A DNA stretch of 64,000 nt, taken from NCBI GenBank assembly GCA_016458225.1, contig JAEMGR010000019.1, positions 62,001-126,000 of the forward strand. The letters are read 5' to 3'. The translations under genes were made by a program, and so were the position numbers. The DNA is from Myxococcaceae bacterium JPH2. GTDB taxonomy: Bacteria; Myxococcota; Myxococcia; Myxococcales; Myxococcaceae. The notes below the pieces were generated by a model. It was not told the DNA's origin, did not search any database, and saw nothing but the letters and a program-made list of their open reading frames with translations. The first letter of the stretch is position 1. Each line of letters begins with the position of its first letter. Shown here one piece after another: positions 1-64,000 of the stretch.

Positions 1-798
1 CGCGGAAGTCGCAGCCGCGAAAGGCCGCTCCTCGGCGCCCGGTTCCACTGGATTCCGAGCGGGAGTGTGCCCCGCGGCGGTCGTCCCCGAGGGGCTCGCT
101 CGGCTGCCTTCCGTCGGCGTCGCGCCCGAGGCTGCATCGCTCCGGGCCTTGAACGCCGTGGCCACGCGGAGCGCCCTCCGGGGCCTGCGCCCAGGTGAAG
201 TCACCGCCTGGGCTCTCCCCACCGCGAAGCTCGTTCCGTGCTGTTTGTGAATGTCTGTCCAGGCTCTCGGGGATGATTGTCTTTGCGGGTCATGGATGAG
301 GGCCGGCCTCGGGCGCGAAGGCTCGTGGTGCGCGTGAGCCGGAAGCGGCGCCACGGGCTGCATGGAGAGACATGGCTGTGAACCGATGTGAGGGATTGAC
401 GTGACGCAGGGGTGGCGAGGCCGCCGGAGGGCGCGGGCCCGGGGGCCCGGAGGTGGAGGCAGCCCTGCGGGGCGATATGGCGTCGGGCAGAGAAATGGCA
501 GTCATTGGCCCGCGTCCGCGCTCGAGCGCCCGGGGACGCGGGGGGAGGGCCCGTGGACATGGCGCATCGCGGCTGGAATGGCGCGCACGGTCGAGGCCGG
601 ACGCGTCGACGCGGACGCTCGCCCTGAGCGGCGCTCGCGGCGGCGGGTCACGGGCTCATGACGCGCACGCTCGGAGCGGGTGGGTGGCCACCCGGCTTCC
701 CGAAGGGTCTGATCGCGGACAAGATCCAGACTTCCGCGGAGAAGGGGCAACCGCTGTCAGCCAGAAATACCCGCGTCGCTGCGAACGAGGCCGGTACA
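1..798. other. No convincing gene; GC-rich leader region
   Basis: I see no gene I can support here. Several open frames cross the stretch on both strands, but they are Arg/Ala/Gly-rich translations of GC-rich DNA with no recognisable domain, signal peptide or ribosome-binding site, and the longest one on the plus strand simply runs into the coding region that follows. The segment probably contains the promoter region of the downstream regulator. The first bases could be the tail of something beginning outside the window, but nothing supports that. Confidence 0.5.
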
Positions 799-810
799 GT
801 GACGCACGCC

Positions 811-2601
<1,791 letters not shown>

Positions 2602-2610
2602 GGTCCTGAC

Positions 2611-4056
2611 TCAGTGGAAGCGGATCCACTGGGCAATGGGCTGCCACACCCGGTCCTTCGCATCGCTCGCGAGGAACAGGTCGGCGTGGCCGTAGTCCAG
2701 CGCGCGCGTGTTCTCCGACGACTGCGTGCGGATGATGCGCACCGTCTTGTCGGTGCTGCCCAGGAGGGTGAGCGAGTACTCGCCGTAGCGCCCGACGCCA
2801 CCGCCCGCGCCCACGTACAGCACCGGCACGCGCACGTCCTTGAGGTGGTCGTCGTACGGGACGTCCAGGTCGCCGCACAGCTGGCCCTCCAGCTCCACCA
2901 CCTCGTTGAGGCTCTGATAGGGCGCGCTCATCTGGAGGTAGTCGAAGAGGTACGTCTCGCGCGTGAAGGTGAGCGCCTCGGGCAGGTTGGTGGACGTATC
3001 CGGGATGCCCGCCGTGAGGTGGTAGCCCGGCGTCATCGGGTTGAGGGCGCGCGTCGTGAAGAGCGCGGAGGTGGCCGCCGCGGCGATGATGGCGAACTGG
3101 CGGTTGGTGGGCGGCGTCAGCACGGGTCCGTCCGTGAGCGGGATGGGGGACGGGGCATTCGGCGCGGCGCTGGCGAGCTGACCAATCAGCTTCACCGTGG
3201 TCCCCGGCGCGGTGCCCAGCAGCCCGCCCTCGTAGACAGGGTTGCCGGGAGTGTTCCGCAGCTCCTTGAGCTTCGTGTAGCGAGCGCACGCCCACTGCCG
3301 CTGCAGATCATCCTGGGGGGAGAAGCGCACCGCCATGTCCATGGGGATGAAGCCATCCACCTGTCGCAGCGCGCGCGGCCACTGGGACTCGGCATTCAGG
3401 TAGGCGTAGCCCACCGCGGCGCCGCGGCTCCACCCGAGCAGGAACATCCGGTCCGGGTTGCCCAGGCCCGGCTGCCTCATGGCCCGCGCCAGCGACAGCG
3501 CCACGCGCACGTCCTGCACGTGGGTGGCCATGGACCAGTTCGCCATGAAGTCGAAGTTGGTGAGGCCCAGCGGCACGTTGACCCAGCGCATGTCCATGCC
3601 CCAGACGTCCAGCCCCTCGTCGGCCAGATACGCCGCGATGGACTGCCGGACCGGAACCTGTTGCGTCCTCGCCCCCGACAGGAACGCCGAGGTGAAGCCC
3701 CACAGGTCGCCGTGAATCATGAAGACGGCCTTGCCCCCGCGCAGCGCGTGCCAGGGCAGCAGCTCCTTCACCACGCGGTGCACCACGAGGACGTCATACG
3801 GACTCGGCCCCACCTGGAGCCGGTACGTGTAGTGCGCCACGTTGCCGAACAGCCACTCCCGCTCGGGGACCTGGGTGGCCAGTCGCGCCGTCAGGTCCTC
3901 CTGCGCCAGGGCGCTCGTCTCCACCGTCAGCGCCTGTTGGACCTCCGCCGCGGCCGGGACCTGCCAGGCCCCCTCCTCACCCGCGGGAATCACACCCTCG
4001 CCACAGCCAAGCCCCAGCAGGGCGAACGCGATGCCAAAGCTCAACATGGAACGCAT
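2611..4056 (-). CDS. Lipoprotein alpha/beta hydrolase
   Basis: A 481-residue predicted lipoprotein of the alpha/beta-hydrolase fold. The start at 4056 is preferred because it has a GAGG just upstream and opens directly with a lipoprotein signal peptide (LLGLGC, lipidated Cys18). An upstream in-frame extension exists but would bury the signal peptide. The nucleophile elbow is GWSRG (Ser210), the strand before it carries HGDLWG as a plausible oxyanion region, and the late YGHAD (His457) fits the catalytic histidine. It resembles the PHA-synthase/depolymerase-like lipases that end with a GHAD block. The substrate is unknown; an ester or polyester is inference. It should act at a membrane facing the periplasm or cell surface. 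Confidence 0.8.
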   Translation of the reverse strand: MRSMLSFGIAFALLGLGCGEGVIPAGEEGAWQVPAAAEVQQALTVETSALAQEDLTARLATQVPEREWLFGNVAHYTYRLQVGPSPYDVLVVHRVVKELLPWHALRGGKAVFMIHGDLWGFTSAFLSGARTQQVPVRQSIAAYLADEGLDVWGMDMRWVNVPLGLTNFDFMANWSMATHVQDVRVALSLARAMRQPGLGNPDRMFLLGWSRGAAVGYAYLNAESQWPRALRQVDGFIPMDMAVRFSPQDDLQRQWACARYTKLKELRNTPGNPVYEGGLLGTAPGTTVKLIGQLASAAPNAPSPIPLTDGPVLTPPTNRQFAIIAAAATSALFTTRALNPMTPGYHLTAGIPDTSTNLPEALTFTRETYLFDYLQMSAPYQSLNEVVELEGQLCGDLDVPYDDHLKDVRVPVLYVGAGGGVGRYGEYSLTLLGSTDKTVRIIRTQSSENTRALDYGHADLFLASDAKDRVWQPIAQWIRFH

Positions 4057-4549
4057 ACCGACCTCGAATCCAGATGTGTGCATTACAGGGAAGCATCCCT
4101 TCCGGCCCTGACCCAGACGCGGTCCCGCCTTGAGCAGAATCCGCGCCATCAGCTAAGTACCTGAAAAGACTGGAAGTGCCCTTCAGGGTCGGACTTCACC
4201 CGCGAAGTCCAGTGGGGCGGGATTCGGCGCAACCCCTCGCCATTGCTCGCGTCTTCCGGCCCTTCACCGCTGATGCATGCGACTCACCAGTGCCGCACTG
4301 GGTCCGCTCAACGGCGGACGCCTCCGGTGCCGCAATGCATCAGGGCGGTAATTGTCCGCAAATGAACATGTCCGTGCTCACAAGGCAAGACATGAATACT
4401 GAGACAGGAACTCAACGCTGGAAGTGATGGGCGTCGGACAGCGGAGGCGGAACTGGGGGAGTGCTCAACACACGCTAGGGGGAACCCCTCGCGGGTGAGG
4501 TGGGAAAGGACCGACAACGGAAGGCCCCACCACCCCAGCGGGAGGCCCC
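4057..4549. other. Divergent intergenic region with one micro-ORF
   Basis: This 493-bp gap separates the minus-strand hydrolase from the plus-strand methyltransferase, so it should hold both promoters. No recognisable promoter stands out. A 21-codon frame at 4361-4427 (begins MNMSVLTRQD, ends in QRWK) is mentioned only because the genes downstream are an E1-like enzyme and a methyltransferase, which in some systems modify peptides. It lacks a good Shine-Dalgarno and I do not call it a gene. Confidence 0.4.
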
Positions 4550-5266
4550 ATGTCGAACCCAGTCCTCGTGGACAACATCTGGACCGAATTCGCACACAGC
4601 TACGATCAGATGATTCCGGAGCTGCCCTGCTACAAGCGCCAGCTCGGCAAGATCCTGCGAGACACGTTGGATCGCCCGTATGTCATCGACGCGGGTTGCG
4701 GCACGGGTCTGGCGAGTGAGCGGCTGGCGCGGCGTGGCCACACCGTGTCTGGCTTCGACAACAACCCGGCGATGTTGGCGCGGGCGGTGCTGAAGCAGGC
4801 GGCGGAGCCCGACAGCGTGCGGGCGCGCTGGCGCGTGCAGCCGGGCACGGTGACGGAGTTCCCCGCCGACGTCGCGGGCGACGCGGACGCGGTGGTGATG
4901 AACAACGTCCTCTTCTACGTGCGCGAGCCGGTGCGCGCGCTGCGCGAGGCCTTCACGCACCTCAAGCCTGGCGGCGTCCTGCTGGCCACGAGCAACAAGC
5001 GCCCGCGGCCGGATCTCCAGAAGGTGCTGCGCCACTCCATCGAGGAGTGGAAGGCCGAGGGGCGCTGGGGCGAGGCGCTCCAGGCCGCGGTGACGCACCA
5101 CGAGTCGTGCGCGCGCCGCCTCACCACGGACCCCAACGAGATGGTGACGTTCTACGAGCCGGACGCGCTGGTGGCCGAGCTGGAGCGCGTGGGCTTCCGC
5201 CGCGCGCTCGTCGTGGACGGAGACGACTACTACGGCGAGAACTTCTACGTCTGCATGGAGAAGTGA
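4550..5266 (+). CDS. SAM-dependent class I methyltransferase
   Basis: A 238-residue methyltransferase of the Rossmann type. Motif I is VIDAGCGTG (45-53), followed by an acidic end of strand 2 (SGFDNN) and a motif IV-like VMNNVLFYV. The target is not evident: residues after about 150 form a variable cap without a recognisable substrate signature. It is followed after 11 bp by an E1-like adenylyltransferase and the two are almost certainly cotranscribed, which suggests a shared substrate, possibly a peptide, small molecule or carrier. No TPR, signal peptide or membrane segment is visible, so it should be cytosolic. Confidence 0.85.
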   Translation: MSNPVLVDNIWTEFAHSYDQMIPELPCYKRQLGKILRDTLDRPYVIDAGCGTGLASERLARRGHTVSGFDNNPAMLARAVLKQAAEPDSVRARWRVQPGTVTEFPADVAGDADAVVMNNVLFYVREPVRALREAFTHLKPGGVLLATSNKRPRPDLQKVLRHSIEEWKAEGRWGEALQAAVTHHESCARRLTTDPNEMVTFYEPDALVAELERVGFRRALVVDGDDYYGENFYVCMEK

Positions 5267-5277
5267 GGAGGACACCC

Positions 5278-6102
5278 ATGGTCGACCCACGATTCCAACG
5301 CAACCTCGGCGTGATGACCCCGGAGCTGCTGCACAAGCTCTCCCAGACCCACGTGCTCGTGGCGGGCGTGGGCGGCGCGGGAGGACAGTGCGCGGTGGAC
5401 CTTGCGCGCCTGGGCTTCGGCTGCCTCACCCTGGCGGACTTCGATGTCTACGAGCGCCACAACATGAACCGCCAGGTGGGGTGCTTCGAGAGCACCCTCA
5501 ACCAATCCAAGGTGGAGGTGGTGGGGCGCATGTGCCGGGATATTCGCCCGGACCTGCGCCTGCGTCGGGTGTCCGAGGGCATCACCGACGAGAACATCGA
5601 GGACGTGCTCGCTGGCGCCGAGGGCCTGCCCCCCGTGGACTACGTGGTGGAGGTCATCGACATCGCGGGCGCGCGCGCCAAGGAGTCCCTCCACCAGGCG
5701 TGCCGCCGCCGCAAGGTCCCCATCATGACGGGCCTCATGCTGGGCTTTGGCGCCGCGCTCCACGTCTTCCAGCCGGATGCGCCGCTGTACGAGGAGCTCT
5801 ACATCCTGCCGGACGGCCGCATCGACCTGCCGAAGATCATCCCCCACCTGGGCAGCTACATGCTCCAGGAATACATGGACGCCTGCTACCAGGGCCGAGG
5901 CCACGCGCCCACGTGTGTCATTGGCGCCACCACCGCGGCCGGGCTGATGGTGAGTGAAATCATGCGTGGGGTGATGCTGGGCCCCTCGGAGATGGTGTCC
6001 TGGCCCGAGTACCTCTACGTGGACCTCTTCGATCACCGCTACGTGCGCGGCACCATCCCCGCCTCGCGTCCCGGGGCGACGCCGCGCACGGCCACGCGCT
6101 GA
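5278..6102 (+). CDS. E1-like (ThiF/MoeB/MccB-type) adenylyltransferase
   Basis: A 274-residue stand-alone E1-superfamily protein. It has the ATP loop GVGGAGG (30-36), the acidic strand end ADFDVYE (53-59), the HNMNRQ arginine-finger segment (61-66), Lys78 in LNQSK, and an Asp in the VVEVID strand that matches the adenylation Asp. It lacks paired CxxC zinc motifs and a rhodanese domain, so it is not a typical MoeB or a MoeBR fusion. No ubiquitin-like or ThiS/MoaD protein is encoded nearby. Such proteins adenylate a C-terminal carboxylate; here the acceptor is unknown. The ATG at 5278 has a GAGGA upstream. It forms a two-gene unit with the methyltransferase and ends before a strong hairpin. Confidence 0.85.
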   Translation: MVDPRFQRNLGVMTPELLHKLSQTHVLVAGVGGAGGQCAVDLARLGFGCLTLADFDVYERHNMNRQVGCFESTLNQSKVEVVGRMCRDIRPDLRLRRVSEGITDENIEDVLAGAEGLPPVDYVVEVIDIAGARAKESLHQACRRRKVPIMTGLMLGFGAALHVFQPDAPLYEELYILPDGRIDLPKIIPHLGSYMLQEYMDACYQGRGHAPTCVIGATTAAGLMVSEIMRGVMLGPSEMVSWPEYLYVDLFDHRYVRGTIPASRPGATPRTATR

Positions 6103-6116
6103 GCCGCCCAAGACAA

Positions 6117-6156
6117 AGCCCCCGTCTTCCCCGCGCCGCGCGAGGAAGCGGGGGCT
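6117..6156. terminator. Bidirectional hairpin between convergent genes
   Basis: Arms AGCCCCCG (6117-6124) and CGGGGGCT (6149-6156) pair perfectly. After a one-base bulge, CTTCC pairs with GGAAG, giving 13 pairs around a GC-rich loop. It lies exactly between the convergent E1-like gene and the small gene at 6182. There is no clear T-tract, so it may act by stalling or as an RNA-end stabiliser. Confidence 0.6.
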
Positions 6157-6181
6157 GAAGAGGGCCGCGGCCCCGGCCCGC

Positions 6182-6631
6182 TCAGGCGACGATGCCGCGC
6201 GTGCGCGCCTCGCTGATGATGCGGTCGCCGTCCACGCCCAGGCGCTTGGCGATGAACGGCGCGGCCCCTTCCGCGTTCTTGTGCACCCGGATGAACTGGT
6301 CGTCGTACGTGCGCGTGACGATGAGCATCCCGGACACGATGACGCGTTGAAGGTTGTGCTGCAGTTCGCTCCCCTCGATGATGACGTGGATCTCCGAAAA
6401 GAACGGCCGCGCGTCCGACAGCATGTTGGACAGGCTTCGGCGCTGCTCGCTGTTGGGCACCGCCGCCTTCGAACCCGCGCTGGACACCAGAATCATCGGC
6501 TGCTGGAACTGCTGATATGCCTGCTGCATCTTCGAGAAGACCGACAGGACTTCATCCTGGTTCGGTGGCGAGTCCCACCGGAGGAAGAAGACCTTGTCGA
6601 TGATGTCAGTCCTGTAAACCGGAGGTGCCAT
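6182..6631 (-). CDS. Conserved-looking hypothetical cytosolic protein (149 aa)
   Basis: I do not recognise this 149-residue protein. It starts MAPPVYRTDI, has alternating helix and strand character, and includes a segment NSEQRRSLSNML followed by FFSEIHVIIEGSEL. The overall layout (short alpha/beta protein with amphipathic helices and a central hydrophobic strand) is reminiscent of STAS- or SpoIIAA-like proteins found in many myxobacterial genomes, but no diagnostic motif supports that. The start at 6631 has GGGAC 5 bp upstream and AGGAG farther off. No signal peptide. The upstream DNA carries nested inverted repeats. Confidence 0.7.
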   Translation of the reverse strand: MAPPVYRTDIIDKVFFLRWDSPPNQDEVLSVFSKMQQAYQQFQQPMILVSSAGSKAAVPNSEQRRSLSNMLSDARPFFSEIHVIIEGSELQHNLQRVIVSGMLIVTRTYDDQFIRVHKNAEGAAPFIAKRLGVDGDRIISEARTRGIVA

Positions 6632-6767
6632 GGCGTCCCGTGACTCCTTGGTTGATGGGCCGGGCCCGTCCCGGTCCGTTGCGTCTCGTCGAGCAACCGC
6701 GGTGCTGACTCGGCGGGGCTAGCGGCATCCTGCGCTTGCCTCTGGGCGACGAAAGTAGCCCCGAGGG

Positions 6768-6856
6768 CTGACATTGCGCAGACAACACATGATGTGCCCT
6801 CGAGCGCCTGAAGTGTTGTCATGGCGCAGTCTGGCCCATTGCACTGTCTGACATTG
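6768..6856. promoter_or_regulatory. Nested inverted and direct repeats upstream of the 149-aa gene
   Basis: Within the 441-bp gene-free stretch 6632-7072 there is an inverted repeat GACAACAC (6781-6788) / GTGTTGTC (6813-6820). An 11-bp palindrome CACATGATGTG (6786-6796) overlaps its left arm, and a direct repeat CTGACATTG occurs at 6768 and 6848. This could be a regulator-binding region for the minus-strand gene that starts at 6631. No other gene or promoter is evident in the stretch apart from the terminator at its right end. Confidence 0.35.
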
Positions 6857-6984
6857 GACGGTGTCCTGCGACCGCGGGGCGTCTGGATTTACCCGCGCCC
6901 CTCCGACATCCCCCGTCGCCTTCGCACCTGCCTGTCCAATCCCAGTCCCCAAACGCCGTGGGACTGAATTCAAGACAGGGATTG

Positions 6985-7024
6985 GAAAAAAGAAAACCCC
7001 GGGAACCGCGAGGGCTCCCGGGGT
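6985..7024 (-). terminator. Intrinsic terminator of the acylase gene
   Basis: Read on the minus strand, a perfect 9-bp stem (plus-strand arms ACCCCGGGA at 6996-7004 and TCCCGGGGT at 7016-7024) is followed by an almost pure T run, the complement of A-rich 6986-6996. It lies about 50 bp past the acylase stop. A second, bulged hairpin (GCCTCCGCCCT region, about 7033-7056) lies between the stop and this terminator. Confidence 0.85.
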
Positions 7025-7072
7025 GGGGCGCTGCCTCCGCCCTCAAGGAGGGACGGAGGCCGCGTGCGGGGA

Positions 7073-9589
7073 CTAGCCGCCGGTGATGGTGGTGGCGGGG
7101 GCCAGCAGGTTGGCGTTCACGTCCGCATCGGTGAAGAGGATCGGGCGCCACTGCTTCTTGGAGAAGAGCTGCGTCTGGTCCGCGAAGAACGGCGACTTCG
7201 GGTCGTCAGACTCGCTGTAGGTCAGCACGGCCTGAGCGGTCGGGCCGCTGTCGGTGAACTGCATGGCCATGACGAAGCTGCTGCCGTTGTTGATGATGTA
7301 GCCGTCCTTGGTCAGGCCGGTGCGGGCGCTGAGCACGGGGCCGCGGGCGGCGGTCGCGTCCAGGGTGGACTTGAGCGTGCCGTAGGAGACGACGTTGGTG
7401 ACGCCGTCGCGCGACATGCCACCGTGCAGACCGATGCGCGTGCCGCTGCGCGCGGTGAACTGCACCGAGGAGAGCGTCGCGTCGAGCGCGATGCCCGCCG
7501 TGTTCAGCGTGTCCACGGCCTGCGCGAGCTTCACGAGGACCGGGTCGTCACCCTGGGCCGGGGCCGGGGTCAGCGTGTTCGGCGTGGTGATGGGGTTGGC
7601 CGGATCGAACGGGACGGCGAAGAACGTCCCGGCGCTCATCAGGTTCAGCTCGGGAACGGTGCCGCCCAGCTCGCGCCAGATGATGGCGCCCTTGGCGTCC
7701 GCGTCGAAGCGGCCGTTCCACGCACCCAGGATGGTGCAGGCGCGGCTGATGTCCACGTTCTTGTTGTTGTACGGGATGGTCGTCTTGCCCGTGCAGCGCT
7801 CGACCACGGAGGCGCGCAGCGCCTCGGCGGTGCTGCTGCGGTTGCTGAACACCGCCGTCTTCAGCTCATCCATCGTGAACTTCCCATCCTCACCCGAGGC
7901 GCCGGTCGCGCTCTTCTCGGTGAGGGTGATGAGGTTCATGTGCGTACGCGTGGTCTGCGGAACCTTCTCCAGGCCGTGCATGGGCGAGAAGCCCGTCAGC
8001 GGCTGGGCGGGGTTGGCCAGCCAGTAGCTGTCGTTGGCGTTGAAGACGAAGTCGCGGCGGGCGATCTGCGGCATCTTGCTGAAGGGCACCAGGCCCGGGC
8101 TGCGCGCGGTCGGGTCGTTCTGCCACTCGTTCTGGGCCGTGCTGCCGTCCAGGAGCACCACGCCCAGCGTGTCCCAGAAGGTCTTGGTGGCCGGGTCCAC
8201 GCCCTTGGCGTAGTTCCACGTGGCCTGGGCCTCGGGCTTCAGGTTCGGGGTGGGGGAGGCATCGGTGTACCAGGTGTTGCCATCCTTGTCCGCCGCCATG
8301 GTGTTCACCCAGGGGATGCCCTGCGCCTTCGCGTAGGCCGCCTGGAACTCCGCCATGCTCTTCGCCTTGTTCATCGAGTGGAACTGATCGAGGAACGTGG
8401 CGTTGTCGATGTTGGCGTCACGCACGGACAGCACCGACTTGGTGGTCCAGTCGGCCGTGCCCGGGATGGCCATGATGGGGCCGTAGTGGCTGCTGTAGAG
8501 CGTGCGGGTGATGGTGGTGAGCGAGCCCTCGGGCAGCTTCACCAGGACGCTGAACGTGCGCGCCGTCATCGCCCGCTCTTCGGTCGTGCCGTCTTCCTTC
8601 TTGTAGTAGTAGCTGGTCGGCTTGCCCGGGACGAGCGTCAGCCCGTACACCGTCATGCGCGCGCCGGACGAGAACGTGTGCGTCCAGCCGATGTTGTCGT
8701 TGAAGCCGATGAGCACGGCGGGCACGCCCAGCAGGCCCACGCCGTAGATGTTCATCTCACCGGGGACGGTCAGCTGGCTCTCCCAGAGCTTCAGCTCGCC
8801 TTCCCAGGGGAAGTGCGGGTTGGCCATGACCATGCCGCGCCCGGTGGACGAGCGCTCGGCGCCAATGGCCCAGCCGTTGCTGCCGAAGTCCGCCTTGCGC
8901 AGCTCCTTGAGCTGCTCCATGGACGGCTCCACCAGGCGCTGGGCGCCCGTGGTGGCCGGCGGGGTGGCCGCGGCGATGGCCAGCACGAGCTGGTTCACGC
9001 CACCGGTCAGGGTGATGTTGAGGTCGTACGCCAGCAGGTCGACCTCGGTGATGGGCTTGACCCACGCGGCCTTGGTGCAGGGCGCGGGGAGCTGATCCGC
9101 CGGCGTCTCCGCCACGTACTTGTTGTAGCCGGCCACGTAGCCGCGCAGCAGGTCCTTGATCTCATCCGGCTGCGTGTCGAACGCGACGCGCGCCTTGTTG
9201 TAGATGTCCAGCGACAGGTACGCGAGGTCCGAGCCGACGTTCGCGTTGCCGGCGCCAGGACCGTTGTACCGGGCGCGCTCGCTGCGCACCTTCACGATCT
9301 GATCCGCCAGCGTACAGACGTGGTCCTGCGCGAAGGCGTAGGCCTGACCGAAGCCCAGGCTGCCCATGTCCTTCGCCGTGATGTGCGGGATGCCGTGGCT
9401 GGTGCGGCGGATGGTGGCCTCGTACTTCGGGGCCGACGGCGGCGGCGTGACGGGCGGATCCTTGTCGTCGTCACCACAGCCCGCAGCGGTGACAAGTGCC
9501 AGCGATGCGAAGAGAGGAAGTTGCCAACGGGAGGCTCGGAAGAACCGGGCCGCGCCGCGAGGGAGCGATAGGGAGGTGCGGTCGTGCAT
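7073..9589 (-). CDS. Penicillin acylase-family lipoprotein (AHL/aculeacin acylase-like)
   Basis: An 838-residue Ntn-hydrolase precursor. A signal peptide ends at a lipobox-like TAAGC (Cys38). The alpha-chain part has LGFGQAYAFAQDHVCTL (78-94) and RARYNGPG, as in aculeacin-A acylase and PvdQ-type acyl-homoserine-lactone acylases. The autoprocessing site and nucleophile is FGSNGW with Ser237, followed by MVMANPHFPW. Family members hydrolyse amide-linked acyl chains of lipopeptides, beta-lactams or acyl-homoserine lactones after autocatalytic cleavage. The substrate here is not determined by sequence. As a surface or periplasmic lipoprotein in a predatory bacterium it could degrade signals or antibiotics of other bacteria (inference). 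It is monocistronic, with its own terminator. Confidence 0.88.
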   Translation of the reverse strand: MHDRTSLSLPRGAARFFRASRWQLPLFASLALVTAAGCGDDDKDPPVTPPPSAPKYEATIRRTSHGIPHITAKDMGSLGFGQAYAFAQDHVCTLADQIVKVRSERARYNGPGAGNANVGSDLAYLSLDIYNKARVAFDTQPDEIKDLLRGYVAGYNKYVAETPADQLPAPCTKAAWVKPITEVDLLAYDLNITLTGGVNQLVLAIAAATPPATTGAQRLVEPSMEQLKELRKADFGSNGWAIGAERSSTGRGMVMANPHFPWEGELKLWESQLTVPGEMNIYGVGLLGVPAVLIGFNDNIGWTHTFSSGARMTVYGLTLVPGKPTSYYYKKEDGTTEERAMTARTFSVLVKLPEGSLTTITRTLYSSHYGPIMAIPGTADWTTKSVLSVRDANIDNATFLDQFHSMNKAKSMAEFQAAYAKAQGIPWVNTMAADKDGNTWYTDASPTPNLKPEAQATWNYAKGVDPATKTFWDTLGVVLLDGSTAQNEWQNDPTARSPGLVPFSKMPQIARRDFVFNANDSYWLANPAQPLTGFSPMHGLEKVPQTTRTHMNLITLTEKSATGASGEDGKFTMDELKTAVFSNRSSTAEALRASVVERCTGKTTIPYNNKNVDISRACTILGAWNGRFDADAKGAIIWRELGGTVPELNLMSAGTFFAVPFDPANPITTPNTLTPAPAQGDDPVLVKLAQAVDTLNTAGIALDATLSSVQFTARSGTRIGLHGGMSRDGVTNVVSYGTLKSTLDATAARGPVLSARTGLTKDGYIINNGSSFVMAMQFTDSGPTAQAVLTYSESDDPKSPFFADQTQLFSKKQWRPILFTDADVNANLLAPATTITGG

Positions 9590-9733
9590 GGCGGGCCGAG
9601 CCTAGGGACGCGGTGATTCCAGCGTCAAAATGTTTCTGGGATTTGACTCTTCTCATGCTCCACGTGGGAGACGCGGTGCGCCATGAGTTCTGGAAGACAG
9701 GGAGAACAGGGCGTGTGTTAGGAGATGGGTCCC

Positions 9734-10384
9734 ATGACGACCGAGCAGCCGCAGCCCCGGGCCCGTCGCCCGCGGCGTCACTTCTCGATGATTCGCACCT
9801 TCGTGCTGGCTGACTTCGTGACGCTCGGCAATGGCTTTGCCGGGGCGGGCAGCATCCTGGCCGCCATGCAGTACCTGGCGACGGGCACGCTGGACTTCCT
9901 ATGGCTGGCGTATGGGTTGATGCCCGTGGCGCTGGTGATGGACGTGGCGGATGGGCGGATTGCCCGGTGGCGTTTCAAGAAGTCACCCCTGGGGGCGGAT
10001 CTCGACTCGCTGGCGGACGTCATCTCGTTTGGCATGGCGCCCGCGGCGCTGGGGTTCGCGGCGGGCCTCCGTGGCGGATTGGACGTGGTGGCCCTGCTGT
10101 ACTTCGTGGCGTGTGGAATCAGCCGGCTGGCGCGCTTCAATGTCACCTCCGCGGCGCTCTCCGATGAGACTGGCAAGGTGAAGTACTTCGAGGGGACGCC
10201 CATCCCCACCAGTCTGTTGCTGGTGATGGTGTTGGCGGTGCTGACGTGGAAGGGCCTCATCGGCGCGCAGCTCGCGGGCGGCTTGTGGCAGGTGGGGCCG
10301 TTCGGGCTCCACCCGCTGGCGCTGCTCTACGTCGCGAGTGGAAGCGCGATGATCAGCAAGACCCTGCGCATTCCCAAGGTGTAG
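9734..10384 (+). CDS. pssA: CDP-diacylglycerol--serine O-phosphatidyltransferase
   Basis: A 216-residue integral membrane enzyme of the CDP-alcohol phosphatidyltransferase family. It should make phosphatidylserine from CDP-diacylglycerol and serine, the precursor of phosphatidylethanolamine. The diagnostic motif DG-x2-AR-x8-G-x3-D-x3-D is complete, running from DGRIAR to the Asp of DSLAD. About six hydrophobic segments follow. The ATG at 9734 is preferred because GGAG at 9721-9724 sits 9 bp upstream, whereas the earlier ATG at 9725 abuts that GGAG. Length and topology match the short Gram-positive/archaeal-type PssA. A different CDP-alcohol transferase is possible but less likely. Confidence 0.85.
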   Translation: MTTEQPQPRARRPRRHFSMIRTFVLADFVTLGNGFAGAGSILAAMQYLATGTLDFLWLAYGLMPVALVMDVADGRIARWRFKKSPLGADLDSLADVISFGMAPAALGFAAGLRGGLDVVALLYFVACGISRLARFNVTSAALSDETGKVKYFEGTPIPTSLLLVMVLAVLTWKGLIGAQLAGGLWQVGPFGLHPLALLYVASGSAMISKTLRIPKV

Positions 10385-10527
10385 CCGGCAGCTCCCTGAG
10401 AATTCCCAGGCGTGGGTGGTTGCCCGTCCCGGCATGGGTGCCTAGCTTCGCCACCAGCTCCCCTTGACCTCCATGTATTGGGATGTCGGAGGGTAGGGGT
10501 GGGGACGGCGGGGAAGGGATGGGTGCC

Positions 10528-13479
10528 ATGAAGGGGCGCTGGGGCTGGTGGGGCCTCGTGATGGTGGGGCTGGTGTGGGGGTGCGCGGATCGCGACCGCT
10601 CGACGCTGGCGGATGGGCGGCTGACGGCGACGCCCGGCGGGGTGGACTTCCAGCGGGTGGCCATTTTCGACGCGCGCGAAGCGGACGTGACGTTGCGCAA
10701 CGTGGGGCGCGCGCGCGTCACCGTGAACGAAGCCTGGGTGGAGGGGCCGGATGGCTCGTACCTCGCGGGCTTCACGGACGATGGGCCGCACAGTCTGGCG
10801 CCAGGCCGCGATTGCACGCTGAAGGTCCGCTTCGCGCCGCAGGCCGCGGGCGGGCTGGCGGGCACGTTGGTGGTGCGCTCGGACACGCGGATGGAGCCGC
10901 TGCTGCGCATTCCCCTGTCGGGCGCGGGCGTGGACGCCTGGGCGCGCGTGTCTCCGACCCAGCTGGACTTCGGCCGCATCGAGGCGGAGTCCAGCAAGAC
11001 GCTGGGCCTCCAGTTGGAGAATCCGACGGAGCTGGCGGTGGAGGTGACGCCGCGGGTGCTCGGCGCGGACAAGGATGAGTTCGCCGCCGCGCCGGTGACG
11101 GTGGGCCCGGGGGAGAAGACGGAGCTGCTGCTCACCTTCAACCCCGTGCGGGTGGGGCTCAAGCAGGTGGCGCTCGTGGTGGCGCCGTGTCACGGCTGCG
11201 CGGATGTGCCGGTGCTCATCGCGGCGGAGGCGCTCGAGCGGGCGGTGGTCGCCGAGCCGGAGGTGTTGGACTTTGGCCCGGTGCCGGTGGACCGCGACGC
11301 CAGGCGCGAGTCGCGGGTCCACAACATCAGCACGGAGCCGGTGACGCTCACCGCGCTCACCCTGGCGGGGATGGACCTGTCCTTCAGCCAGTCGAATCCA
11401 GGCTTCCCGCTCGTGCTCCAGCCAGGCGAGGTGCGGGGCTTCGAGCTGCGCTACAGCCCAGGCCACATGGGGCCCGCGGAGGACGAGGCGCTGTATCACG
11501 TCGACAGCAAGCGCCATCCCGAGCTGCCGGTGCAGCTCAAGGGCTATGGCGGCGCGGCCGAGCTGTGTGTTTCACCCGTCGCGTATGACTTTGGACCGCA
11601 GCCGCTCGGCTCGAAGACGCGGGTGCGTGTCAACGTGAAGAACTGCGGCGCGTCCAACGCGGGGCTGCTCACGCTCCAGGGGCTGGAGTGGCGGGCGGAC
11701 CCGACGGGCGCTCCGCAGTTCAACCACACGCCGCTGAACCTGCCCTACACCCTGGCACCCGGCGCGGAGATCGACCTCGACGTGTTCTATGAGCCGCTGC
11801 GCGAGGGGCCGGCCTCGGGCTCGCTGGTGCTGACGACGGATGCGTTCTCGGCGGGCACGGTGCAGATGGACTTCCGTGGCACCGCCGAGCCGCATGCGCC
11901 CTGCGTGCTGGTGATGACGCCGCAGGAGCTGGACTTTGGCACCGTGCCGCCGGGGCAGGGCGCCGTGCTGGGCATCAAGCTGGAGAACCAGGGCACGGAC
12001 CTGTGCCCGGTGAAGAACATCCGCCTCACGGACAACGCGGGCGGCGTGTTCGTCATGCCGGGCGGCGAGCTGTATGGCGGCATCCTGTATCCAGGAGACT
12101 GGTTCAGCTTCGAGGTGGCCTTCCTGTCGCCGCTGACGGGCGGGGACTTCACCGGCTCGCTCCAGATTGAGCAGATGGAGCCGGCGCGTCCGGTGCTGCA
12201 CGTGCCGCTCAAGGCGCACTCGCAGATGGCGTGTCTGGTGGCGTCGCCGGGCTTCGTGGACTGGGGCATCGCGCGCAAGGACTGTCCGCCTCGGCCTCGC
12301 GAGGTGAACTACCTCAACGCCTGCGCGGCTCCCGTCGGGGTGCGCAACGTGTGGATTGGCCCGGGGACGACGGACTCGGAGTTCAAGCTGCTCGACCACC
12401 CCGCGCCGCCCACGTTCCAGTTGCAGCCTGGGGCCTCGTTCACGGTGGAGGTGGACTACGCCGCGCAGGTGCAGGGGATGAACCTGTCGCCCCTGTTCGT
12501 GGCCTCGGATGACTTGCCGGCGCCGTTGCTGGTGCCGCTCATCGGCGAGTCGTCCAACCGCACGGACAAGACGGACAGCTTCGTGCAGCAGGACGTGAGC
12601 AAGGTGGACGTGCTGTTCGTGGTGGACAACACCGCGTCCATGGTCGAGGAGCAGCCGCGGCTCAACTCCGCCATCCCGGCGTTCGTGGACGCGGCCCAGG
12701 GCAAGGGCGTGGACATGCACGTGGCGGTGACGACCACGGGCATCTCGCCGGTGTCGGGCGCGTGTCCGGGCGGAGCGCTGGGGGGGGAGGCGGGGCGCTT
12801 CTTCCCGGTGGACAACAGCGCGCCGCGCATCCTCACGAGCGCGATGCCGGACCTGGCCAAGCGGCTCCAGAACAACGTGCAGGTGGGGCAGTGCGCGCAG
12901 GTGGAGCAGGGCTTCGAGGCGATGCGGCGCGCGCTCAGCATCCCGCTGGTGAACAACGCGGATGATCCGCGCACGTCGCTGCCGGGCGATGGCAACGCGG
13001 GCTTCCTGCGCGACGAGGCGGCGCTGGTGGTGGTGTTCGTGGGCGACGAGGACGACCACTCGCCCGACGCGGTGGAGACCTATGTGCAGTGGGCGCACCA
13101 GCGAAAGGGCATCAATCAGCCTCAGCGCGCGACGTTCTACGCCATTGCTCCCACGGCGCAGGCCTGCGCCACCGCGGGCGGGGCGGGCACGCGCTACGCG
13201 GAGGCCACGGCGCGCACGGGCGGCGAGACGCTCAACATCTGCGCGGGGGACTACGCGCCGCTCTTGCGCACGGTGGCCAACAAGGCGTTCAGCGCGCAGG
13301 ACCGGTTCCCGCTGAGCGACCTCCCGGATGCGGGCACCATCAAGGTCACGGTGGATGGGGTGCGCATGAACAATGGGTGGCATTACGACGGGGCGACCCA
13401 CAGCGTCATCTTCACCCAGGTGCCTCCGCCCGGCGCGAAGGTGGACATCTCGTATCGGCGCTCGTGCGCGGCCCACTGA
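10528..13479 (+). CDS. Lipoprotein with repeated ASH-like domains and a VWA domain
   Basis: A 983-residue predicted surface or periplasmic lipoprotein. The ATG at 10528 follows GGAAGGG at a good distance and begins a signal peptide ending at VWGC. About six immunoglobulin-like repeats follow, each opening with a phrase such as LDFG or YDFG and containing LxPGxxxxxxVxF(A/N)P. This is the choice-of-anchor-D/ASH pattern. From about residue 690 there is a von Willebrand A domain: VDVLFVVDNTASM supplies a MIDAS-like DxTxS. The C-terminus carries several Cys, probably as disulfides. The likely role is adhesion or protein binding at the cell surface. Domain counts are approximate. A hairpin GGCCGG/CCGGCC at 13509-13524 follows the stop. 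Confidence 0.8.
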   Translation: MKGRWGWWGLVMVGLVWGCADRDRSTLADGRLTATPGGVDFQRVAIFDAREADVTLRNVGRARVTVNEAWVEGPDGSYLAGFTDDGPHSLAPGRDCTLKVRFAPQAAGGLAGTLVVRSDTRMEPLLRIPLSGAGVDAWARVSPTQLDFGRIEAESSKTLGLQLENPTELAVEVTPRVLGADKDEFAAAPVTVGPGEKTELLLTFNPVRVGLKQVALVVAPCHGCADVPVLIAAEALERAVVAEPEVLDFGPVPVDRDARRESRVHNISTEPVTLTALTLAGMDLSFSQSNPGFPLVLQPGEVRGFELRYSPGHMGPAEDEALYHVDSKRHPELPVQLKGYGGAAELCVSPVAYDFGPQPLGSKTRVRVNVKNCGASNAGLLTLQGLEWRADPTGAPQFNHTPLNLPYTLAPGAEIDLDVFYEPLREGPASGSLVLTTDAFSAGTVQMDFRGTAEPHAPCVLVMTPQELDFGTVPPGQGAVLGIKLENQGTDLCPVKNIRLTDNAGGVFVMPGGELYGGILYPGDWFSFEVAFLSPLTGGDFTGSLQIEQMEPARPVLHVPLKAHSQMACLVASPGFVDWGIARKDCPPRPREVNYLNACAAPVGVRNVWIGPGTTDSEFKLLDHPAPPTFQLQPGASFTVEVDYAAQVQGMNLSPLFVASDDLPAPLLVPLIGESSNRTDKTDSFVQQDVSKVDVLFVVDNTASMVEEQPRLNSAIPAFVDAAQGKGVDMHVAVTTTGISPVSGACPGGALGGEAGRFFPVDNSAPRILTSAMPDLAKRLQNNVQVGQCAQVEQGFEAMRRALSIPLVNNADDPRTSLPGDGNAGFLRDEAALVVVFVGDEDDHSPDAVETYVQWAHQRKGINQPQRATFYAIAPTAQACATAGGAGTRYAEATARTGGETLNICAGDYAPLLRTVANKAFSAQDRFPLSDLPDAGTIKVTVDGVRMNNGWHYDGATHSVIFTQVPPPGAKVDISYRRSCAAH

Positions 13480-13605
13480 GGCGCGGCGCGAGTGTGAGGC
13501 ACGCGAAGGGCCGGGAATCCGGCCTCGGACGTTCATGTCGGTCCCGGGTGCTACAGCTCTGCAGTCATCTGTGCGGATGACCAGAAAATTGGAGGACCTC
13601 TCGCG

Positions 13606-13989
13606 GTGAGTACCCTGAGCAGGTCCCTGCAGTCGCTGTCGAGGAGGCACCCGGTGAGCTCCCAGATGTCCGAAGGCAACTCGACGTCCCGAGCGGGCTT
13701 CCGCGCGGCCGGGCTTCGCGTCATCCGGGGCGAGGGCCAACGCAGAGAGGAGCCGCTCGCCTCCCGGGACGCCGTGGCGCGCGTGCTGATGGAGGCCGGC
13801 GCGGACATGCTCCTGCGGCGGATCTCCCCGGCCCGGGCCGGGGAAATCGAGCGCAAGGTGGATCGCATCCTGGACCTGTTCGACCGGGTGGATGCCGCGC
13901 CCGTCCTGATGCCGGTGCTCCGGCGCCACCTGGACGAGCTGGAAGCGCTGATGCGGGAGACCCGCGAGGTTCGCGCCGCCCGGCGCTAG
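13606..13989 (+). CDS. Small hypothetical protein (127 aa), Arg/Glu-rich helical C-terminus
   Basis: Not recognised. The GTG at 13606 is supported by GGAGGA at 13590-13595. Residues 1-50 are Ser/Arg-rich and probably unstructured. Residues 55-127 form a predicted helical bundle rich in Arg, Glu and Leu (for example MLLRRISPAR, ERKVDRILDLFDRV, HLDELEALMRETR). There is no signal peptide or membrane segment. It sits between the big lipoprotein and the kinase pair, same direction, with about 100 bp either side. A role with the kinases, such as substrate or scaffold, is possible but unsupported. Confidence 0.6.
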   Translation: MSTLSRSLQSLSRRHPVSSQMSEGNSTSRAGFRAAGLRVIRGEGQRREEPLASRDAVARVLMEAGADMLLRRISPARAGEIERKVDRILDLFDRVDAAPVLMPVLRRHLDELEALMRETREVRAARR

Positions 13990-14089
13990 TCGGCGGGTTG
14001 GGCGCAATCCACCCGCGCTGAGCGTCAGGGTGTTTGATTCCCCTGGCTGGGCCGCCTACGCTCGGGGGCCTTTCTCGCGCGGCCGGGCC

Positions 14090-16543
14090 GTGTCCATCGA
14101 AACCTACGGCAGCTACCAACTCCTCAAGCGGCTCGCCATGGGCGGGATGGCGCAGATCTACCTGGCGCGCCAGCAGGGCCCGGAGGGCTTCGAGAAGCTG
14201 TTGGTCCTCAAGCGGATCCTCCCGCACCTGACGGAGAACGCGGAGTTCGTCCGGATGTTCCTGGACGAGGCGCGCATCGCCGCTCGGCTCAACCACCCCA
14301 ACGTGGTGCAGATCTTCAACCTGGGGGCGGAAGCGGACACGTACTTCATCGCCATGGAGTACATCCACGGCGCGGACGTGCGGCGCGTGTGGAAGCAGTC
14401 CGAGGCGGTAGGTCAGCCGCTGCCGGTCCCCCTGGCGTGTCGCATCCTCATCGAGGCGTGCGCGGGCCTGGACTACGCGCACAAGAAGGCGGACGCGGCG
14501 GGGCGGCCCTTGGGCATCGTCCACCGGGACGTGTCGCCGCAGAACATCCTCGTGACGTTCGAGGGTGGCGTGAAGGTGGTGGACTTCGGCATCGCCAAGG
14601 CGGCGGATCAGGCCACCGTCACGCGCTCCGGGGTGCTCAAGGGCAAGTACTCGTACATGTCCCCGGAGCAGGCCGCGGGGATGCGCGTGGATTGCCGCTC
14701 GGACGTGTTCGCGCTGGGCGTGGTGCTCTACGAGCTGCTCACGGGCGCGCGCCTCTTCAAGCGCCCCTCGGATCTGCAGACGCTGGCGGCGGTGGCCGAG
14801 TGCCAGGTGGCCGTGCCGTCGCAGGTGGCGCCGCGGGTGCCGCAGAGCCTGGATGCCATCGTGCTCAAGGCGCTCGCGAAGGAGCCCGAGGCTCGCTTCC
14901 AGGAGGCGCTGCACCTGCAGCTGGCGCTCGAGGACTGGCTGAGCCAGAACCGGCTGCCGTCCTCCACGGCGCACCTGGGCGCCTTCATGAAGGAGGCCTT
15001 CGCCGAGCGCCTGGCGGAGGAGTCGCGCGCGGGGGAGTTCCTCGTCGAGGATTCCGAGTCGGCGCCGTCCTCGGCCCGGGCTGATTCGGCCAGCCCCGCG
15101 CGGCGCACGGGCCTGAAGCCTTCGCTGCCGCCGAACACGGGGCGCTCGGAGAGCGAGCCCACCGCCACGCTGCGGCCGCGCACGGCCCACGCGAATCGTC
15201 CCAGCCGCCCGGAGCTGCGCCGCGATGAGCCCGAGGCCGAGCCGCCTCGCGCCTCCACGGGGACTCGGCGCGCGGTGGATCCGATCACCCCGGCTCGGGC
15301 CTCGCGGATGGTGCCCGCACAGCGGCTGGAGGGAGAGGGGCTGCCGGCCGCGGAGGCGCGTCCGTCTCGACCGGGGATGCCGCCGGTGGTGGAGGAGGAT
15401 GCGCCCACCCTGGCGATGATGGAGCCCCGGGGCCTGAGCTTCCCACCGACGGCGCGGCCAGACCTCGAGGAGGACGAGGACGCGCCCACGGTGGATCATC
15501 GCGCCGCGTCCCGAAGCGCGACGGTGTCGCTGCGCCAGCCGCTGCGCCCCGCCGTGGAGGAGGACGCGCCCACGATGGATGCACGGGCGGTGGCGCGGCC
15601 TTCGCCCACCTCGTCGCGCGGTGTGCCCGCGGCGGACGCTGGACCCGTGGCCGAGCCTCGTGCGGCGTCGCGCTCGGGCGTGTCCATTGCCCGCGCGACT
15701 CCGGGGCCCGAGGCGCGGGTGTCTCGGGCGGGAGTGCCGGTGGCGGAGCCTGCTCCGGCTGTGAGTGGTCGCGGTCCTTCGCGCGTGTCCGTTCCGGCGA
15801 TGCGGCCTGTTCCGCCGCGGACCGACACGCTCACGGAGCACGCGACGCTTTCGGTGACCGAGGGGTCGGCGCGTTCGAGCCGCGTGGGGCTGTGGGGAGG
15901 AATCGGCGCGGCGGTGGTGTTGGCGGCCCTCGCGTTGTGGCTGCTCTTGCGCCCTGATGCGGAGCCCGCTGCCACGGCGCCCCTGAACCCGCCCGCGCTG
16001 CGGCCGCCGCCTCCACCCGTGAGGACCCAGCCTCCGCCGGAGAAGGGCGCTGCGACGCAGGTGGCTCCCGCGACGAATGCGCCCGCTGTGACGCCTTCGC
16101 CGCAGGCCGCGCCCACTCCCGCGACGACCGTCGCAGCCGCCACGGCCCCCCAGGCTGCGGCCACCCCCGCGCCTGCTCCGCAGACTGCGCCCACGGCCGC
16201 GCCGAAGGAGACCACACCGCGCGAAGCGACTCCGCCGCGCGCTGTTGTGCCGGCTCGCCCTGAGTCAAAGCCGGCCGAGCCGCGCGCGACTCCCGCGCGC
16301 GAGGTGGTTCGCGGCGAGCCGAAGGGCGGCGATCGCATGGCGCTGGTTCGCTTCGTGGCCACGCCCTGGGCCGAGGTGAGCTGCAACGGGCGCAAGCTGG
16401 GCGAGACTCCCTTCAAGGAAGTGGAGCTGCGGGTGGGTACGTATGACTGCAAGTTCTCCAACCCCGAGCTGAAGCGGACCGTGAGCCGCCGCATCGAGGT
16501 TCGTCCCATCGACCTCAACGTGGTGAGCGTGAAGCTCGACTAG
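14090..16543 (+). CDS. Membrane Ser/Thr protein kinase with PEGA-like C-terminus
   Basis: An 817-residue Hanks-type kinase. The catalytic domain (about 5-285) has a Gly-loop MGGMAQIYLA, Lys41, Glu60, HRDVSPQN (145-152), DFGIAKA (165-171) and SPEQA, all intact, so it should be active. A long Ala/Pro/Arg-rich linker follows; it contains repeated acidic EEDAPT segments. A single membrane helix sits at about 600-620, and the C-terminal 70 residues form a PEGA-like beta domain (SCNGRKLGETPF), which would be periplasmic. The GTG at 14090 is chosen because it places VSIETYGSYQLL at the start of the kinase fold. A closely related kinase follows after 19 bp, so the two are probably cotranscribed. Confidence 0.9.
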   Translation: MSIETYGSYQLLKRLAMGGMAQIYLARQQGPEGFEKLLVLKRILPHLTENAEFVRMFLDEARIAARLNHPNVVQIFNLGAEADTYFIAMEYIHGADVRRVWKQSEAVGQPLPVPLACRILIEACAGLDYAHKKADAAGRPLGIVHRDVSPQNILVTFEGGVKVVDFGIAKAADQATVTRSGVLKGKYSYMSPEQAAGMRVDCRSDVFALGVVLYELLTGARLFKRPSDLQTLAAVAECQVAVPSQVAPRVPQSLDAIVLKALAKEPEARFQEALHLQLALEDWLSQNRLPSSTAHLGAFMKEAFAERLAEESRAGEFLVEDSESAPSSARADSASPARRTGLKPSLPPNTGRSESEPTATLRPRTAHANRPSRPELRRDEPEAEPPRASTGTRRAVDPITPARASRMVPAQRLEGEGLPAAEARPSRPGMPPVVEEDAPTLAMMEPRGLSFPPTARPDLEEDEDAPTVDHRAASRSATVSLRQPLRPAVEEDAPTMDARAVARPSPTSSRGVPAADAGPVAEPRAASRSGVSIARATPGPEARVSRAGVPVAEPAPAVSGRGPSRVSVPAMRPVPPRTDTLTEHATLSVTEGSARSSRVGLWGGIGAAVVLAALALWLLLRPDAEPAATAPLNPPALRPPPPPVRTQPPPEKGAATQVAPATNAPAVTPSPQAAPTPATTVAAATAPQAAATPAPAPQTAPTAAPKETTPREATPPRAVVPARPESKPAEPRATPAREVVRGEPKGGDRMALVRFVATPWAEVSCNGRKLGETPFKEVELRVGTYDCKFSNPELKRTVSRRIEVRPIDLNVVSVKLD

Positions 16544-16562
16544 GCCCGCCTCGGATGCACGC

Positions 16563-19067
16563 GTGACGCTCGAAGCCGGAACCCGCATTGGGAAGTACGT
16601 CGTCCGCCGCAAGCTCGCCGAGGGCGGCATGGCGGAGATCTACCTGTGCACGGCCCGAGGACCGGAGGGCTTCGAGAAGGAAGTCGTCATCAAGCGCGTG
16701 CGCGCGTTCCTGGCGAGCGACTCCGAGTTCGTCCAGATGTTCATCGCCGAGGCGCGGCTGGCCTCGCGGCTGAACCACGCCAACGTGGTGCAGATCTTCG
16801 ACTTCGATAAGCACGAGGACACGTACTACCTGGCCATGGAGTACGTGCGCGGCTGCTCGTTGTGGGAGCTGCGCAAGCGGTGCAAGGAGCAGCTCTCGCC
16901 CACCCCGCCGACGCTGGTGGCTCACATCGGCGCGGAGGTCGCTCGGGCATTGCACGCGGCACATCGCCTGAAGATCAACGGCGAGCACCTCCATCTGGTG
17001 CACCGCGATGTCACGCCGCACAACGTGCTCTTGTCCTTCGACGGCGCCGTGAAGCTGACGGACTTCGGCATCGCCAAGGCGGGCAACCGGCTGTCACAGC
17101 CGGGTGTCCTCAAGGGCAAGTTCGCGTACATGTCGCCCGAGCAGGCTCGGGGCGAGGCGGTGGACGCGCGCACGGACATCTTCGCCCTGGGCGTGGTGCT
17201 GTGGGAGATGCTCACCGGGGGCCGTCTGTTCGAGGGCGACTCCGAGGTGGCGGTGCTGCGCGCGGTGCAGCACTCCCTGATTCCGCCGCCCGCTCGGCTC
17301 AATCCCGACGTGCCCGCGGATCTCGATGCGGCAGTGATGCGAGCGCTCCATCGCGACCCTCAGGCGCGCTTCCAGACCGCGGCGGAGCTGGAGCGGGCGC
17401 TGGCCCAGAGCGCGCTTCAGCATGCGCGTTCGGTGGATGACACGAACGTGGGGATGTTCCTGCGCCGCCTCTTCCCCGAGGCCGCCACCTATGTGGCCCT
17501 GCCCGCGGTGCGCGACCGCTCTCACGTGGGGCAGGGTGGTGCGTCTGGGGGCGTGGAGTCTCCTGCTGTTCCCGTTGCGCGCGAGCCCACGGCGGTGATG
17601 CGGCCCGGTCGCGACCGTCCCCTCGCAGGGGAGCGACTCTCTCCAGACGAAGATGTGGATGCGGCCACGGTGGTGCTGCCTCGTCGTGAGGATGGCTCGC
17701 CGGAGCTTCCTCCCGCGGCAACGCCGATGATGCCGCTGCCCGCGGTGCGCCTGTCGGTGCGGCCCGCAGGGGCTGCGGTCCCCTCGCTGCCGCCCGTGGC
17801 CGCTCCGATCGCCGCGGTGCGGTCAGGCACGCCAGACGCAGCGTCCGCGGACCGAGGCGCCGCTGAGCGCGCACCTCGCGGCGAAGACGTGTCGACCATC
17901 TCAGTGCCGGCGTTGAGGGAAGGCGCGCACGGGGCCCTTGGCGCCGCGCCGGACGAGCTCGACGATGCCGATGCGCAGTCAGAACTCCCGCGCAGGTCCG
18001 TGGGGTCCGCCAAGCCGGTGGAACTCCCGCGTGGCGCGGATGCTTCGGCCGCACCGGTCCGACAGTCGAGTGAGGCGAGTGCATCCGCCGCACAGGCTGC
18101 GCAGGTCGGCAAGGGCAGCGCTGCGGCTGCGCAGGTTGCGCTCGCGGGTGGAGACAACGCTGCATCGGTGGCGTCGGGGCCCTCAAGCGGAGTCGCCGGT
18201 GTCGAGGGGAAGCCCGCGCTCCTGAATGGAGCAGGTGCCTCGGCTGCGCCGTCATCACGCCCCGGCGAAGTCGGCCCCAGCCGTGCGGATGGCGTGAGGA
18301 CGGCCGGGCGAGCAGGGCACGCTTCCTCTGAAGGTGCTCTGGGAGCAGGCTCTGCCCATGTCGCGGCGAAGGGCCGCAAGGCGTGGCCTTGGGTAGGCGC
18401 GGGCGCACTTGGACTCGCGGGGCTCATCGGGTTCGTGGCCGTACCTCGGGCGCGCTCTTCGGAGGAGTCGCCGGTTGCGTCTCGCTCGGAGCCCGCCGCC
18501 ACGTCTCCCTCGGTCGTCGCGAATCCGGCCGCCCAGCAGCCGATGACTCCCGGGCCTGCCCCGGCCGTCCCCGCCCAGGTCGGTAACGACTCGCGACAGG
18601 CGAATCCGCCTGAGTCCGCCCCCGTGGTCACGGCTCCTTCGGACACTGTTGCGCAACTGACGAAGCCCAGCGAGTCCGGCCCTGCCGTCCCCGCGCACAA
18701 AGGCGGCGACACGGGGCAGGTGAAGTCCGCCTCGGAGTCCGAGGTCGAGGTCGAGGGGCTCAAGCGCGAGGCGGCCCTCGCTGACGAGCCTCGGCGCCCG
18801 ACCGTGCCACCTCCCACCGTGTCCTCCGCTCCTGCGGATGCGGGGGTGGTGGCCCTGGGGACCCTCAAGTTGAGGGCCTCGCCGTACGCCACCGTCTTCC
18901 TCGACGGGAAGCGGCTGGGCGAGGTCCAGGGCCTGGCGTCCTATCGCCTCGCCGCCGGCACCTACAAGCTCACCTTCGAACATCCGAGCGGCGCGAAGTC
19001 GCTCAGTGTCACCATCCCAGCCAACGGCTCCGTGTCGCGAGACTTCCGCGCCACCACTGGGCGCTGA
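16563..19067 (+). CDS. Second tandem membrane Ser/Thr kinase with PEGA-like C-terminus
   Basis: An 834-residue paralogue of the preceding kinase, with the same order of parts. The kinase domain has EGGMAEIYL, Lys44, HRDVTPHN (147-154), DFGIAKA (167-173) and SPEQA. It is followed by an Ala/Ser/Pro-rich linker, a membrane helix at about 607-628, a short periplasmic stretch and a terminal PEGA-like domain ([12 protein letters not shown]). The kinase domains resemble each other much more than the linkers do. It starts with GTG. The catalytic residues are intact. The pair may phosphorylate one another or share substrates; FHA or substrate genes are not adjacent. Confidence 0.9.
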
Positions 19068-19275
19068 CCCCTTCGAACTTCACCGAGTCGTGACGCGAGC
19101 GTGAGCCCTCCGCCGCGCCGTTTCGTGCCGTCTCCAGCCGCGATCTGACTCGCTGCGTCGAGGCCCTTCTCGTCGCGTTCGCGCCGTCGCGCCCGCTCGG
19201 CGTTCGTCCTGGTCGACCTTGACACCGATGGGGCCGTTCTGGCACACATGCGCTCCATTCAGTAGGTTATATTCA

Positions 19276-19800
19276 ATGGAATCCATGGAGTTGCTCGACC
19301 CCGACGAGCTCGAACGCATCGAGCGCGAAAACGCGGGGGGGCTGCCCGCGACGGCCATCCTGGAAATCTTTCGACCTCGGGGGGTTCGCCTCTCGGAGGC
19401 GACGTTTCGCAAGTACGTCCAGGCTGGCCTGCTACCGCGCAGCCGACGGGTGGGGCGCAAGGGCAAGCACCAGGGGAGCCTCGGGCTCTATCCGGTGGAA
19501 GCCGTGCGCCGCATCAATGTCATCAAGCGGATGATGGCGGAGGGGCACACCCTGGAGGACATCCGCCGCTCGTTCGTGTTTCACCGCAACCACATCGACC
19601 AGTTGGAGCGCGATCTGGCCGAGGTGCTCGATGGCTTTCAGGAGGAGCTGGGGGAGCGGAGCACGGCCGGGTCACACCGGCGTGTGCTCGAGGCGGAGTT
19701 GGCAACGCTGAGGCAAAGAGCGCAGGATCTGGTCCGGGATGTGGCCCGGCTAGGCAGCGCTGTCACGGCTCGCGAAGACGAAACGATCCGTTCGCAATAG
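19276..19800 (+). CDS. MerR-type DNA-binding regulator
   Basis: A 174-residue protein with a winged-helix domain of the MerR type. [16 protein letters not shown] is the recognition helix and first wing, and [27 protein letters not shown] is the second helix pair. The first part of the usual HTH is preceded by a short helix ending in FRPRGVR. The C-terminus is a long coiled coil ([17 protein letters not shown]), as in dimeric MerR proteins, with no metal-binding Cys or B12 domain. The start at 19276 is taken because the domain begins close by; an in-frame upstream extension is unlikely. The DNA just before the start is unusually AT-rich for this genome. Confidence 0.75.
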
Positions 19801-19849
19801 AATGCCGGCCCCAGGGAACCGGATAGACTCCAAAGATTCTGGAGGGGAC

Positions 19850-20338
19850 ATGTCGGAAGTGAAGCAGCTAGAGGGCGATGGGGGAGAAGCGGAGGAGCAG
19901 CCCGCGGAGCGCCGTCGCTCCAAGACGATGTCGCGCAAGGAGATGGCCAGGGACCTGCGCCGTCGCCGGCTCGCGGGCCAGCTGGACCCGGAGGAGGGAG
20001 ACCTCCTGAAGACCGTGGATGACGAGCGCCCGCGCACGCGCGCGGACTGCGTCAACGGCCCGCGTCCGTGCTTGTTCGTCTCCTGCAAGCACAACCTCTA
20101 CTTGGACGTGAACCCCGAGACGGGCTCCATCAAGCTCAACTTCCCGGACAAGGAAATCTGGGAGCTCGAGCACACCTGCGCCCTGGACGTGGCGGAGAAG
20201 GGGGGCATCACGCTCGAGGAGGTGGGGGAGATCATGAACCTCACGCGCGAGCGCATCCGTCAGGTGGAGACGCGCGGGCTCATGAAGCTGCGCGAGGCCA
20301 CCGAGACCGATCCTCCTGTGTCCGCTCGCAAGCCCTGA
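19850..20338 (+). CDS. Sigma-region-4-like DNA-binding protein with Cys cluster
   Basis: A 162-residue protein. The N-terminal 55 residues are charged and probably disordered. The middle contains four Cys ([16 protein letters not shown], and HTCALD) in a pattern seen in a deltaproteobacterial family of small sigma-like proteins. The C-terminus, [21 protein letters not shown], matches sigma-70 region 4.2, the -35 recognition helix-turn-helix. No region 2 is present, so it cannot be a complete sigma factor. It may bind -35-like sites or RNA polymerase. GGAGGGG at 19841-19847 fixes the ATG at 19850. It follows the MerR gene by 49 bp and may be cotranscribed with it. Confidence 0.8.
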
Positions 20339-20387
20339 GGGGAGTCGAGCGTGATGTCGCCTGCGGACGGGTGTCCAACGTGTTGCG

Positions 20388-20416
20388 TTGACACCCTGGG
20401 GGGTGGTTGCTAGGAC
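20388..20416 (+). promoter_or_regulatory. Candidate promoter for the purH operon
   Basis: TTGACA at 20388-20393, a 17-bp spacer, and TAGGAC at 20411-20416 preceded by TG-x (an extended -10). The -10 itself matches only 3 of 6 consensus bases. The start codon at 20446 lies 30 bp downstream. Confidence 0.45.
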
Positions 20417-20445
20417 CGCCGCCTCCCGCAAACCGAGGCGCAGAC

Positions 20446-21990
20446 GTGCTGGCCCTACTGAGCGTTTCCGATAAACGCGGTCTGGTTCCCTTTGCCCAAG
20501 GCCTGGTTCGGTTGGGCTTCCGCCTCCTGTCCACGGGAGGCACGCTGGAGACCTTGAAGGGCGCGGGAGTCCCCGCGACGCAGGTCTCCGAGCACACCCA
20601 GAGCCCCGAGATTCTTGGCGGCCGGGTGAAGACGCTGCATCCCCGCATCCACGGTGGACTCCTGGGGCGCCCCGACTTGGAGAGCGACCGGGCGGAGATG
20701 GCGGCGAATCGCATCGAGCCCATCTCCCTCGTGGCCGTGAACCTCTATCCGTTCCGCCAGACGGTGGCCTCGGGCGCGTCCGAGGACGCGATCATCGAGC
20801 AGATCGACATCGGCGGTCCGGCGATGGTTCGCGCGTCGGCGAAGAACTTCAAGCACGTCGCGGTGGTGGTGGATCCGGATGACTATCCGGCGGTGCTGGC
20901 CGAGCTGGAGGCGGGCAAGGCGGTGGGCGAGGCGACCCGTCGCCGCCTGATGCGCAAGGCCTTCGCGCACACCGCGGCCTACGACGCGTCCATCTCCGGG
21001 TGGCTGTCCTCGCAGGCGGGTGAGCCGTTCCCCGAGGAGCTGTCGCTCACGTTCGAGAAGGCCCAGGGTCTGCGCTACGGCGAGAACCCCCATCAGCGCG
21101 GCGCCTTCTACCGCGAGCGCCTGGCTCCGCCGGAGCCGACGGTGGCGTTCGCGAAGGTGCTCCAGGGCAAGGAGCTCTCGTACAACAACATCCTGGACCT
21201 GGACGCGGCGCTGGGCCTCGTCCTCGAGTTCCCCGAGCGCCCGTGCGCCGTCATCATCAAGCACAACACGCCGTGCGGCGTGGCGGTGGATGACTCGCTG
21301 GAGACGGCGTACCGCACCGCGCGCAAGGTGGACGAGGTGTCCGCGTTCGGCGGCATCGTCGCCCTCAACCGGGAGGTGGACGAGTCCGTGGCGAAGGCCA
21401 TGGCGGAGACCTTCCTGGAGGCGGTCATCGCGCCGTCGTATTCGCCCGCCGCGCTCCAGGTGCTGGCGGCCAAGAAGAACCTGCGGCTCTTGGAGGCGGG
21501 CCCCGCGCTGGCGTCTCCCACGGCCCGTCCTCGGGCCCAGCTGGATGGACGCAGCGTGTCGGGCGGGCTGTTGCTGATGGACCGCGACGCCGTGGAGCCG
21601 CCGCTGGAGTGGAAGGTCGTCTCCAAGCGCGCGCCCACGCCGGACGAGGAGCGGGCGCTGCGCTTCGCGTGGAAGGTCTGCAAGCACGTGAAGAGCAACG
21701 CCATCGTCTTCGCGTCGGAGGCGCAGCTGTTGGCGCAGGGCGGCGGGCAGACGAACCGGGTGGACTCGGTGCGCATCGCCCAGTCCCGAGGGGGCGAGGC
21801 CCTCAAGGGGAGCGCCGTGGCCTCGGACGCCTTCTTCCCCTTCCGGGACGGACTCGACGCGGCGGCCCGAGCCGGGGCCACGGCCGTCATCCACCCAGGA
21901 GGTTCGGTGCGTGACGCGGAGGTTATCGCCGCCGCGGACGAACAGGGGATGGCCATGGTGGTGACGGGAGTGCGACACTTCCGCCACTGA
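20446..21990 (+). CDS. purH: Bifunctional AICAR transformylase / IMP cyclohydrolase
   Basis: A 514-residue PurH, the last two steps of IMP synthesis: formylation of AICAR with 10-formyl-THF, then cyclisation to IMP. The N-terminal MGS-like cyclohydrolase domain begins [10 protein letters not shown] and includes STGGT and [11 protein letters not shown]. The transformylase domain has the family blocks [28 protein letters not shown] and a late AFFPFRDG. The GTG at 20446 has GAGG 8 bp upstream and gives a typical family length. It is the first gene of a tight five-gene unit with the zinc-ribbon/TPR protein, purD, lptF and lptG. Confidence 0.97.
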
Positions 21991-21994
21991 ATCC

Positions 21995-24856
21995 ATGCGC
22001 ATCGTCTGTCAGAAATGCGCGGCCGCCTACGCGATCGACGATCGGTTGATCTCGCCCAAGGGTGTCCGTGCCCAGTGCCCGCGCTGTCGGCACCTCCAGC
22101 TCGTGAAGCGAGACCCCACGGCTTCGTCCGCGGGGGCTCCGGCCCTCGGAGCCGAGCCTCGGAGCAGTCCCGACAACGCCGCCGCGCCCGCGTTGGGTGC
22201 CGAGCCTCGGAGCAGCGGAGGCGCCGCGCCACCCACGCTGAGCCCGGAGCCTCGCAGTGGTTCTCGGCCCGCGGCCGCGCCGGGTGCTCGGGCGGCTCCC
22301 GCGCCCCGTGCGGCTCCCCGGACTCCGGTGGCCAGCGCGGACCCGTTCGCTGACTTCGCCGCGCCGGCGCCTCAGGGGCCGGGGGCAGCACAGGTGGACC
22401 CGTTCGCGGACCTGGGCGTGCCGTCGTCTGCCGTGCCGTCGGGCGATCCCCTGCTCGACTTCCTGGGCCCGGCTCCGCAGGAACTGCCGCCCACGCCTGG
22501 CGCAGGGCGCACCGCGCCGGCGGTCGTCGTCTCGTTGGGCCAGCGGACTCCCGCTCCTGTTGCCGCCTCGCCGGCCCAGGCCGAGGCCACGTCGGGATGC
22601 CGCACGTGCGGCAAGCCGCTGACGGATCCGTTCGACCAGGCACTCGGCATGTGTGACGACTGTCGGCAGCGCGCGCCGGCGCCGTCGCCCGCGGTCGTCG
22701 CTCGCTCGGCGCCGGGGACGGACCTGGACCTGCCGCTGCTGTCGGCACCGGACGGCGAGGCGCCCTCGCTGAGCGTGGAGCCCCGGAGTGGCTCGCGGGC
22801 CGCTCCGGCGCCCGCGCTGGGCGCCGAGCCTCGCAGCGGTGCTCGGACCATCACGCGGACTTCTCACGTGGCGGTCGCGCCTGCGCGGGTGGCTCGGCTC
22901 GACTCGGGCCGCAGCAAGGGCCCGCTGGCGGCGCTCGTCGTCCTGTTGCTCGGTGCGGCGGGCGCGGGTGGGTACTTCTTCGTCCTGAAGCCGCGGCAGC
23001 TCGAGGCGGGGACGGTGGCGACGGCGGCGCGCTCCCAGGCGGTTCCCGAGGCCATCGAGGCGGCGCTGGGGCGATGGCGCCTCCAGTATCTGGACCTGTC
23101 GGGGACCAGCGATGCGCAGTACGCCGAGGGCGTGGCTCTGCTCGGACGAGAGCAGCGCCGCGCCTACGCGGAGGCGGAGGAGTCGTTCCAGCAGGCGCTG
23201 TTGTTGGACCCGCGCAACGACGCGGCCGTGGCGGGATATGTCCAGTCCGTGGCGCTCGGCCAGGGCGCGGGCATGGACGAAGCCACCTTCCAGGAGGCGC
23301 GCGGGCTGGTGGAGGCCGCGGAGGGCCGCACGGATCATCTGCCTGCGCTGCTGGTGGCCCACGCGAACCTGCTGCTCACGCGCTCGCGCCAGCCCGAACT
23401 GTGGGAGCGGGCGCGCACGCTGGCCGACTCGGTGCTGGCCCTGAAGACGGCCACGCCGGCGCAGAAGGCCGAGGCGTACCTGGTGCTGGGGCGCGCGTAC
23501 CTGTCCACGTCGAAGGAGCTGGCTCGCGAGCGGTTCGACTCGGCGCTGGAGTTGGCGCCGGACCTCAAGCGCGTGCACTTCTACCGCGCGCTCGCGCACG
23601 AGGCCGCGGGCGAGTACTCGCTCGCGCTGGAGAAGCTGCGCAAGCGACTGGAGCTGGACCCCACGGACTGGGACAGCCTGGCGGCGCTCGCGCGCATCTA
23701 CCAGGAAGTGGGCGAGCCGACCGAGGCGCGGCGGCTGTACGAGGCCCGCGTGAAGTCGCAGGCAGGAGACCTGCGGGCTCCGCTGGCGCTCGCGGTGCTG
23801 CGCTACCAGAGTGAAGGAAGTCCCGGCGCCGCGGCGCGCGAGCTTCGCTCCTTGCTGAAGGGCCGCGCTCGCTATGCCCCGCGAGAGGTCGCCGAGGTGC
23901 TCGCACACCTGGCGGCGGCGGAGCGGACGGCGGGCAATGCGGAAGCGGCGGCGAAGGCCGCCGACGAAGCCTTGGGCTTGATGCCCAACCTGCCCGAGGC
24001 GCATCTCCAGCTCCTGCTCGTCTCGCTGGGCCGCAAGGACGCGGCGAAGGCGCGGACGCACTGGAAGGCGTGCCAGGGACGTCTGGAGGACGGCGCGCTC
24101 GAGAAGCTCCTGGAGGGCCGCGTGCTGCTCCTGGAGAAGAAGCCCGCCGAGGCGCTGGAGCGCTTCCAGCAGTCGGTGGAGCTGGACGGCCGGCGACTGG
24201 ACGCGAAGCTGCTGGCGGGCGTGGCGGCGGCGGCGGGTGGAACCCGACGGGATGAGACTTTCCGCATCCTCTTCCAGGCGCAGGACGGGGACCCGCAGCG
24301 GCTGGCACCTCGGCCCGCGGTGACGCGCTTCTGGCTGCGCCCCGAGGACACGCTGGAGGGCACGGAGGGTGTCATCCTCGCGCTCGGCGAGGGGCATCCG
24401 GAGGACGTGCGTCCCCTGCTGTACGAGGGCCTCCTGCGCTTCGAGCAGGGGGCGGTCGACGTGGCGGAGCGCCACTTCAAGGCCGTGCTCGAGGTCGACA
24501 GCAACAACGCGAACGCGCTGGCCTACCGCTCGCTCATCGCGCTGCGCGCGGGCAACGCGACGGCGGCGCGCAGCCTGGCGACGCAGGCCGTGACGGTGGG
24601 TCGGCAGCTTCCGGTGGCGCATCTGGCGCTGGGGCTCGCGCTGGCCGATGCGCGCCAGGTCGAGCCCGCCAAGCGTTCGCTGCGCGAGGCGCTCCGGTTG
24701 TCCCAGTCGCTGTTGACGGCCCAGGTGAAGCTGGCGGAGCTGGAGGCGGACACGCATCCGGCGACTTCGAGCGCGACGCTGCTGCGCGTGGTGGGGTTGG
24801 ACGCGGAGAACCTCCCCGCCAAGCGCTTGCTCTATCTGTTGAACCAGCGAGGTTGA
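21995..24856 (+). CDS. Zinc-ribbon / TPR membrane protein
   Basis: A 953-residue protein beginning with an MJ0042-type zinc ribbon (CQKC 5-8, CPRC 28-31). A Pro/Ala-rich stretch follows, with a recurring GAEPRS phrase (for example at 22147-22160 and 22195-22210). Next come a second C4 motif (CRTC and CDDC, about 203-225), a membrane helix at about 309-328, and then some 600 residues of tetratricopeptide-type helical repeats outside the membrane. This layout (cytosolic zinc ribbon, linker, one helix, periplasmic TPR array) is common in myxobacteria and of unknown function. It starts 4 bp after the purH stop and ends 1 bp before the purD start, so it is embedded in the operon. Confidence 0.85.
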   Translation: MRIVCQKCAAAYAIDDRLISPKGVRAQCPRCRHLQLVKRDPTASSAGAPALGAEPRSSPDNAAAPALGAEPRSSGGAAPPTLSPEPRSGSRPAAAPGARAAPAPRAAPRTPVASADPFADFAAPAPQGPGAAQVDPFADLGVPSSAVPSGDPLLDFLGPAPQELPPTPGAGRTAPAVVVSLGQRTPAPVAASPAQAEATSGCRTCGKPLTDPFDQALGMCDDCRQRAPAPSPAVVARSAPGTDLDLPLLSAPDGEAPSLSVEPRSGSRAAPAPALGAEPRSGARTITRTSHVAVAPARVARLDSGRSKGPLAALVVLLLGAAGAGGYFFVLKPRQLEAGTVATAARSQAVPEAIEAALGRWRLQYLDLSGTSDAQYAEGVALLGREQRRAYAEAEESFQQALLLDPRNDAAVAGYVQSVALGQGAGMDEATFQEARGLVEAAEGRTDHLPALLVAHANLLLTRSRQPELWERARTLADSVLALKTATPAQKAEAYLVLGRAYLSTSKELARERFDSALELAPDLKRVHFYRALAHEAAGEYSLALEKLRKRLELDPTDWDSLAALARIYQEVGEPTEARRLYEARVKSQAGDLRAPLALAVLRYQSEGSPGAAARELRSLLKGRARYAPREVAEVLAHLAAAERTAGNAEAAAKAADEALGLMPNLPEAHLQLLLVSLGRKDAAKARTHWKACQGRLEDGALEKLLEGRVLLLEKKPAEALERFQQSVELDGRRLDAKLLAGVAAAAGGTRRDETFRILFQAQDGDPQRLAPRPAVTRFWLRPEDTLEGTEGVILALGEGHPEDVRPLLYEGLLRFEQGAVDVAERHFKAVLEVDSNNANALAYRSLIALRAGNATAARSLATQAVTVGRQLPVAHLALGLALADARQVEPAKRSLREALRLSQSLLTAQVKLAELEADTHPATSSATLLRVVGLDAENLPAKRLLYLLNQRG

Positions 24857-24857
24857 C

Positions 24858-26117
24858 GTGAAGGTCCTGCTGCTTGGCTCGGGTGGACGTGAGCACGCGC
24901 TCGCGTGGAAGCTGTCCCAGAGCCCCCGGCTCACGAAGCTGCTGTGCGGTCCCGGCAACCCGGGGACCGCGCAGTTTGGCACCAACGTGCCGGTGAACGC
25001 CGAGTCCCCCGAGGCCGTCGTCGCCCTGGCGCGCGCGGAGAAGGTGGACCTGGTCGTGGTGGGGCCTGAGGCTCCGCTGGTCGCGGGCGTGGCGGATGCG
25101 CTCGAGGCTGCGGGCATCCCCTGCTTCGGCCCCGTGGCCGCCGCCGCGCGCATCGAGGGCTCCAAGGCCTTCGCGAAGGAGATCATGGCCGAGGCGGGCG
25201 TGCCCACCGCGGCCTTCCGCGTGTTCACGGACGTGGCCGAAGCCGAGGCCTACGCGGTCGCCCAGGGCCGCATCGTGGTGAAGGCGGACGGACTGGCTGC
25301 GGGCAAGGGCGTCATCGTGGCACCGGATGTCGAGACCGCTCGCGAGGGTGTGCGCGCGGTGGGGGCCATGGGCTCGGCGGGCCAGCGCATGGTCCTGGAG
25401 GAGTTGCTCGAGGGCGAGGAGGTGTCGCTCATGGCCCTGTGCGACGGCGAGCGCTACGTGCTCCTGCCCTTGTCGCAGGACCACAAGCGGGTGTGGGACG
25501 GTGACTCGGGCCCCAACACGGGCGGCATGGGCGCGTTCTGCCCCGTGCCTTTCCTCACGGGCGAAGCGCTCATCGAGGCCGGGGAGCGCGTCATCGCGCC
25601 CACGCTGGCGGCGCTGAAGGCGCGCGGGACGCCCCTTCGCGGCGTGCTCTACGCGGGGCTGATGCTGACGAAGAGCGGGCCCAAGGTGCTGGAGTTCAAC
25701 GCGCGCTTCGGAGACCCGGAGACGCAGGTGCTGATGCTCCAGCTCGGCGAGGACCTGCTGCCGTTGCTCGATGCGTGTGCACGGGGGACGTTGGTGTCGC
25801 GCCCGCTGGTCCAGCGGCCCGGCGTGTCGGTGGGCGTGGTGATGGCGGCGGAGGGGTATCCCGAGGCGCCGCGCAAGGGGCAGCGCATCGACGGGCTCGG
25901 CGCGGTGCCGGCCGACGGCTTCGTGTTCCTCGCGGGCGTGGCTCAGAAGGACAGCGCGCTGGTGACGGCGGGTGGCCGGGTGCTCACGGTGTGCGCGCGA
26001 GGAGACGACCTCGTGCAGGCGCGTGAGCGGGCTTACGCGGCGGTGTCCGCGGTGCGCTTCGAGGGCATGCACTTCCGCTCGGACATTGGCGCGCGGGGGC
26101 TCCGGGCGAGTCCGTGA
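24858..26117 (+). CDS. purD: Phosphoribosylamine--glycine ligase
   Basis: A 419-residue GARS enzyme of purine synthesis that joins glycine to phosphoribosylamine using ATP. It opens with VLLLGSGGREHALAWKL, has the ATP-grasp lysine region VVKADGLAAGKGV, the block DHKRVWDGDSGPNTGGMGAF, and GVLYAGLM with LEFNARFGDPE near the Mg site. Length and order match the family. The GTG start lies 1 bp after the previous stop, and the stop overlaps the next GTG by 4 bp. Confidence 0.97.
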   Translation: MKVLLLGSGGREHALAWKLSQSPRLTKLLCGPGNPGTAQFGTNVPVNAESPEAVVALARAEKVDLVVVGPEAPLVAGVADALEAAGIPCFGPVAAAARIEGSKAFAKEIMAEAGVPTAAFRVFTDVAEAEAYAVAQGRIVVKADGLAAGKGVIVAPDVETAREGVRAVGAMGSAGQRMVLEELLEGEEVSLMALCDGERYVLLPLSQDHKRVWDGDSGPNTGGMGAFCPVPFLTGEALIEAGERVIAPTLAALKARGTPLRGVLYAGLMLTKSGPKVLEFNARFGDPETQVLMLQLGEDLLPLLDACARGTLVSRPLVQRPGVSVGVVMAAEGYPEAPRKGQRIDGLGAVPADGFVFLAGVAQKDSALVTAGGRVLTVCARGDDLVQARERAYAAVSAVRFEGMHFRSDIGARGLRASP

Positions 26118-27220
26118 AGCTGCTCGCGCGATACCTGCTCCGGGAGCTGCTGGTCCCCCTCGCGGTGTGGCTGGCGTTCATGTTCCTGTTGCTCTTCGTC
26201 ATGCAGTTCCTGCGCGGCACGGAGGTGCTGCTCGGATCCGCGGTGACGTTGGGGGACCTGGGCCGGCTCATCGCGTACCTGTCGCCGCACTTCCTGGTGA
26301 TGGCGCTGCCCATCGCCTTCCTGCTGGCCATCCTGCTCGGATTGGGGCGGTTGGGTGAGGACCGGGAGCTGACCGCGCTCCAGGCCTTGGGGATTGGTCC
26401 GATGCAGTTGCTGGCGGCGCCGCTGGCCGTGGGCGTGGTGCTCAGCGCGCTCATGTGTCTGCTCACGTCCACCGCGGAGCCCTGGGGGCTCACCAGCGTG
26501 AAGGACCTGGTCAACGAGGTCATCCAGAAGAACGTCGCCGGCGACGTGAAGTCCGGCGTGTTCTACGAGGACCTGAGCGACCTGACGTTGTACGCGGAGC
26601 GAGTCACGCCTGGAGGCGCATGGACGAACGTCCTCCTCCATGACGACCGCGACCCGAGTGCCCCCCTGCTGGTTCTCGCGCACCGCGGGAAGGTCGGCGC
26701 GTCGAAAGGCGAGGGGCTCACCATCGCGCTGGAGGAGGGCGAGGTGCACCGCGCCAATCGCTCCTCGTCGGACTACAGCGTCGTCGGCTTCGAGCGGGCG
26801 GAGATGAACGTGGGCATCGGCGGCTCGCTGACGCGCCGCAATCGCTTCCGCTCGCCGAAGGAGGAGCTGACGCCCGTGGAGTTGATCGCCGCGGCCAAGG
26901 ACGCGGAGGAGCGACAGGAGGATCCCAAGCCCTTCTTGATGGCGCTGCACAGCCGGCTGGGCAACGCGCTCGCGCCCGTGGCCTTCGCGCTGCTGGCCAC
27001 GCCGCTCGCCATCGGGCGACGGCAGGCGGGGCGGGCTTGGGGCTACTTGCTCACGCTGGGCGGATACGTCCTGTACTACCTCCTGAGCCGCGCGTTCGAG
27101 CAGCTGGGGCAGCAGGGGAAGATGCCGGTGCTGCTGTCAGGGCAGCTCGCCAACGTGCTGTTCATGGTGCTGGGCGTGGTGGCGATGGTGCGCGTGAGTC
27201 GCTCGGGGACGGTGCGGTGA
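26114..27220 (+). CDS. lptF: LPS export permease LptF
   Basis: A 368-residue YjgP/YjgQ-family permease. It has three N-terminal membrane helices, a periplasmic beta-jellyroll domain (about 130-250) and three C-terminal helices. The ARYLLRELLVPLAVWLAFMF start, the PIAFLLAILLGLGRL segment and the LHSRLGNALAPVAFALLATPLAIG block are typical. With LptG and the ATPase LptB it should extract lipopolysaccharide from the inner membrane. GTGA overlap with purD and with the next gene indicates translational coupling. Assignment as F rather than G rests on gene order and is tentative. Confidence 0.9.
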   Translation: MKLLARYLLRELLVPLAVWLAFMFLLLFVMQFLRGTEVLLGSAVTLGDLGRLIAYLSPHFLVMALPIAFLLAILLGLGRLGEDRELTALQALGIGPMQLLAAPLAVGVVLSALMCLLTSTAEPWGLTSVKDLVNEVIQKNVAGDVKSGVFYEDLSDLTLYAERVTPGGAWTNVLLHDDRDPSAPLLVLAHRGKVGASKGEGLTIALEEGEVHRANRSSSDYSVVGFERAEMNVGIGGSLTRRNRFRSPKEELTPVELIAAAKDAEERQEDPKPFLMALHSRLGNALAPVAFALLATPLAIGRRQAGRAWGYLLTLGGYVLYYLLSRAFEQLGQQGKMPVLLSGQLANVLFMVLGVVAMVRVSRSGTVR

Positions 27221-28332
27221 GGGGCACGCTCTTCGGCTACGTGTTGCGCACGTACCTGCTCAGCTTCGTGGGCATCCTGGCGGGCGTGGTGGCGGTGTTC
27301 CTCGTCGTGGACTTCGTCGACCGGGCGAAGGCGTATGGCGGCGAGGGCTGGGTGTGGGACGTGATGAAGCTGTACGGCTACAAGGGGCTGGTGTCCGTGC
27401 AGCAGCTCGGGCCCGCGGCGCTGCTCTTGGCCGCCGGGACCACGGTGTCGTCGCTGCGCAAGCGAGGCGAGGTGACGGCGATGCGCGCGCTCACCTTCGG
27501 TCCCTCGGCGCTCTACGTCCCGATTGGCGTGTGTGCCCTGGTGGCGTGCGTGGGGCTGGTGTTCTTCGAGGAGAACGTGGCCACGCATGCCGGGCGCCGC
27601 GTGGATGACATCACCACCCAGCGCTTCAATCGCTGGGGCGACTGGGGCCTGTACTACACGCCGAAGCAGTGGTTCCGCCGGGGCGATCAGATCTTCTTCC
27701 TGCGGGGCGGTGATGCGCAGGGCGGCTTCGACAATGTCTCCGTCCTCACGCTCACGAAGGACTTCCGCCTGCGCAGTCGCCTGGACGCGGCCCACATGCA
27801 ATCCGTGGACGGCACGCGCTGGGAGCTGACGGACGTCATCGAGCGCTCCTTCACGGACGACGGGCGCACGCAGGTTCGTCAGGACGCGTCCCGCGAGGTG
27901 GACCTGGGCGTGGGCGCGCGCACCTTCCGCATTCGTCCGGGGCGGCCCGAGCAGATGCGGGTGCGCGAGCTGCGGGAGCAGGTGGTGGCGCGCGCGGAGG
28001 TGGGGTTGGACACGCGCCAGTACGAACTCGCCATGCACAACCGCTTCGCCTACTCGCTGGCAGGGCTGCCTGCCGCGTTGCTGGCCGTGGGCCTGGCGCT
28101 GCGCACGAATCGCCGAGGGCACCTGACCGCGGCCATCGTCGAGGGGCTGCTCATCACCGTGGCGATGTGGGGCATCATCGTCATCTGCCGCACGCTGGTG
28201 CTCTCGGAGCGGTTGGCTCCCCCGGTGGCCGCGTGGATGCCCATGTTCTTGTTGTCCGTGGCCGCCGCCACTTTGTGGCTGCGCGGCGAGGGCTGGGTCC
28301 ACCTCCCGCGTCGCTGGTTCGCCCTGCGCTAG
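27217..28332 (+). CDS. lptG: LPS export permease LptG
   Basis: A 371-residue second YjgP/YjgQ permease, the partner of the previous gene. It opens with LFGYVLRTYLLSFVGILAGV, has the segment LRKRGEVTAMRALTFGPSALY after the third helix, a soluble periplasmic domain, and ends with three hydrophobic helices. The GTG at 27217 overlaps the lptF stop by 4 bp. Both permeases are expected to form a heterodimer around LptB2, which is not in this window. Confidence 0.9.
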   Translation: MRGTLFGYVLRTYLLSFVGILAGVVAVFLVVDFVDRAKAYGGEGWVWDVMKLYGYKGLVSVQQLGPAALLLAAGTTVSSLRKRGEVTAMRALTFGPSALYVPIGVCALVACVGLVFFEENVATHAGRRVDDITTQRFNRWGDWGLYYTPKQWFRRGDQIFFLRGGDAQGGFDNVSVLTLTKDFRLRSRLDAAHMQSVDGTRWELTDVIERSFTDDGRTQVRQDASREVDLGVGARTFRIRPGRPEQMRVRELREQVVARAEVGLDTRQYELAMHNRFAYSLAGLPAALLAVGLALRTNRRGHLTAAIVEGLLITVAMWGIIVICRTLVLSERLAPPVAAWMPMFLLSVAAATLWLRGEGWVHLPRRWFALR

Positions 28333-28433
28333 GGCGCCCCTTCCTGCCTTCTGTCAGGGGGACTTCACGACATCCGCGACGACGGCCGGCGGTGAGGTAG
28401 CCTGCGCGGCGCCTCGCGTGGGTGAGGCCCGCC

Positions 28434-29729
28434 ATGAACCCTGAACACCTTCGTCACTCCAGCGCTCGTCTGGGTCGCCTCGTCTCCTGTGTCCTGGGCC
28501 TGTATGCGGTGGGGCTCGTCCTCGCCGAAGCCGTGCTCCAGGCCGGCGCGGTGTTGAGCATGGCGGTGGCACTCTGGCTCGCGGTGTCACGTCGCCTGCG
28601 GCTCCCGTCGGATGTTCGCGCTTTCGTCCTGGCCAGCGTGGCGTTGTGCGGATGGCAGCTCGTGTCCCCTGCGGTGGCGTTGATGACGGGCGCGGCCTCG
28701 AAGTGGCCTCGCGGCGCGCGCTATGGCCAGGCGCTGGACACGGTGGCGGGTGCGGCGGTGGCGTGCGTGGGCACGTTGGGCGTGCCATGGCTCATGCTCG
28801 CGGGCATCGTCGCGGGGGGCTGGCTGGTGGCGGCGGCGCTTGGCTTCTTCCAGCACCGCGTGCGCTGGCCATGGGAGCCGCCTGGGTTCCTCAAGCTCAA
28901 CCTGTCTCGCCTGCATGAGAACTTCGGCACGGAGGAGGAGCCGCGCTACGCGGCCGGAGGCTTCTTCTTCCATCGCCTGCGCTTCGCGCACGGAGCCATC
29001 GCCGCGCTGGGGCCGGCCCTGGCCGTGCTGGGGGAGGCGCGCTCCTTGCGACGCCGCCTGCTCGCGGGCGCGGTGGTGATGGGCCTGCTTCTCTCGCTCT
29101 ACGGTGCATTCGCGCGAGCGGCACTCGGCGCGGCGTTGGGCGTGTGCGTGCTGGCGCTGCTGCTCCTCCTTCGAGGTACGCCCCGTCGCGCGGGCCTGTT
29201 GGTGGCCGTGGCGTTGGTGGTCGCCGTGGCGGTGACCCCCGCGTGGCGCGAGCGCTTCGCCAAGGCCGTGGACAACCTGTTCGGCAGCGGCGAGCGCTCG
29301 CTGGCGATGTCCGTGGGCTGGCAGCTCGTGCGCGAGCATCCGTGGGTGGGCGTGGGCTTCGGCAACCACAAGCCGGCGGCCCTCGCGACGCAGGCCGAGA
29401 CGGGCATCACGGACCTCCTGGCCACGGACTCCCACAACCTGTGGCTGACGGCTTGGGCGGAGACGGGGCTCGTGGGCCTGCTGTTGCTCGTGCTGATGCA
29501 CGGGCTCCTGGCGCGCGCGCTGGTTCGCAGGCACCGCGCGGGCTCGCTGGCGGCCACGGGCGCGCTGCTGTCCTTCGTCGGCTTCCACGTGCTGGCGCTG
29601 GTGCACTACCTGCCGTTCCACCCCAGCGTGCACCTGTCGTTCATGTTCGTCTGGGGGCTGGGACTGGCCGACGGCAGCGAGGTGCTGCGCGGCGAGGTCC
29701 ACCCGGAGACGGACGTCCCCCGCGCCTAG
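28434..29729 (+). CDS. O-antigen ligase-like polymerase/ligase
   Basis: A 431-residue polytopic membrane protein with 10 or more hydrophobic helices, and a large external loop near residues 290-340 containing VGVGFGNHKP and TDSHNLWLTAWAETG. The histidine in the SHN block, 60-80 residues after an arginine-containing loop, is characteristic of the Wzy/WaaL (O-antigen ligase/polymerase) superfamily. Whether it polymerises or ligates cannot be told. The ATG at 28434 has GAGG upstream. It converges on a glycosyltransferase gene with 8 bp between stops. Confidence 0.85.
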   Translation: MNPEHLRHSSARLGRLVSCVLGLYAVGLVLAEAVLQAGAVLSMAVALWLAVSRRLRLPSDVRAFVLASVALCGWQLVSPAVALMTGAASKWPRGARYGQALDTVAGAAVACVGTLGVPWLMLAGIVAGGWLVAAALGFFQHRVRWPWEPPGFLKLNLSRLHENFGTEEEPRYAAGGFFFHRLRFAHGAIAALGPALAVLGEARSLRRRLLAGAVVMGLLLSLYGAFARAALGAALGVCVLALLLLLRGTPRRAGLLVAVALVVAVAVTPAWRERFAKAVDNLFGSGERSLAMSVGWQLVREHPWVGVGFGNHKPAALATQAETGITDLLATDSHNLWLTAWAETGLVGLLLLVLMHGLLARALVRRHRAGSLAATGALLSFVGFHVLALVHYLPFHPSVHLSFMFVWGLGLADGSEVLRGEVHPETDVPRA

Positions 29730-29737
29730 CGGAGGCC

Positions 29738-30826
29738 TCAGCCCTGCGGGGTCGCGAGCGCGCGTCGGTAGGTCGCCAGCGTGCGCACCGCGCAGTCGTC
29801 CCAGGTGAAGCGCGCGGCGCGCTCGCGTCCCAGCTCGATGAGTTCGCGCCGTTGGACCTCGTCCCGGAGGATGCGCAGCGTGGCGTCCTTCCAGGCCTGG
29901 GCGTCATCCGGAGGCAGGCGCACCGCGGCGTTCCCCACCACTTCGGGAAGGGAGGTCGCGTCCGCCACGAGCGCGGGGCAGCCCGTGGCCATGGCCTCCA
30001 GCGCGGGCAGGCCGAAGCCCTCGTACTTCGAGGGCAGCAGGAGCGCCGCCGCCGCGCCGTAGAACAGCGGCATGTCGGACTCGGGCAACTCCTCCAGGTC
30101 CACGACGTTCTCGTGCAGTCCCAGCTCATGCGCCACCGCGCCGCGGCCCGCCAGGAGCACCACGGGCACGGGCAGCTCGGGGGCGACGTGCTGGAGGAGG
30201 GCGAGGTTCTTGTGCGCCTTGGCGTTGCCCACCGCGGCCACGTAGCGGGCCGGCAGCTCGTGGCGCTCGCGGAATGCCCGCGCCTCGCTGGCGGACGGGG
30301 GCTGGAAGCGCGCGTCCACGCCGTTGTGGATGACCTGGATGCGATACGGCGACAGGCTCAGGTGACGCGCGAGTTCGTCCCGCGAGAACTCGGACACGGT
30401 GAGGAGCGCGGAGGCCCGGCGCGCCCGAGGGCCGACGACCGCGCGGTAGTAGATGGCCTGGGCCGGCGAGTAGTTCTCCGGCAGCGCGACGTGGTTGGCG
30501 TCATGCAGCGTGGCGACCAGCGGACCGCGCCACAGCAGGGGCAGCGAGAACGACGTCGCGTGGAACAGCCGGGGCGACAGGCGCGCCAGGTCCGCCGCCA
30601 GGGCGGGCTGCTCCCAGGGCGAGAGGAACCCCGCCAGCGCGCGGTGCACGGGCATCCGCGGTGTCAGCTCGCCCAGGTCCGTGGGCAGACCCTCGGGTGG
30701 CGCGAGTGCGGCGAAGTGCAGGTCCGGGGCGAGCGCGGGCAGGCGCCGCGCCAGCTCCAGCGCGTAGCGCGCGATGCCATGCAAGCGGCCGCGCACCATG
30801 CGCAGGTCGATGAGGAGGGTGGCCAC
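29738..30826 (-). CDS. Glycosyltransferase family 4-like
   Basis: A 362-residue GT-B glycosyltransferase. The N-terminal acceptor half carries MVRGRLHGIARYALELARRL, and the C-terminal nucleotide-sugar half has VAAVGNAKAHKN and the E-x7-E motif in EGFGLPALE. The sugar donor is unknown. GTG start with only a weak ribosome-binding site. It is divergent from the next glycosyltransferase with 119 bp between them, and both sit within the polysaccharide gene group. Confidence 0.9.
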   Translation of the reverse strand: MATLLIDLRMVRGRLHGIARYALELARRLPALAPDLHFAALAPPEGLPTDLGELTPRMPVHRALAGFLSPWEQPALAADLARLSPRLFHATSFSLPLLWRGPLVATLHDANHVALPENYSPAQAIYYRAVVGPRARRASALLTVSEFSRDELARHLSLSPYRIQVIHNGVDARFQPPSASEARAFRERHELPARYVAAVGNAKAHKNLALLQHVAPELPVPVVLLAGRGAVAHELGLHENVVDLEELPESDMPLFYGAAAALLLPSKYEGFGLPALEAMATGCPALVADATSLPEVVGNAAVRLPPDDAQAWKDATLRILRDEVQRRELIELGRERAARFTWDDCAVRTLATYRRALATPQG

Positions 30827-30945
30827 ACGTCCGGCCTACCACACGGCGGGCGCTCCTGGCGCGTCACGTGCCCCGCGAGCGGACAGGCGACCTTGGGGCG
30901 GGAAGGGCGGCGCGGCGCGTCTGTGGGTGCTACAAGGCGCGCCCC

Positions 30946-32079
30946 GTGAAGGTCGCCCTCGTCCACGACTGGCTCGTCACCCACCGCGGCGGAGAGCGCG
31001 TCCTCGACGCCCTCTGCGAGCTGTACCCCGACGCGGACCTGTACACCCTCGTCCATCAGCCCGGCAGCCAGCCGCCGCGCATCGAGGAGCGACGCATCAT
31101 CACGTCCTTCCTCCAGCACATCCCGGGCATCCACGCGCGCTACCGGCACTTCCTCCCGCTGTTCCCCCGCGCCATCGAGTCCCTCCGGCTGGAGGGCCGC
31201 TATGACCTGGTCCTCTCCTCCAGCCACTGCGTGGCCAAGGGCCTGAGGCACCCGAGCGATGTGCCCCACCTGAGCTACGTGCACGCGCCCATGCGGTACA
31301 TGTGGGATCTCTTCGACGACTACTTCGGCCCGGGTCGAGCGAGCGTGCCCGTGCGCGCCGCGGCCAGAGCGGTGCGCCCGTACCTCCAGCGGTGGGATCG
31401 CACCACGGCGGCGGGCGTGGACCGCTTCGTCGCGAACAGCCGCCACATCGCCGGGAAGATCCGTCGCTTCTGGGGCCGCGAGGCCTCCGTCGTTCATCCG
31501 CCCGTGGAGCTGGAGCGCTTCACACGCCTCCCGCTCGAGGGCGGAGGGCAGGGGGGCTACTTCCTGTGGCTCGGGGCGTTCGCGCCCTACAAGCGGCTCG
31601 ACGTGGCGCTGGAGGCCTTCCGCCACCTGGACACGCCCCTGTGGGTGGTGGGCACCGGCCAGGAGGCCGCGCGCCTCACGTCCGGACCGCTGCCGCCGCA
31701 CATCCGCTTCCTCGGCTCCGTGCCGGACGAGGCCCTGCCGACCCTCTATCGCGATGCGCGCGCGCTCATCTTCACGCCGGAGGAGGACTTCGGAATCACC
31801 CCCCTGGAGGCCCAGGCGACCGGCCGCCCCGTCCTCGCGCTCGGGCGGGGTGGGGCGCTGGAGACCGTGACCGACCGCACCGGCCTGTTCTTCTCCGAGC
31901 AGACCCCCGAGGCGCTCATCGACACCGTGCACCGCTTCGCCGCCTGGGAGCCCGGCTTCCGTCCGGAGGCTGCCCGCGCGCAAGCCGAGCGCTTCTCCCG
32001 CGCGAGCTTTCAGCGAGGCATCCAGGCCGAGGTCGAGGCGCTCCGAGCCAAAGTGTCCACGCGCCCCCCAACGGTGTGA
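30946..32079 (+). CDS. Glycosyltransferase family 4-like
   Basis: A 377-residue GT-B enzyme. VKVALVHDWLVTHRGGERVL is the classic family-4 opening, the centre has VANSRHIAGKIRRFWGR, the donor-binding half has FLWLGAFAPYKRLDVALEAF, and the E-x7-E motif is EDFGITPLEA. It resembles mannosyl- or rhamnosyltransferases of exopolysaccharide loci, but the specificity is not assignable. The GTG at 30946 places the domain start at residue 1. It lies upstream of the sugar-phosphate transferase at 32301, which should initiate the same polymer. Confidence 0.9.
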   Translation: MKVALVHDWLVTHRGGERVLDALCELYPDADLYTLVHQPGSQPPRIEERRIITSFLQHIPGIHARYRHFLPLFPRAIESLRLEGRYDLVLSSSHCVAKGLRHPSDVPHLSYVHAPMRYMWDLFDDYFGPGRASVPVRAAARAVRPYLQRWDRTTAAGVDRFVANSRHIAGKIRRFWGREASVVHPPVELERFTRLPLEGGGQGGYFLWLGAFAPYKRLDVALEAFRHLDTPLWVVGTGQEAARLTSGPLPPHIRFLGSVPDEALPTLYRDARALIFTPEEDFGITPLEAQATGRPVLALGRGGALETVTDRTGLFFSEQTPEALIDTVHRFAAWEPGFRPEAARAQAERFSRASFQRGIQAEVEALRAKVSTRPPTV

Positions 32080-32300
32080 CAAGGCTGTCCGTCCCCTCCC
32101 CAACTTCCCGAGGGTCCCCCGTCATCCCTCACGCTCCGTGCGAGTCGTTCGTCCGGCCAACCTATTGGTTTCACGACGAACGGCATGCTAGGAGGCCCTG
32201 CGTATCCGGGCTGTCCAGGAAATGACGGCCCGACGGCCCCAGGGTGTGGGTCTTGCAGGGGGGCAGGCCACTCAAACGGTTTGTTCCCGGGAGCACAGAA

Positions 32301-33695
32301 GTGTTCGGTCGTCTCCAGCGCTTCTACACGTCCATCAAGGTCGCCGCCGACGTGGTGATGCTCGCGTTGGCGTTCGGGCTTGCCTACGTCACGCGCTTCT
32401 CCGGGGTGGTGCCCATCACCGAGGGCATCCCGCCGTGGGACGAGACGCTCGTCTCGCTGACCATGGTGCTCGTCATCTTCCCGGTGACGTTCCAGCAGGC
32501 TCGGCTGTACGCGACGAACCGCTCGCGCACGAACGTGGGCGAGCTGTTCGAACTCTTCAAGGCCACCATCACCGCCACCCTCATCCTGGTGGCGCTGACG
32601 TACTTCGCGCGAGAGCGGTACTCGCGCCTGACGCTGGCCATCTTCGTCCTCTACGCCTTCATCTTCATCTCGCTGTCGCGCCTGGCCTTCCGGCTGGTGC
32701 TGAGCGAGGTGCGTCGGCGCGGCTTCAACCTCAAGTCCATCCTCGTCATCGGCGCGGGAGAGCTGGGCCACCGCGTGATTGAGACGGTGGAGGGCCACCG
32801 CGAGCTGGGCTTCCGCGTGACGGGCCTGCTGACGCTGCGCCCGGAGAAGGTGGGGCAGTGGGTCAACGGCGTGCAGGTCGTTGGCCACGTGGCCGAAGTG
32901 GACGCGGTGCTGGATGCGCGGCCGGTGGATCAGGTCATCATCGCGGTGCCGCTGGAGGACCAGGCGCACGTCAAGCCGCTGATGGAGCAGCTGGCGCTGC
33001 GCACGGTGGACGTGAAGGTGGTGCCGGACCTGTACCAGTACATCACGCTGTACGGCGGGCTGGAGGAGTTCGGCGGGCTTCCCATCATCAGCCTCCAGGG
33101 CGACCCGATGGATGGCTGGAGCCGCGTGGCCAAGCGCGCCTTCGACATCCTCTTCTCCCTGCTGGCCATCATGCTGAGCGGGCCGCTGATGCTGCTGACG
33201 GCGTTCGCGGTGAAGCTGACCAGCCGCGGCCCGGTGCTCTACCGCCAGGAGCGCATGGGGATGGATGGGCAAACCTTCCCCATCCTCAAGTTCCGCACGA
33301 TGCGCATCGACGCGGAGGTGCAGGGCGCGACGATGGCCCGCGCGGATGATCCGCGGCGCACGCCCATCGGGACGTTCCTGCGCAAGTACTCCATCGACGA
33401 GCTGCCCCAGTTCTTCAACGTGCTGCGCGGCGACATGAGCCTCGTGGGTCCCCGCCCCGAGCGCCCTGTGTTCATCGAGGAGTTCAAGCGCCAGATTCCG
33501 CGCTACCACCTGCGGCACAAGGTGAAGGCGGGCATCACCGGCTGGGCGCAGGTCAACGGCCTGCGCGGCCAGACCTCCATTCAAAAGCGCATCGAGTACG
33601 ACCTCTATTATATCGAGAACTGGTCGCTGCTCATGGACCTGAAGATCCTCCTGCGGACCGCGCTGGGGGGCTTCTTGTCGAAGAACGCCTACTGA
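32301..33695 (+). CDS. Undecaprenyl-phosphate hexose-1-phosphate transferase (WcaJ/WbaP type)
   Basis: A 464-residue initiating enzyme for exopolysaccharide: it moves hexose-1-phosphate onto the lipid carrier. Four or five N-terminal helices are followed by a Rossmann-like CoA-binding domain (ILVIGAGELGHRV) and the C-terminal sugar-transferase domain with RAFDILFSLLAI, ILKFRTMR, KYSIDELPQFFNVLRGDMSLVGPRPE and AGITGWAQVNG. The domain order matches EpsZ/WcaJ-like proteins of myxobacteria. The GTG at 32301, with GGGA upstream, is preferred to a GTG at 32244 whose first 19 residues look non-coding. Confidence 0.92.
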   Translation: MFGRLQRFYTSIKVAADVVMLALAFGLAYVTRFSGVVPITEGIPPWDETLVSLTMVLVIFPVTFQQARLYATNRSRTNVGELFELFKATITATLILVALTYFARERYSRLTLAIFVLYAFIFISLSRLAFRLVLSEVRRRGFNLKSILVIGAGELGHRVIETVEGHRELGFRVTGLLTLRPEKVGQWVNGVQVVGHVAEVDAVLDARPVDQVIIAVPLEDQAHVKPLMEQLALRTVDVKVVPDLYQYITLYGGLEEFGGLPIISLQGDPMDGWSRVAKRAFDILFSLLAIMLSGPLMLLTAFAVKLTSRGPVLYRQERMGMDGQTFPILKFRTMRIDAEVQGATMARADDPRRTPIGTFLRKYSIDELPQFFNVLRGDMSLVGPRPERPVFIEEFKRQIPRYHLRHKVKAGITGWAQVNGLRGQTSIQKRIEYDLYYIENWSLLMDLKILLRTALGGFLSKNAY

Positions 33696-33707
33696 CGGAG
33701 TCGCGGG

Positions 33708-34166
33708 ATGCAGACCCAGGAGTGGACGCGGGACGGCTTTGTCATCAGCACGGACCGCGCACGGGTTGACGTGGAGCGGGTGCACCAGTTCCTCCAGACG
33801 TCCTACTGGGCGGCGGGCATTCCGCTGGAAGTGGTGCGGCGTGCCTGCGCAAACTCGCTGCCGTTCGGGGTGTACGCGCAAGACACCGGCGAGCTGGTGG
33901 GCTTTGCTCGCGTGATGACGGACTTCGCCACGTTCGCGTACATCGCGGACGTGTTCGTCTCCGAGTCCACCCGAGGCCATGGGTTGGGGAAGTGGCTGAT
34001 GACCTGCATCATGGCCCACCCCGAGCTGCAGGGCTTGCGGCGGTGGCTGCTGGCCACCCGGGATGCCCACGGGCTGTATGCGCAGTCCGGGTTCACACCC
34101 CTGGCCCATCCCTCGACCTTCATGGAGGTCAACACGCCGGACATCTACCGGCGCGGCCCTCGCTGA
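33708..34166 (+). CDS. GNAT-family N-acetyltransferase
   Basis: A 152-residue acetyltransferase. The acetyl-CoA loop is RGHGLGKWL (the R/Q-x2-G-x-G/A pattern), preceded by the ADVFVSES strand and followed by RWLLATRDAHGLYAQSGF. The acceptor is unknown. It starts 12 bp after the sugar transferase with ACGGAG upstream, so it may be cotranscribed and could modify a sugar or a cytosolic amine. Cytosolic. Confidence 0.9.
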   Translation: MQTQEWTRDGFVISTDRARVDVERVHQFLQTSYWAAGIPLEVVRRACANSLPFGVYAQDTGELVGFARVMTDFATFAYIADVFVSESTRGHGLGKWLMTCIMAHPELQGLRRWLLATRDAHGLYAQSGFTPLAHPSTFMEVNTPDIYRRGPR

Positions 34167-34298
34167 GCCCAAGCGGATTCGCGTGCTCGGAGTGTTCGTG
34201 ATTTCACGTCGAGCGTACCCCGGGTGGTGAGGCTGTGCCCCGCCCGGACCAATGGGGCCAGTACCGGACGGCGGAAGCTGTCTAGAATCGGCCCTCCC

Positions 34299-37200
34299 AT
34301 GGCCGAAAAGCTCGGAGCGATCCTGGTCCGCAAGGGCCTCATCACGCAGGCGCAGCTCGACGAGGCGTTGAACTCCCAGCTCATCTACGGCGGCCGGCTG
34401 GGGTCCCATCTGGTGGAGATGGGGTGGCTGGACATCGACACGCTGGGCATGGCGCTGGGCGAGCAGATGCGCCTGCCGGTGGCGATGGAGGCGGACTTCG
34501 ACGTCGTCCCCGAGGCGGCGCTCAAGCTGCTGACGGCGGCGCAGGCGGAGAAGCACCTCGCGTTTCCGTTGGCGCAGGAGGGGCGGCGGCTGAAGGTCGC
34601 CCTGGCGAGCCCGCTGGAGATCCAGCACGTGGATGCGCTCGGCTTCATCACGGGGCTGCGCATCATCCCGCACGTGACGCCCGAGCTTCGGCTCTTCGAG
34701 TATCAGCTTCGGCGCTATGGGATTCAGCGGCCGGTGCGCTCGTCGCGGCCGAAGGCGGTGTCGGCGGCGCGTCGCCCGGCGGCACCGCTGCCCGTGGCTC
34801 CTCCTGGCAGGCCCGCCGCGATGGCGCCCGTGGCTCCTCCGGCTTCGATGCCTCCAGCGCCGGTGCGTGCCGAGCCGGGTGCGGCGGCGATGTTCGGAGG
34901 ACTCGCGCCGGGGCAGTTCCTGAGTGATGACGCGGAGCCTGTCGATGCGGCCGCGGTGCAGTGGGGCTCGGAGACCGGGGACACGGCGCCCCTGCGCGGC
35001 AACGGAGGGGCACTCGCGCCACCGGAAGCGATGATCGACTTCACGGAGGACGGAGAGGCGCAGGTCGCGCCGCCCGTGCTTTCGGCTGGGCCCACAGGAG
35101 GGCCGCCCGTGTTGTCTCCGCTCGCGGGAGCCAGGCCCTCATCGCCACCGCGCCTCGCTCCGTCGGAGCCACCTCGAGCACCTGTGGCTCCGCCTCCCGC
35201 GCGCCCTACGGCGCCCATGCAGCCGCCTGGAATGCAGGCGCGCACGGCGGGAGGGCATGAGTCAGCGGCGCCCATCGCGATGGGCGCCAGTCCGACTGGA
35301 GCCGCGCAGCCGCCTGGAATGCAGTCGCGAGCAGGAGCGCAGGAGTTCGCAGCGCCCATCGTGACGGGCGTCATGCCGAGCGGATCCACGCAGCCGCCCG
35401 GAATGCAGTCGCGAGCGGCGGGAGCGCAGGACGCAGCGGCGCCGATTGTGACGGGCGTCATGTCGAGCGGAACCACGCAGCCGCCCGGAATGCAGTCACG
35501 AGTGGCGGGAGCGCAGGGGCCCGCAGCGCCGATTGTGACGGGGGCCACGCCGAGCGGCTCCGCGCAGCCGCCCGGCATGCAGTCGCGAGCGGGTGGGCCT
35601 CCTGCGGGAGGTGTATCGCGACCCTCCTCGCCAGGAATGCCCGCGGTATCGGGGCCCAGCGCGGGGGAGCCTCCTCGCCGTCCGTCATCTCCGGGCCTGA
35701 GTCCGGTGGGAGGAGAAGATCGAGGCGCGGGCATGGCCCAGCCTCCCGGAATGATGGCGCGGCCTACAGGCGCGCCGCCGGGAACTGCGAGCACAGCGGG
35801 TGCCCCAGGAGGAGTGATTCCGCCCGGGATGCGCACCAATGCCCCGAGCGGTTCGCCGCCGCCCGGAATGGCCCCGAAGCCCGTGGGGCCGCCGCCAATG
35901 GCCTCACGACCTCCGGGGCCTGCCCAGGGGACTCCGGCGCGCCCGCCCGGGTCTCCAATGGCGCCGGGGATGTCTCCAGGGAGCATGCCGCCACCCGGGA
36001 TGGCTCGCCCTTCAGGGCCGCCGATGCCGCCAGGTGAAGCTGGACGCGTGTCCGGAGCGCCAGGAATGGGTGCGCGGCCAGCAGGCCCGCCAGTGCCATC
36101 ACCCGAGGGTGTGTCGTCTTCCATGGCGTCCCGCCCAGGCGTGCCCCCGACGGCTCGGCCTGACAGCGTCCACCCGAACGTAGGTCCGGGCGCACCGGCA
36201 CACCCGGTTGGCCCTGCAATGCCCTCAGCCCCTGGAGCCCATGCATCCAGCCCGGGTTCCGCGACGCGAGCAGGTGGCCCTCCGATGCTGGCGGTGGATG
36301 CCGCAGCGCAAGCTGCCGCACCTGGGAACGCTCCGCGTCCAGCAAGTCCTCCGATGCCGCCAGCCGAGGCCGCGCCCGCCATGGCACCGCGCCCGGGCGT
36401 GACTGCGATGCCTCCCCCGATTGGCGCGCCGTTGCCAGGTGGCGTGACGCGCGCCCCACCAGGAGCGCCGCCAGGCATGGCGCCTCGGCCTCAGGGCCCC
36501 CTTGATACGGGCCGTGGCCCGCCGGTGCAGGGCAGTCCCGTTGGCGTGAAGCCGTCCACCACTTTGGTGCCGGGACAACTGACGCCGCAAGGCATGCCCG
36601 CCTCGCAGGGCACCGGCGCGTTCGCGGGAGACGCAGGAGTTCGTCCACCCACGGGACCGCTTCCGCCAGGCGCGCTGCGTCCGGTCGCGCAACCCGTAAT
36701 GGGACAGGTTCCGCAACCGCAGTCTCGGCCCGTGCCTTCTGCTGGCGGAGCCCCGAGCGCGGCAGGACTTCCGCCGCTTGAGCCAGGATTGCGTCCCAGC
36801 CCGTCGAGCACTCAGCCGCCCAGCGCGTTCCCTCCCGGGGCGTTGACCGCTGTGACGGAAGCAGGGATGCCGCCGCTCGCCGAGCCACCGCGTCGCATGC
36901 CCGAGGCGGTCATCCCAACGCCTCCGCTGTTCGTGGCAGGAGCCGAGTCTCTGTCGGCCGACGCCAGCGAAAGCGAATCGGCGGATCCACTCGCGCTGGA
37001 GCCGATCGAGGACATCGAGGCCATCGATTCGGATGTCCTCGACATCGATGTGGACAGTGCGCCGGTGGTACTTGCGGAGCCGCAGGAGTCCACGCGCGAA
37101 CCTGGCGTGGAGCTGGGCTCGCAGCGAGCCGTCGAACACGCTCCTTCGCCGGTCGATGTGCAGGAATCACGGCCGAGCGAAGGATCATCGGCGCCAGAAG

Positions 37201-39857
37201 AGAGCTCCACGTGGGCCTCGGCGTTCGATGCTCAGCCAGCGTCTCCAGCGACAGAGTCGCCCGTCGAGTCACCGGCAACGCCTGCCCCAGAGACGCCCTC
37301 TCTGCTGGCAGAGGCTGCCGCAGACCTCGTTGCCGCGGCGCCTATTGAGTTCAGCGAAGCCCCGGGACTCGACACCGTTGATGCTGCGCCGGTCCCTGTG
37401 TCCTTCACCGAGTTGTCGTGGGGCGATGCCGCGGCTTCGGAGTTGATGGGCGTCGAGAGTCTCCAGCCCACCCCGTCGAGCGCGACGGAAGATGGGCTCG
37501 CACCGACGACGCACGAAGACGCGTCGCTCTTGGACCTGTCTGCGGTCGCGACAGAAGCCGAACCCGTCCTCGTCGCTGCGACACCGTCGGCGACGATCGA
37601 GGAGCGCGAGCCGGCATTCGAGCAAGCACCGCCGTCGACAGCCCAAGTCTCAGAACCCGCGCAGAGCGCGATGCAGACGACGGAAGCGCACGAGGCCGCA
37701 CCAATCGTCCTCGATGTGGCGGTGTCGTCGCACGAGGATCCACAGCCCGTCGCGAACCTCACCGCCGCCACTCCATCGAATGAAGCAACGCGTGTGGAGT
37801 CGCTGCTGACGGATTCAGCGGATGCCTTCGAACTGGTTGCCGAATCGGGCATTACACCCGAGCCCTTCGGATCCACTCAGGACGCCAAGGCGAGCAGTCC
37901 TGCCTTTGCCGCGGAGGGAGCGCCGCGGTCCGAAGTCGGTGCTCCGCCGAGCGAGGAACAGTGGGCATCCGTCCCGCTTCCCGCCATTGCCGGGGAGCCC
38001 GATTCGAAGCGGTCCACCGCAGTCGAAGCTGCCTCGACCGACGTGCCCAGCGCGCTGCCAGCTTCGGCTGAACTCGCCGCGCTCGTGGGAGTGGACACCC
38101 CGGCTGGGGTGGAGCCGCAGCGCGAGGACCTCGCGCTTGTCGATGCCGAGACCCTCGAGCGCGCCGCGGGAGACTCGCCTCGCGACGTGATGGGAGTGCC
38201 TGAGTCCTCGACTCCCGAGCATGCCGCTGTCGTAGCGCCCGTCAGCGTGGTGCGAGACGCCGACGGAACGAGCAGCGAGGGCGCCGATGGCCGGGTGCCA
38301 GAGCCCGTGTCCACGCCGCAGATGGACTCCACGGCATCGCCCGTTGAGTTGCGTCAAGGAGAGCCCAATGCCGCGGGACATGCGGGCGACACGGCCGCGT
38401 CCATCGCGCTGTTCGAAGTGGAACTCGTGTCCGCCGAGCCGACGGGAGACACGGCGGCCCCCATCGGGTTGCTCGAACTAGACGCAGAGCAGGGGAGCGC
38501 GAAGGGGGCGCCCCAAGTGGTGCACGCTCCGGAGCCCCAAGCGCCCGTGAGTGCACCAGACGTTCGGGTAACAGGGGATGTGGCACCTGCCCGGATGGAG
38601 AAGTCCTCGGACGAAGGGCCTGCGCGAGGCACGGAACCCAAGCCCGCCACACCGGCAACCGAATCCAGTTCCTCCCTCGCCGTGAACGAGACGGAGTCCG
38701 CGACCGAAGCGCAGTTGGCACCGCATACGGATCCGAAGTCGGCTCAAGATCCTGAGTCCAAGGCCACGGCTCACGATGCTTCGCTGCCAACGGCCGCACG
38801 ACAGAACGAAGCGCGCGAAGTCTCCGCAGCGCAGGTCCCCGCTCACTCTGCGAGCGAGCCCGGTCCGCGCCTGACGGAGCCCGAGAGCGAAGCAGGCTCG
38901 AGCTCACTCCAGTCCCAGCCGGCACGCGCCGGCACGCTCACAGAAGCGTCGCCCATGCCCATGCCCATCGCGGCCGTTCAGGATGACGCTGCTGGTCCAT
39001 CCGCTCCCGCGTGGGGGCTGGAGTCCGCTCCCTCCGAGCCGGCCCCAATCCCCGAGCGGCGCATTCGAGTCCCCATCGAACTCGATGATCTCGGCCCGGC
39101 TTCGGATGAGCCGATGCAACTCGCTTCGACGTGGGAGTTCGTCGGCTGGCAGGGACATGGGGAGCCGGCGAAGGAGTCTTCGGAGCCAGCGTGGAAGGGG
39201 CGCGCGGTGGAGCTCGACGCACCCGCTTCGGCCGCGCCCGAGGGTGACAACGTGGCCCTGGCCTCGGCGTGGGACTTCATGCAGCCGTGGCAGCCACCCG
39301 CCGATGGCAACGAAGCAGCGATGGCGTTGCTCGCGGCCGCGAGTGCGTCGCTGGAGACGCCCACGGAGGGGCCCGCCGTCAGCGCCGAGCAGCTCCTTGC
39401 GGTCCTGGAGCGCGTGGGCACGCAGGGCCTCGTGGGCAAGCTGCTCCTGGCCTACAGCGCGGGGCGCTTCCGTCGTGCGTTCCTGTTGGGAGAGAGCTTC
39501 GGCCTCGCGCGAGTTGGCCGAGCCTGGGGCGCTGGCAGCGAGAGCCCGCAGGTCGCGGCCCTGTCCGTCGACCTGGAGTCGCCATCCCTCTTCGCCTCCG
39601 CGCTGTCGAGCGGGGCGCCTCGCGTGTTCAGCGCGCCGGACTGCCCTCAGGACGAGACCATCTTCGCGGCCCTGTGCGAGCCCGCGTCCCATCTCCTGGT
39701 CGCGCCCCTGCGCGTGCGCGGTCGTCCCGTCGCGTTCTTCGTGGCCGAGCACGGCCCTGCGCCCGTGGATCCGGAGCTGGTCGCGGAGGTCACCCGGATC
39801 GCGGAGAAGGTCACCGAGACGTATGGGCGTCTCCAGCAGCACGAGCGAGCGGGCTGA
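34299..39857 (+). CDS. Giant MshEN (T2SSE-N) protein with GAF-like C-terminus
   Basis: A 1,852-residue protein. Residues 1-55 carry two tandem 24-residue MshEN motifs, LGAILVRKGLITQAQLDEAL and RLGSHLVEMGWLDIDTLGMA, separated by a 5-residue spacer, the layout that binds cyclic di-GMP or ATP in known MshEN domains. The rest of a T2SSE N-domain runs to about 145. There is no ATPase domain. About 150-870 is Pro/Gly/Met/Ala-rich and includes a 28-29-residue repeat with QPPGMQSR. About 880-1640 is acidic, Glu/Ser/Ala/Pro-rich. The last 160 residues form a GAF-like alpha/beta domain (VGKLLLAYSAGRFRRAFLLG, FFVAEHGPA). There is no signal peptide or membrane helix. The ATG at 34299 begins the domain. 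The long linkers contain the rare A/T-rich codons seen in repeats. Confidence 0.85.
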   Translation: MAEKLGAILVRKGLITQAQLDEALNSQLIYGGRLGSHLVEMGWLDIDTLGMALGEQMRLPVAMEADFDVVPEAALKLLTAAQAEKHLAFPLAQEGRRLKVALASPLEIQHVDALGFITGLRIIPHVTPELRLFEYQLRRYGIQRPVRSSRPKAVSAARRPAAPLPVAPPGRPAAMAPVAPPASMPPAPVRAEPGAAAMFGGLAPGQFLSDDAEPVDAAAVQWGSETGDTAPLRGNGGALAPPEAMIDFTEDGEAQVAPPVLSAGPTGGPPVLSPLAGARPSSPPRLAPSEPPRAPVAPPPARPTAPMQPPGMQARTAGGHESAAPIAMGASPTGAAQPPGMQSRAGAQEFAAPIVTGVMPSGSTQPPGMQSRAAGAQDAAAPIVTGVMSSGTTQPPGMQSRVAGAQGPAAPIVTGATPSGSAQPPGMQSRAGGPPAGGVSRPSSPGMPAVSGPSAGEPPRRPSSPGLSPVGGEDRGAGMAQPPGMMARPTGAPPGTASTAGAPGGVIPPGMRTNAPSGSPPPGMAPKPVGPPPMASRPPGPAQGTPARPPGSPMAPGMSPGSMPPPGMARPSGPPMPPGEAGRVSGAPGMGARPAGPPVPSPEGVSSSMASRPGVPPTARPDSVHPNVGPGAPAHPVGPAMPSAPGAHASSPGSATRAGGPPMLAVDAAAQAAAPGNAPRPASPPMPPAEAAPAMAPRPGVTAMPPPIGAPLPGGVTRAPPGAPPGMAPRPQGPLDTGRGPPVQGSPVGVKPSTTLVPGQLTPQGMPASQGTGAFAGDAGVRPPTGPLPPGALRPVAQPVMGQVPQPQSRPVPSAGGAPSAAGLPPLEPGLRPSPSSTQPPSAFPPGALTAVTEAGMPPLAEPPRRMPEAVIPTPPLFVAGAESLSADASESESADPLALEPIEDIEAIDSDVLDIDVDSAPVVLAEPQESTREPGVELGSQRAVEHAPSPVDVQESRPSEGSSAPEESSTWASAFDAQPASPATESPVESPATPAPETPSLLAEAAADLVAAAPIEFSEAPGLDTVDAAPVPVSFTELSWGDAAASELMGVESLQPTPSSATEDGLAPTTHEDASLLDLSAVATEAEPVLVAATPSATIEEREPAFEQAPPSTAQVSEPAQSAMQTTEAHEAAPIVLDVAVSSHEDPQPVANLTAATPSNEATRVESLLTDSADAFELVAESGITPEPFGSTQDAKASSPAFAAEGAPRSEVGAPPSEEQWASVPLPAIAGEPDSKRSTAVEAASTDVPSALPASAELAALVGVDTPAGVEPQREDLALVDAETLERAAGDSPRDVMGVPESSTPEHAAVVAPVSVVRDADGTSSEGADGRVPEPVSTPQMDSTASPVELRQGEPNAAGHAGDTAASIALFEVELVSAEPTGDTAAPIGLLELDAEQGSAKGAPQVVHAPEPQAPVSAPDVRVTGDVAPARMEKSSDEGPARGTEPKPATPATESSSSLAVNETESATEAQLAPHTDPKSAQDPESKATAHDASLPTAARQNEAREVSAAQVPAHSASEPGPRLTEPESEAGSSSLQSQPARAGTLTEASPMPMPIAAVQDDAAGPSAPAWGLESAPSEPAPIPERRIRVPIELDDLGPASDEPMQLASTWEFVGWQGHGEPAKESSEPAWKGRAVELDAPASAAPEGDNVALASAWDFMQPWQPPADGNEAAMALLAAASASLETPTEGPAVSAEQLLAVLERVGTQGLVGKLLLAYSAGRFRRAFLLGESFGLARVGRAWGAGSESPQVAALSVDLESPSLFASALSSGAPRVFSAPDCPQDETIFAALCEPASHLLVAPLRVRGRPVAFFVAEHGPAPVDPELVAEVTRIAEKVTETYGRLQQHERAG
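35220..35600 (+). repeat. Imperfect 84-87-bp in-frame tandem repeat
   Basis: The sequence CAGCCGCC[T/C]GGAATGCAG recurs at 35220, 35307, 35391, 35478 and 35565, spacings 87, 84, 87 and 87 bp. Each unit encodes QPPGMQ(S/A)R followed by a variable stretch with AAPI(V/A)xG. All length changes are multiples of three. It lies inside the giant MshEN protein. Confidence 0.85.
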
Positions 39858-39873
39858 GCCCCTGACATGAACA

Positions 39874-39903
39874 GGGCCCCGGTGGATCAAGCCACCGGAG
39901 CCC
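39874..39903. terminator. Bidirectional hairpin between convergent genes
   Basis: CCGGTGG (39879-39885) and CCACCGG (39892-39898) pair around ATCAAG. GGGC and GCCC extend the stem across one mismatch to 11 pairs. It is centred between the stops of the giant protein and the ribonucleotide reductase. There is no T-run. Confidence 0.6.
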
Positions 39904-39930
39904 CGTCGCGTCACGCCGAGCCGCGTGGGC

Positions 39931-42720
39931 TCAGCTGCACCCGCTCGTGGTGCCGCAGTTCGCGCATTTGTAGCAGGCACCACTGCGCACCATGATCGCG
40001 CCGCACGTGTGGCACGGAGGCGCGTCCGCCTGATTCCGCCACGTGCTGCGCGAGGGCTGCACGGGGAGCTGGATTGTCGCGGGCTGTGCCTGCGCGACAG
40101 GCACCGTCGAGCCCTGCGTGAGGACGGGCAACACCTCGACCTCGTCCTGACCCTGCTCCGCAGGCATGAACTTCAGCGCGAGCCACCGGAAGATGTAGTC
40201 GGTGATGGACTTCGCGATGGGGATGTCGCGGTTGCCGGTGAAGCCGCTCGGCTCGAAGCGCGTGTGGATGAACTTGTCCACGAGCACGCGCAGCGGGACG
40301 CCGTACTGGAGCGCCAGCGACACGCTGGTGGCGAAGCTGTCCATCAGCCCGCTCACCACCGAGCCCTCCTTGGCCATCACGACGAACAGCTCGCCGGCCG
40401 TGCCGTCCTCGTACATGCCGACCGTGAGGTAGCCCTCATGGCCGCCGATGGAGAACTTGTGCGTGATGGACTGGCGCTCGTCCGGCAGGCGACGGCGCTG
40501 CGCGTGGGGCTCGGGCGTGACGGCGGGCGCCACCTCGGGGGCAGCGGCAGGCTGCGGCGCCGAGGCCTGCGCGGAGGTGTTGAGCGGCTGGGTCCGCTTG
40601 CAGCCGTCGCGATACACCGCGATGGCCTTGAGGCCGCGCTTCCACGCCTCCAGGTACGCCTTCTCGATGTCCTCCACCGAGGCGTCCGTGGGCATGTTGA
40701 CCGTCTTCGAGATGGCGCCAGAGAGGAACGGCTGGCACGCCTCCATCATCTGGATGTGCCCCATCCACGCGATGCTGCGCTGTCCCTTGGCGGGCTTGAA
40801 GGCGCAGTCGAACACGGGCAGGTGCTCGGTCTTGAGGAAGGGCGCGCCCTCGATGGTGTCGTGGCGATCCAGGTACGCGACGATGTCGTGCGCCTGCGTC
40901 TGCGGATAGCCGAGCTTCTCCAGCGCGAACGGCACCGTCTGGTTGACGATCTTCAGCATCCCGCCGCCCACCAGCTTCTTGTACTTGATGAGCGCGATGT
41001 CCGGCTCGATGCCGGTGGTGTCGCAGTCCATCATGAAGCCAATGGTCCCCGTGGGCGCGAGCACCGTCACCTGGCTGTTGCGGAAGCCATGCTCGGTGCC
41101 GAGCGACAGCGCCTCGTCCCACGCGTGGCGCTGGGCCTCGAACAGCTCCGCGCCCACGCCCTCGGGCTGCACGGCGTAGGCGGCCTTGCGGTGCTTGCGG
41201 ATGACGCCCAGCATGGGCTCGGCGTTCTTGGCGTAGCCGGCGAACGAACCCTGCTTGCCCGCGATGCGAGCGCTCATCGCGTAGGCCTCGCCGCACATGA
41301 GCGAGGTGATGGCCGCCGCGTAGTTGCGCCCCGTGGTGGAGTCATACGGCAGCCCGCTGGCCATCAGCAGCGCGCCCAGGTTGGCGTAGCCCAGGCCCAG
41401 GGGGCGGTAGTCGTGGCTGTTCCGCTCGATGCGGTCCGTGGGGTAGCGGCTGAAGCCGACGATGATCTCCTGCGCCAGCAGCACCACGTCCACCGCGTGC
41501 TTGAAGGCGGCGACATCGAAGCCACCCTCCAGCGTGCGGAAGTGCATCAGGTTGAGCGACGCCAGGTTGCAGGCCGAGTCATCCAGGAACATGTACTCGG
41601 AGCAGGGGTTGGACGCGTGGATGCGCGCCGTGCCCGCGCACGTGTGCCAGGCGTTCACCGTGGTGTCGAACTGGAGGCCCGGGTCGCCGCACAGGTGCGC
41701 GGCCTCGGAGATCTCCCGGAACAGGTCGCGGGCCCGATGGGTCTCCAGCGCGCGCCCGTCGCGCACCGCGCGCGTCGTCCACGGCGCGTCGTTGACCACG
41801 GCCTTCATGAAGTCGTCGGTGACGCGCACCGAGTTGTTCGAGTTCTGGAAGAACACCGACGCGTACGCCTCGCCGTTGAACGACGGGTCATACCCGGCCT
41901 CGATGAGCGCCCAGGCCTTCTTCTCCTCGGACGACTTGCACCGGATGAACTCGAGGATGTCGGGATGGTCCGCGTTGAGGATGACCATCTTCGCCGCGCG
42001 CCGCGTCTTGCCGCCGCTCTTGATGACGCCCGCGAACGCGTCGAAGCCCTTCATGAACGACACCGGGCCGGACGCGGTGCCACCGCCCGCGAGCAGCTCC
42101 TTGCTGCCGCGCAGCGAGGACAGGTTGCTGCCCGTGCCGCTGCCGTACTTGAAGAGCATGCCCTCGGTTCGCGCCAGCCCGAGGATGGACTCCATGGAGT
42201 CCTCCACGCTGTTGATGAAGCACGCGGAGCACTGCGGCTTCTCCTCCACGCCCACGTTGAACCAGACCGGCGAGTTGAACGCCGCCTTCTGGCGCAGCAG
42301 CAGGTGCGTCAGCTCGGCGTGGAACGCATCGCGGTCCGCGTCGCTTTTGAAGTAGCCGCCGTCCACGCCCCAGTGGGTGAGGGTGTCCACCACGCGCGCC
42401 ACCAGCTTGCGCACGCTCGACTCCCGCTCGGGCGTGCCCGGCGTCCCACGGAAGTACTTCGACGCCACCACGTTCGTCGCCAGCATCGACCAGGGGCGCG
42501 GGACCTCGATGTCCTTCTGCTCGAAGACGACCTTGCCGTCCTCGCCGGTGATGTTCGCGCTGCGGTACTCCCACGCCAGCTCATCGGCCGGATCCACGCC
42601 GGGCGTCGTGAAGAAACGCTCCACGGTCAGCCCCGTCGTCGCGCTGCCCTCCGCCTTGCCCTTCGTCCTACGCCGCTCCGACCCATTCAACGCGGGATTC
42701 GCGCTCAGCTCCGTCTCCAT
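39931..42720 (-). CDS. nrdJ: Adenosylcobalamin-dependent (class II) ribonucleotide reductase
   Basis: A 929-residue class II reductase making deoxyribonucleotides with a cobalamin-generated radical, independent of oxygen. The active-site region has SACFINSVED, NPCSEYMFLDDSACNLASLN, TGTIGFMMDCDTTGIEP and YRDGCKRTQP. The C-terminal TSCPAD-like region ends in two CxxC pairs (CHTC and CYKCANC), probably zinc-binding and redox-related. The ATG at 42720 is chosen for GGAGG 9 bp upstream. Longer frames would add over 100 unrelated residues translated from the regulatory leader. A long structured leader and an NrdR box lie upstream. No nrdAB-type genes are in the window. Confidence 0.96.
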   Translation of the reverse strand: METELSANPALNGSERRRTKGKAEGSATTGLTVERFFTTPGVDPADELAWEYRSANITGEDGKVVFEQKDIEVPRPWSMLATNVVASKYFRGTPGTPERESSVRKLVARVVDTLTHWGVDGGYFKSDADRDAFHAELTHLLLRQKAAFNSPVWFNVGVEEKPQCSACFINSVEDSMESILGLARTEGMLFKYGSGTGSNLSSLRGSKELLAGGGTASGPVSFMKGFDAFAGVIKSGGKTRRAAKMVILNADHPDILEFIRCKSSEEKKAWALIEAGYDPSFNGEAYASVFFQNSNNSVRVTDDFMKAVVNDAPWTTRAVRDGRALETHRARDLFREISEAAHLCGDPGLQFDTTVNAWHTCAGTARIHASNPCSEYMFLDDSACNLASLNLMHFRTLEGGFDVAAFKHAVDVVLLAQEIIVGFSRYPTDRIERNSHDYRPLGLGYANLGALLMASGLPYDSTTGRNYAAAITSLMCGEAYAMSARIAGKQGSFAGYAKNAEPMLGVIRKHRKAAYAVQPEGVGAELFEAQRHAWDEALSLGTEHGFRNSQVTVLAPTGTIGFMMDCDTTGIEPDIALIKYKKLVGGGMLKIVNQTVPFALEKLGYPQTQAHDIVAYLDRHDTIEGAPFLKTEHLPVFDCAFKPAKGQRSIAWMGHIQMMEACQPFLSGAISKTVNMPTDASVEDIEKAYLEAWKRGLKAIAVYRDGCKRTQPLNTSAQASAPQPAAAPEVAPAVTPEPHAQRRRLPDERQSITHKFSIGGHEGYLTVGMYEDGTAGELFVVMAKEGSVVSGLMDSFATSVSLALQYGVPLRVLVDKFIHTRFEPSGFTGNRDIPIAKSITDYIFRWLALKFMPAEQGQDEVEVLPVLTQGSTVPVAQAQPATIQLPVQPSRSTWRNQADAPPCHTCGAIMVRSGACYKCANCGTTSGCS

Positions 42721-42739
42721 GTCGCCGGCCTCCAATGTC

Positions 42740-42767
42740 CACTCAGAGTGCTGATGCAAAATTTGCA
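42740..42767 (-). promoter_or_regulatory. Two adjacent palindromes just upstream of the nrdJ ribosome-binding site
   Basis: CACTC-A-GAGTG at 42740-42750 and TGCAAA-A-TTTGCA at 42755-42767 are separated by 4 bp. Both arms are perfect. They lie 20-47 bp before the start codon, within the expected leader RNA. They could be DNA operators or RNA hairpins controlling translation. Confidence 0.5.
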
Positions 42768-42963
42768 AAACGCTAATGTCGCGAGATTCCGAGGGTTCTC
42801 TCGGGGGTTCGCGAAAGGATTCGCAGGGCCCGTGTGGCGCCCGCGTCACGCACCCAGGCCGCCTGCCTGGAAGGGCTCGAACTCCAGAGGGAGGTGCCCG
42901 CTCCGAGACTGCCTGCGTGGCCGTGTCCGAAGGGCCCAGCACCCCCGTCCAGTCCCAGGTCTC

Positions 42964-42977
42964 CACAATATATAGTG
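42964..42977 (-). promoter_or_regulatory. NrdR box overlapping a possible -10 of nrdJ
   Basis: CACAATATATAGTG fits the NrdR consensus CAC(T/A)ATATAT(A/T)GTG at every position and is a striking AT-rich island in this GC-rich genome. NrdR is the nucleotide-sensing repressor of ribonucleotide reductase genes. On the minus strand the TATATA could serve as a -10, so binding would block transcription. NrdR usually binds two boxes; only one strong box is visible. Confidence 0.8.
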
Positions 42978-43117
42978 CTGGGCATTTGCCTACCCACTTG
43001 GTGGAGGGTTTTTTGGACCGGCAAGGAACCGTGCTGGGGCGGCTGACCGTGAGGCGTGCGGACGGGCAGGGGCGCCGATCTAGAGCGTGCCGGCCGCCGT
43101 GGCAATAGCGCCGTTCA

Positions 43118-43137
43118 CCATCGTGTTGACACGGTGG
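43118..43137. promoter_or_regulatory. 20-bp inverted repeat with CGTGT/ACACG core
   Basis: CCA-T-CGTGT-TG-ACACG-G-TGG: ten-base arms with one mismatch. It includes TTGACA at 43126-43131 on the plus strand, but I see no matching -10. It lies upstream of the candidate minus-strand promoter of nrdJ, so it may be a regulator site. Confidence 0.4.
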
Positions 43138-43294
43138 CGTTGCATGTAGCGTCACGCTCGCGCAACCGGTCGTGATCACTCGCGGACGTTTGCTGGATGT
43201 CTGGGTAGGCCCTGAAAAGACGAAGGCGGAGCGCTGATGCGTGCCGGGGTGGCACGCCAGCGCCCCGCCTGGGGGACCGCGAATTTTGCGTGGA

Positions 43295-44005
43295 CTAGCG
43301 GCGCTTGCCCAGCAGCCGGACCAGCGCGAGGAACAGGTTCACGAAGTCCAGGTAGAGCATCAGCGCGCCGACGATGCTGAGCGTCGCGGCGCTGCTGAAG
43401 CCGCTGCTCGCGTGGTACTGGCGCAGCTTCTGGTTGTCGTACGCCGTGAGGCCCGCGAAGACGAGGACCGTGGCGCAGGCGGTGACGAAGCCGAGCCCGT
43501 CACTGCTCAGGAACAGGTTGACCACGCCAGCCAGCACGATGCCGACGAGCCCGATGAACAGGAAGCTCTTCCACGCATTGAGGTCCTTCTTGGTGAAGGT
43601 GCCGTAGAGCGCCATCGCCGCGAAGACGCCCGCGGCCAGGAAGAACGCCTGCCCGATGGAGCCCATGGTGTAGACGAGGAAGATGACGGACAGCGTCGTC
43701 CCCGTGAGCGCCGAATAGGCCACGAACAGGGCGCCCGCCACCGGGCCAGACAGCCGAGGCGCCATGCCCGAGAGCACCAGCACCAGGCCCAGCTGCGCGA
43801 TGATCAACCCGAAGCGCCACTGCAGGACGGTGGTGAGCCACGCCTCGTTCGCGACTGTCGCGAACGCGGTGGCACCCGTGATCATCAGGCCCACGAACAT
43901 CCACGCGTACACGCGGGTCATGAACGCGCGCTGCGACTGCTGCATCAACAGCTCGTTCGCCGTCGGCGACTCGGCGGTCTGCCAGCCAGAAGTTTCCCAG
44001 GCCAT
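43295..44005 (-). CDS. Bax inhibitor-1/YccA family membrane protein
   Basis: A 236-residue protein with seven predicted hydrophobic helices, opening with SQRAFMTRVYAWMFVGLMITG and ending GALMLYLDFVNLFLALVRLLG, both hallmarks of the Bax-inhibitor-1 (TMBIM/YccA) family. Known members conduct or regulate Ca2+/H+ or modulate FtsH proteolysis; the role here is unknown. The ATG at 44005 has GGAAGAGAG upstream. An 18-codon-longer frame would start inside the 29-bp hairpin repeats and is rejected. Confidence 0.92.
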   Translation of the reverse strand: MAWETSGWQTAESPTANELLMQQSQRAFMTRVYAWMFVGLMITGATAFATVANEAWLTTVLQWRFGLIIAQLGLVLVLSGMAPRLSGPVAGALFVAYSALTGTTLSVIFLVYTMGSIGQAFFLAAGVFAAMALYGTFTKKDLNAWKSFLFIGLVGIVLAGVVNLFLSSDGLGFVTACATVLVFAGLTAYDNQKLRQYHASSGFSSAATLSIVGALMLYLDFVNLFLALVRLLGKRR

Positions 44006-44023
44006 GTGTGTTCTCTCTCTTCC

Positions 44024-44110
44024 GCACTTGAGGCGCTTCAAAGCGCCTTCCTGCACTTGAGGCGCTTCAAAGCGCCTTCCCGTACTTGAGACGCTTTAAA
44101 TCGCCTTCCA
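44024..44110. repeat. Three tandem 29-bp units, each an 8-bp-arm hairpin
   Basis: Units at 44024-44052, 44053-44081 and 44082-44110. Units 1 and 2 differ only at the last base; unit 3 is degenerate (five further changes). Each intact unit contains AGGCGCTT-CA-AAGCGCCT, a perfect hairpin. The array fills the gap between the Bax-inhibitor start and the ATP-grasp stop, and unit 3 supplies that stop codon (44096-44098). I saw no other copy in the window. Confidence 0.9.
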
Positions 44111-45565
44111 CGCGGTCAAAAGCTTGGACGCGACTTCGGTGGTGATGAGGGGAAGAACGCCACCCCCACCCACGATGTTGACGATTTCGGACATCGAGCC
44201 CCGGCAGACGCCTCCCCAGGCCGGCTGCTTCCCTAGTCCAACAGAGGCATAGGCCGAGTAGTCCACGAAGAATGACGTGGGCAGCACGCTGTTCTCGCCG
44301 CAGAGGAGGTGATCCTCGGGCGTGGTGTCGACGATTTCCTGCACCACGTAGCCGCCGCCGGCGGGATCCGTGGCGGCGCGCTCGCACAGCTCCGCCCACG
44401 TGAGCGAGGACCCATACGCGGCCTTCACGCGCTCCTCGTAGGGCACCGTGCCCACCGAGCGCCCCAGGAACACGGCCTTGCCGCCGTAGTCCCACGAGCG
44501 CTTGAGCACGAAGCGGCTGGGGTCCGCGATGACCGTGGCCACCACGTCCGAGACGCGCGAGCCATCCGGCGCGGTGCCCGGCATGTGCCGGAACGGCCGC
44601 GTCCAGGGCACGGACGCGGCAATCGCCTCCAGCTCCTCGGGCGTGAGCTTCGCGCGCTCGGCGAGCGCGGGCTCCGTCAGCGCCTGGGAGAGCAGGGCGA
44701 ACGTCGTCTTCACCTCGACCTGCGAGGCGGGGGGATTCAGGAAGACCGCCTTCTTGCCCGGCACCACGCCCAGGAAGTCCTGGACCCAGGGCGACGGCGT
44801 CTCTTCCAAGCGGCGAACGAAGAGGTGTCGGTACACCAGGTCGTAGCGCTTGCCCTTCACGATGAACGCGTCGTCACCGGACACCTCGTCCGGATGCACC
44901 ACGTCCGCGTCGGCGCCGTACTCGCGGAAGCGCTCGCACAGCCACCGCAGCTCGGACACCTGCGCATCATTGCGGCGGCAGAGGAGGGCCACCGTCTCGG
45001 GCATCTTCCCGGCGCGCTCCGCGGCGTAACCCTCCAGCAGCGCCCGGTAGAGCGCCAGGGGATTGCTGCCATTGAGCGCGAGCAGCGCGCCCAGCCCCTT
45101 CTCGGGATAGCGGAAGTGACGGCCCACGACCTCGATGAAGGTCCGGGCCGCGATGTCCGAATAGCCCTGCATGGCCGGGATGGTGGCGTTGACCTCCAGC
45201 GCCCACGGCTTCCCACCCGAGACGAAGTAGTCCACGCGGGTGGTGGCCAGGCGGGTGGCCTGCCTCCAGGTGCGCTCCGCCAGCGAGCGCTCCAGGGGCG
45301 AGAGCGCGCCCAGCAACAGCTCGGCGTCCGGCCCATCGAGCACGGCGCGGGTCATCTTGACCGTGGCCGAGGCGAGGTGCGCCGAGAGTCCCGCGCGACG
45401 ACGGATCTCCGCCGCGTCGAGGATCACCGGCGTGGCGGTGACGGGGATGGGCCGGGTGCTGCCGTCCGGCTTGGTCACGGCGAGCCCGCGCTGATAGGCC
45501 ACGCGCGCCAGCTCGGGCCCGAAGTGCTGCGCCTGTCTCCGAAGTACGTCCAGTAGCTCTTGCAC
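44096..45565 (-). CDS. Circularly permuted ATP-grasp protein
   Basis: A 489-residue protein with ATP-grasp elements in reversed order. The Mg-binding ALEVNATIPAMQGYSD (Glu124, Asn126), normally near the C-terminus, is near the N-terminus. The nucleotide-binding lysine segment VLKRSWDYGGKAVFLG (Lys355 region) and the YVVQEIVD strand (about 406-413) are in the C-terminal third. This matches permuted ATP-grasp proteins that ligate amino acids or peptides. The substrate is unknown. The GTG at 45565 has AGGG upstream and drops a non-conserved Pro/Gly extension. The C-terminus runs into the 29-bp repeat array. Confidence 0.75.
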   Translation of the reverse strand: MQELLDVLRRQAQHFGPELARVAYQRGLAVTKPDGSTRPIPVTATPVILDAAEIRRRAGLSAHLASATVKMTRAVLDGPDAELLLGALSPLERSLAERTWRQATRLATTRVDYFVSGGKPWALEVNATIPAMQGYSDIAARTFIEVVGRHFRYPEKGLGALLALNGSNPLALYRALLEGYAAERAGKMPETVALLCRRNDAQVSELRWLCERFREYGADADVVHPDEVSGDDAFIVKGKRYDLVYRHLFVRRLEETPSPWVQDFLGVVPGKKAVFLNPPASQVEVKTTFALLSQALTEPALAERAKLTPEELEAIAASVPWTRPFRHMPGTAPDGSRVSDVVATVIADPSRFVLKRSWDYGGKAVFLGRSVGTVPYEERVKAAYGSSLTWAELCERAATDPAGGGYVVQEIVDTTPEDHLLCGENSVLPTSFFVDYSAYASVGLGKQPAWGGVCRGSMSEIVNIVGGGGVLPLITTEVASKLLTAWKAI

Positions 45566-45667
45566 GGCGCGGACCCTACGTCCAAGGGGCAGGGGTGGTC
45601 CACCCACCAACGCATGGGCGGGGCCACTCTTCCCGGTAGGGCAGTGGCTCCTGCCATCCGACACGCG

Positions 45668-45692
45668 CCCGCCCGCGCAGGGAGCGGGCGGG
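45668..45692. other. Strong GC hairpin in divergent intergenic region
   Basis: CCCGCCCGC (45668-45676) and GCGGGCGGG (45684-45692) pair perfectly around GCAGGGA. It lies between the ATP-grasp gene and the zinc-island gene, in the leader or upstream DNA of both. No T-run, so a terminator role is not obvious. Confidence 0.45.
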
Positions 45693-45773
45693 GGCGGGCG
45701 TCACGCCGTTCACGTGCGAGGGCGCGCCATCGACCGTGGAGGTCGTCGTGTCGGGAGTGGACACGGGGTCCAA

Positions 45774-45787
45774 GCTTGCGCGCAAGC
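45774..45787. promoter_or_regulatory. Perfect 14-bp palindrome over a candidate -35
   Basis: GCTTGCGCGCAAGC is self-complementary throughout. It covers TTGCGC (45776-45781), which sits 17 bp from TACAAA (45799-45804), a 4-of-6 match to a -10. Together these form a candidate promoter for the gene at 45837. Confidence 0.5.
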
Positions 45788-45802
45788 GTAGACTGGCTTA
45801 CA

Positions 45803-45833
45803 AACGCAACTCATTTTCAGTTGAAACTGCGTT
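45803..45833 (+). promoter_or_regulatory. 31-bp double inverted repeat, candidate Fur/Zur-family operator
   Basis: Outer arms AACGCA (45803-45808) and TGCGTT (45828-45833) enclose inner arms CAACT (45807-45811) and AGTTG (45819-45823) around an AT-rich centre. The inner part is a roughly 17-19-bp dyad of the size bound by Fur-family regulators. It overlaps the candidate -10 and transcription start and ends 4 bp before the GTG at 45837, which opens the zinc island. Identification as a Zur site is inference from context. Confidence 0.5.
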
Positions 45834-45836
45834 GAC

Positions 45837-46277
45837 GTGAGCATGCTCCGCCGCCATCCCCATCCGAGACACCGAGCCGAGCGCCCAGGAATGCTGGCGC
45901 TGGTGCTCGTGTGCGCGATGGCCTACGCGGGAAGCGTATTGCACTTCGCGCTCGTCCAGCACGTCACCTGCTTGGAGCACGGCGAGGTGATCCACCTGGA
46001 CGAGGTGGCCCGAGACGGACGCCAGAAGGCGCTGGAAGCGGCGTTCGATGACGTCCGCCTCGCCCAATCGAAACGGGCGATGGGGGTGGGGCACGGCGCA
46101 GAGGCGCACTGCCACCACGCCTTCTTCCGCCGAGAGGCGCCCGCTCCGGCGCCGGGCATCTTGCAGTCGCAGGTGTTGTCCTCCCGAGCCAGTCCCGCGC
46201 TCGCCGTGTTCCGCTTCCACGCGGAGCCCGTGGAGCGGTTGCGGCTCGCCCCCAAGTCCTCACCTCCGCGCGTCTGA
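45837..46277 (+). CDS. Small secreted/membrane-anchored protein with VLH-x5-H-x2-C-x-E-H motif
   Basis: A 146-residue protein of unknown function. A hydrophobic segment (about 19-35) acts as a signal or anchor, and directly after it comes VLHFALVQHVTCLEH, giving the spacing VLH-x5-H-x2-C-x-E-H (His36, His42, Cys45, His48). A second cluster, HCHHAF, lies near residue 93. The potential metal ligands and the site next to a palindrome-covered promoter suggest metal binding outside the cytoplasm. The same spaced motif occurs in the gene at 53153, at the far edge of the metal-uptake operon. GTG at 45837 or ATG at 45843 are both possible starts. Confidence 0.7.
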   Translation: MSMLRRHPHPRHRAERPGMLALVLVCAMAYAGSVLHFALVQHVTCLEHGEVIHLDEVARDGRQKALEAAFDDVRLAQSKRAMGVGHGAEAHCHHAFFRREAPAPAPGILQSQVLSSRASPALAVFRFHAEPVERLRLAPKSSPPRV

Positions 46278-46568
46278 GTCCACGTCCGGTGCGCGTGTCC
46301 GTGCGCGAGGGCCCTCGTGTGCCCCGTGGCAGGCGCGCGCCATCCAGGCTCGACCGCTAGGACTCGTGCGCGCGATGAGCGTGCCCGCGTCCTGAGGTGT
46401 CGCGCCGTCGGATGCGCTGCTGAGCGGACCGTGCTCGGCGGATGCCGGCCTCGCGTGGGCTCCCTTCGGTCTCACCGCAGTGCTGCGCGCGCGCCGTGAC
46501 TCGTCTCCTTGGGGACGAGGTGCGGCGTCGTGCGCCCCATTCACGTCGCATCACACTGGAGTCGCACC

Positions 46569-47054
46569 ATGAAGAAGTCCCTGCCCGCAGTCCTGCTGTT
46601 CACCTCGCTGCTCGCCGCGTGTGGCGATGATCCGGCCACTTCGTCCTCTGTCGATGAGGAGGGGTGTGAGCACTTGCAGAAAGGGCCCGGCGTCAGCATC
46701 ACCGCCGTGCGCGAGGGCGCGGGGCCCGCGGTGAGCAACGACCACAAGCGCTACGACATCGCGCTGCAGGACGCAACGGGCGGAAAGGGGGGCGCTGTCT
46801 CGTTCGCGGTGACCGCGGCCGAGGACTACGTCTTCTTCACGAGCGCCGACGTGCCCGTGACGGTGACCACGTCGGCAGGACAGGTCGTCGAGGTGGAAGA
46901 GCACGCGACGAGTTCTGCGTCGTGCACGGACATCCGAGGCCGCCACGTCGTGCCGCTCGGCGTGGGCACGCACACGCTGACCTTCGGCCCGACGCCGGTG
47001 AATCAGGTCTCGCTCGTCATCGAGGAATCGGGCGAGCACGGGCATGCGCACTGA
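46569..47054 (+). CDS. Lipoprotein with His-rich C-terminus
   Basis: A 161-residue lipoprotein (MKKSLPAVLLFTSLLAAC, lipidated Cys18). The mature part begins with an acidic segment and CEHLQKGP, continues as beta-rich sequence (YVFFTSADVPVTVTTSAGQVVEV) with a second Cys, and ends EHGHAH, a likely metal-binding tail. I do not recognise the family. It follows the gene at 45837 by 291 bp in the same direction and probably belongs to the metal-uptake set. A weak 7-bp hairpin (46500-46519) precedes it. Confidence 0.75.
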   Translation: MKKSLPAVLLFTSLLAACGDDPATSSSVDEEGCEHLQKGPGVSITAVREGAGPAVSNDHKRYDIALQDATGGKGGAVSFAVTAAEDYVFFTSADVPVTVTTSAGQVVEVEEHATSSASCTDIRGRHVVPLGVGTHTLTFGPTPVNQVSLVIEESGEHGHAH

Positions 47055-47690
47055 GCCATGGCCAGAGCCGCGCGCATTCTCCCCGATGACGTACGCCGCG
47101 ACGGGGCACGGCAAGTCCATGGCTGCCCAGTCGGAGTCGGACGACGACGCAAGACGGCCATGGAACTGCTGAGCCCCCGAGGAGACGGATCCACGCGCGG
47201 ACGAGCCGTGCGCGGAACGTTTGCAAGGCTCCTCACGAGTGCTCCGAAGAGGCTTCGAGCCGACGCGCGAGGCCCCCGTCGTCGCGCCATGAAGTGAAGC
47301 AACGGAAGCGTGGGGGATGGTCCATCGCGGCGTGACACACGTGGCGACACAACGTGCTGCACGTCGCGCGGAACAAGGGAGGTGCCAGCGTGGGCGCGGT
47401 GACGCAGGCCGCGCGCGCTGGCACCGGAGTTCGGAGTGAACGCGGTGTCGCTCCGATGACCGGAGCAAGAGGAGGACTTCACGCGGGCACCTCCCTTGTT
47501 CCACGTGTGCCCAAGCAGATGGCGAGCGGCCAGCGACAGGTGCCATGGGTGACTGGGCGAACACGAACCCGTGCCGTCGCCCGTTCGAGAACCGCTGTCC
47601 TGCCGATGACGGAGACGAGGGTGTCCCCGCGTGGCGCTTGACGCGCGCGAGGCATTCGCATTTCTAGGCGTCCGGTTCCCAGGAGACGCC
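47055..47690. other. Gene-free stretch containing a long inverted repeat
   Basis: No supportable gene in these 636 bp. Open frames on both strands are Arg/Ser-rich and lack domains. The main content is the inverted repeat at 47370-47502. A 6-bp hairpin GCTCCG/CGGAGC (47449-47465) lies inside its loop. Confidence 0.55.
47370..47502. repeat. 133-bp inverted repeat with 23-bp arms
   Basis: GGAACAAGGGAGGTGCC (47370-47386) pairs perfectly with GGCACCTCCCTTGTTCC (47486-47502). Inside one mismatch, GCGTG (47388-47392) pairs with CACGC (47480-47484), so arms are 22 of 23 complementary. The loop is 87 bp with its own small hairpin. There is no clear target-site duplication. It could be a miniature mobile element or a structured RNA. 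Confidence 0.85.
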
Positions 47691-48239
47691 ATGCCTTCGT
47701 TTCGCCTGAAGCAGGACCAGACCGCGCTGCTCGTCGTGGACATCCAGGAGCGCCTGTGCGCGGTGATGGACCGGGACGACCTGGACCGGATGCTGGCCCG
47801 AACGAACGCGGCCATCGAAGGCGCGCGAGCGCTCGGTCTGCCGGTGCTCGTCACGGAGCAGTACCCCAAGGGGCTCGGGCCGACGCACTCGCTGCTGCGC
47901 ATGCGGTTGGGGGACGTGAAGCCGGTGGAGAAGCTGGAGTTCAGCGCCGCCGTGCCCGAGGTGCTCTCCGCGTTGGGGCCGCGCCGTCAGGTGCTGGTGG
48001 TGGGCATGGAGACGCACATCTGCATCTTCCAGACGATTCGCGACCTCGCGGAGCAAGGCTTCGAGCCCTACCTCCTCGCGGACGCCGTCCTCTCTCGCAC
48101 GGCGGAGGATCGGCGCGTGGGGCTGGAGCTGTCGCGGGACGCGGGGGCGCGGATCCTCACGGTGGAGGCCGCGCTCTTCGACTTGCTCGGGCGCGCGGGC
48201 ACGCCCGAGTTCAAGAAGATCTCCGCCGCGGTCCGCTGA
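47691..48239 (+). CDS. Isochorismatase-family cysteine hydrolase
   Basis: A 182-residue enzyme with the family's catalytic triad: Asp17 in LVVDIQ, Lys60 in QYPKGLG, and Cys111 in METHICIFQT. The family includes nicotinamidases, isochorismatases and carbamoylases; the ETHICIFQT block and small size fit the YcaC/hydrolase branch rather than nicotinamidase (no His-rich metal site is visible). Cytosolic. AGGAG at 47681-47685 fixes the ATG. It converges on the metal permease with 9 bp between stops. Confidence 0.9.
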   Translation: MPSFRLKQDQTALLVVDIQERLCAVMDRDDLDRMLARTNAAIEGARALGLPVLVTEQYPKGLGPTHSLLRMRLGDVKPVEKLEFSAAVPEVLSALGPRRQVLVVGMETHICIFQTIRDLAEQGFEPYLLADAVLSRTAEDRRVGLELSRDAGARILTVEAALFDLLGRAGTPEFKKISAAVR

Positions 48240-48248
48240 ACTCGCGGT

Positions 48249-49121
48249 TCAGCTCGGCTTGCTCACCGCGTTGCGCACCAGTCGAACCGCCATCGCGAGC
48301 CCCACGAGCACGGCCGACACGACTGTCTGCGAGCCGCCTACCGGAAAGTCGTTGAAGTAGGCGAACAGATAGCCACCCACGCCCGCGATGCCCCCGGCGA
48401 GGGTGGCCGCGAGGAACGTCCAGGGCAGGCGCAGGTCCAACACCAGCGCGGCGATGGCGGACACGGTGGAGAACGCGAACACGGGCAGCGAGCCCAGTGC
48501 CCGCGTGGACACGCCCACCATGACGCCGATGGACACCATGAGCACGGTGTCCAGCACGCGAACGGGAAGCCCCTGAACGCTGGCGCCGACTCGGTCGAAG
48601 CTCGCGAAGGTGAGCCCTCGGTACCACCACAGGTGGATGAACAGCACGAGGCCGCCGACAATGGCCACCGTCGCCAACTGCTCGGGCGTCACGAGCACCG
48701 CGGTTCCGAACAAGATGCCCTGGATGTCATGGGCCTCCTGCGAGATGCGGTCGCCCACGAGGATGGCCGCTCCGCCTGTCAGCGCATAGGCCATGCCCAG
48801 CAAGCTCTCGCGAGAGAGCCGCAGTCGAGCGGGCTCGACCATGAGCAGCAGCGTGGCGGCCACGGCCAGCAAGGTGGCGCCCACGACGGGCTCCACATGC
48901 TGACCCAGGTGGATCTCCGCATAGAAGGCCAGCGCCACGCCCAGGCCCGCGGAGTTCGTCACGGCCGCGCTGACGAACACCATGCGCCGCAGCACCACGT
49001 AGACGCTGAGGAAGCCGAGCACGCAGCCTGCGATGAGCGCGCACAGGATGGGATCTCGGAACAGCTCCCAGCCCGCGCGGAACTGCTCCCACTTGGAAGG
49101 GTCAACCAGCGTCTGTTCCAC
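48249..49121 (-). CDS. znuB: Metal ABC transporter permease (ZnuB-like)
   Basis: A 290-residue ABC-3-family permease with eight or so helices. It opens ILCALIAGCVLGFLSVYVVLRRMVFVSAAVTNSAGLG, diagnostic of zinc/manganese permeases, and has the GILFGTAVLVTPEQL and ALGSLPVFAFSTVSAIAALV segments. The GTG at 49121 overlaps the ATPase gene by 20 bp. A longer start at 49205 would add a Thr/Ala-rich tail and a 104-bp overlap. Last gene of the operon. Confidence 0.9.
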   Translation of the reverse strand: MEQTLVDPSKWEQFRAGWELFRDPILCALIAGCVLGFLSVYVVLRRMVFVSAAVTNSAGLGVALAFYAEIHLGQHVEPVVGATLLAVAATLLLMVEPARLRLSRESLLGMAYALTGGAAILVGDRISQEAHDIQGILFGTAVLVTPEQLATVAIVGGLVLFIHLWWYRGLTFASFDRVGASVQGLPVRVLDTVLMVSIGVMVGVSTRALGSLPVFAFSTVSAIAALVLDLRLPWTFLAATLAGGIAGVGGYLFAYFNDFPVGGSQTVVSAVLVGLAMAVRLVRNAVSKPS

Positions 49122-49923
49122 GGTGTGGTCCCGGAGGTGCGCGTTGGCAGTAGTCGTCGCCGTACTGGCGGCGGAATGCGGGGTGACAGAAGACGGTGCG
49201 CGCATCGCCCATCACGATGGCGGACGTCTCTCGGTCGACGAAGAGGAGGACATCGGCGTGCTCGGCGGCCACGATGAGGTCGTGACTCACCACGACGACG
49301 CCCAGCCCACGCTCGCGCGACAGTGCGCACAGGCGCTGCATCGTCTCGCGCTCGGCCACTGCGTCCATGGCGGCCGTGGGCTCATCGAGCAGCACGAGGT
49401 CGGCCTCTGTGGCGATGACGCGCGCGAGGAGGGCGCGTTGTTTCTGCCCCTCGGACAGCTCGCGATAGGGACGGTGGGCGATGGCGCGAGCTCCCGCCGT
49501 ATCGATGGCCGTGTCCACCGCATGGCGGTCCGAGCGCGCGGCGAAGGGGCGCAGGAAGTTCCATCCCGACAGCCGGCCCCAGGCCGTCAGCTCGCGCGTG
49601 CGCACGGGCAGCAGCGCGTCGATGGCGGACGTCTGCGGCACATAGGCACTGCGCACATGCGGCCCCGCCCGATCGACGGAGCCGGACACGGGCTCAATCA
49701 AGCCCAGCAGGGTCTTGAACCACGTGCTCTTGCCGGAGCCATTGCGTCCGATGACGGCCACGAACTGCCCGCGTCGCACCGTCAGGTCGATGGGCGGCAA
49801 CATCGCCTTGCCGCCATATCCGATGACGAGCTTCTCGCAGGTGAGGAGCGGCTCGCCCAGCGCCTTCTCGGCGGGGAGGTGTGAGGCCCCCGCGCTCGAC
49901 GTCTCCGGCTCACCGGCCTTCAC
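49102..49923 (-). CDS. znuC: Metal ABC transporter ATP-binding protein (ZnuC-like)
   Basis: A 273-residue ABC ATPase powering the adjacent permease. Walker A is GRNGSGKST, the signature LSEGQKQR, Walker B LVLLDEPT, and the H-loop VSHD. It has a Q-loop at YVPQTSAIDALLPVRT. The fold belongs to the zinc/manganese/iron-chelate importer class. A GTG start with GGAGGTGA upstream overlaps the preceding gene by 14 bp, so translation is coupled. Confidence 0.93.
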   Translation of the reverse strand: MKAGEPETSSAGASHLPAEKALGEPLLTCEKLVIGYGGKAMLPPIDLTVRRGQFVAVIGRNGSGKSTWFKTLLGLIEPVSGSVDRAGPHVRSAYVPQTSAIDALLPVRTRELTAWGRLSGWNFLRPFAARSDRHAVDTAIDTAGARAIAHRPYRELSEGQKQRALLARVIATEADLVLLDEPTAAMDAVAERETMQRLCALSRERGLGVVVVSHDLIVAAEHADVLLFVDRETSAIVMGDARTVFCHPAFRRQYGDDYCQRAPPGPHRGTDAG

Positions 49924-50767
49924 GCTTCACCTCCGAGGTAGGGCCCAGCCGGGCCACGTTCGCGAGCAGCGCCAGTCGCACGGCCTCGTTCGCGGGCGTG
50001 TCGAGATCCAGCACGCCATCCGCAGCGGGCACGACCGCGGACCAGTCCACCGCATCGAACAACGCGGGCGTCACCTCCAGTTGGAGTCCGAGCAGAACGC
50101 GCGGCTTGTTCTCTCGATCCGAAGGGACATCCAGGGCGTTGTTCAGCACGGCCACGGGCTCGCCTTCGTCTCCATCGGGAGCGGTGAGCTGGGTGAGTCG
50201 GAAGACGCGCTCGCCCTGGACTCGGGGCGTGGCGCGAGTGTCGCGCACGGTGCCGGTGAGGCGCAGCGCGGTGACGCTCCACCGCCCCTTCGTCACGGTG
50301 GTCTGCGGAAGCTCGCATCCGGGCTGACACGTGAGCGCGCGAGCCTCGGGCGCGAGCAGGTCGAGTTCCGCTTCGACCGGCAGGCTCGCCACGGTGCGCG
50401 TGCTGACGCCACCGCCGCTCAGCTCGGCCGCGACTTCGTCATAGGGGATGAGGGCACCGTCATCCCGGTGGCAGTGGCCACCGTGGCACAGCGTGTAGCC
50501 CTCGGGCGGGTTCGCGGGATCGAACGAGGCGGTGCCCGAGCTGCTGCCCGAACTCGCGAGCAGATCGATGTCACCCAACGTCACCGTGGCGTGGGTCAGC
50601 CTCACCTGAAAATCCGAGGCGAGCCGCGCATAGCCCTGACCCGCGTCGCGGTCGGCAGGGGTGACGTAGCCCGCGCGAACGGAGGGCTCCAGAACCGCGA
50701 AGCCCTCGCCGTCTCCGAGCGCGCATCCCGACAGGAGGAGGAGGGGAAGGAGTCGTGTGGCACGCAT
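49910..50767 (-). CDS. Lipoprotein with CHGGHCH metal-binding cluster
   Basis: A 285-residue lipoprotein (LLLLSGC, lipidated Cys15) lying between the substrate-binding protein and the ATPase. The notable part is a CHGGHCH cluster (near residue 94-100) after a Gly/Ser-rich loop, plus CQPGC about 50 residues later. The rest is beta-rich. The cluster is a good candidate zinc-binding site. It could pass metal to the binding protein or to the barrel. I do not recognise it as a named family. It starts 4 bp after the binding-protein stop. Confidence 0.8.
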   Translation of the reverse strand: MRATRLLPLLLLSGCALGDGEGFAVLEPSVRAGYVTPADRDAGQGYARLASDFQVRLTHATVTLGDIDLLASSGSSSGTASFDPANPPEGYTLCHGGHCHRDDGALIPYDEVAAELSGGGVSTRTVASLPVEAELDLLAPEARALTCQPGCELPQTTVTKGRWSVTALRLTGTVRDTRATPRVQGERVFRLTQLTAPDGDEGEPVAVLNNALDVPSDRENKPRVLLGLQLEVTPALFDAVDWSAVVPAADGVLDLDTPANEAVRLALLANVARLGPTSEVKREGR

Positions 50768-50771
50768 GGCG

Positions 50772-51695
50772 TCAGTTGCCCTTCCCGGCGAGGCCCTGTT
50801 CGAGCTTCGTCACGAAGTCCTCCATGTGCTGGAGGTACGTCTGCCCTCCGCGGAAGTCGGTGCCACCGGGAATCACGACGAGCGGCGCGGGAATCTTGGA
50901 GGCGACGAGGCGCGCGGTGCCGTCGGGGTAGTACTCCTCGCGCAGCACCAGGCGCGCCTTCTTGGTCTTGCCCACGGTGAGCACCTGGGCCACGTGCGAC
51001 GGGTTGGGCGGGATGCCGGGCTTGGGCTCGAGGAACTCGATGGTGTCGAACCCGAGCCAGTCCTGCAGGTACGCCGTCGTCTTGTGGTACGCGATGACGG
51101 GGGCGCCGCGCAGGCCCGCGAGTCGCTTCTCCCAGCCCGTGCGCGCCGCCTCCAACTCACGGCTGAACTTCTCCAGGTTGGCCTTGTAGGTCGCGGCGTT
51201 CGCGGCATCGAGCTGCTCCATGCGCGCCTCGATGCCCTTCGCCACCGCGAGCGCCGCGCGCGGGTCATAGGTGAAGTGCGGATTGCCGCCGGGGTGCACA
51301 TCGCCCTGGCTGCGGTCCACCTTTACGGTGGGCGCCTCCAGGACGCGGACGAACTGGGACGCGTCCAGGTGGCCGGGGTTGCCCGTCTGGATCTTCTTGT
51401 TGCGAGCGCCGATCTGCAGCGTGGGCAACCAACCGATCTCCAGATCCAGACCGTCGGCGATGAGCAGGTCCGCGCGGTTGAGGGCCAGCGCGAGGTTGGG
51501 CTTGGCGTCCACGAAGTGGGGATCCTGCGTGGGGAGGGCCAGGGACTGGACCTCCACCTTGTCTCCGCCCACCGCCTTCGCCAGCGCGGCGAGGTCAGGA
51601 AGGGTGGCGACGACCTTGAGTTCCGCCAGCGCGGGCGCGGCGAAGAGGGACACGACAGCGGCACACAGGGCCGCGAGCTGAGAGATGAATCGCAT
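50772..51695 (-). CDS. znuA: Metal ABC transporter substrate-binding protein (ZnuA-like)
   Basis: A 307-residue cluster A-I binding protein with an N-terminal signal peptide (cut after APALA). It carries the usual three metal histidines: DPHFVD, NPHFTYDP and YHKTTAYL, and a late acidic REEYYPDGT. It lacks the long His-rich loop typical of many ZnuA, having only a short GDVHPGGNPH before the second ligand, so specificity could be zinc or manganese. The ATG at 51695 has AGGAGC upstream. Confidence 0.9.
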   Translation of the reverse strand: MRFISQLAALCAAVVSLFAAPALAELKVVATLPDLAALAKAVGGDKVEVQSLALPTQDPHFVDAKPNLALALNRADLLIADGLDLEIGWLPTLQIGARNKKIQTGNPGHLDASQFVRVLEAPTVKVDRSQGDVHPGGNPHFTYDPRAALAVAKGIEARMEQLDAANAATYKANLEKFSRELEAARTGWEKRLAGLRGAPVIAYHKTTAYLQDWLGFDTIEFLEPKPGIPPNPSHVAQVLTVGKTKKARLVLREEYYPDGTARLVASKIPAPLVVIPGGTDFRGGQTYLQHMEDFVTKLEQGLAGKGN

Positions 51696-51715
51696 GTCAG
51701 GGGCTCCTGGATGGG

Positions 51716-53071
51716 TCAGAAGGCATGGGCGCCGTGGGCACCCGTCACGACTTCAAGCGCGAGAAAGGCCGAGTAGTCTGGCGTGTCGCGCCAGCCCACC
51801 CGGTCCGTGGCGGCCTGCAGGCGCAGGCGCGAGAACTCGGTGGGCCAGTACGTCACCTGCGCGGAGATGCGCTGGCGGTTGGTAGTCCACTCGGGATCGA
51901 GCGGATCCTCCGCGACGAGCCCCGCGCGATTGTGCGCGGGCGTCCCGAACTCGTAGCGCACGCCCGTGCCCCACCGCTTGGCGAAGCGCCACACCGTCTG
52001 CGCGTAGCCGCCCCAGTCCGTGAGCAGGTCGTCCGGAACCTGGCGCCGGCGGTAGAGGACCTCCGCTTGGAACACGAGCTGCTGGGAACTCTCGGCGCGG
52101 ATGGGGCGGAACTTCAGATACACGTCCGTCCCGTAGATGCTGGTGTGGTTGCGGTACCCGGTGGGATTCGGCCCCGTGGCGGCGGACAGGCCCCAGAGCA
52201 GGGACAGGTCATCGCTCAGCGGGAAGAACTGTTTGAGGGCGCCCGTGTACTGAAGATCCCAGGGCGAGAGCACCCGCTCGTTCGCCGCGCCGAAGAAGCT
52301 GCGCGCGGTGCCTTCGCCCTTCGCGTCGGTGGTGCTGCCGACGACCTCGACGTACCAGGGCAGCGGGGTGAGCCAGGAGGCTTCCACGCCCAGCCCTCGG
52401 TTGCCCTCGCCGCCAAAGTCCCGGCTGATGACGAACGGCTGGTCCACGAAGTCCCACGTGTGGGGATGCGTGGAGTTGATGCGGCCGAAGCGGGTGAGGA
52501 ACTGTCCGGCGCGAAGCTGAAGGTTGGCCGGAAGGTCCAGGGTGGTGACGTAGGCCTCTTCAATCTCCACGCCGAACTGGCTGAAGACGAGGTTGCTGTC
52601 GAAGCGGAAGTACGGATCCACCACCGAGCCGATGGACAGCTCCAGTTGCTGGAGGTTGAACCCGTTGGAGGTGGGGTCGTGCCCGCCGCCTTGCAAGGGC
52701 TCCTTGGAGGAAAAGCCCGCCGCAGCGATGTCGAGGATGAAGCTCAGGTCCAGGAGGTTGTTGCCGCCACTCAGCGCAGACGGAAGCTTCAGGGGCGTTA
52801 TCCCCGAGTCATCCGTCGCGGTGGGTGAGGCAGGTGAGGCCCCCGAGCTTGCCGGTGGCTTGCCGGAGCTGTCCTTGCCCACGGCGGATTCAATCTCCGC
52901 CATGTCCTCGGGACTCAGGGTGGGGGCCTCGGTGCTCGATTCAGGAGGCGGGGAGTTGTCGGAGGGAGGGGAAGACTGCGGCTGCTGGGCGCGCGCGGCC
53001 GAGCCACACAGGCCCAGGGCGAGCGCAATGCCCATGAGAACGCCAGGAACCTGGCGCGACGGAAATGACAC
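51716..53071 (-). CDS. Outer-membrane beta-barrel protein of the metal-uptake operon
   Basis: A 451-residue protein with a signal peptide (AQQ after ARA), a 70-residue Pro/Ser-rich periplasmic linker, and then alternating amphipathic strands (for example FNLQQLELSIGSVVDPYFRFD, LQLRAGQFLTRFGRINSTHP). It ends in AF, a terminal aromatic as expected for barrels. There is no TonB plug domain visible. It resembles porin-like proteins annotated in other bacteria as zinc-regulated outer-membrane receptors. A role bringing metal across the outer membrane is inferred from the operon. GTG start with GAGGAGC upstream. Confidence 0.8.
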   Translation of the reverse strand: MSFPSRQVPGVLMGIALALGLCGSAARAQQPQSSPPSDNSPPPESSTEAPTLSPEDMAEIESAVGKDSSGKPPASSGASPASPTATDDSGITPLKLPSALSGGNNLLDLSFILDIAAAGFSSKEPLQGGGHDPTSNGFNLQQLELSIGSVVDPYFRFDSNLVFSQFGVEIEEAYVTTLDLPANLQLRAGQFLTRFGRINSTHPHTWDFVDQPFVISRDFGGEGNRGLGVEASWLTPLPWYVEVVGSTTDAKGEGTARSFFGAANERVLSPWDLQYTGALKQFFPLSDDLSLLWGLSAATGPNPTGYRNHTSIYGTDVYLKFRPIRAESSQQLVFQAEVLYRRRQVPDDLLTDWGGYAQTVWRFAKRWGTGVRYEFGTPAHNRAGLVAEDPLDPEWTTNRQRISAQVTYWPTEFSRLRLQAATDRVGWRDTPDYSAFLALEVVTGAHGAHAF

Positions 53072-53152
53072 GAGATGCTCCTCGAAACCGGACGCCCGCG
53101 AACTGCCCAGGGCGGACGTCGACGCAAAAGACCTGCAATGGCCAACGAAGCG

Positions 53153-53581
53153 CTACGCGGACAGCGAGCGCACGGGCGGCGAGGCCTTCGGAGCGGTGTC
53201 GAGGACAGCGAGGGGGGTGAACGGAGTCGGCGGAGCAGTGGCCGGCGGGCTCACCGTCCAGCATGTCTGCGGGCGGACACCCGAGTCAGCGTGCAGGGCC
53301 TGCAACTGCGGGGCGCCCGTGAGGATGGGGCACGTCTCGTGGGTGGGACGCGTCGAGTCCGCCACCGCGGCGGGAACACTCGAGAGCGTGGGCGCGCTCG
53401 CCGCGAGGCGCGCCATCCCCATGCTCGTGCCGCGCGCGCTCTCCTCGAAAGCCTGATGCTCGGGGCAGAAGCGGTGTGCATGCTCCTGGACATGCAGCAC
53501 CATGCCCAACGGCTGGACAGCCCAGAACGCGACGAGCAACGTCGCGACGATGCGGGCAAGGCTGTGGGAGCGCGTGGGCAT
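53153..53581 (-). CDS. Small membrane-anchored protein with VLH-x5-H-x2-C-x-E-H motif
   Basis: A 142-residue protein, first gene of the metal operon. An N-terminal hydrophobic helix (about 11-29) is followed by VLHVQEHAHRFCPEH, with exactly the spacing VLH-x5-H-x2-C-x-E-H seen at 45837 (His30, His36, Cys39, His42). The rest is Ala/Ser/Pro-rich and probably disordered. There are two further Cys near residues 84 and 107. No Shine-Dalgarno is visible. The shared motif and location at both edges of the island support a common family role, perhaps metal sensing or delivery. Confidence 0.7.
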   Translation of the reverse strand: MPTRSHSLARIVATLLVAFWAVQPLGMVLHVQEHAHRFCPEHQAFEESARGTSMGMARLAASAPTLSSVPAAVADSTRPTHETCPILTGAPQLQALHADSGVRPQTCWTVSPPATAPPTPFTPLAVLDTAPKASPPVRSLSA

Positions 53582-53737
53582 CAGGGCAGGAGAGGGATCT
53601 TGCTTGCTCTACTGACGGGGTTCAAGGGTGTCAAGGCGAGGCGGCTCGGCCAGCGGGCCGAATCCACGGATGCGGCGCTGCGTTCTCGGCGCGCTGGAAA
53701 TGGGGCAGGGCGCGGTGCGTTGAGAGCGTGACTCCTC

Positions 53738-54079
53738 ATGAACGGACAAGCGGGCGGGCAGTTCATTCCAGTGGCGCGACTCTCGGACCTGGATGCGCGA
53801 GGCCGCGCGGTGGTGCGCGTGGGTGACGCATTTGTTGCGCTCGTGCGGGTGGGCGAGCAGGTGTTCGCGCTCGCGGACACCTGTCCTCACCGAGGGGGCC
53901 CGCTGTCCCAGGGGGACGTCGCGGGGCACCTGCTTCATTGCCCGCTGCATGCCTGGCCGTTCGACCTGCGGACGGGGGTCTGCCCCGAGCGCTCAGGCGT
54001 TCGTGTTCGCATCTATGAAGTGGCGATGCGAGGCGACGAGATCCTCGTGGACGCTTCGGGTAGCTTCCCCGCCGTCTGA
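53738..54079 (+). CDS. Rieske [2Fe-2S] ferredoxin-like protein
   Basis: A 113-residue single-domain Rieske protein. The cluster ligands are CPH (Cys49, His51) and CPLH (Cys68, His71), and the spacing and the following AWPFDLRTG match the NirD/dioxygenase-ferredoxin type. Such proteins carry electrons to oxygenases or reductases. No partner is adjacent, except a GTP-cyclohydrolase homologue 31 bp downstream. It is divergent from the metal operon with 156 bp between starts. Confidence 0.92.
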   Translation: MNGQAGGQFIPVARLSDLDARGRAVVRVGDAFVALVRVGEQVFALADTCPHRGGPLSQGDVAGHLLHCPLHAWPFDLRTGVCPERSGVRVRIYEVAMRGDEILVDASGSFPAV

Positions 54080-54110
54080 ACGCTGGCCAACGCCAGGGAG
54101 TCGCCACCCC

Positions 54111-54749
54111 GTGCCTTCGTCCCGAGTCCGTCGTCGTCCCGCCCCCTCGTCGCGCGCGTCCGCTGGAGCCGCGAGGCCCGATCCGACCGCGATGGCCGCG
54201 GCGGTGGGGCAGTTCCTGCGTGCCGCGGGGCTCCCGCTGGAGGACGCCAATCTGGTGGACACCCCGGAGCGTGTGGCCGAGGCCTGGGTGCACGAGTTCC
54301 TGGACGGCTATCTCCAGACGCCTGAGTCCGCCCTGGGCGAGACCTTCCCCGCGCCGCCGGATTCCTCCGGGGAGATGGTCGTGGTGACGGACCTGCGCTT
54401 CCATTCCATGTGCCCGCATCACCTGCTGCCCTTCACGGGGCGCGCGCACGTGGCCTATGTGCCGGGCTCGCGTGTGGTGGGCTTCGGTCGTCTCTCCGCG
54501 TTGGTGGACTGCTTCGCCCACCGGCTCATCCTCCAAGAGGATCTCGCTCGCCACGTGGCCGGTTCGCTGGCCCGCGTGCTCGGAAGTCCCGCCACCGCCT
54601 GCATCATCGAGGCGGAGCAGTCCTGCCTGCGCCTGCGTGGCGATCACCAGCGGGACGCCACCACGCATGCGGAGGCCTATGAAGGACGCCTTCGGCGCGA
54701 TGGACCGCTGCGGCGTGAGTTGTGGGCTCGACTGGGAGCGCGGCGATGA
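54111..54749 (+). CDS. Divergent GTP cyclohydrolase I homologue
   Basis: A 212-residue T-fold protein of the GCYH-I family, which normally opens GTP to dihydroneopterin triphosphate. The zinc ligands are retained: Cys101 and His104 in MCPHHLLPF, Cys172 in QSCLRLRG. The catalytic His before the second Cys is Gln170, and the Ser of the usual GLSK is Gly (GFGRLS). Glu143 is kept. Such changes suggest reduced or altered activity. The N-terminus is Arg/Ser-rich. The GTG start has CAGGGAG 11 bp upstream. It overlaps the next start by ATGA. Confidence 0.8.
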   Translation: MPSSRVRRRPAPSSRASAGAARPDPTAMAAAVGQFLRAAGLPLEDANLVDTPERVAEAWVHEFLDGYLQTPESALGETFPAPPDSSGEMVVVTDLRFHSMCPHHLLPFTGRAHVAYVPGSRVVGFGRLSALVDCFAHRLILQEDLARHVAGSLARVLGSPATACIIEAEQSCLRLRGDHQRDATTHAEAYEGRLRRDGPLRRELWARLGARR

Positions 54750-56173
54750 CGGAGCGCGCGCACTTCACTCGCGTGGAGCCTGCGCGCGTGGCGAGGCTCC
54801 TGGAGGACCTCGCGCGGGTGCTCGCGCCCGGGCAGGTGCGCCAGGATGTGGAGACGCTCGCGGCTTATGGCCGTGACGAGTCGGACAGCGGGGAGTTCCT
54901 CCCGGACGCCGTCGTCTTTCCGGAGGACACCGCGCAGGTCTCCGCTGTGTTCAAGCAGTGCCAGGCGCACGGCGTGCCCTTCACTCCGTGCGGCGCGCGC
55001 AGTGGCAAGAGCGGGGGCTCGCTGCCCCTGCGAGGTGGGCTGGCCGTCAGCTTGGAGCGGATGAACCGCATCCGCGCCATCTCGGTGGAGGACCTGACCG
55101 CGGTGGTCGAGCCCGGGGTCATCACCGGGGACCTGATGCGCGCGGTGGAGGAGCGAGGCCTCTTCTATCCACCGGATCCCAACTCGTGGGAGTTCTGCAC
55201 GATGGGGGGCAACGTCGCGGAGAACGCAGGCGGCCCTCGCGCGCTCAAGTACGGCGTCACGCGCGACTACATCATCGGACTCACCTGGGTTACGCCGGAG
55301 GGCGAGGTCCTTCAGGTGGGGCGCCGCACCATCAAGGGCGTGGCGGGATATGACCTCGTGGGCCTCTTCGTGGGCTCGGAGGGCACGCTCGGCGTCGCCA
55401 CCGAGATCATCCTCCAGCTCATCCCGCTGCCCCGGCGGGTGATGACGGCGCTCATCGTCTTCCCCTCGGTGCTGAGTGCCGCGCGCGCCGTGTCCGCGGT
55501 GCTGGCTGCCGGCATCCTGCCCCGCTGCCTGGAACTCATCGATGATGTGGCCATCGCCGCCATCGTCCACCGCGGGAGCTTCGCGTTTCCTCCGGGCGCG
55601 GGCGCCGCGCTCATCGTCGAGGTGGACGGCAACTCGCAGGAGGGCGTCCTCGCCGAGCTGTCCCATTTGGGGGACATCTGCGATCGCCAGGGGGCCACAC
55701 AGTCACTCGTGGCCCAGGACGACTCGCAGCGAGAGAAGCTGTGGGCCGCGCGCCGGGTCATCTCTCCCGCCCTTCGAGCGCTCAAGCCCGCGAAGATCTC
55801 CGAGGACATCGTCGTCCCACGTTCGCGAATCCCGGAGATCATCGAGCGCCTGAAGGCCATGGGCGCCGAGCTGGGCCTCACTGTCGCCACCTACGGCCAC
55901 GCGGGCGACGGCAACCTCCACGCGAACATCCTTTACGACGGCCCCGCTCAACGTTCGTTGGTGGAAGAAGCGTTGCGCCGCATGTTGTTGATGACGGTGG
56001 AGCTGGGTGGAACGATCACCGGCGAGCACGGTGTAGGCCACGCCAAGCGGGAATATCTGGCGCTGGAGCAGTCCGCGGCGTTGCTGGATCTGCAGCGACG
56101 GCTCAAGGCCTTCTTTGACCCATCAGGCCTGCTCAACCCGGAGAAAATGTTCCCCGCGCCCAAGCGTTCCTAG
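54746..56173 (+). CDS. glcD: FAD-linked oxidase, glycolate/lactate oxidase GlcD-like
   Basis: A 475-residue FAD-linked dehydrogenase. The PCMH FAD-binding part has PCGARSGKSGGSLP and TMGGNVAENAGGPRALKYGVT, and the C-terminal cap has YGHAGDGNLHANI and GEHGVGHAKREYL. The family oxidises glycolate, D-lactate or similar 2-hydroxyacids. No GlcE or iron-sulfur GlcF subunit is adjacent. The ATG overlaps the previous stop by 4 bp. Confidence 0.9.
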   Translation: MTERAHFTRVEPARVARLLEDLARVLAPGQVRQDVETLAAYGRDESDSGEFLPDAVVFPEDTAQVSAVFKQCQAHGVPFTPCGARSGKSGGSLPLRGGLAVSLERMNRIRAISVEDLTAVVEPGVITGDLMRAVEERGLFYPPDPNSWEFCTMGGNVAENAGGPRALKYGVTRDYIIGLTWVTPEGEVLQVGRRTIKGVAGYDLVGLFVGSEGTLGVATEIILQLIPLPRRVMTALIVFPSVLSAARAVSAVLAAGILPRCLELIDDVAIAAIVHRGSFAFPPGAGAALIVEVDGNSQEGVLAELSHLGDICDRQGATQSLVAQDDSQREKLWAARRVISPALRALKPAKISEDIVVPRSRIPEIIERLKAMGAELGLTVATYGHAGDGNLHANILYDGPAQRSLVEEALRRMLLMTVELGGTITGEHGVGHAKREYLALEQSAALLDLQRRLKAFFDPSGLLNPEKMFPAPKRS

Positions 56174-56399
56174 TCAGTGGGCCGGATCGCTCGAACCCCG
56201 TGTGTGCGTCGCGCTTCTCACGTTCCAAGTCCTGAGAAGGCGATGCGCATGATGGGCTTTTGACACGCTTAAGGGCGTGGAATGCCCCCTTGGCAGGAAT
56301 GAGAAACCCTTTCCGTCGTTGCGCGTCCTAGATGCATGCGGACGCGTTTCGACGGGGGACGAGCGCTTCCGGCTGCATTTGAACGGAGGACGGGAAATC

Positions 56400-57140
56400 A
56401 TGGCCAACTCGACGAAGTATGCGGCAGAGGGACTGTCGCAATACCTGCGTCACCTGGGGGGGCACCAGCAATTGACGCGCGAGCAGGAGTACGAGCTGGC
56501 GCGGCTGGCGCGGAAGGGTGACGAGAGCGCTCGGCAGACGCTCGCCAGTTCCAACCTGGCGTTCGTGGTCGCGGTCGCCAAGAAGTTCGCAAATCGCGGT
56601 GCACGCCTGGATGACCTCGTCCAGGAAGGCAACGTGGGCCTCATGAAGGCGATCGAACATTTCGATCCCAAAAAGAATGTGCGTTTTGCCACGTACGCGG
56701 TGTGGTGGATTCGGGCCTACATCACCCGCTACTTGAAGGACAACCGCAGCCAGGTGCGCGGCGGCGAAGCAGAGCGTGGCAGCATGGTGGACTTCTCGCT
56801 GGACGCCACCATCGACGAGGAAGGCGAGACGACCTTCCTGGATCGCATCGAGGACAACGGCCCCTCGCCTCAGGACACGTTCCTGTCGCGCGAGCAGGAC
56901 ACGGAGATCCAGGAGGCCCTCGCCAAGGTCCGCAAGCGCATCGGCGACCTGGGCTGGGACATCCTCACGGAGCGGCTTACTCAGGACAAGCCGCTCACGC
57001 TGGAAGAGCTGGGGCAGCGCTGGGGTGTGTCGCGCGAGCGCGTGCGCCAGGTCGAGCTGAAGACGAAGAACTTCCTGGAGCGCTACCTCTCCGCGTTCAA
57101 CGAGAACGAGGAGCACACGGCCACGGCGGACGCCGCCTGA
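56400..57140 (+). CDS. Sigma-70-family (RpoH-like) sigma factor
   Basis: A 246-residue sigma factor with regions 2 and 4 but little else. Region 2 is LASSNLAFVVAVAKKFANRG through RFATYAVWWIRAYITRYL, region 4 ends WGVSRERVRQVELKTKNFLERYL. It resembles the small group-3/RpoH-like factors of Myxococcus (the SigB/SigC type involved in development and stress) but lacks the RpoH box. Which promoters it reads is not known. ACGGAGGA at 56382-56389 fixes the ATG. Confidence 0.9.
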   Translation: MANSTKYAAEGLSQYLRHLGGHQQLTREQEYELARLARKGDESARQTLASSNLAFVVAVAKKFANRGARLDDLVQEGNVGLMKAIEHFDPKKNVRFATYAVWWIRAYITRYLKDNRSQVRGGEAERGSMVDFSLDATIDEEGETTFLDRIEDNGPSPQDTFLSREQDTEIQEALAKVRKRIGDLGWDILTERLTQDKPLTLEELGQRWGVSRERVRQVELKTKNFLERYLSAFNENEEHTATADAA

Positions 57141-57282
57141 GGCCCCCAGGACGTCGTGCGTCCCCCATCCGGGCGGGACTGGCAGGGGAGCTGGCCCTGC
57201 TGGTTCCGCCCGTGTCGTTGCGGGGAAGCAGGGGACGCTCCGGGTTGCTGGTGGGCGAGCGTGCGTGGTAACACGACGGTCC

Positions 57283-58023
57283 ATGCGCCTGAAATTGCTT
57301 GCCCTTTTGCTGCTCGCGGCCTTGCCAGCACAGGCTGCGGACTCCGAGCTCCTCGCGACCCTGGATGCCCTCTACGCCAAGCGCGGTGATGCCGCGACGG
57401 TGAAGGAGCTGGAGGACGCGCTCAAGAAGGCAATGGAGGCGACTCCGGACGACTACGAGCTGGTGTGGCGCACGGCGCGCATCCGGCAGTGGGAAGCCGA
57501 TGGCGCCATGGAGTCGAAGCTCAAGCGTGTGCTGGGGCGCCAGACGTGGGATCTCGGAGAGCGGGCCATGAAGCTCGCCCCGGACCGCGTGGAGGGGCAC
57601 TACTACGCCGCCGCGGGCATCGGCGCCTACTCGCAGGCCGTCGGGGTCATGAAGGCCCTGGGCGAGGGCCTGGAGAGCAAGTTCAACGAGCGACTGGATG
57701 CGGCGCTCCGCATCGACCCCACGTTCGCCCGGGGCTCACCCTGGCTGGCGAAGGGCCGCTACCACTACGAGCTGCCGTGGCCCAAGCGAGACCTGGGGAA
57801 GTCCGCGGCGTTCTATGAGAAGGCGATCGCGAAGTTTCCGGAGATGCTCCGGGCGAACTACTACTTGGCTGAGACGTTGCTGAAGGACGGCAAGGCCAAG
57901 CAGGCGCGCGAAGCGATCCTGAAGGTGAAGCAAGGCAGCACCGCGTTCGACCCTCCCGAGGGCCAGCGCATCCAGGAATGGGCCAAGAAGGTCGAAGCCG
58001 ACATCGAGGAGGAGCTCAAGTGA
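57283..58023 (+). CDS. Periplasmic TPR-like protein
   Basis: A 246-residue secreted protein (signal peptide MRLKLLALLLLAALPAQA). It is made of helical repeats: ATVKELEDALKKAMEATPDD, ALRIDPTFARGSPWL, KSAAFYEKAIAKFPEMLRAN. This is the TPR/TRAP-associated pattern. It overlaps the following acyl-CoA synthetase by 4 bp (GTGA), so the two are cotranscribed. Partner unknown. Confidence 0.8.
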   Translation: MRLKLLALLLLAALPAQAADSELLATLDALYAKRGDAATVKELEDALKKAMEATPDDYELVWRTARIRQWEADGAMESKLKRVLGRQTWDLGERAMKLAPDRVEGHYYAAAGIGAYSQAVGVMKALGEGLESKFNERLDAALRIDPTFARGSPWLAKGRYHYELPWPKRDLGKSAAFYEKAIAKFPEMLRANYYLAETLLKDGKAKQAREAILKVKQGSTAFDPPEGQRIQEWAKKVEADIEEELK

Positions 58024-59891
58024 GGGCAGAGAGTCAGGTCGCAGCGGTGACTGCCGCTTCCGGGTCGCAGGAGCAGAACCTTGTTCAACTGCTCATCCAG
58101 CGCGCCCAGAATGCCTCCAAGGCGGGGCTCACCCACAAGGTGGATGGGCGTTGGCAGGATGTGACGTTCGGGCAGGTGTTGGACGAAGTGAAGATCGTGT
58201 CGGCGGGACTCGTCGCCCAGGGCATCAAGCCGGGCGATCGCGTGGCCATCTTCGCCAACACCAGCCTCAAGTGGATCGTCTGGGACCTGGCCATCAGCGC
58301 GGCGCAGGCCATCACCGTCCCCATCTATTCGTCCAACACGCCGGACGAGTGTCGCTACATCATCAACCACTCGGAGACGGTGCTCCTCTTCGTCGACTCC
58401 GACGAGAAGGACGCGAAGCAGGCCGGGCGCCTTTCGCGCATCCGCCAGCGGCTGTCCGAGTGTCCCTCGCTGCGTCACATCGTCGTGCAGGATGGCCAGG
58501 TGGCGGCCGGCGGCGTGGAGATGCAGCTCGCGGACCTGATGAAGCAGGGGCAGGCCGAGCACGAGGCCCATCCCACCGCGTTCGACGAGCGCGTGGCCAA
58601 GGTGGGCGCAGACGATACCAACTGCATCATCTACACCTCGGGCACCACGGGTGACCCCAAGGGCGTCATCCTCACCCACGGCACCTGGGCGTACCAGGCG
58701 CAGGCCACCCAGTCGATGGGACTGATGGTGCCCGGCGACTCGGTGATGCTCTTCCTCCCCCTGGCGCACGTGTTCGCGCAGGTGGCGAAGGCCGCGTGGC
58801 TGAGCATGGGCTACCGGCTCATCATCGCGGAGTCGGTGGACAAGCTGCTGTCCAACCTGGTGGAGACGCGGCCCACGGTGCTGCCGTCCGTGCCGCGCGT
58901 CTTCGAGAAGGTCTACAACAACGTGGTGGCCAACGCCGCCTCGGCGCCGGGCATGAAGGGCCGGCTGGCCCGCTGGGCCTTCGGCCTCTTCGATGAGTAC
59001 GCCGACGCGCGCATGCAGGGGCGGGAGTACAACTCGCTCGGCTTCATGCTCGCCAAGCGCCTGGTGTTCTCCAAGGTGCGCGCCACCCTGGACGAGAAGC
59101 TGGGTGGCAACATGCGCGTCTTCATCTCCGGCGGCGCGCCGCTGTCGAACAAGATCGCCTACTTCTTCGATCTGCTCGGCTTCAAGGTGCTGGAGGGCTA
59201 CGGCCTGACGGAGACCGCCGCGCCGTGCAACGCCAACCGGGCGGAGAAGGTGAAGATCGGCACGGTCGGTCCTCCCATCCCGGGGACCGAGGTGAAGATC
59301 GCTCCGGACGGTGAGATCCTGGTGCGTGGCCCCTGCGTCATGAAGGGCTACTACAAGAACCCGCAGGCCACCGCCGAGGCGCTGGAGCCGGACGGCTGGT
59401 ACCACACGGGCGACATCGGTGAGCTGGACGCGGACAACTACCTGCGCATCACCGACCGCAAGAAGGACATCATCGTCACGGCGGGCGGCAAGAACGTGGC
59501 GCCGCAGAACATCGAGAACACGCTCAAGACGTTCCCGCTCATCAGCCAGGCCATGGTGTACGGCGACAAGCGGCCGTTCCTCGTGTCCCTCATCACCGTG
59601 GCGGAGGAGCCGGCGCGCAAGCTGCTCCAGGACAAGGGCCTGCCCGTGGGCTCCTACGCGGAGAACGCGCGCCGCCCGGAGATCAAGGTCGCGGTCGAGG
59701 AGATCATCAAGAAGGTGAACGCGGACTCGCCTCCGTACGCCACCATCAAGAAGATCGCCGTCATGGAGGCGGACTTCACCCAGGAGTCCGGTGAGCTGAC
59801 GCCGACGATGAAGGTGAAGCGCAAGGTGTGCAGCCAGAAGTACAAGTCGACCATCGACGCCCTGTACGAGGGCGGCAAGTCCAACGACTAG
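58020..59891 (+). CDS. Long-chain fatty acid--CoA ligase
   Basis: A 623-residue AMP-forming acyl-CoA synthetase. The ATP/AMP signature is CIIYTSGTTGDPKGVILTH, followed by GYGLTETAAPCNANR, GWYHTGDIGELD and DRKKDIIVTAGGKNVAPQ. It activates a fatty acid via an acyl-adenylate. Length and motifs match FadD15/FACS-type enzymes of actinobacteria and myxobacteria. GTG start overlaps the previous stop. A 12-bp stem at 59905-59934 follows the stop. Confidence 0.95.
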   Translation: MRAESQVAAVTAASGSQEQNLVQLLIQRAQNASKAGLTHKVDGRWQDVTFGQVLDEVKIVSAGLVAQGIKPGDRVAIFANTSLKWIVWDLAISAAQAITVPIYSSNTPDECRYIINHSETVLLFVDSDEKDAKQAGRLSRIRQRLSECPSLRHIVVQDGQVAAGGVEMQLADLMKQGQAEHEAHPTAFDERVAKVGADDTNCIIYTSGTTGDPKGVILTHGTWAYQAQATQSMGLMVPGDSVMLFLPLAHVFAQVAKAAWLSMGYRLIIAESVDKLLSNLVETRPTVLPSVPRVFEKVYNNVVANAASAPGMKGRLARWAFGLFDEYADARMQGREYNSLGFMLAKRLVFSKVRATLDEKLGGNMRVFISGGAPLSNKIAYFFDLLGFKVLEGYGLTETAAPCNANRAEKVKIGTVGPPIPGTEVKIAPDGEILVRGPCVMKGYYKNPQATAEALEPDGWYHTGDIGELDADNYLRITDRKKDIIVTAGGKNVAPQNIENTLKTFPLISQAMVYGDKRPFLVSLITVAEEPARKLLQDKGLPVGSYAENARRPEIKVAVEEIIKKVNADSPPYATIKKIAVMEADFTQESGELTPTMKVKRKVCSQKYKSTIDALYEGGKSND

Positions 59892-59904
59892 CGTCGTGAA
59901 CTCG

Positions 59905-59934
59905 GGAGGGCCCGGTTCCGTCCGGGCCTTCCCA
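59905..59934 (+). terminator. Hairpin after the acyl-CoA ligase
   Basis: GGGAGGGCCCGG (59905-59916) pairs with CCGGGCCTTCCC (59923-59934) around TTCCGT, 12 pairs counting one G-U. It lies 14 bp after the stop. There is no T-run. Confidence 0.6.
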
Positions 59935-60056
59935 GGTCGAGCGGCAGGACGGCAGCTCGCCTGAAAAGGCAACGCCCGCTCACTCCGGCAGCAGGGGCCG
60001 AAGGGGAGCGGGCGGCGGCTTCAGGGGGACGGGCCAGCGGCTCGCTGGCGGACCGC

Positions 60057-60293
60057 TCAACCCTGGTGGCTGTGAGACTTGGCCGCGACGTCCTTCTCGA
60101 CGGACGAGGCGCTGGCCAGCGCGCCGGTCTTCTTCTCCTCGGGCGCATCCTGGTGCTCATCCCCGCTGAATCCGCGCTTGAAGTTGCGGATGGCGCTTCC
60201 CAGCGAGGCGCCGAGCTGCGGCAGACGCGAGCCCCCGAACAGCAGCAGCAGCGCCGCGAAAATCAGAATCAACTCAGGCAGCTTCAGTCCCAT
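60057..60293 (-). CDS. tatA: Twin-arginine translocase subunit TatA/E
   Basis: A 78-residue Tat component. The N-terminal helix (LPELILIFAALLLLFG) is followed by the hinge and amphipathic helix GGSRLPQLGASLGSAIRNFKRGFSG, diagnostic of TatA, and then an acidic tail ending in HSHQG. It helps form the pore for folded Tat substrates. GAGGAGCGG lies upstream of the ATG. tatB and tatC are not adjacent. Confidence 0.95.
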   Translation of the reverse strand: MGLKLPELILIFAALLLLFGGSRLPQLGASLGSAIRNFKRGFSGDEHQDAPEEKKTGALASASSVEKDVAAKSHSHQG

Positions 60294-60370
60294 CGTACCG
60301 CTCCTCGCAGTTAAAACGGGCGGAGCATAGCCATGGGACGGTCCGTCCGCCAGCAACTCCAGTGGGGGTG

Positions 60371-61369
60371 TCACGCCTGGATGGTCGCTGGTGGACCAGG
60401 TTGAAGTGGCGCCTCTACAGGCAGCGTGAAGTAGAGCGTGCTGCCCTGTGCATCCGTCTCCACGCCGACGGTGCCACCGTGCGCTTCAATCTCCTGTCGG
60501 GCGAGGTGGACGCGGAGCGGATCCTCCAGCTTGCGCTCGCGGAACGCGCGCTCCTCGCGCAGGAAGATGGCGGCAGCATCCTGCTCGGGAAGCGCGACGC
60601 CGTCGCGCCGGACCGCCACGCGCACTCGGGAGCCCGCGGGCAGGGCGCTCACGCGGATGCGCTCTCCAGGTTGGGCATGCAGCAGGTGGTGGTGCACGTA
60701 CGCCTCCACCGCGTGCTGGATGCGACCTGCGTCCATCTCGACCTCGGGCAGCGGCAGGGGGGCGTCCAGCCCCAGTGAGACGTGAGCCCCCTCGGTCGCC
60801 GGGCGAGCACGGGCCACGGCGGCCTCCAGCACGGGCAGCAGCGCCTGGTGCTCCCGCTCACACGCGAGCGAGCCGAGGTCCGCGCGGCTCGCGTCGAAGA
60901 AGTCCTGCGAGAAGGCGAGCGCCCGGTCCGCGTTGCGCAGGATGGTCTCCAGGCCGCGCTGCGCCTTGGGCTCGAGCGGCACGCGGCCATTGAGCAACAG
61001 CGCCGCATACGAGCGGATGTTCGCCAGCGAGCCTCGCAGGTCGTGCGACGCCATGCCCAGGTAGCGAACCTGGCGGTCCACCCGGTCCTCGTTCCACGGG
61101 GGCAGCACGGTCCACCCAAGCCAGGCCGCGTCGTCCTCCAGCCACTCCTCGCCCGCGAGCACCACGCGGCCCTCGCGCTCCCACAGGCGCGTGTTGCCGG
61201 GGCGCGGACGGAAGCCGGCGGCCTCCAGCAGCTGCGACAGCGAGCCCACGTCGGGCGGAAGCATCTCCAGCCCCAGGTGATCCAGCAGGGCGCGACCGAG
61301 CAGTCGGGGGGCTCCCCGCCGAGGCAGCAACACGAGCCCCGGGGCGTCCGAGCCGCCCTCCGCCGCCAT
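60371..61369 (-). CDS. Atypical histidine kinase-like sensor
   Basis: A 332-residue soluble protein with a HisKA motif MASHDLRGSLANIRSYA (His109). The region after it should be the ATP-binding domain but has lost the usual Asn of the N-box (AVEAYVHHHLLHA) and the DxGxG glycine motif (only VRRDGVALPEQDAAAIF). The last part, GTVGVETDAQGSTLYFTLP, keeps the G2-like end. So phosphorylation may be weak or absent. The ATG at 61369 is preferred: GAGGGGA upstream. It is divergent from the response regulator at 61503. Confidence 0.75.
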   Translation of the reverse strand: MAAEGGSDAPGLVLLPRRGAPRLLGRALLDHLGLEMLPPDVGSLSQLLEAAGFRPRPGNTRLWEREGRVVLAGEEWLEDDAAWLGWTVLPPWNEDRVDRQVRYLGMASHDLRGSLANIRSYAALLLNGRVPLEPKAQRGLETILRNADRALAFSQDFFDASRADLGSLACEREHQALLPVLEAAVARARPATEGAHVSLGLDAPLPLPEVEMDAGRIQHAVEAYVHHHLLHAQPGERIRVSALPAGSRVRVAVRRDGVALPEQDAAAIFLREERAFRERKLEDPLRVHLARQEIEAHGGTVGVETDAQGSTLYFTLPVEAPLQPGPPATIQA

Positions 61370-61502
61370 GTCCTCGGCTCCCCTCACGCGCGCGACCTCC
61401 CGGGCTGCGAGTCAGCGGAAGGGTGGGCAGCGATTGTCGGTTTTGCAACGTGCGCCCGCTCGGCGTGGGCGCGCGTGATTTCTTGCGGCGGCCAGCGCGA
61501 GG

Positions 61503-61955
61503 ATGATGGAAGCTTGGCACTGGCAGCGCATCGGGGAGACGGCTCTGAGCTCGCTCAATGGACAGCAACCTGGCTCGCCTGTGGTCCTCGTCGTGGACGA
61601 TGACCCCGATATCCTCGAAGCCCTCTCGGAGATCCTGGAGGCCGAGGGCTTTGAGATTCGCCGCGCTCGCAACGGCAAGGAAGCCCTGGAGCGATTGGAG
61701 CCGGATCCACCGCGCCTCATCCTGCTCGACCTGATGATGCCGGTGATGGATGGCTGGGAGTTCGCGCATCGCATGCGGCAGAACCCGGACGTCGCATCCA
61801 TTCCGCTCATCGTGCTCAGCGCGGATCGCAACGTGGGCAGCAAGGCCGCGGACATCGGGGCCGTGGGCCACCTCGCCAAGCCCTTCGAGCTGAACGACCT
61901 GTTGGAAATGGTTCGCAACTCCCTGACGCCCGCCGTCGCGAACACGGGGGCGTGA
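61503..61955 (+). CDS. Single-domain response regulator
   Basis: A 150-residue receiver with no output domain. Acidic pocket VDDDPD (31-36), phosphoacceptor Asp76 in LLDLMMP, Ser106 in VLSADR, Lys126 in AKPF, all intact. The N-terminal 25 residues are variable. It is divergent from the atypical kinase, 133 bp between starts, and could be its partner or a phosphate sink. Start at 61503 or the next ATG at 61506. Confidence 0.92.
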   Translation: MMEAWHWQRIGETALSSLNGQQPGSPVVLVVDDDPDILEALSEILEAEGFEIRRARNGKEALERLEPDPPRLILLDLMMPVMDGWEFAHRMRQNPDVASIPLIVLSADRNVGSKAADIGAVGHLAKPFELNDLLEMVRNSLTPAVANTGA

Positions 61956-62050
61956 TCAGCGCTGTCGAGCGGCTTGACCTCCTCGGGGTGCGCCATTACG
62001 GTCTGCGCGGTCTTGATTCACCAATCAACACCCAGTCCAAGGAGCGCGCC

Positions 62051-62377
62051 GTGACCTCGAAGGACATTCTCGAGACCGATATCCCCAACGTTCTCAAGCA
62101 GAAGCCGGAGCTTGCGAAGGACATCAACGCGGTCATCCACTTCACCATCTCCGGCGACGGCGGTGGCACCTGGACGCTGGACCTCACGAAGGCGGAGGGC
62201 TGGGTCACGTCGGGCGCCGAAGGCACCCCGAAGATGACCGTCAGCTGCAGCAACGACGACTTCGTGAAGATCCGCCAGAAGCAGCTCAACCCCCAGATGG
62301 CGGCCATGCAGGGCAAGCTGAAGTTCAAGCCCATGGACATGGGCCTCGCCATGAAGCTGGGAAAGCTGCTGGCCTGA
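62051..62377 (+). CDS. SCP2 sterol-binding-domain protein
   Basis: A 108-residue protein made of one SCP2-like domain: VIHFTISGDGGGTWTLDLTK, VTCSNDDFVKIRQKQLNPQMAAMQGKLKFKPMD is represented by the pieces MTVSCSNDDFVKI and AAMQGKLKFKPMD. The domain binds acyl chains or sterols in a hydrophobic groove. The GTG at 62051 has GGAG 6 bp upstream. The next gene acts on CoA thioesters, so lipid metabolism is plausible. Confidence 0.9.
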   Translation: MTSKDILETDIPNVLKQKPELAKDINAVIHFTISGDGGGTWTLDLTKAEGWVTSGAEGTPKMTVSCSNDDFVKIRQKQLNPQMAAMQGKLKFKPMDMGLAMKLGKLLA

Positions 62378-62509
62378 GCAGGTCCCGCTTCCGCTTCAGC
62401 CCGCGTGGGAGCCCGCCCTTCGGAGCGTGACTCCCCGCTCGCGCGGCGCGCCTGTCTCCGCAGGGAGGGGCGCGCCGTCGCTGTTTCAAGCCTCAGGAGA
62501 ATCCCCCGC

Positions 62510-63682
62510 ATGTCGTCGTTGCCGCTCGCTGGTCTGCGTGTGCTGGACCTGTCGCGCCTGTTGCCTGGGCCCTATGCCACCTTGGTGCTCGCGGACCTGG
62601 GCGCGCTCGTGGACAAGGTCGAGGACCCCGAAGGCGGAGATGGCACGCGGCACATGCCGCCCCAGCGCGATGGCGAGGGCGCGCTCTTCTACGGCCTGCA
62701 TCGCAACAAGCGCTCACTCACGCTCAACCTGAAGACGCCCGAAGGCCGCGGCGCGCTCCTGCGCCTGGTGGAGCACTACGACGTCCTGGTGGAGAGCTTC
62801 CGTCCCGGGGTGATGGAGAAGCTCGGGCTGGGCGAAGCCACGCTGCGCGCGCGCAACCCGCGGCTCATCGTCTGCTCCATCTCGGGGTACGGGCAGACGG
62901 GGCCGGATCGCCTCAAGGCCGGGCATGACTTGAACTACGTGGCGCGCGCGGGCCTGCTGGGCTACGGCGGCGCCGCGGATGGCGCGCCCGCGTTCCCCGG
63001 CGTGCAGATGGCGGACATCGGTGGCGGCAGCCTCTTCGCGCTGGTGGGCATCCTCGCGGCGCTGCATGAACGCGCGCGCACGGGCGTGGGGCGCTTCGTC
63101 GACGTGTCCATGGCGGACGGCGCGCTCGCCTTCCTGCACCTGCATCTGGCCGCGCGCCTGTTTGTCGGATCCGAGGGCGCGCCGCTCGCTCGCGGCCGCG
63201 AGCCGCTCAACGGGGGCTACCCCTGCTACGGCCTGTACCGCACCGCGGATGACCGCTGGCTCGCCGTGGGCGCGCTCGAGCCCAAGTTCTTCGCCGCGTT
63301 GCTCGCGCGCCTGGGTCGCCCTGAGCTGCTCGAGGACGCCTACGTGCCAGGTGAAGCCTCCGCGCGCGTGCGGGCCGAGCTGGAGCACCTCTTCGCCAGC
63401 CAACCGCTCGCGACCTGGCAGGAGCGACTGGCGGGCTCGGACTTCTGCGTGGAGCCCGTCGCCGAGGGCGATGACGTTCTCTCGGACGCTCAGTTGCGCT
63501 CACGCGGACTATTCGTGGAAGGCGAGGACTCTCGTCTCGGGCGGAAGGTGACGCACTTGCTGACGCCCCTGCGGATGGGCGATACGCCGCTGCGTCAGCC
63601 GCCCGCTTTGGGAGAGCACACGCGCACGATTCTGGGTGAGGCGGGTTTCACCGCCGAGGAAATCTCCCGCCTGGGTGCGTAA
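62510..63682 (+). CDS. CaiB/BaiF-family CoA transferase or alpha-methylacyl-CoA racemase
   Basis: A 390-residue class III CoA-transferase-fold protein. LAGLRVLDLSRLLPGPYATLVLADLGA, LHRNKRSLTLNLKTPEG, and VSMADGALAFLHL with the catalytic Asp in SMAD. The close match of the first block to alpha-methylacyl-CoA racemases makes that function likely, though carnitine-type CoA transfer cannot be ruled out. AGGAGA precedes the ATG. Confidence 0.88.
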   Translation: MSSLPLAGLRVLDLSRLLPGPYATLVLADLGALVDKVEDPEGGDGTRHMPPQRDGEGALFYGLHRNKRSLTLNLKTPEGRGALLRLVEHYDVLVESFRPGVMEKLGLGEATLRARNPRLIVCSISGYGQTGPDRLKAGHDLNYVARAGLLGYGGAADGAPAFPGVQMADIGGGSLFALVGILAALHERARTGVGRFVDVSMADGALAFLHLHLAARLFVGSEGAPLARGREPLNGGYPCYGLYRTADDRWLAVGALEPKFFAALLARLGRPELLEDAYVPGEASARVRAELEHLFASQPLATWQERLAGSDFCVEPVAEGDDVLSDAQLRSRGLFVEGEDSRLGRKVTHLLTPLRMGDTPLRQPPALGEHTRTILGEAGFTAEEISRLGA

Positions 63683-63816
63683 CGCGCTGGGGTCGGTGCC
63701 CACTCCCCACCGCGGAACGTTGGAAGCACTGTTGACACTCGCGCTGCCGCATCTTCAACTTTCATTTTGTCTCTGTTGGGACACTTCTATCGGCCTGGGG
63801 AAGGAGAGCACCCTGC

Positions 63817-64000
63817 ATGCCCGACATCCACGAGATGGAGACCTACATCCGCAGGAAGTTCGCGGAGCACGTGGGCCTACCGGAGTCGGACCTCTTTGGT
63901 GAGGACCTGACACTGGCGGCGCTCATCACGAGATCGGAGCGGATGACGAACAGCGTGGATTTGATGGAGGCCTTCGCGCGCACGTCGAACGGGCTGCGCA
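63817..64000 (+). CDS. Possible acyl/peptidyl carrier-like protein (cut by window end)
   Basis: AAGGAGA at 63801-63807 precedes an ATG at 63817 whose frame stays open to the window edge. The first residues (MPDIHEMETYIRRKFAEHVG) form a helix, and TNSVDLMEAFA (Ser46) resembles the DSLD phosphopantetheine site of carrier proteins, though the first Asp is Asn. TTGACA at 63732-63737 may be its -35. Only 61 residues are visible, so this is tentative. Confidence 0.5.
   Translation, partial: MPDIHEMETYIRRKFAEHVGLPESDLFGEDLTLAALITRSERMTNSVDLMEAFARTSNGLR

Follow-up and report, generated by a model that had tools for sequence, protein, structure and literature searches.

Two transcription units at a metal-uptake locus

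The window, by which we mean the whole 64,000-nucleotide stretch of Myxococcaceae bacterium JPH2 DNA that was analyzed, contains a minus-strand unit encoding HC2, barrel, ZnuA, lipo1, ZnuC and ZnuB (53581 to 48249) and a plus-strand unit encoding HC1 and lipo2 (45837 to 47054). An earlier note on this DNA had described a ZnuABC-type transporter in an operon with an outer-membrane barrel, a CHGGHCH lipoprotein and a small His/Cys protein, and our analysis confirms these genes at the coordinates below. All listed genes of both units are open frames.

53581-53153, minus strand: HC2, small exported His/Cys protein of 142 aa at the head of the barrel-znu operon; ends APKASPPVRSLSA
53072..53152, minus strand: gap of 81 nt from the HC2 stop to the barrel start
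53120-53112 and 53099-53091, minus strand: arms of a hairpin in the HC2-barrel gap, 9 nt before the Shine-Dalgarno sequence of the barrel gene
53071-51716, minus strand: barrel, porin-like outer-membrane beta-barrel of 451 aa with C-terminus GAHGAHAF
51695-50772, minus strand: ZnuA/AztC-type metal-binding protein (PF01297, E 2.8e-46)
50767-49910, minus strand: lipo1, CHGGHCH-bearing lipoprotein (alignment of homologues)
49923-49102, minus strand: ZnuC ATPase (PF00005, E 2e-25)
49205-48249, minus strand: ZnuB permease (PF00950, E 6e-36)
47631-48239: isochorismatase gene, flanking
46569-47054, plus strand: lipo2, lipoprotein with a PPC-like jelly roll and a His-rich tail ending EHGHAH
45837-46277, plus strand: HC1, HC2 paralogue of 146 aa that opens the lipo2 unit; ends APKSSPPRV
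45803..45832: imperfect inverted repeat AACGCAACT...ACTGCGTT upstream of HC1, where relatives have a Zur-like box (ATGCAACnnnGTTGCAT)

Further flanking genes at the locus encode Rieske, FolE and FAD-oxidase proteins.

Some 30 loci repeat the order small HC-barrel-ZnuA-lipo1-(lipo2)-ZnuC-ZnuB, even where lipo1 identity falls to 25-35%, and this recurrence indicates that the gene order is more than chance. Barrel, ZnuA and permease are also found together in Vibrio and Sulfurovum. Between the window and Citreicoccus inhibens, dN/dS ranges from 0.08 to 0.28 across HC1, HC2 and lipo1 (HC2 0.08, HC1 0.28), showing that all three are translated genes under selection.

The importer and its envelope partners

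Proteins of PF01297, PF00950 and PF00005 are encoded together, identifying an ABC-3 metal importer. ZnuA falls below the NCBIfam equivalog cut-offs for both AztC (84 bits against 350) and the ZnuA model (42 against 268), and its PDB relatives are ZnuA-type. His60, His140 and His204, a zinc-type three-His set, are invariant (32 of 32), with His134 in addition. The system shares a three-His binding protein, an ABC-3 permease and an ATPase with ZnuABC and AztABCD importers, the latter including a periplasmic protein, AztD, that is reported to pass zinc to the binding protein (PMC6689063). Unlike those importers, it carries a barrel in its operon, and lipo1 and lipo2 lie outside all Pfam and NCBIfam families at cut-off. 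The barrel, HC1 and HC2 likewise have no match above a Pfam or NCBIfam cut-off, in keeping with the earlier note, which had called the accessory proteins unrecognized.

The barrel is encoded in 139 of 195 Myxococcota genomes and has five invariant histidines (131, 202, 204, 446 and 449). A BBP2 porin match was obtained for 14 of 26 homologues (best E 1.5e-4); the same 26 gave no Plug match, and there was a single stray TonB-barrel match (E 0.004). Outer-membrane entry under zinc limitation is the task of Caulobacter znuK/L/M and of ZnuD-type TonB-dependent zinc receptors (PMC4176598); the window barrel, at some 450 aa, is porin-like and has no plug match. It does not correspond to a ZnuD-like TonB-dependent receptor, and we propose that it is a zinc porin.

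For lipo1, the alignment gives a conserved FDPxxPPxxYxxCHxxHCH motif, and we propose that it is a periplasmic metal-binding accessory. MbnP is a metal-binding protein that binds copper. Structural comparison ranks it first for the lipo1 AF2 model (pLDDT 90.6), at a borderline Z of 8.5 and 3.8 Å over 175 residues (PDB 7l6g, Methylosinus; next match Z 7.9). With Foldseek alone, lipo1 had no significant match in the PDB, the Cys/His motifs of the two proteins differ, and Pfam MbnP (PF20243) matched none of 29 lipo1 members. An hhalign comparison with Myxococcaceae MbnP returned a probability of 24% with only the N-terminal part aligned, and we set aside the kinship at which the structure had hinted. 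The fold of lipo2 matches a collagen-binding/PPC domain (Z 11.0). The earlier note placed lipo2 outside the operon, which is correct in the window; in distant relatives (loci L020, L033, L038, L039, L041 and L042) it lies within the operon, between lipo1 and ZnuC, and is thus part of the system.

Across the 195 Myxococcota genomes, the barrel is directly upstream of lipo1 in 75 of 81 lipo1 matches. Barrel and lipo1 keep company with the importer, against the concern in the earlier note that the accessory proteins might occur mostly without a transporter nearby. The barrel and both lipoproteins belong to one conserved unit with the ZnuABC-type importer. The earlier note recognized no described system here, and in the open-access part of the literature we likewise found none with matching gene content.

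HC proteins at the head of their units

HC proteins have a hydrophobic N-terminal segment followed by an invariant H-x5/6-H-x2-C-x2-H motif, one more Cys further on and APKxSPP at the C-terminus (in the HC2 alignment, H30, H36, C39, H42 and C84); CHGGHCH, which the earlier note attributed to a small protein of this kind, is absent from them. All 87 distinct HC proteins end in [A/S]PKxSPP plus 1-8 residues. The APKxSPP codons vary freely, so this invariant C-terminus is under selection at the peptide level. In most copies 96-99 residues separate the last Pro from the metal motif.

HC is always first in its unit: 135 of 150 copies immediately precede barrel (73) or lipo2 (62), and none lies downstream of a partner. 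Other genes that follow HC encode ZnuC (two loci), TonB receptors, MerC and, after six extra HC copies, a Cys-free ribosomal protein L33 and then a COG0523 GTPase. In other bacteria, COG0523 genes and ribosomal protein paralogues are zinc-starvation genes of the Zur regulon (PMC2770081); that HC heads genes of these types suggests zinc as the common denominator. A search of the window's own genome returned no COG0523 homologue, an empty result that is weak evidence, so the L33-COG0523 unit is probably missing there.

The earlier note envisaged an envelope-spanning relay with HC as an anchored chaperone. The conserved association of barrel, lipoproteins and importer agrees with part of this picture, but HC fits it poorly. 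We consider it unlikely that HC proteins are stable membrane-anchored metallochaperones relaying zinc among barrel, lipoproteins and ZnuA: the hydrophobic segment, the invariant His and Cys residues and co-occurrence with the importer would suit such a role, but HC also heads units with neither barrel nor importer (L33-COG0523, TonB receptors, MerC), the window genome has two copies, one per transcription unit, and the most conserved feature is not a folded domain but the Pro-rich extreme C-terminus just before the stop. HC genes look more like ribosome-read sensors than metal couriers.

Upstream of HC1 the position of the Zur-like box is conserved at about -63, and a score of at least 11 is reached in 16 of 32 HC1 upstream regions against 12 of 1627 background windows; the window's own site scores 10. 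Such boxes also precede L33-COG0523 units in relatives, and the window's genome encodes two FUR-family regulators. The genome-wide search for Zur sites that the earlier note proposed gave 23 sites in the window's genome (6 in the control), with no obvious zinc regulon among the ten inspected. Upstream of HC2-barrel, in contrast, the box is absent (1 of 60 at score 11). The reading that znuABC is an ordinary operon under Zur control, that its porin and lipoproteins are lineage-specific and that HC is incidental seems quite improbable; it would also leave the conservation and fixed position of HC unexplained.

A nascent-chain sensor model for HC

CruR (Bordetella pertussis Bp2923, DUF2946) and CutF are exported upstream open reading frames with a metal motif and a C-terminal Pro motif, first in their operons (PMC9426467, PMC9973294), and arrest by CruR has been shown in vitro (PMC12992588). 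HC shares with CruR (PMC9426467) its small size, export, first position in a metal-uptake operon and metal-binding motif, and a Pro-rich motif (the arrest motif in CruR) just before the stop, at near-fixed spacing from the metal motif. In CruR these motifs are CXXC and RAPP, and in HC HxxxxxHxxCxxH and APKxSPP; CruR heads a TonB copper receptor and senses copper, whereas HC heads ZnuABC, L33 and COG0523 genes and would sense zinc. CutF of Rhodobacter capsulatus and CutF-like proteins (PMC9973294) are nascent exported metal sensors with a Pro-rich C-terminus, as we propose for HC. Copper induces stalling on CutF, which turns on a copper oxidase, and the authors suggested that some relatives sense other metals (PMC9973294); the word zinc is absent from that paper's main text.

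In CutF a stem-loop lies near the downstream Shine-Dalgarno sequence, and the hairpin before barrel is similarly placed. It has counterparts in much the same position in several genera of Myxococcaceae and looks conserved by eye, but taken singly the GC-rich sequences mostly give no significant hairpin. RNAalifold on full alignments of the HC-lipo2 and HC-barrel gaps gave no consensus-structure signal, and a Rho-type C-over-G bias downstream of HC is slight only.

Several observations count against HC as a leader. The HC2-barrel gap is half the 162 nt of CruR, HC lacks a DUF2946-type CXXC/CXXXC metal motif, its ending is xSPP and not RAPP (though RSPP is among the motifs of the published screen), and HC is missing from some barrel-znu operons (L185).

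That the system imports copper, with lipo1 an MbnP-like copper binder and HC a set of copper-responsive CruR homologues, we regard as quite unlikely. The lipo1-MbnP structural match points that way, copper is the metal sensed by CruR and CutF, most DUF2946/CruR relatives have links to copper, and 2 of 26 HC members match PF11162 (DUF2946; best E 0.002). However, these matches miss the gathering score, DUF2946 exceeds its cut-off in only 1 of 195 genomes, and CopL matched just at E 0.03; the Pfam cut-offs rule out HC as DUF2946 proper. The weak lipo1-MbnP profile match, the zinc-type ZnuA and the HC copies heading Cys-free L33 and COG0523 also argue against copper.

We judge it more likely than not that the locus serves zinc uptake under zinc starvation and that its HC genes act as zinc-sensing leaders of the arrest type. 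Zinc would cross the outer membrane through the barrel and be bound in the envelope by lipo1 and lipo2, which would help hand it to ZnuA for import by ZnuBC. HC, at the head of each of the two units, would act as a cis-acting sensor, not a relay component: zinc would be captured by its H-x5-H-x2-C-x2-H motif and the later Cys while the exported chain is still nascent. Under zinc scarcity, ribosomes would stall on the C-terminal APKxSPP, a few codons short of the stop, and the stalled ribosome would keep downstream genes expressed; bound zinc would release the ribosome and turn them off, as in the copper proposal for CruR.

A wider reading, which we offer tentatively as a serious possibility, is that a Myxococcota zinc-starvation regulon is run by zinc-sensing nascent leaders of the APKxSPP family, one per separate unit (barrel-ZnuABC-lipo1; lipo2; Cys-free L33 and COG0523; TonB receptors), which would be the counterpart of Zur at the level of translation, coupled to an undescribed outer-membrane-barrel zinc import system. 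The nascent-chain metal sensors that we found characterized in the open-access literature respond to copper, and neither a zinc-responsive arrest peptide nor an account of this operon appeared among the open-access papers returned by our searches. If true, a zinc version heading several unlinked zinc-starvation units would extend nascent-chain control to a second metal, with HxxxxxHxxCxxH ... APKxSPP-stop as a sequence signature for finding more such leaders. The barrel, with its five invariant histidines, would be a candidate non-TonB route for zinc across the outer membrane, a poorly understood step, and five window proteins unrecognized by Pfam and NCBIfam would gain a testable role.

A conserved metal-uptake module

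Reading the sequence and its open frames, we found in the window all of the genes named in the earlier note (first two lines below), with a neighbouring divergent group (third line):

45837-47054, plus strand: HC1 (146 aa) and lipo2 (a lipoprotein ending EHGHAH)
53581-48249, minus strand: operon of HC2 (142 aa), barrel (a 451-aa predicted outer-membrane protein), ZnuA, lipo1 (a CHGGHCH lipoprotein), ZnuC and ZnuB
53738-56173, divergent from the HC2-barrel operon: Rieske ferredoxin, GTP cyclohydrolase I (FolE) and FAD-linked oxidase, their adjacency to the operon being kept in most Myxococcaceae loci examined

Family searches (Pfam, NCBIfam) clearly identified ZnuA, ZnuB and ZnuC; the barrel, lipo1, lipo2, and the paralogous small exported His/Cys proteins HC1 and HC2 (the HC family) gave nothing above the Pfam or NCBIfam cut-offs. 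Citreicoccus inhibens is a close relative of the window's genome; dN/dS is 0.08 for HC2, 0.28 for HC1 and 0.12 for lipo1.

The metal-uptake module is real and conserved. A lipo1 query against named genomes found 22 loci, whose hosts range from Corallococcus, Myxococcus, Pyxidicoccus and Archangium to environmental MAGs; nearly all repeat the order barrel-ZnuA-lipo1-ZnuC-ZnuB, most with an HC gene upstream. Among 195 Myxococcota genomes, profile matches were 139 for the barrel, 103 for HC, 78 for lipo1 and 73 for lipo2, and lipo1 lies directly downstream of the barrel in 75 of 81 lipo1 matches (of the other six, four are short and weak and one is truncated by a contig end). Distant barrel homologues in Vibrio campbellii and Sulfurovum mangrovi share the C-terminus GAHGAHAF and precede ZnuA and a permease; within the stretch examined, no ZnuC-type ATPase adjoins these two loci. 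Some barrel-ZnuA-ZnuC-ZnuB operons, such as that at locus L185 (about 5538-9238), show no detectable upstream HC gene. The earlier note did not recognise the module as a described system, and we likewise found no description in the open-access literature searched.

That note had also placed lipo2 outside the operon. This holds in the window; elsewhere lipo2 homologues lie between lipo1 and ZnuC (six loci, L020, L033, L038, L039, L041 and L042, with diverged copies in L035, L036 and L037), and the HC1-lipo2 unit is therefore best seen as belonging with the barrel-znu operon to one system.

Barrel, lipoproteins and ZnuA

ZnuA retains three invariant ligand-type histidines and a further invariant histidine in GDVHxxGNPH. 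The barrel has exactly five invariant histidines, and 14 of 26 homologues match BBP2, a porin family (best E 1.5e-4). Lipo1 carries the signature FDPxxPP...CHxxHCH, whose CHxxHCH residues are invariant in the alignment. AlphaFold models it with confidence (pLDDT 90.6), and Foldseek found no significant match for the model; a second structural comparison placed MbnP on top (Z 8.5), a relationship that found no support in profile comparison. Lipo2 resembles a PPC/collagen-binding jelly roll (pLDDT 86.7, Z 11.0) with a His-rich tail. Several weaker lipo2-like (PPC-domain) matches, at E about 1e-15 to 1e-20, occur at other sites in many Myxococcaceae genomes, which makes lipo2 a member of a larger lipoprotein family. 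The metal relay across the envelope proposed in the earlier note is plausible as a predicted role for the barrel, lipo1 and lipo2.

Small His/Cys proteins as candidate leaders

The same proposal cast the small HC proteins as relay chaperones. Among the 150 HC matches listed, 73 lie directly upstream of the barrel, 62 directly upstream of lipo2 and none downstream of its partner; at loci L186 and L187, HC precedes ZnuC. Six extra copies (six genomes, four genera) stand upstream of a Cys-free L33 and a COG0523 GTPase, and others upstream of TonB-dependent receptors or a MerC protein. In an alignment of 26 members (mean column identity 30%), only H-x5/6-H-x2-C-x2-H, a single later Cys and a C-terminal APKxSPP are invariant, and [A/S]PKxSPP plus 1-8 residues ends all 87 distinct copies collected. 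Codons of this motif vary synonymously (one Pro: CCT 39, CCG 37, CCA 8, CCC 3) and the spacing from metal-motif Cys to last Pro is mostly 96-99 residues; selection on the motif is thus at the peptide level. Genes that stay first while their neighbours change, and that have nothing in common beyond a metal motif and a Pro motif at the extreme C-terminus, bear the hallmark of leader peptides, a role that fits better than that of chaperone.

In Bordetella pertussis, the exported DUF2946 protein CruR heads a copper-uptake operon and carries CXXC, with RAPP three residues from its C-terminal end; under the proposed mechanism, copper lifts the arrest and sets off Rho-dependent termination (PMC9426467), and the arrest has been confirmed in vitro (PMC12992588). 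CutF follows a related scheme of opposite sign, which includes a stem-loop at the following Shine-Dalgarno; the authors of that work raised the idea that metals other than copper are sensed by some relatives (PMC9973294). HC proteins share the architecture of these leaders but fall below the DUF2946 cut-off and lack CXXC; we do not class them as DUF2946 members, though by analogy it looks as if they would act in a CruR-like manner. In Sulfurovum, a small ORF upstream of the barrel (L107:3842-4195; HHH...CxxC, C-terminal HAPP, no HC-profile match) is possibly an independent leader of this kind.

Regulatory signals and the metal

We scanned upstream regions with the Zur-like box ATGCAACnnnGTTGCAT, predicted for Desulfovibrio (PMC545781), at a score threshold of 11 or more. 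Sites occur in 16 of 32 HC1 upstreams, nearly always near -63, and in 8 of 12 upstreams of other copies, versus 12 of 1627 background windows; HC2 upstreams yielded only 1 of 60. In the window itself, the HC1 site falls short of this threshold, with a score of 10. Elsewhere in its genome, the 3' end of a gene that resembles a ZIP-type metal transporter carries a strong Zur-like palindrome, ATGCAACCAGGTTGCGT (L190, 1501-1517). In several genera a hairpin stands about 8-9 nt upstream of the barrel Shine-Dalgarno; because GC-rich shuffled sequences yield similar stems, it is only suggestive as a regulatory signal.

COG0523 genes and ribosomal-protein paralogues are established Zur regulon members in other bacteria (PMC2770081). 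Zinc is favoured over copper as the metal because of the ZnuA type and the L33/COG0523 units. Overall, judged from sequence and gene order, the small HC proteins make better sense as leaders of the arrest type, which would sense metal for a zinc-starvation regulon.
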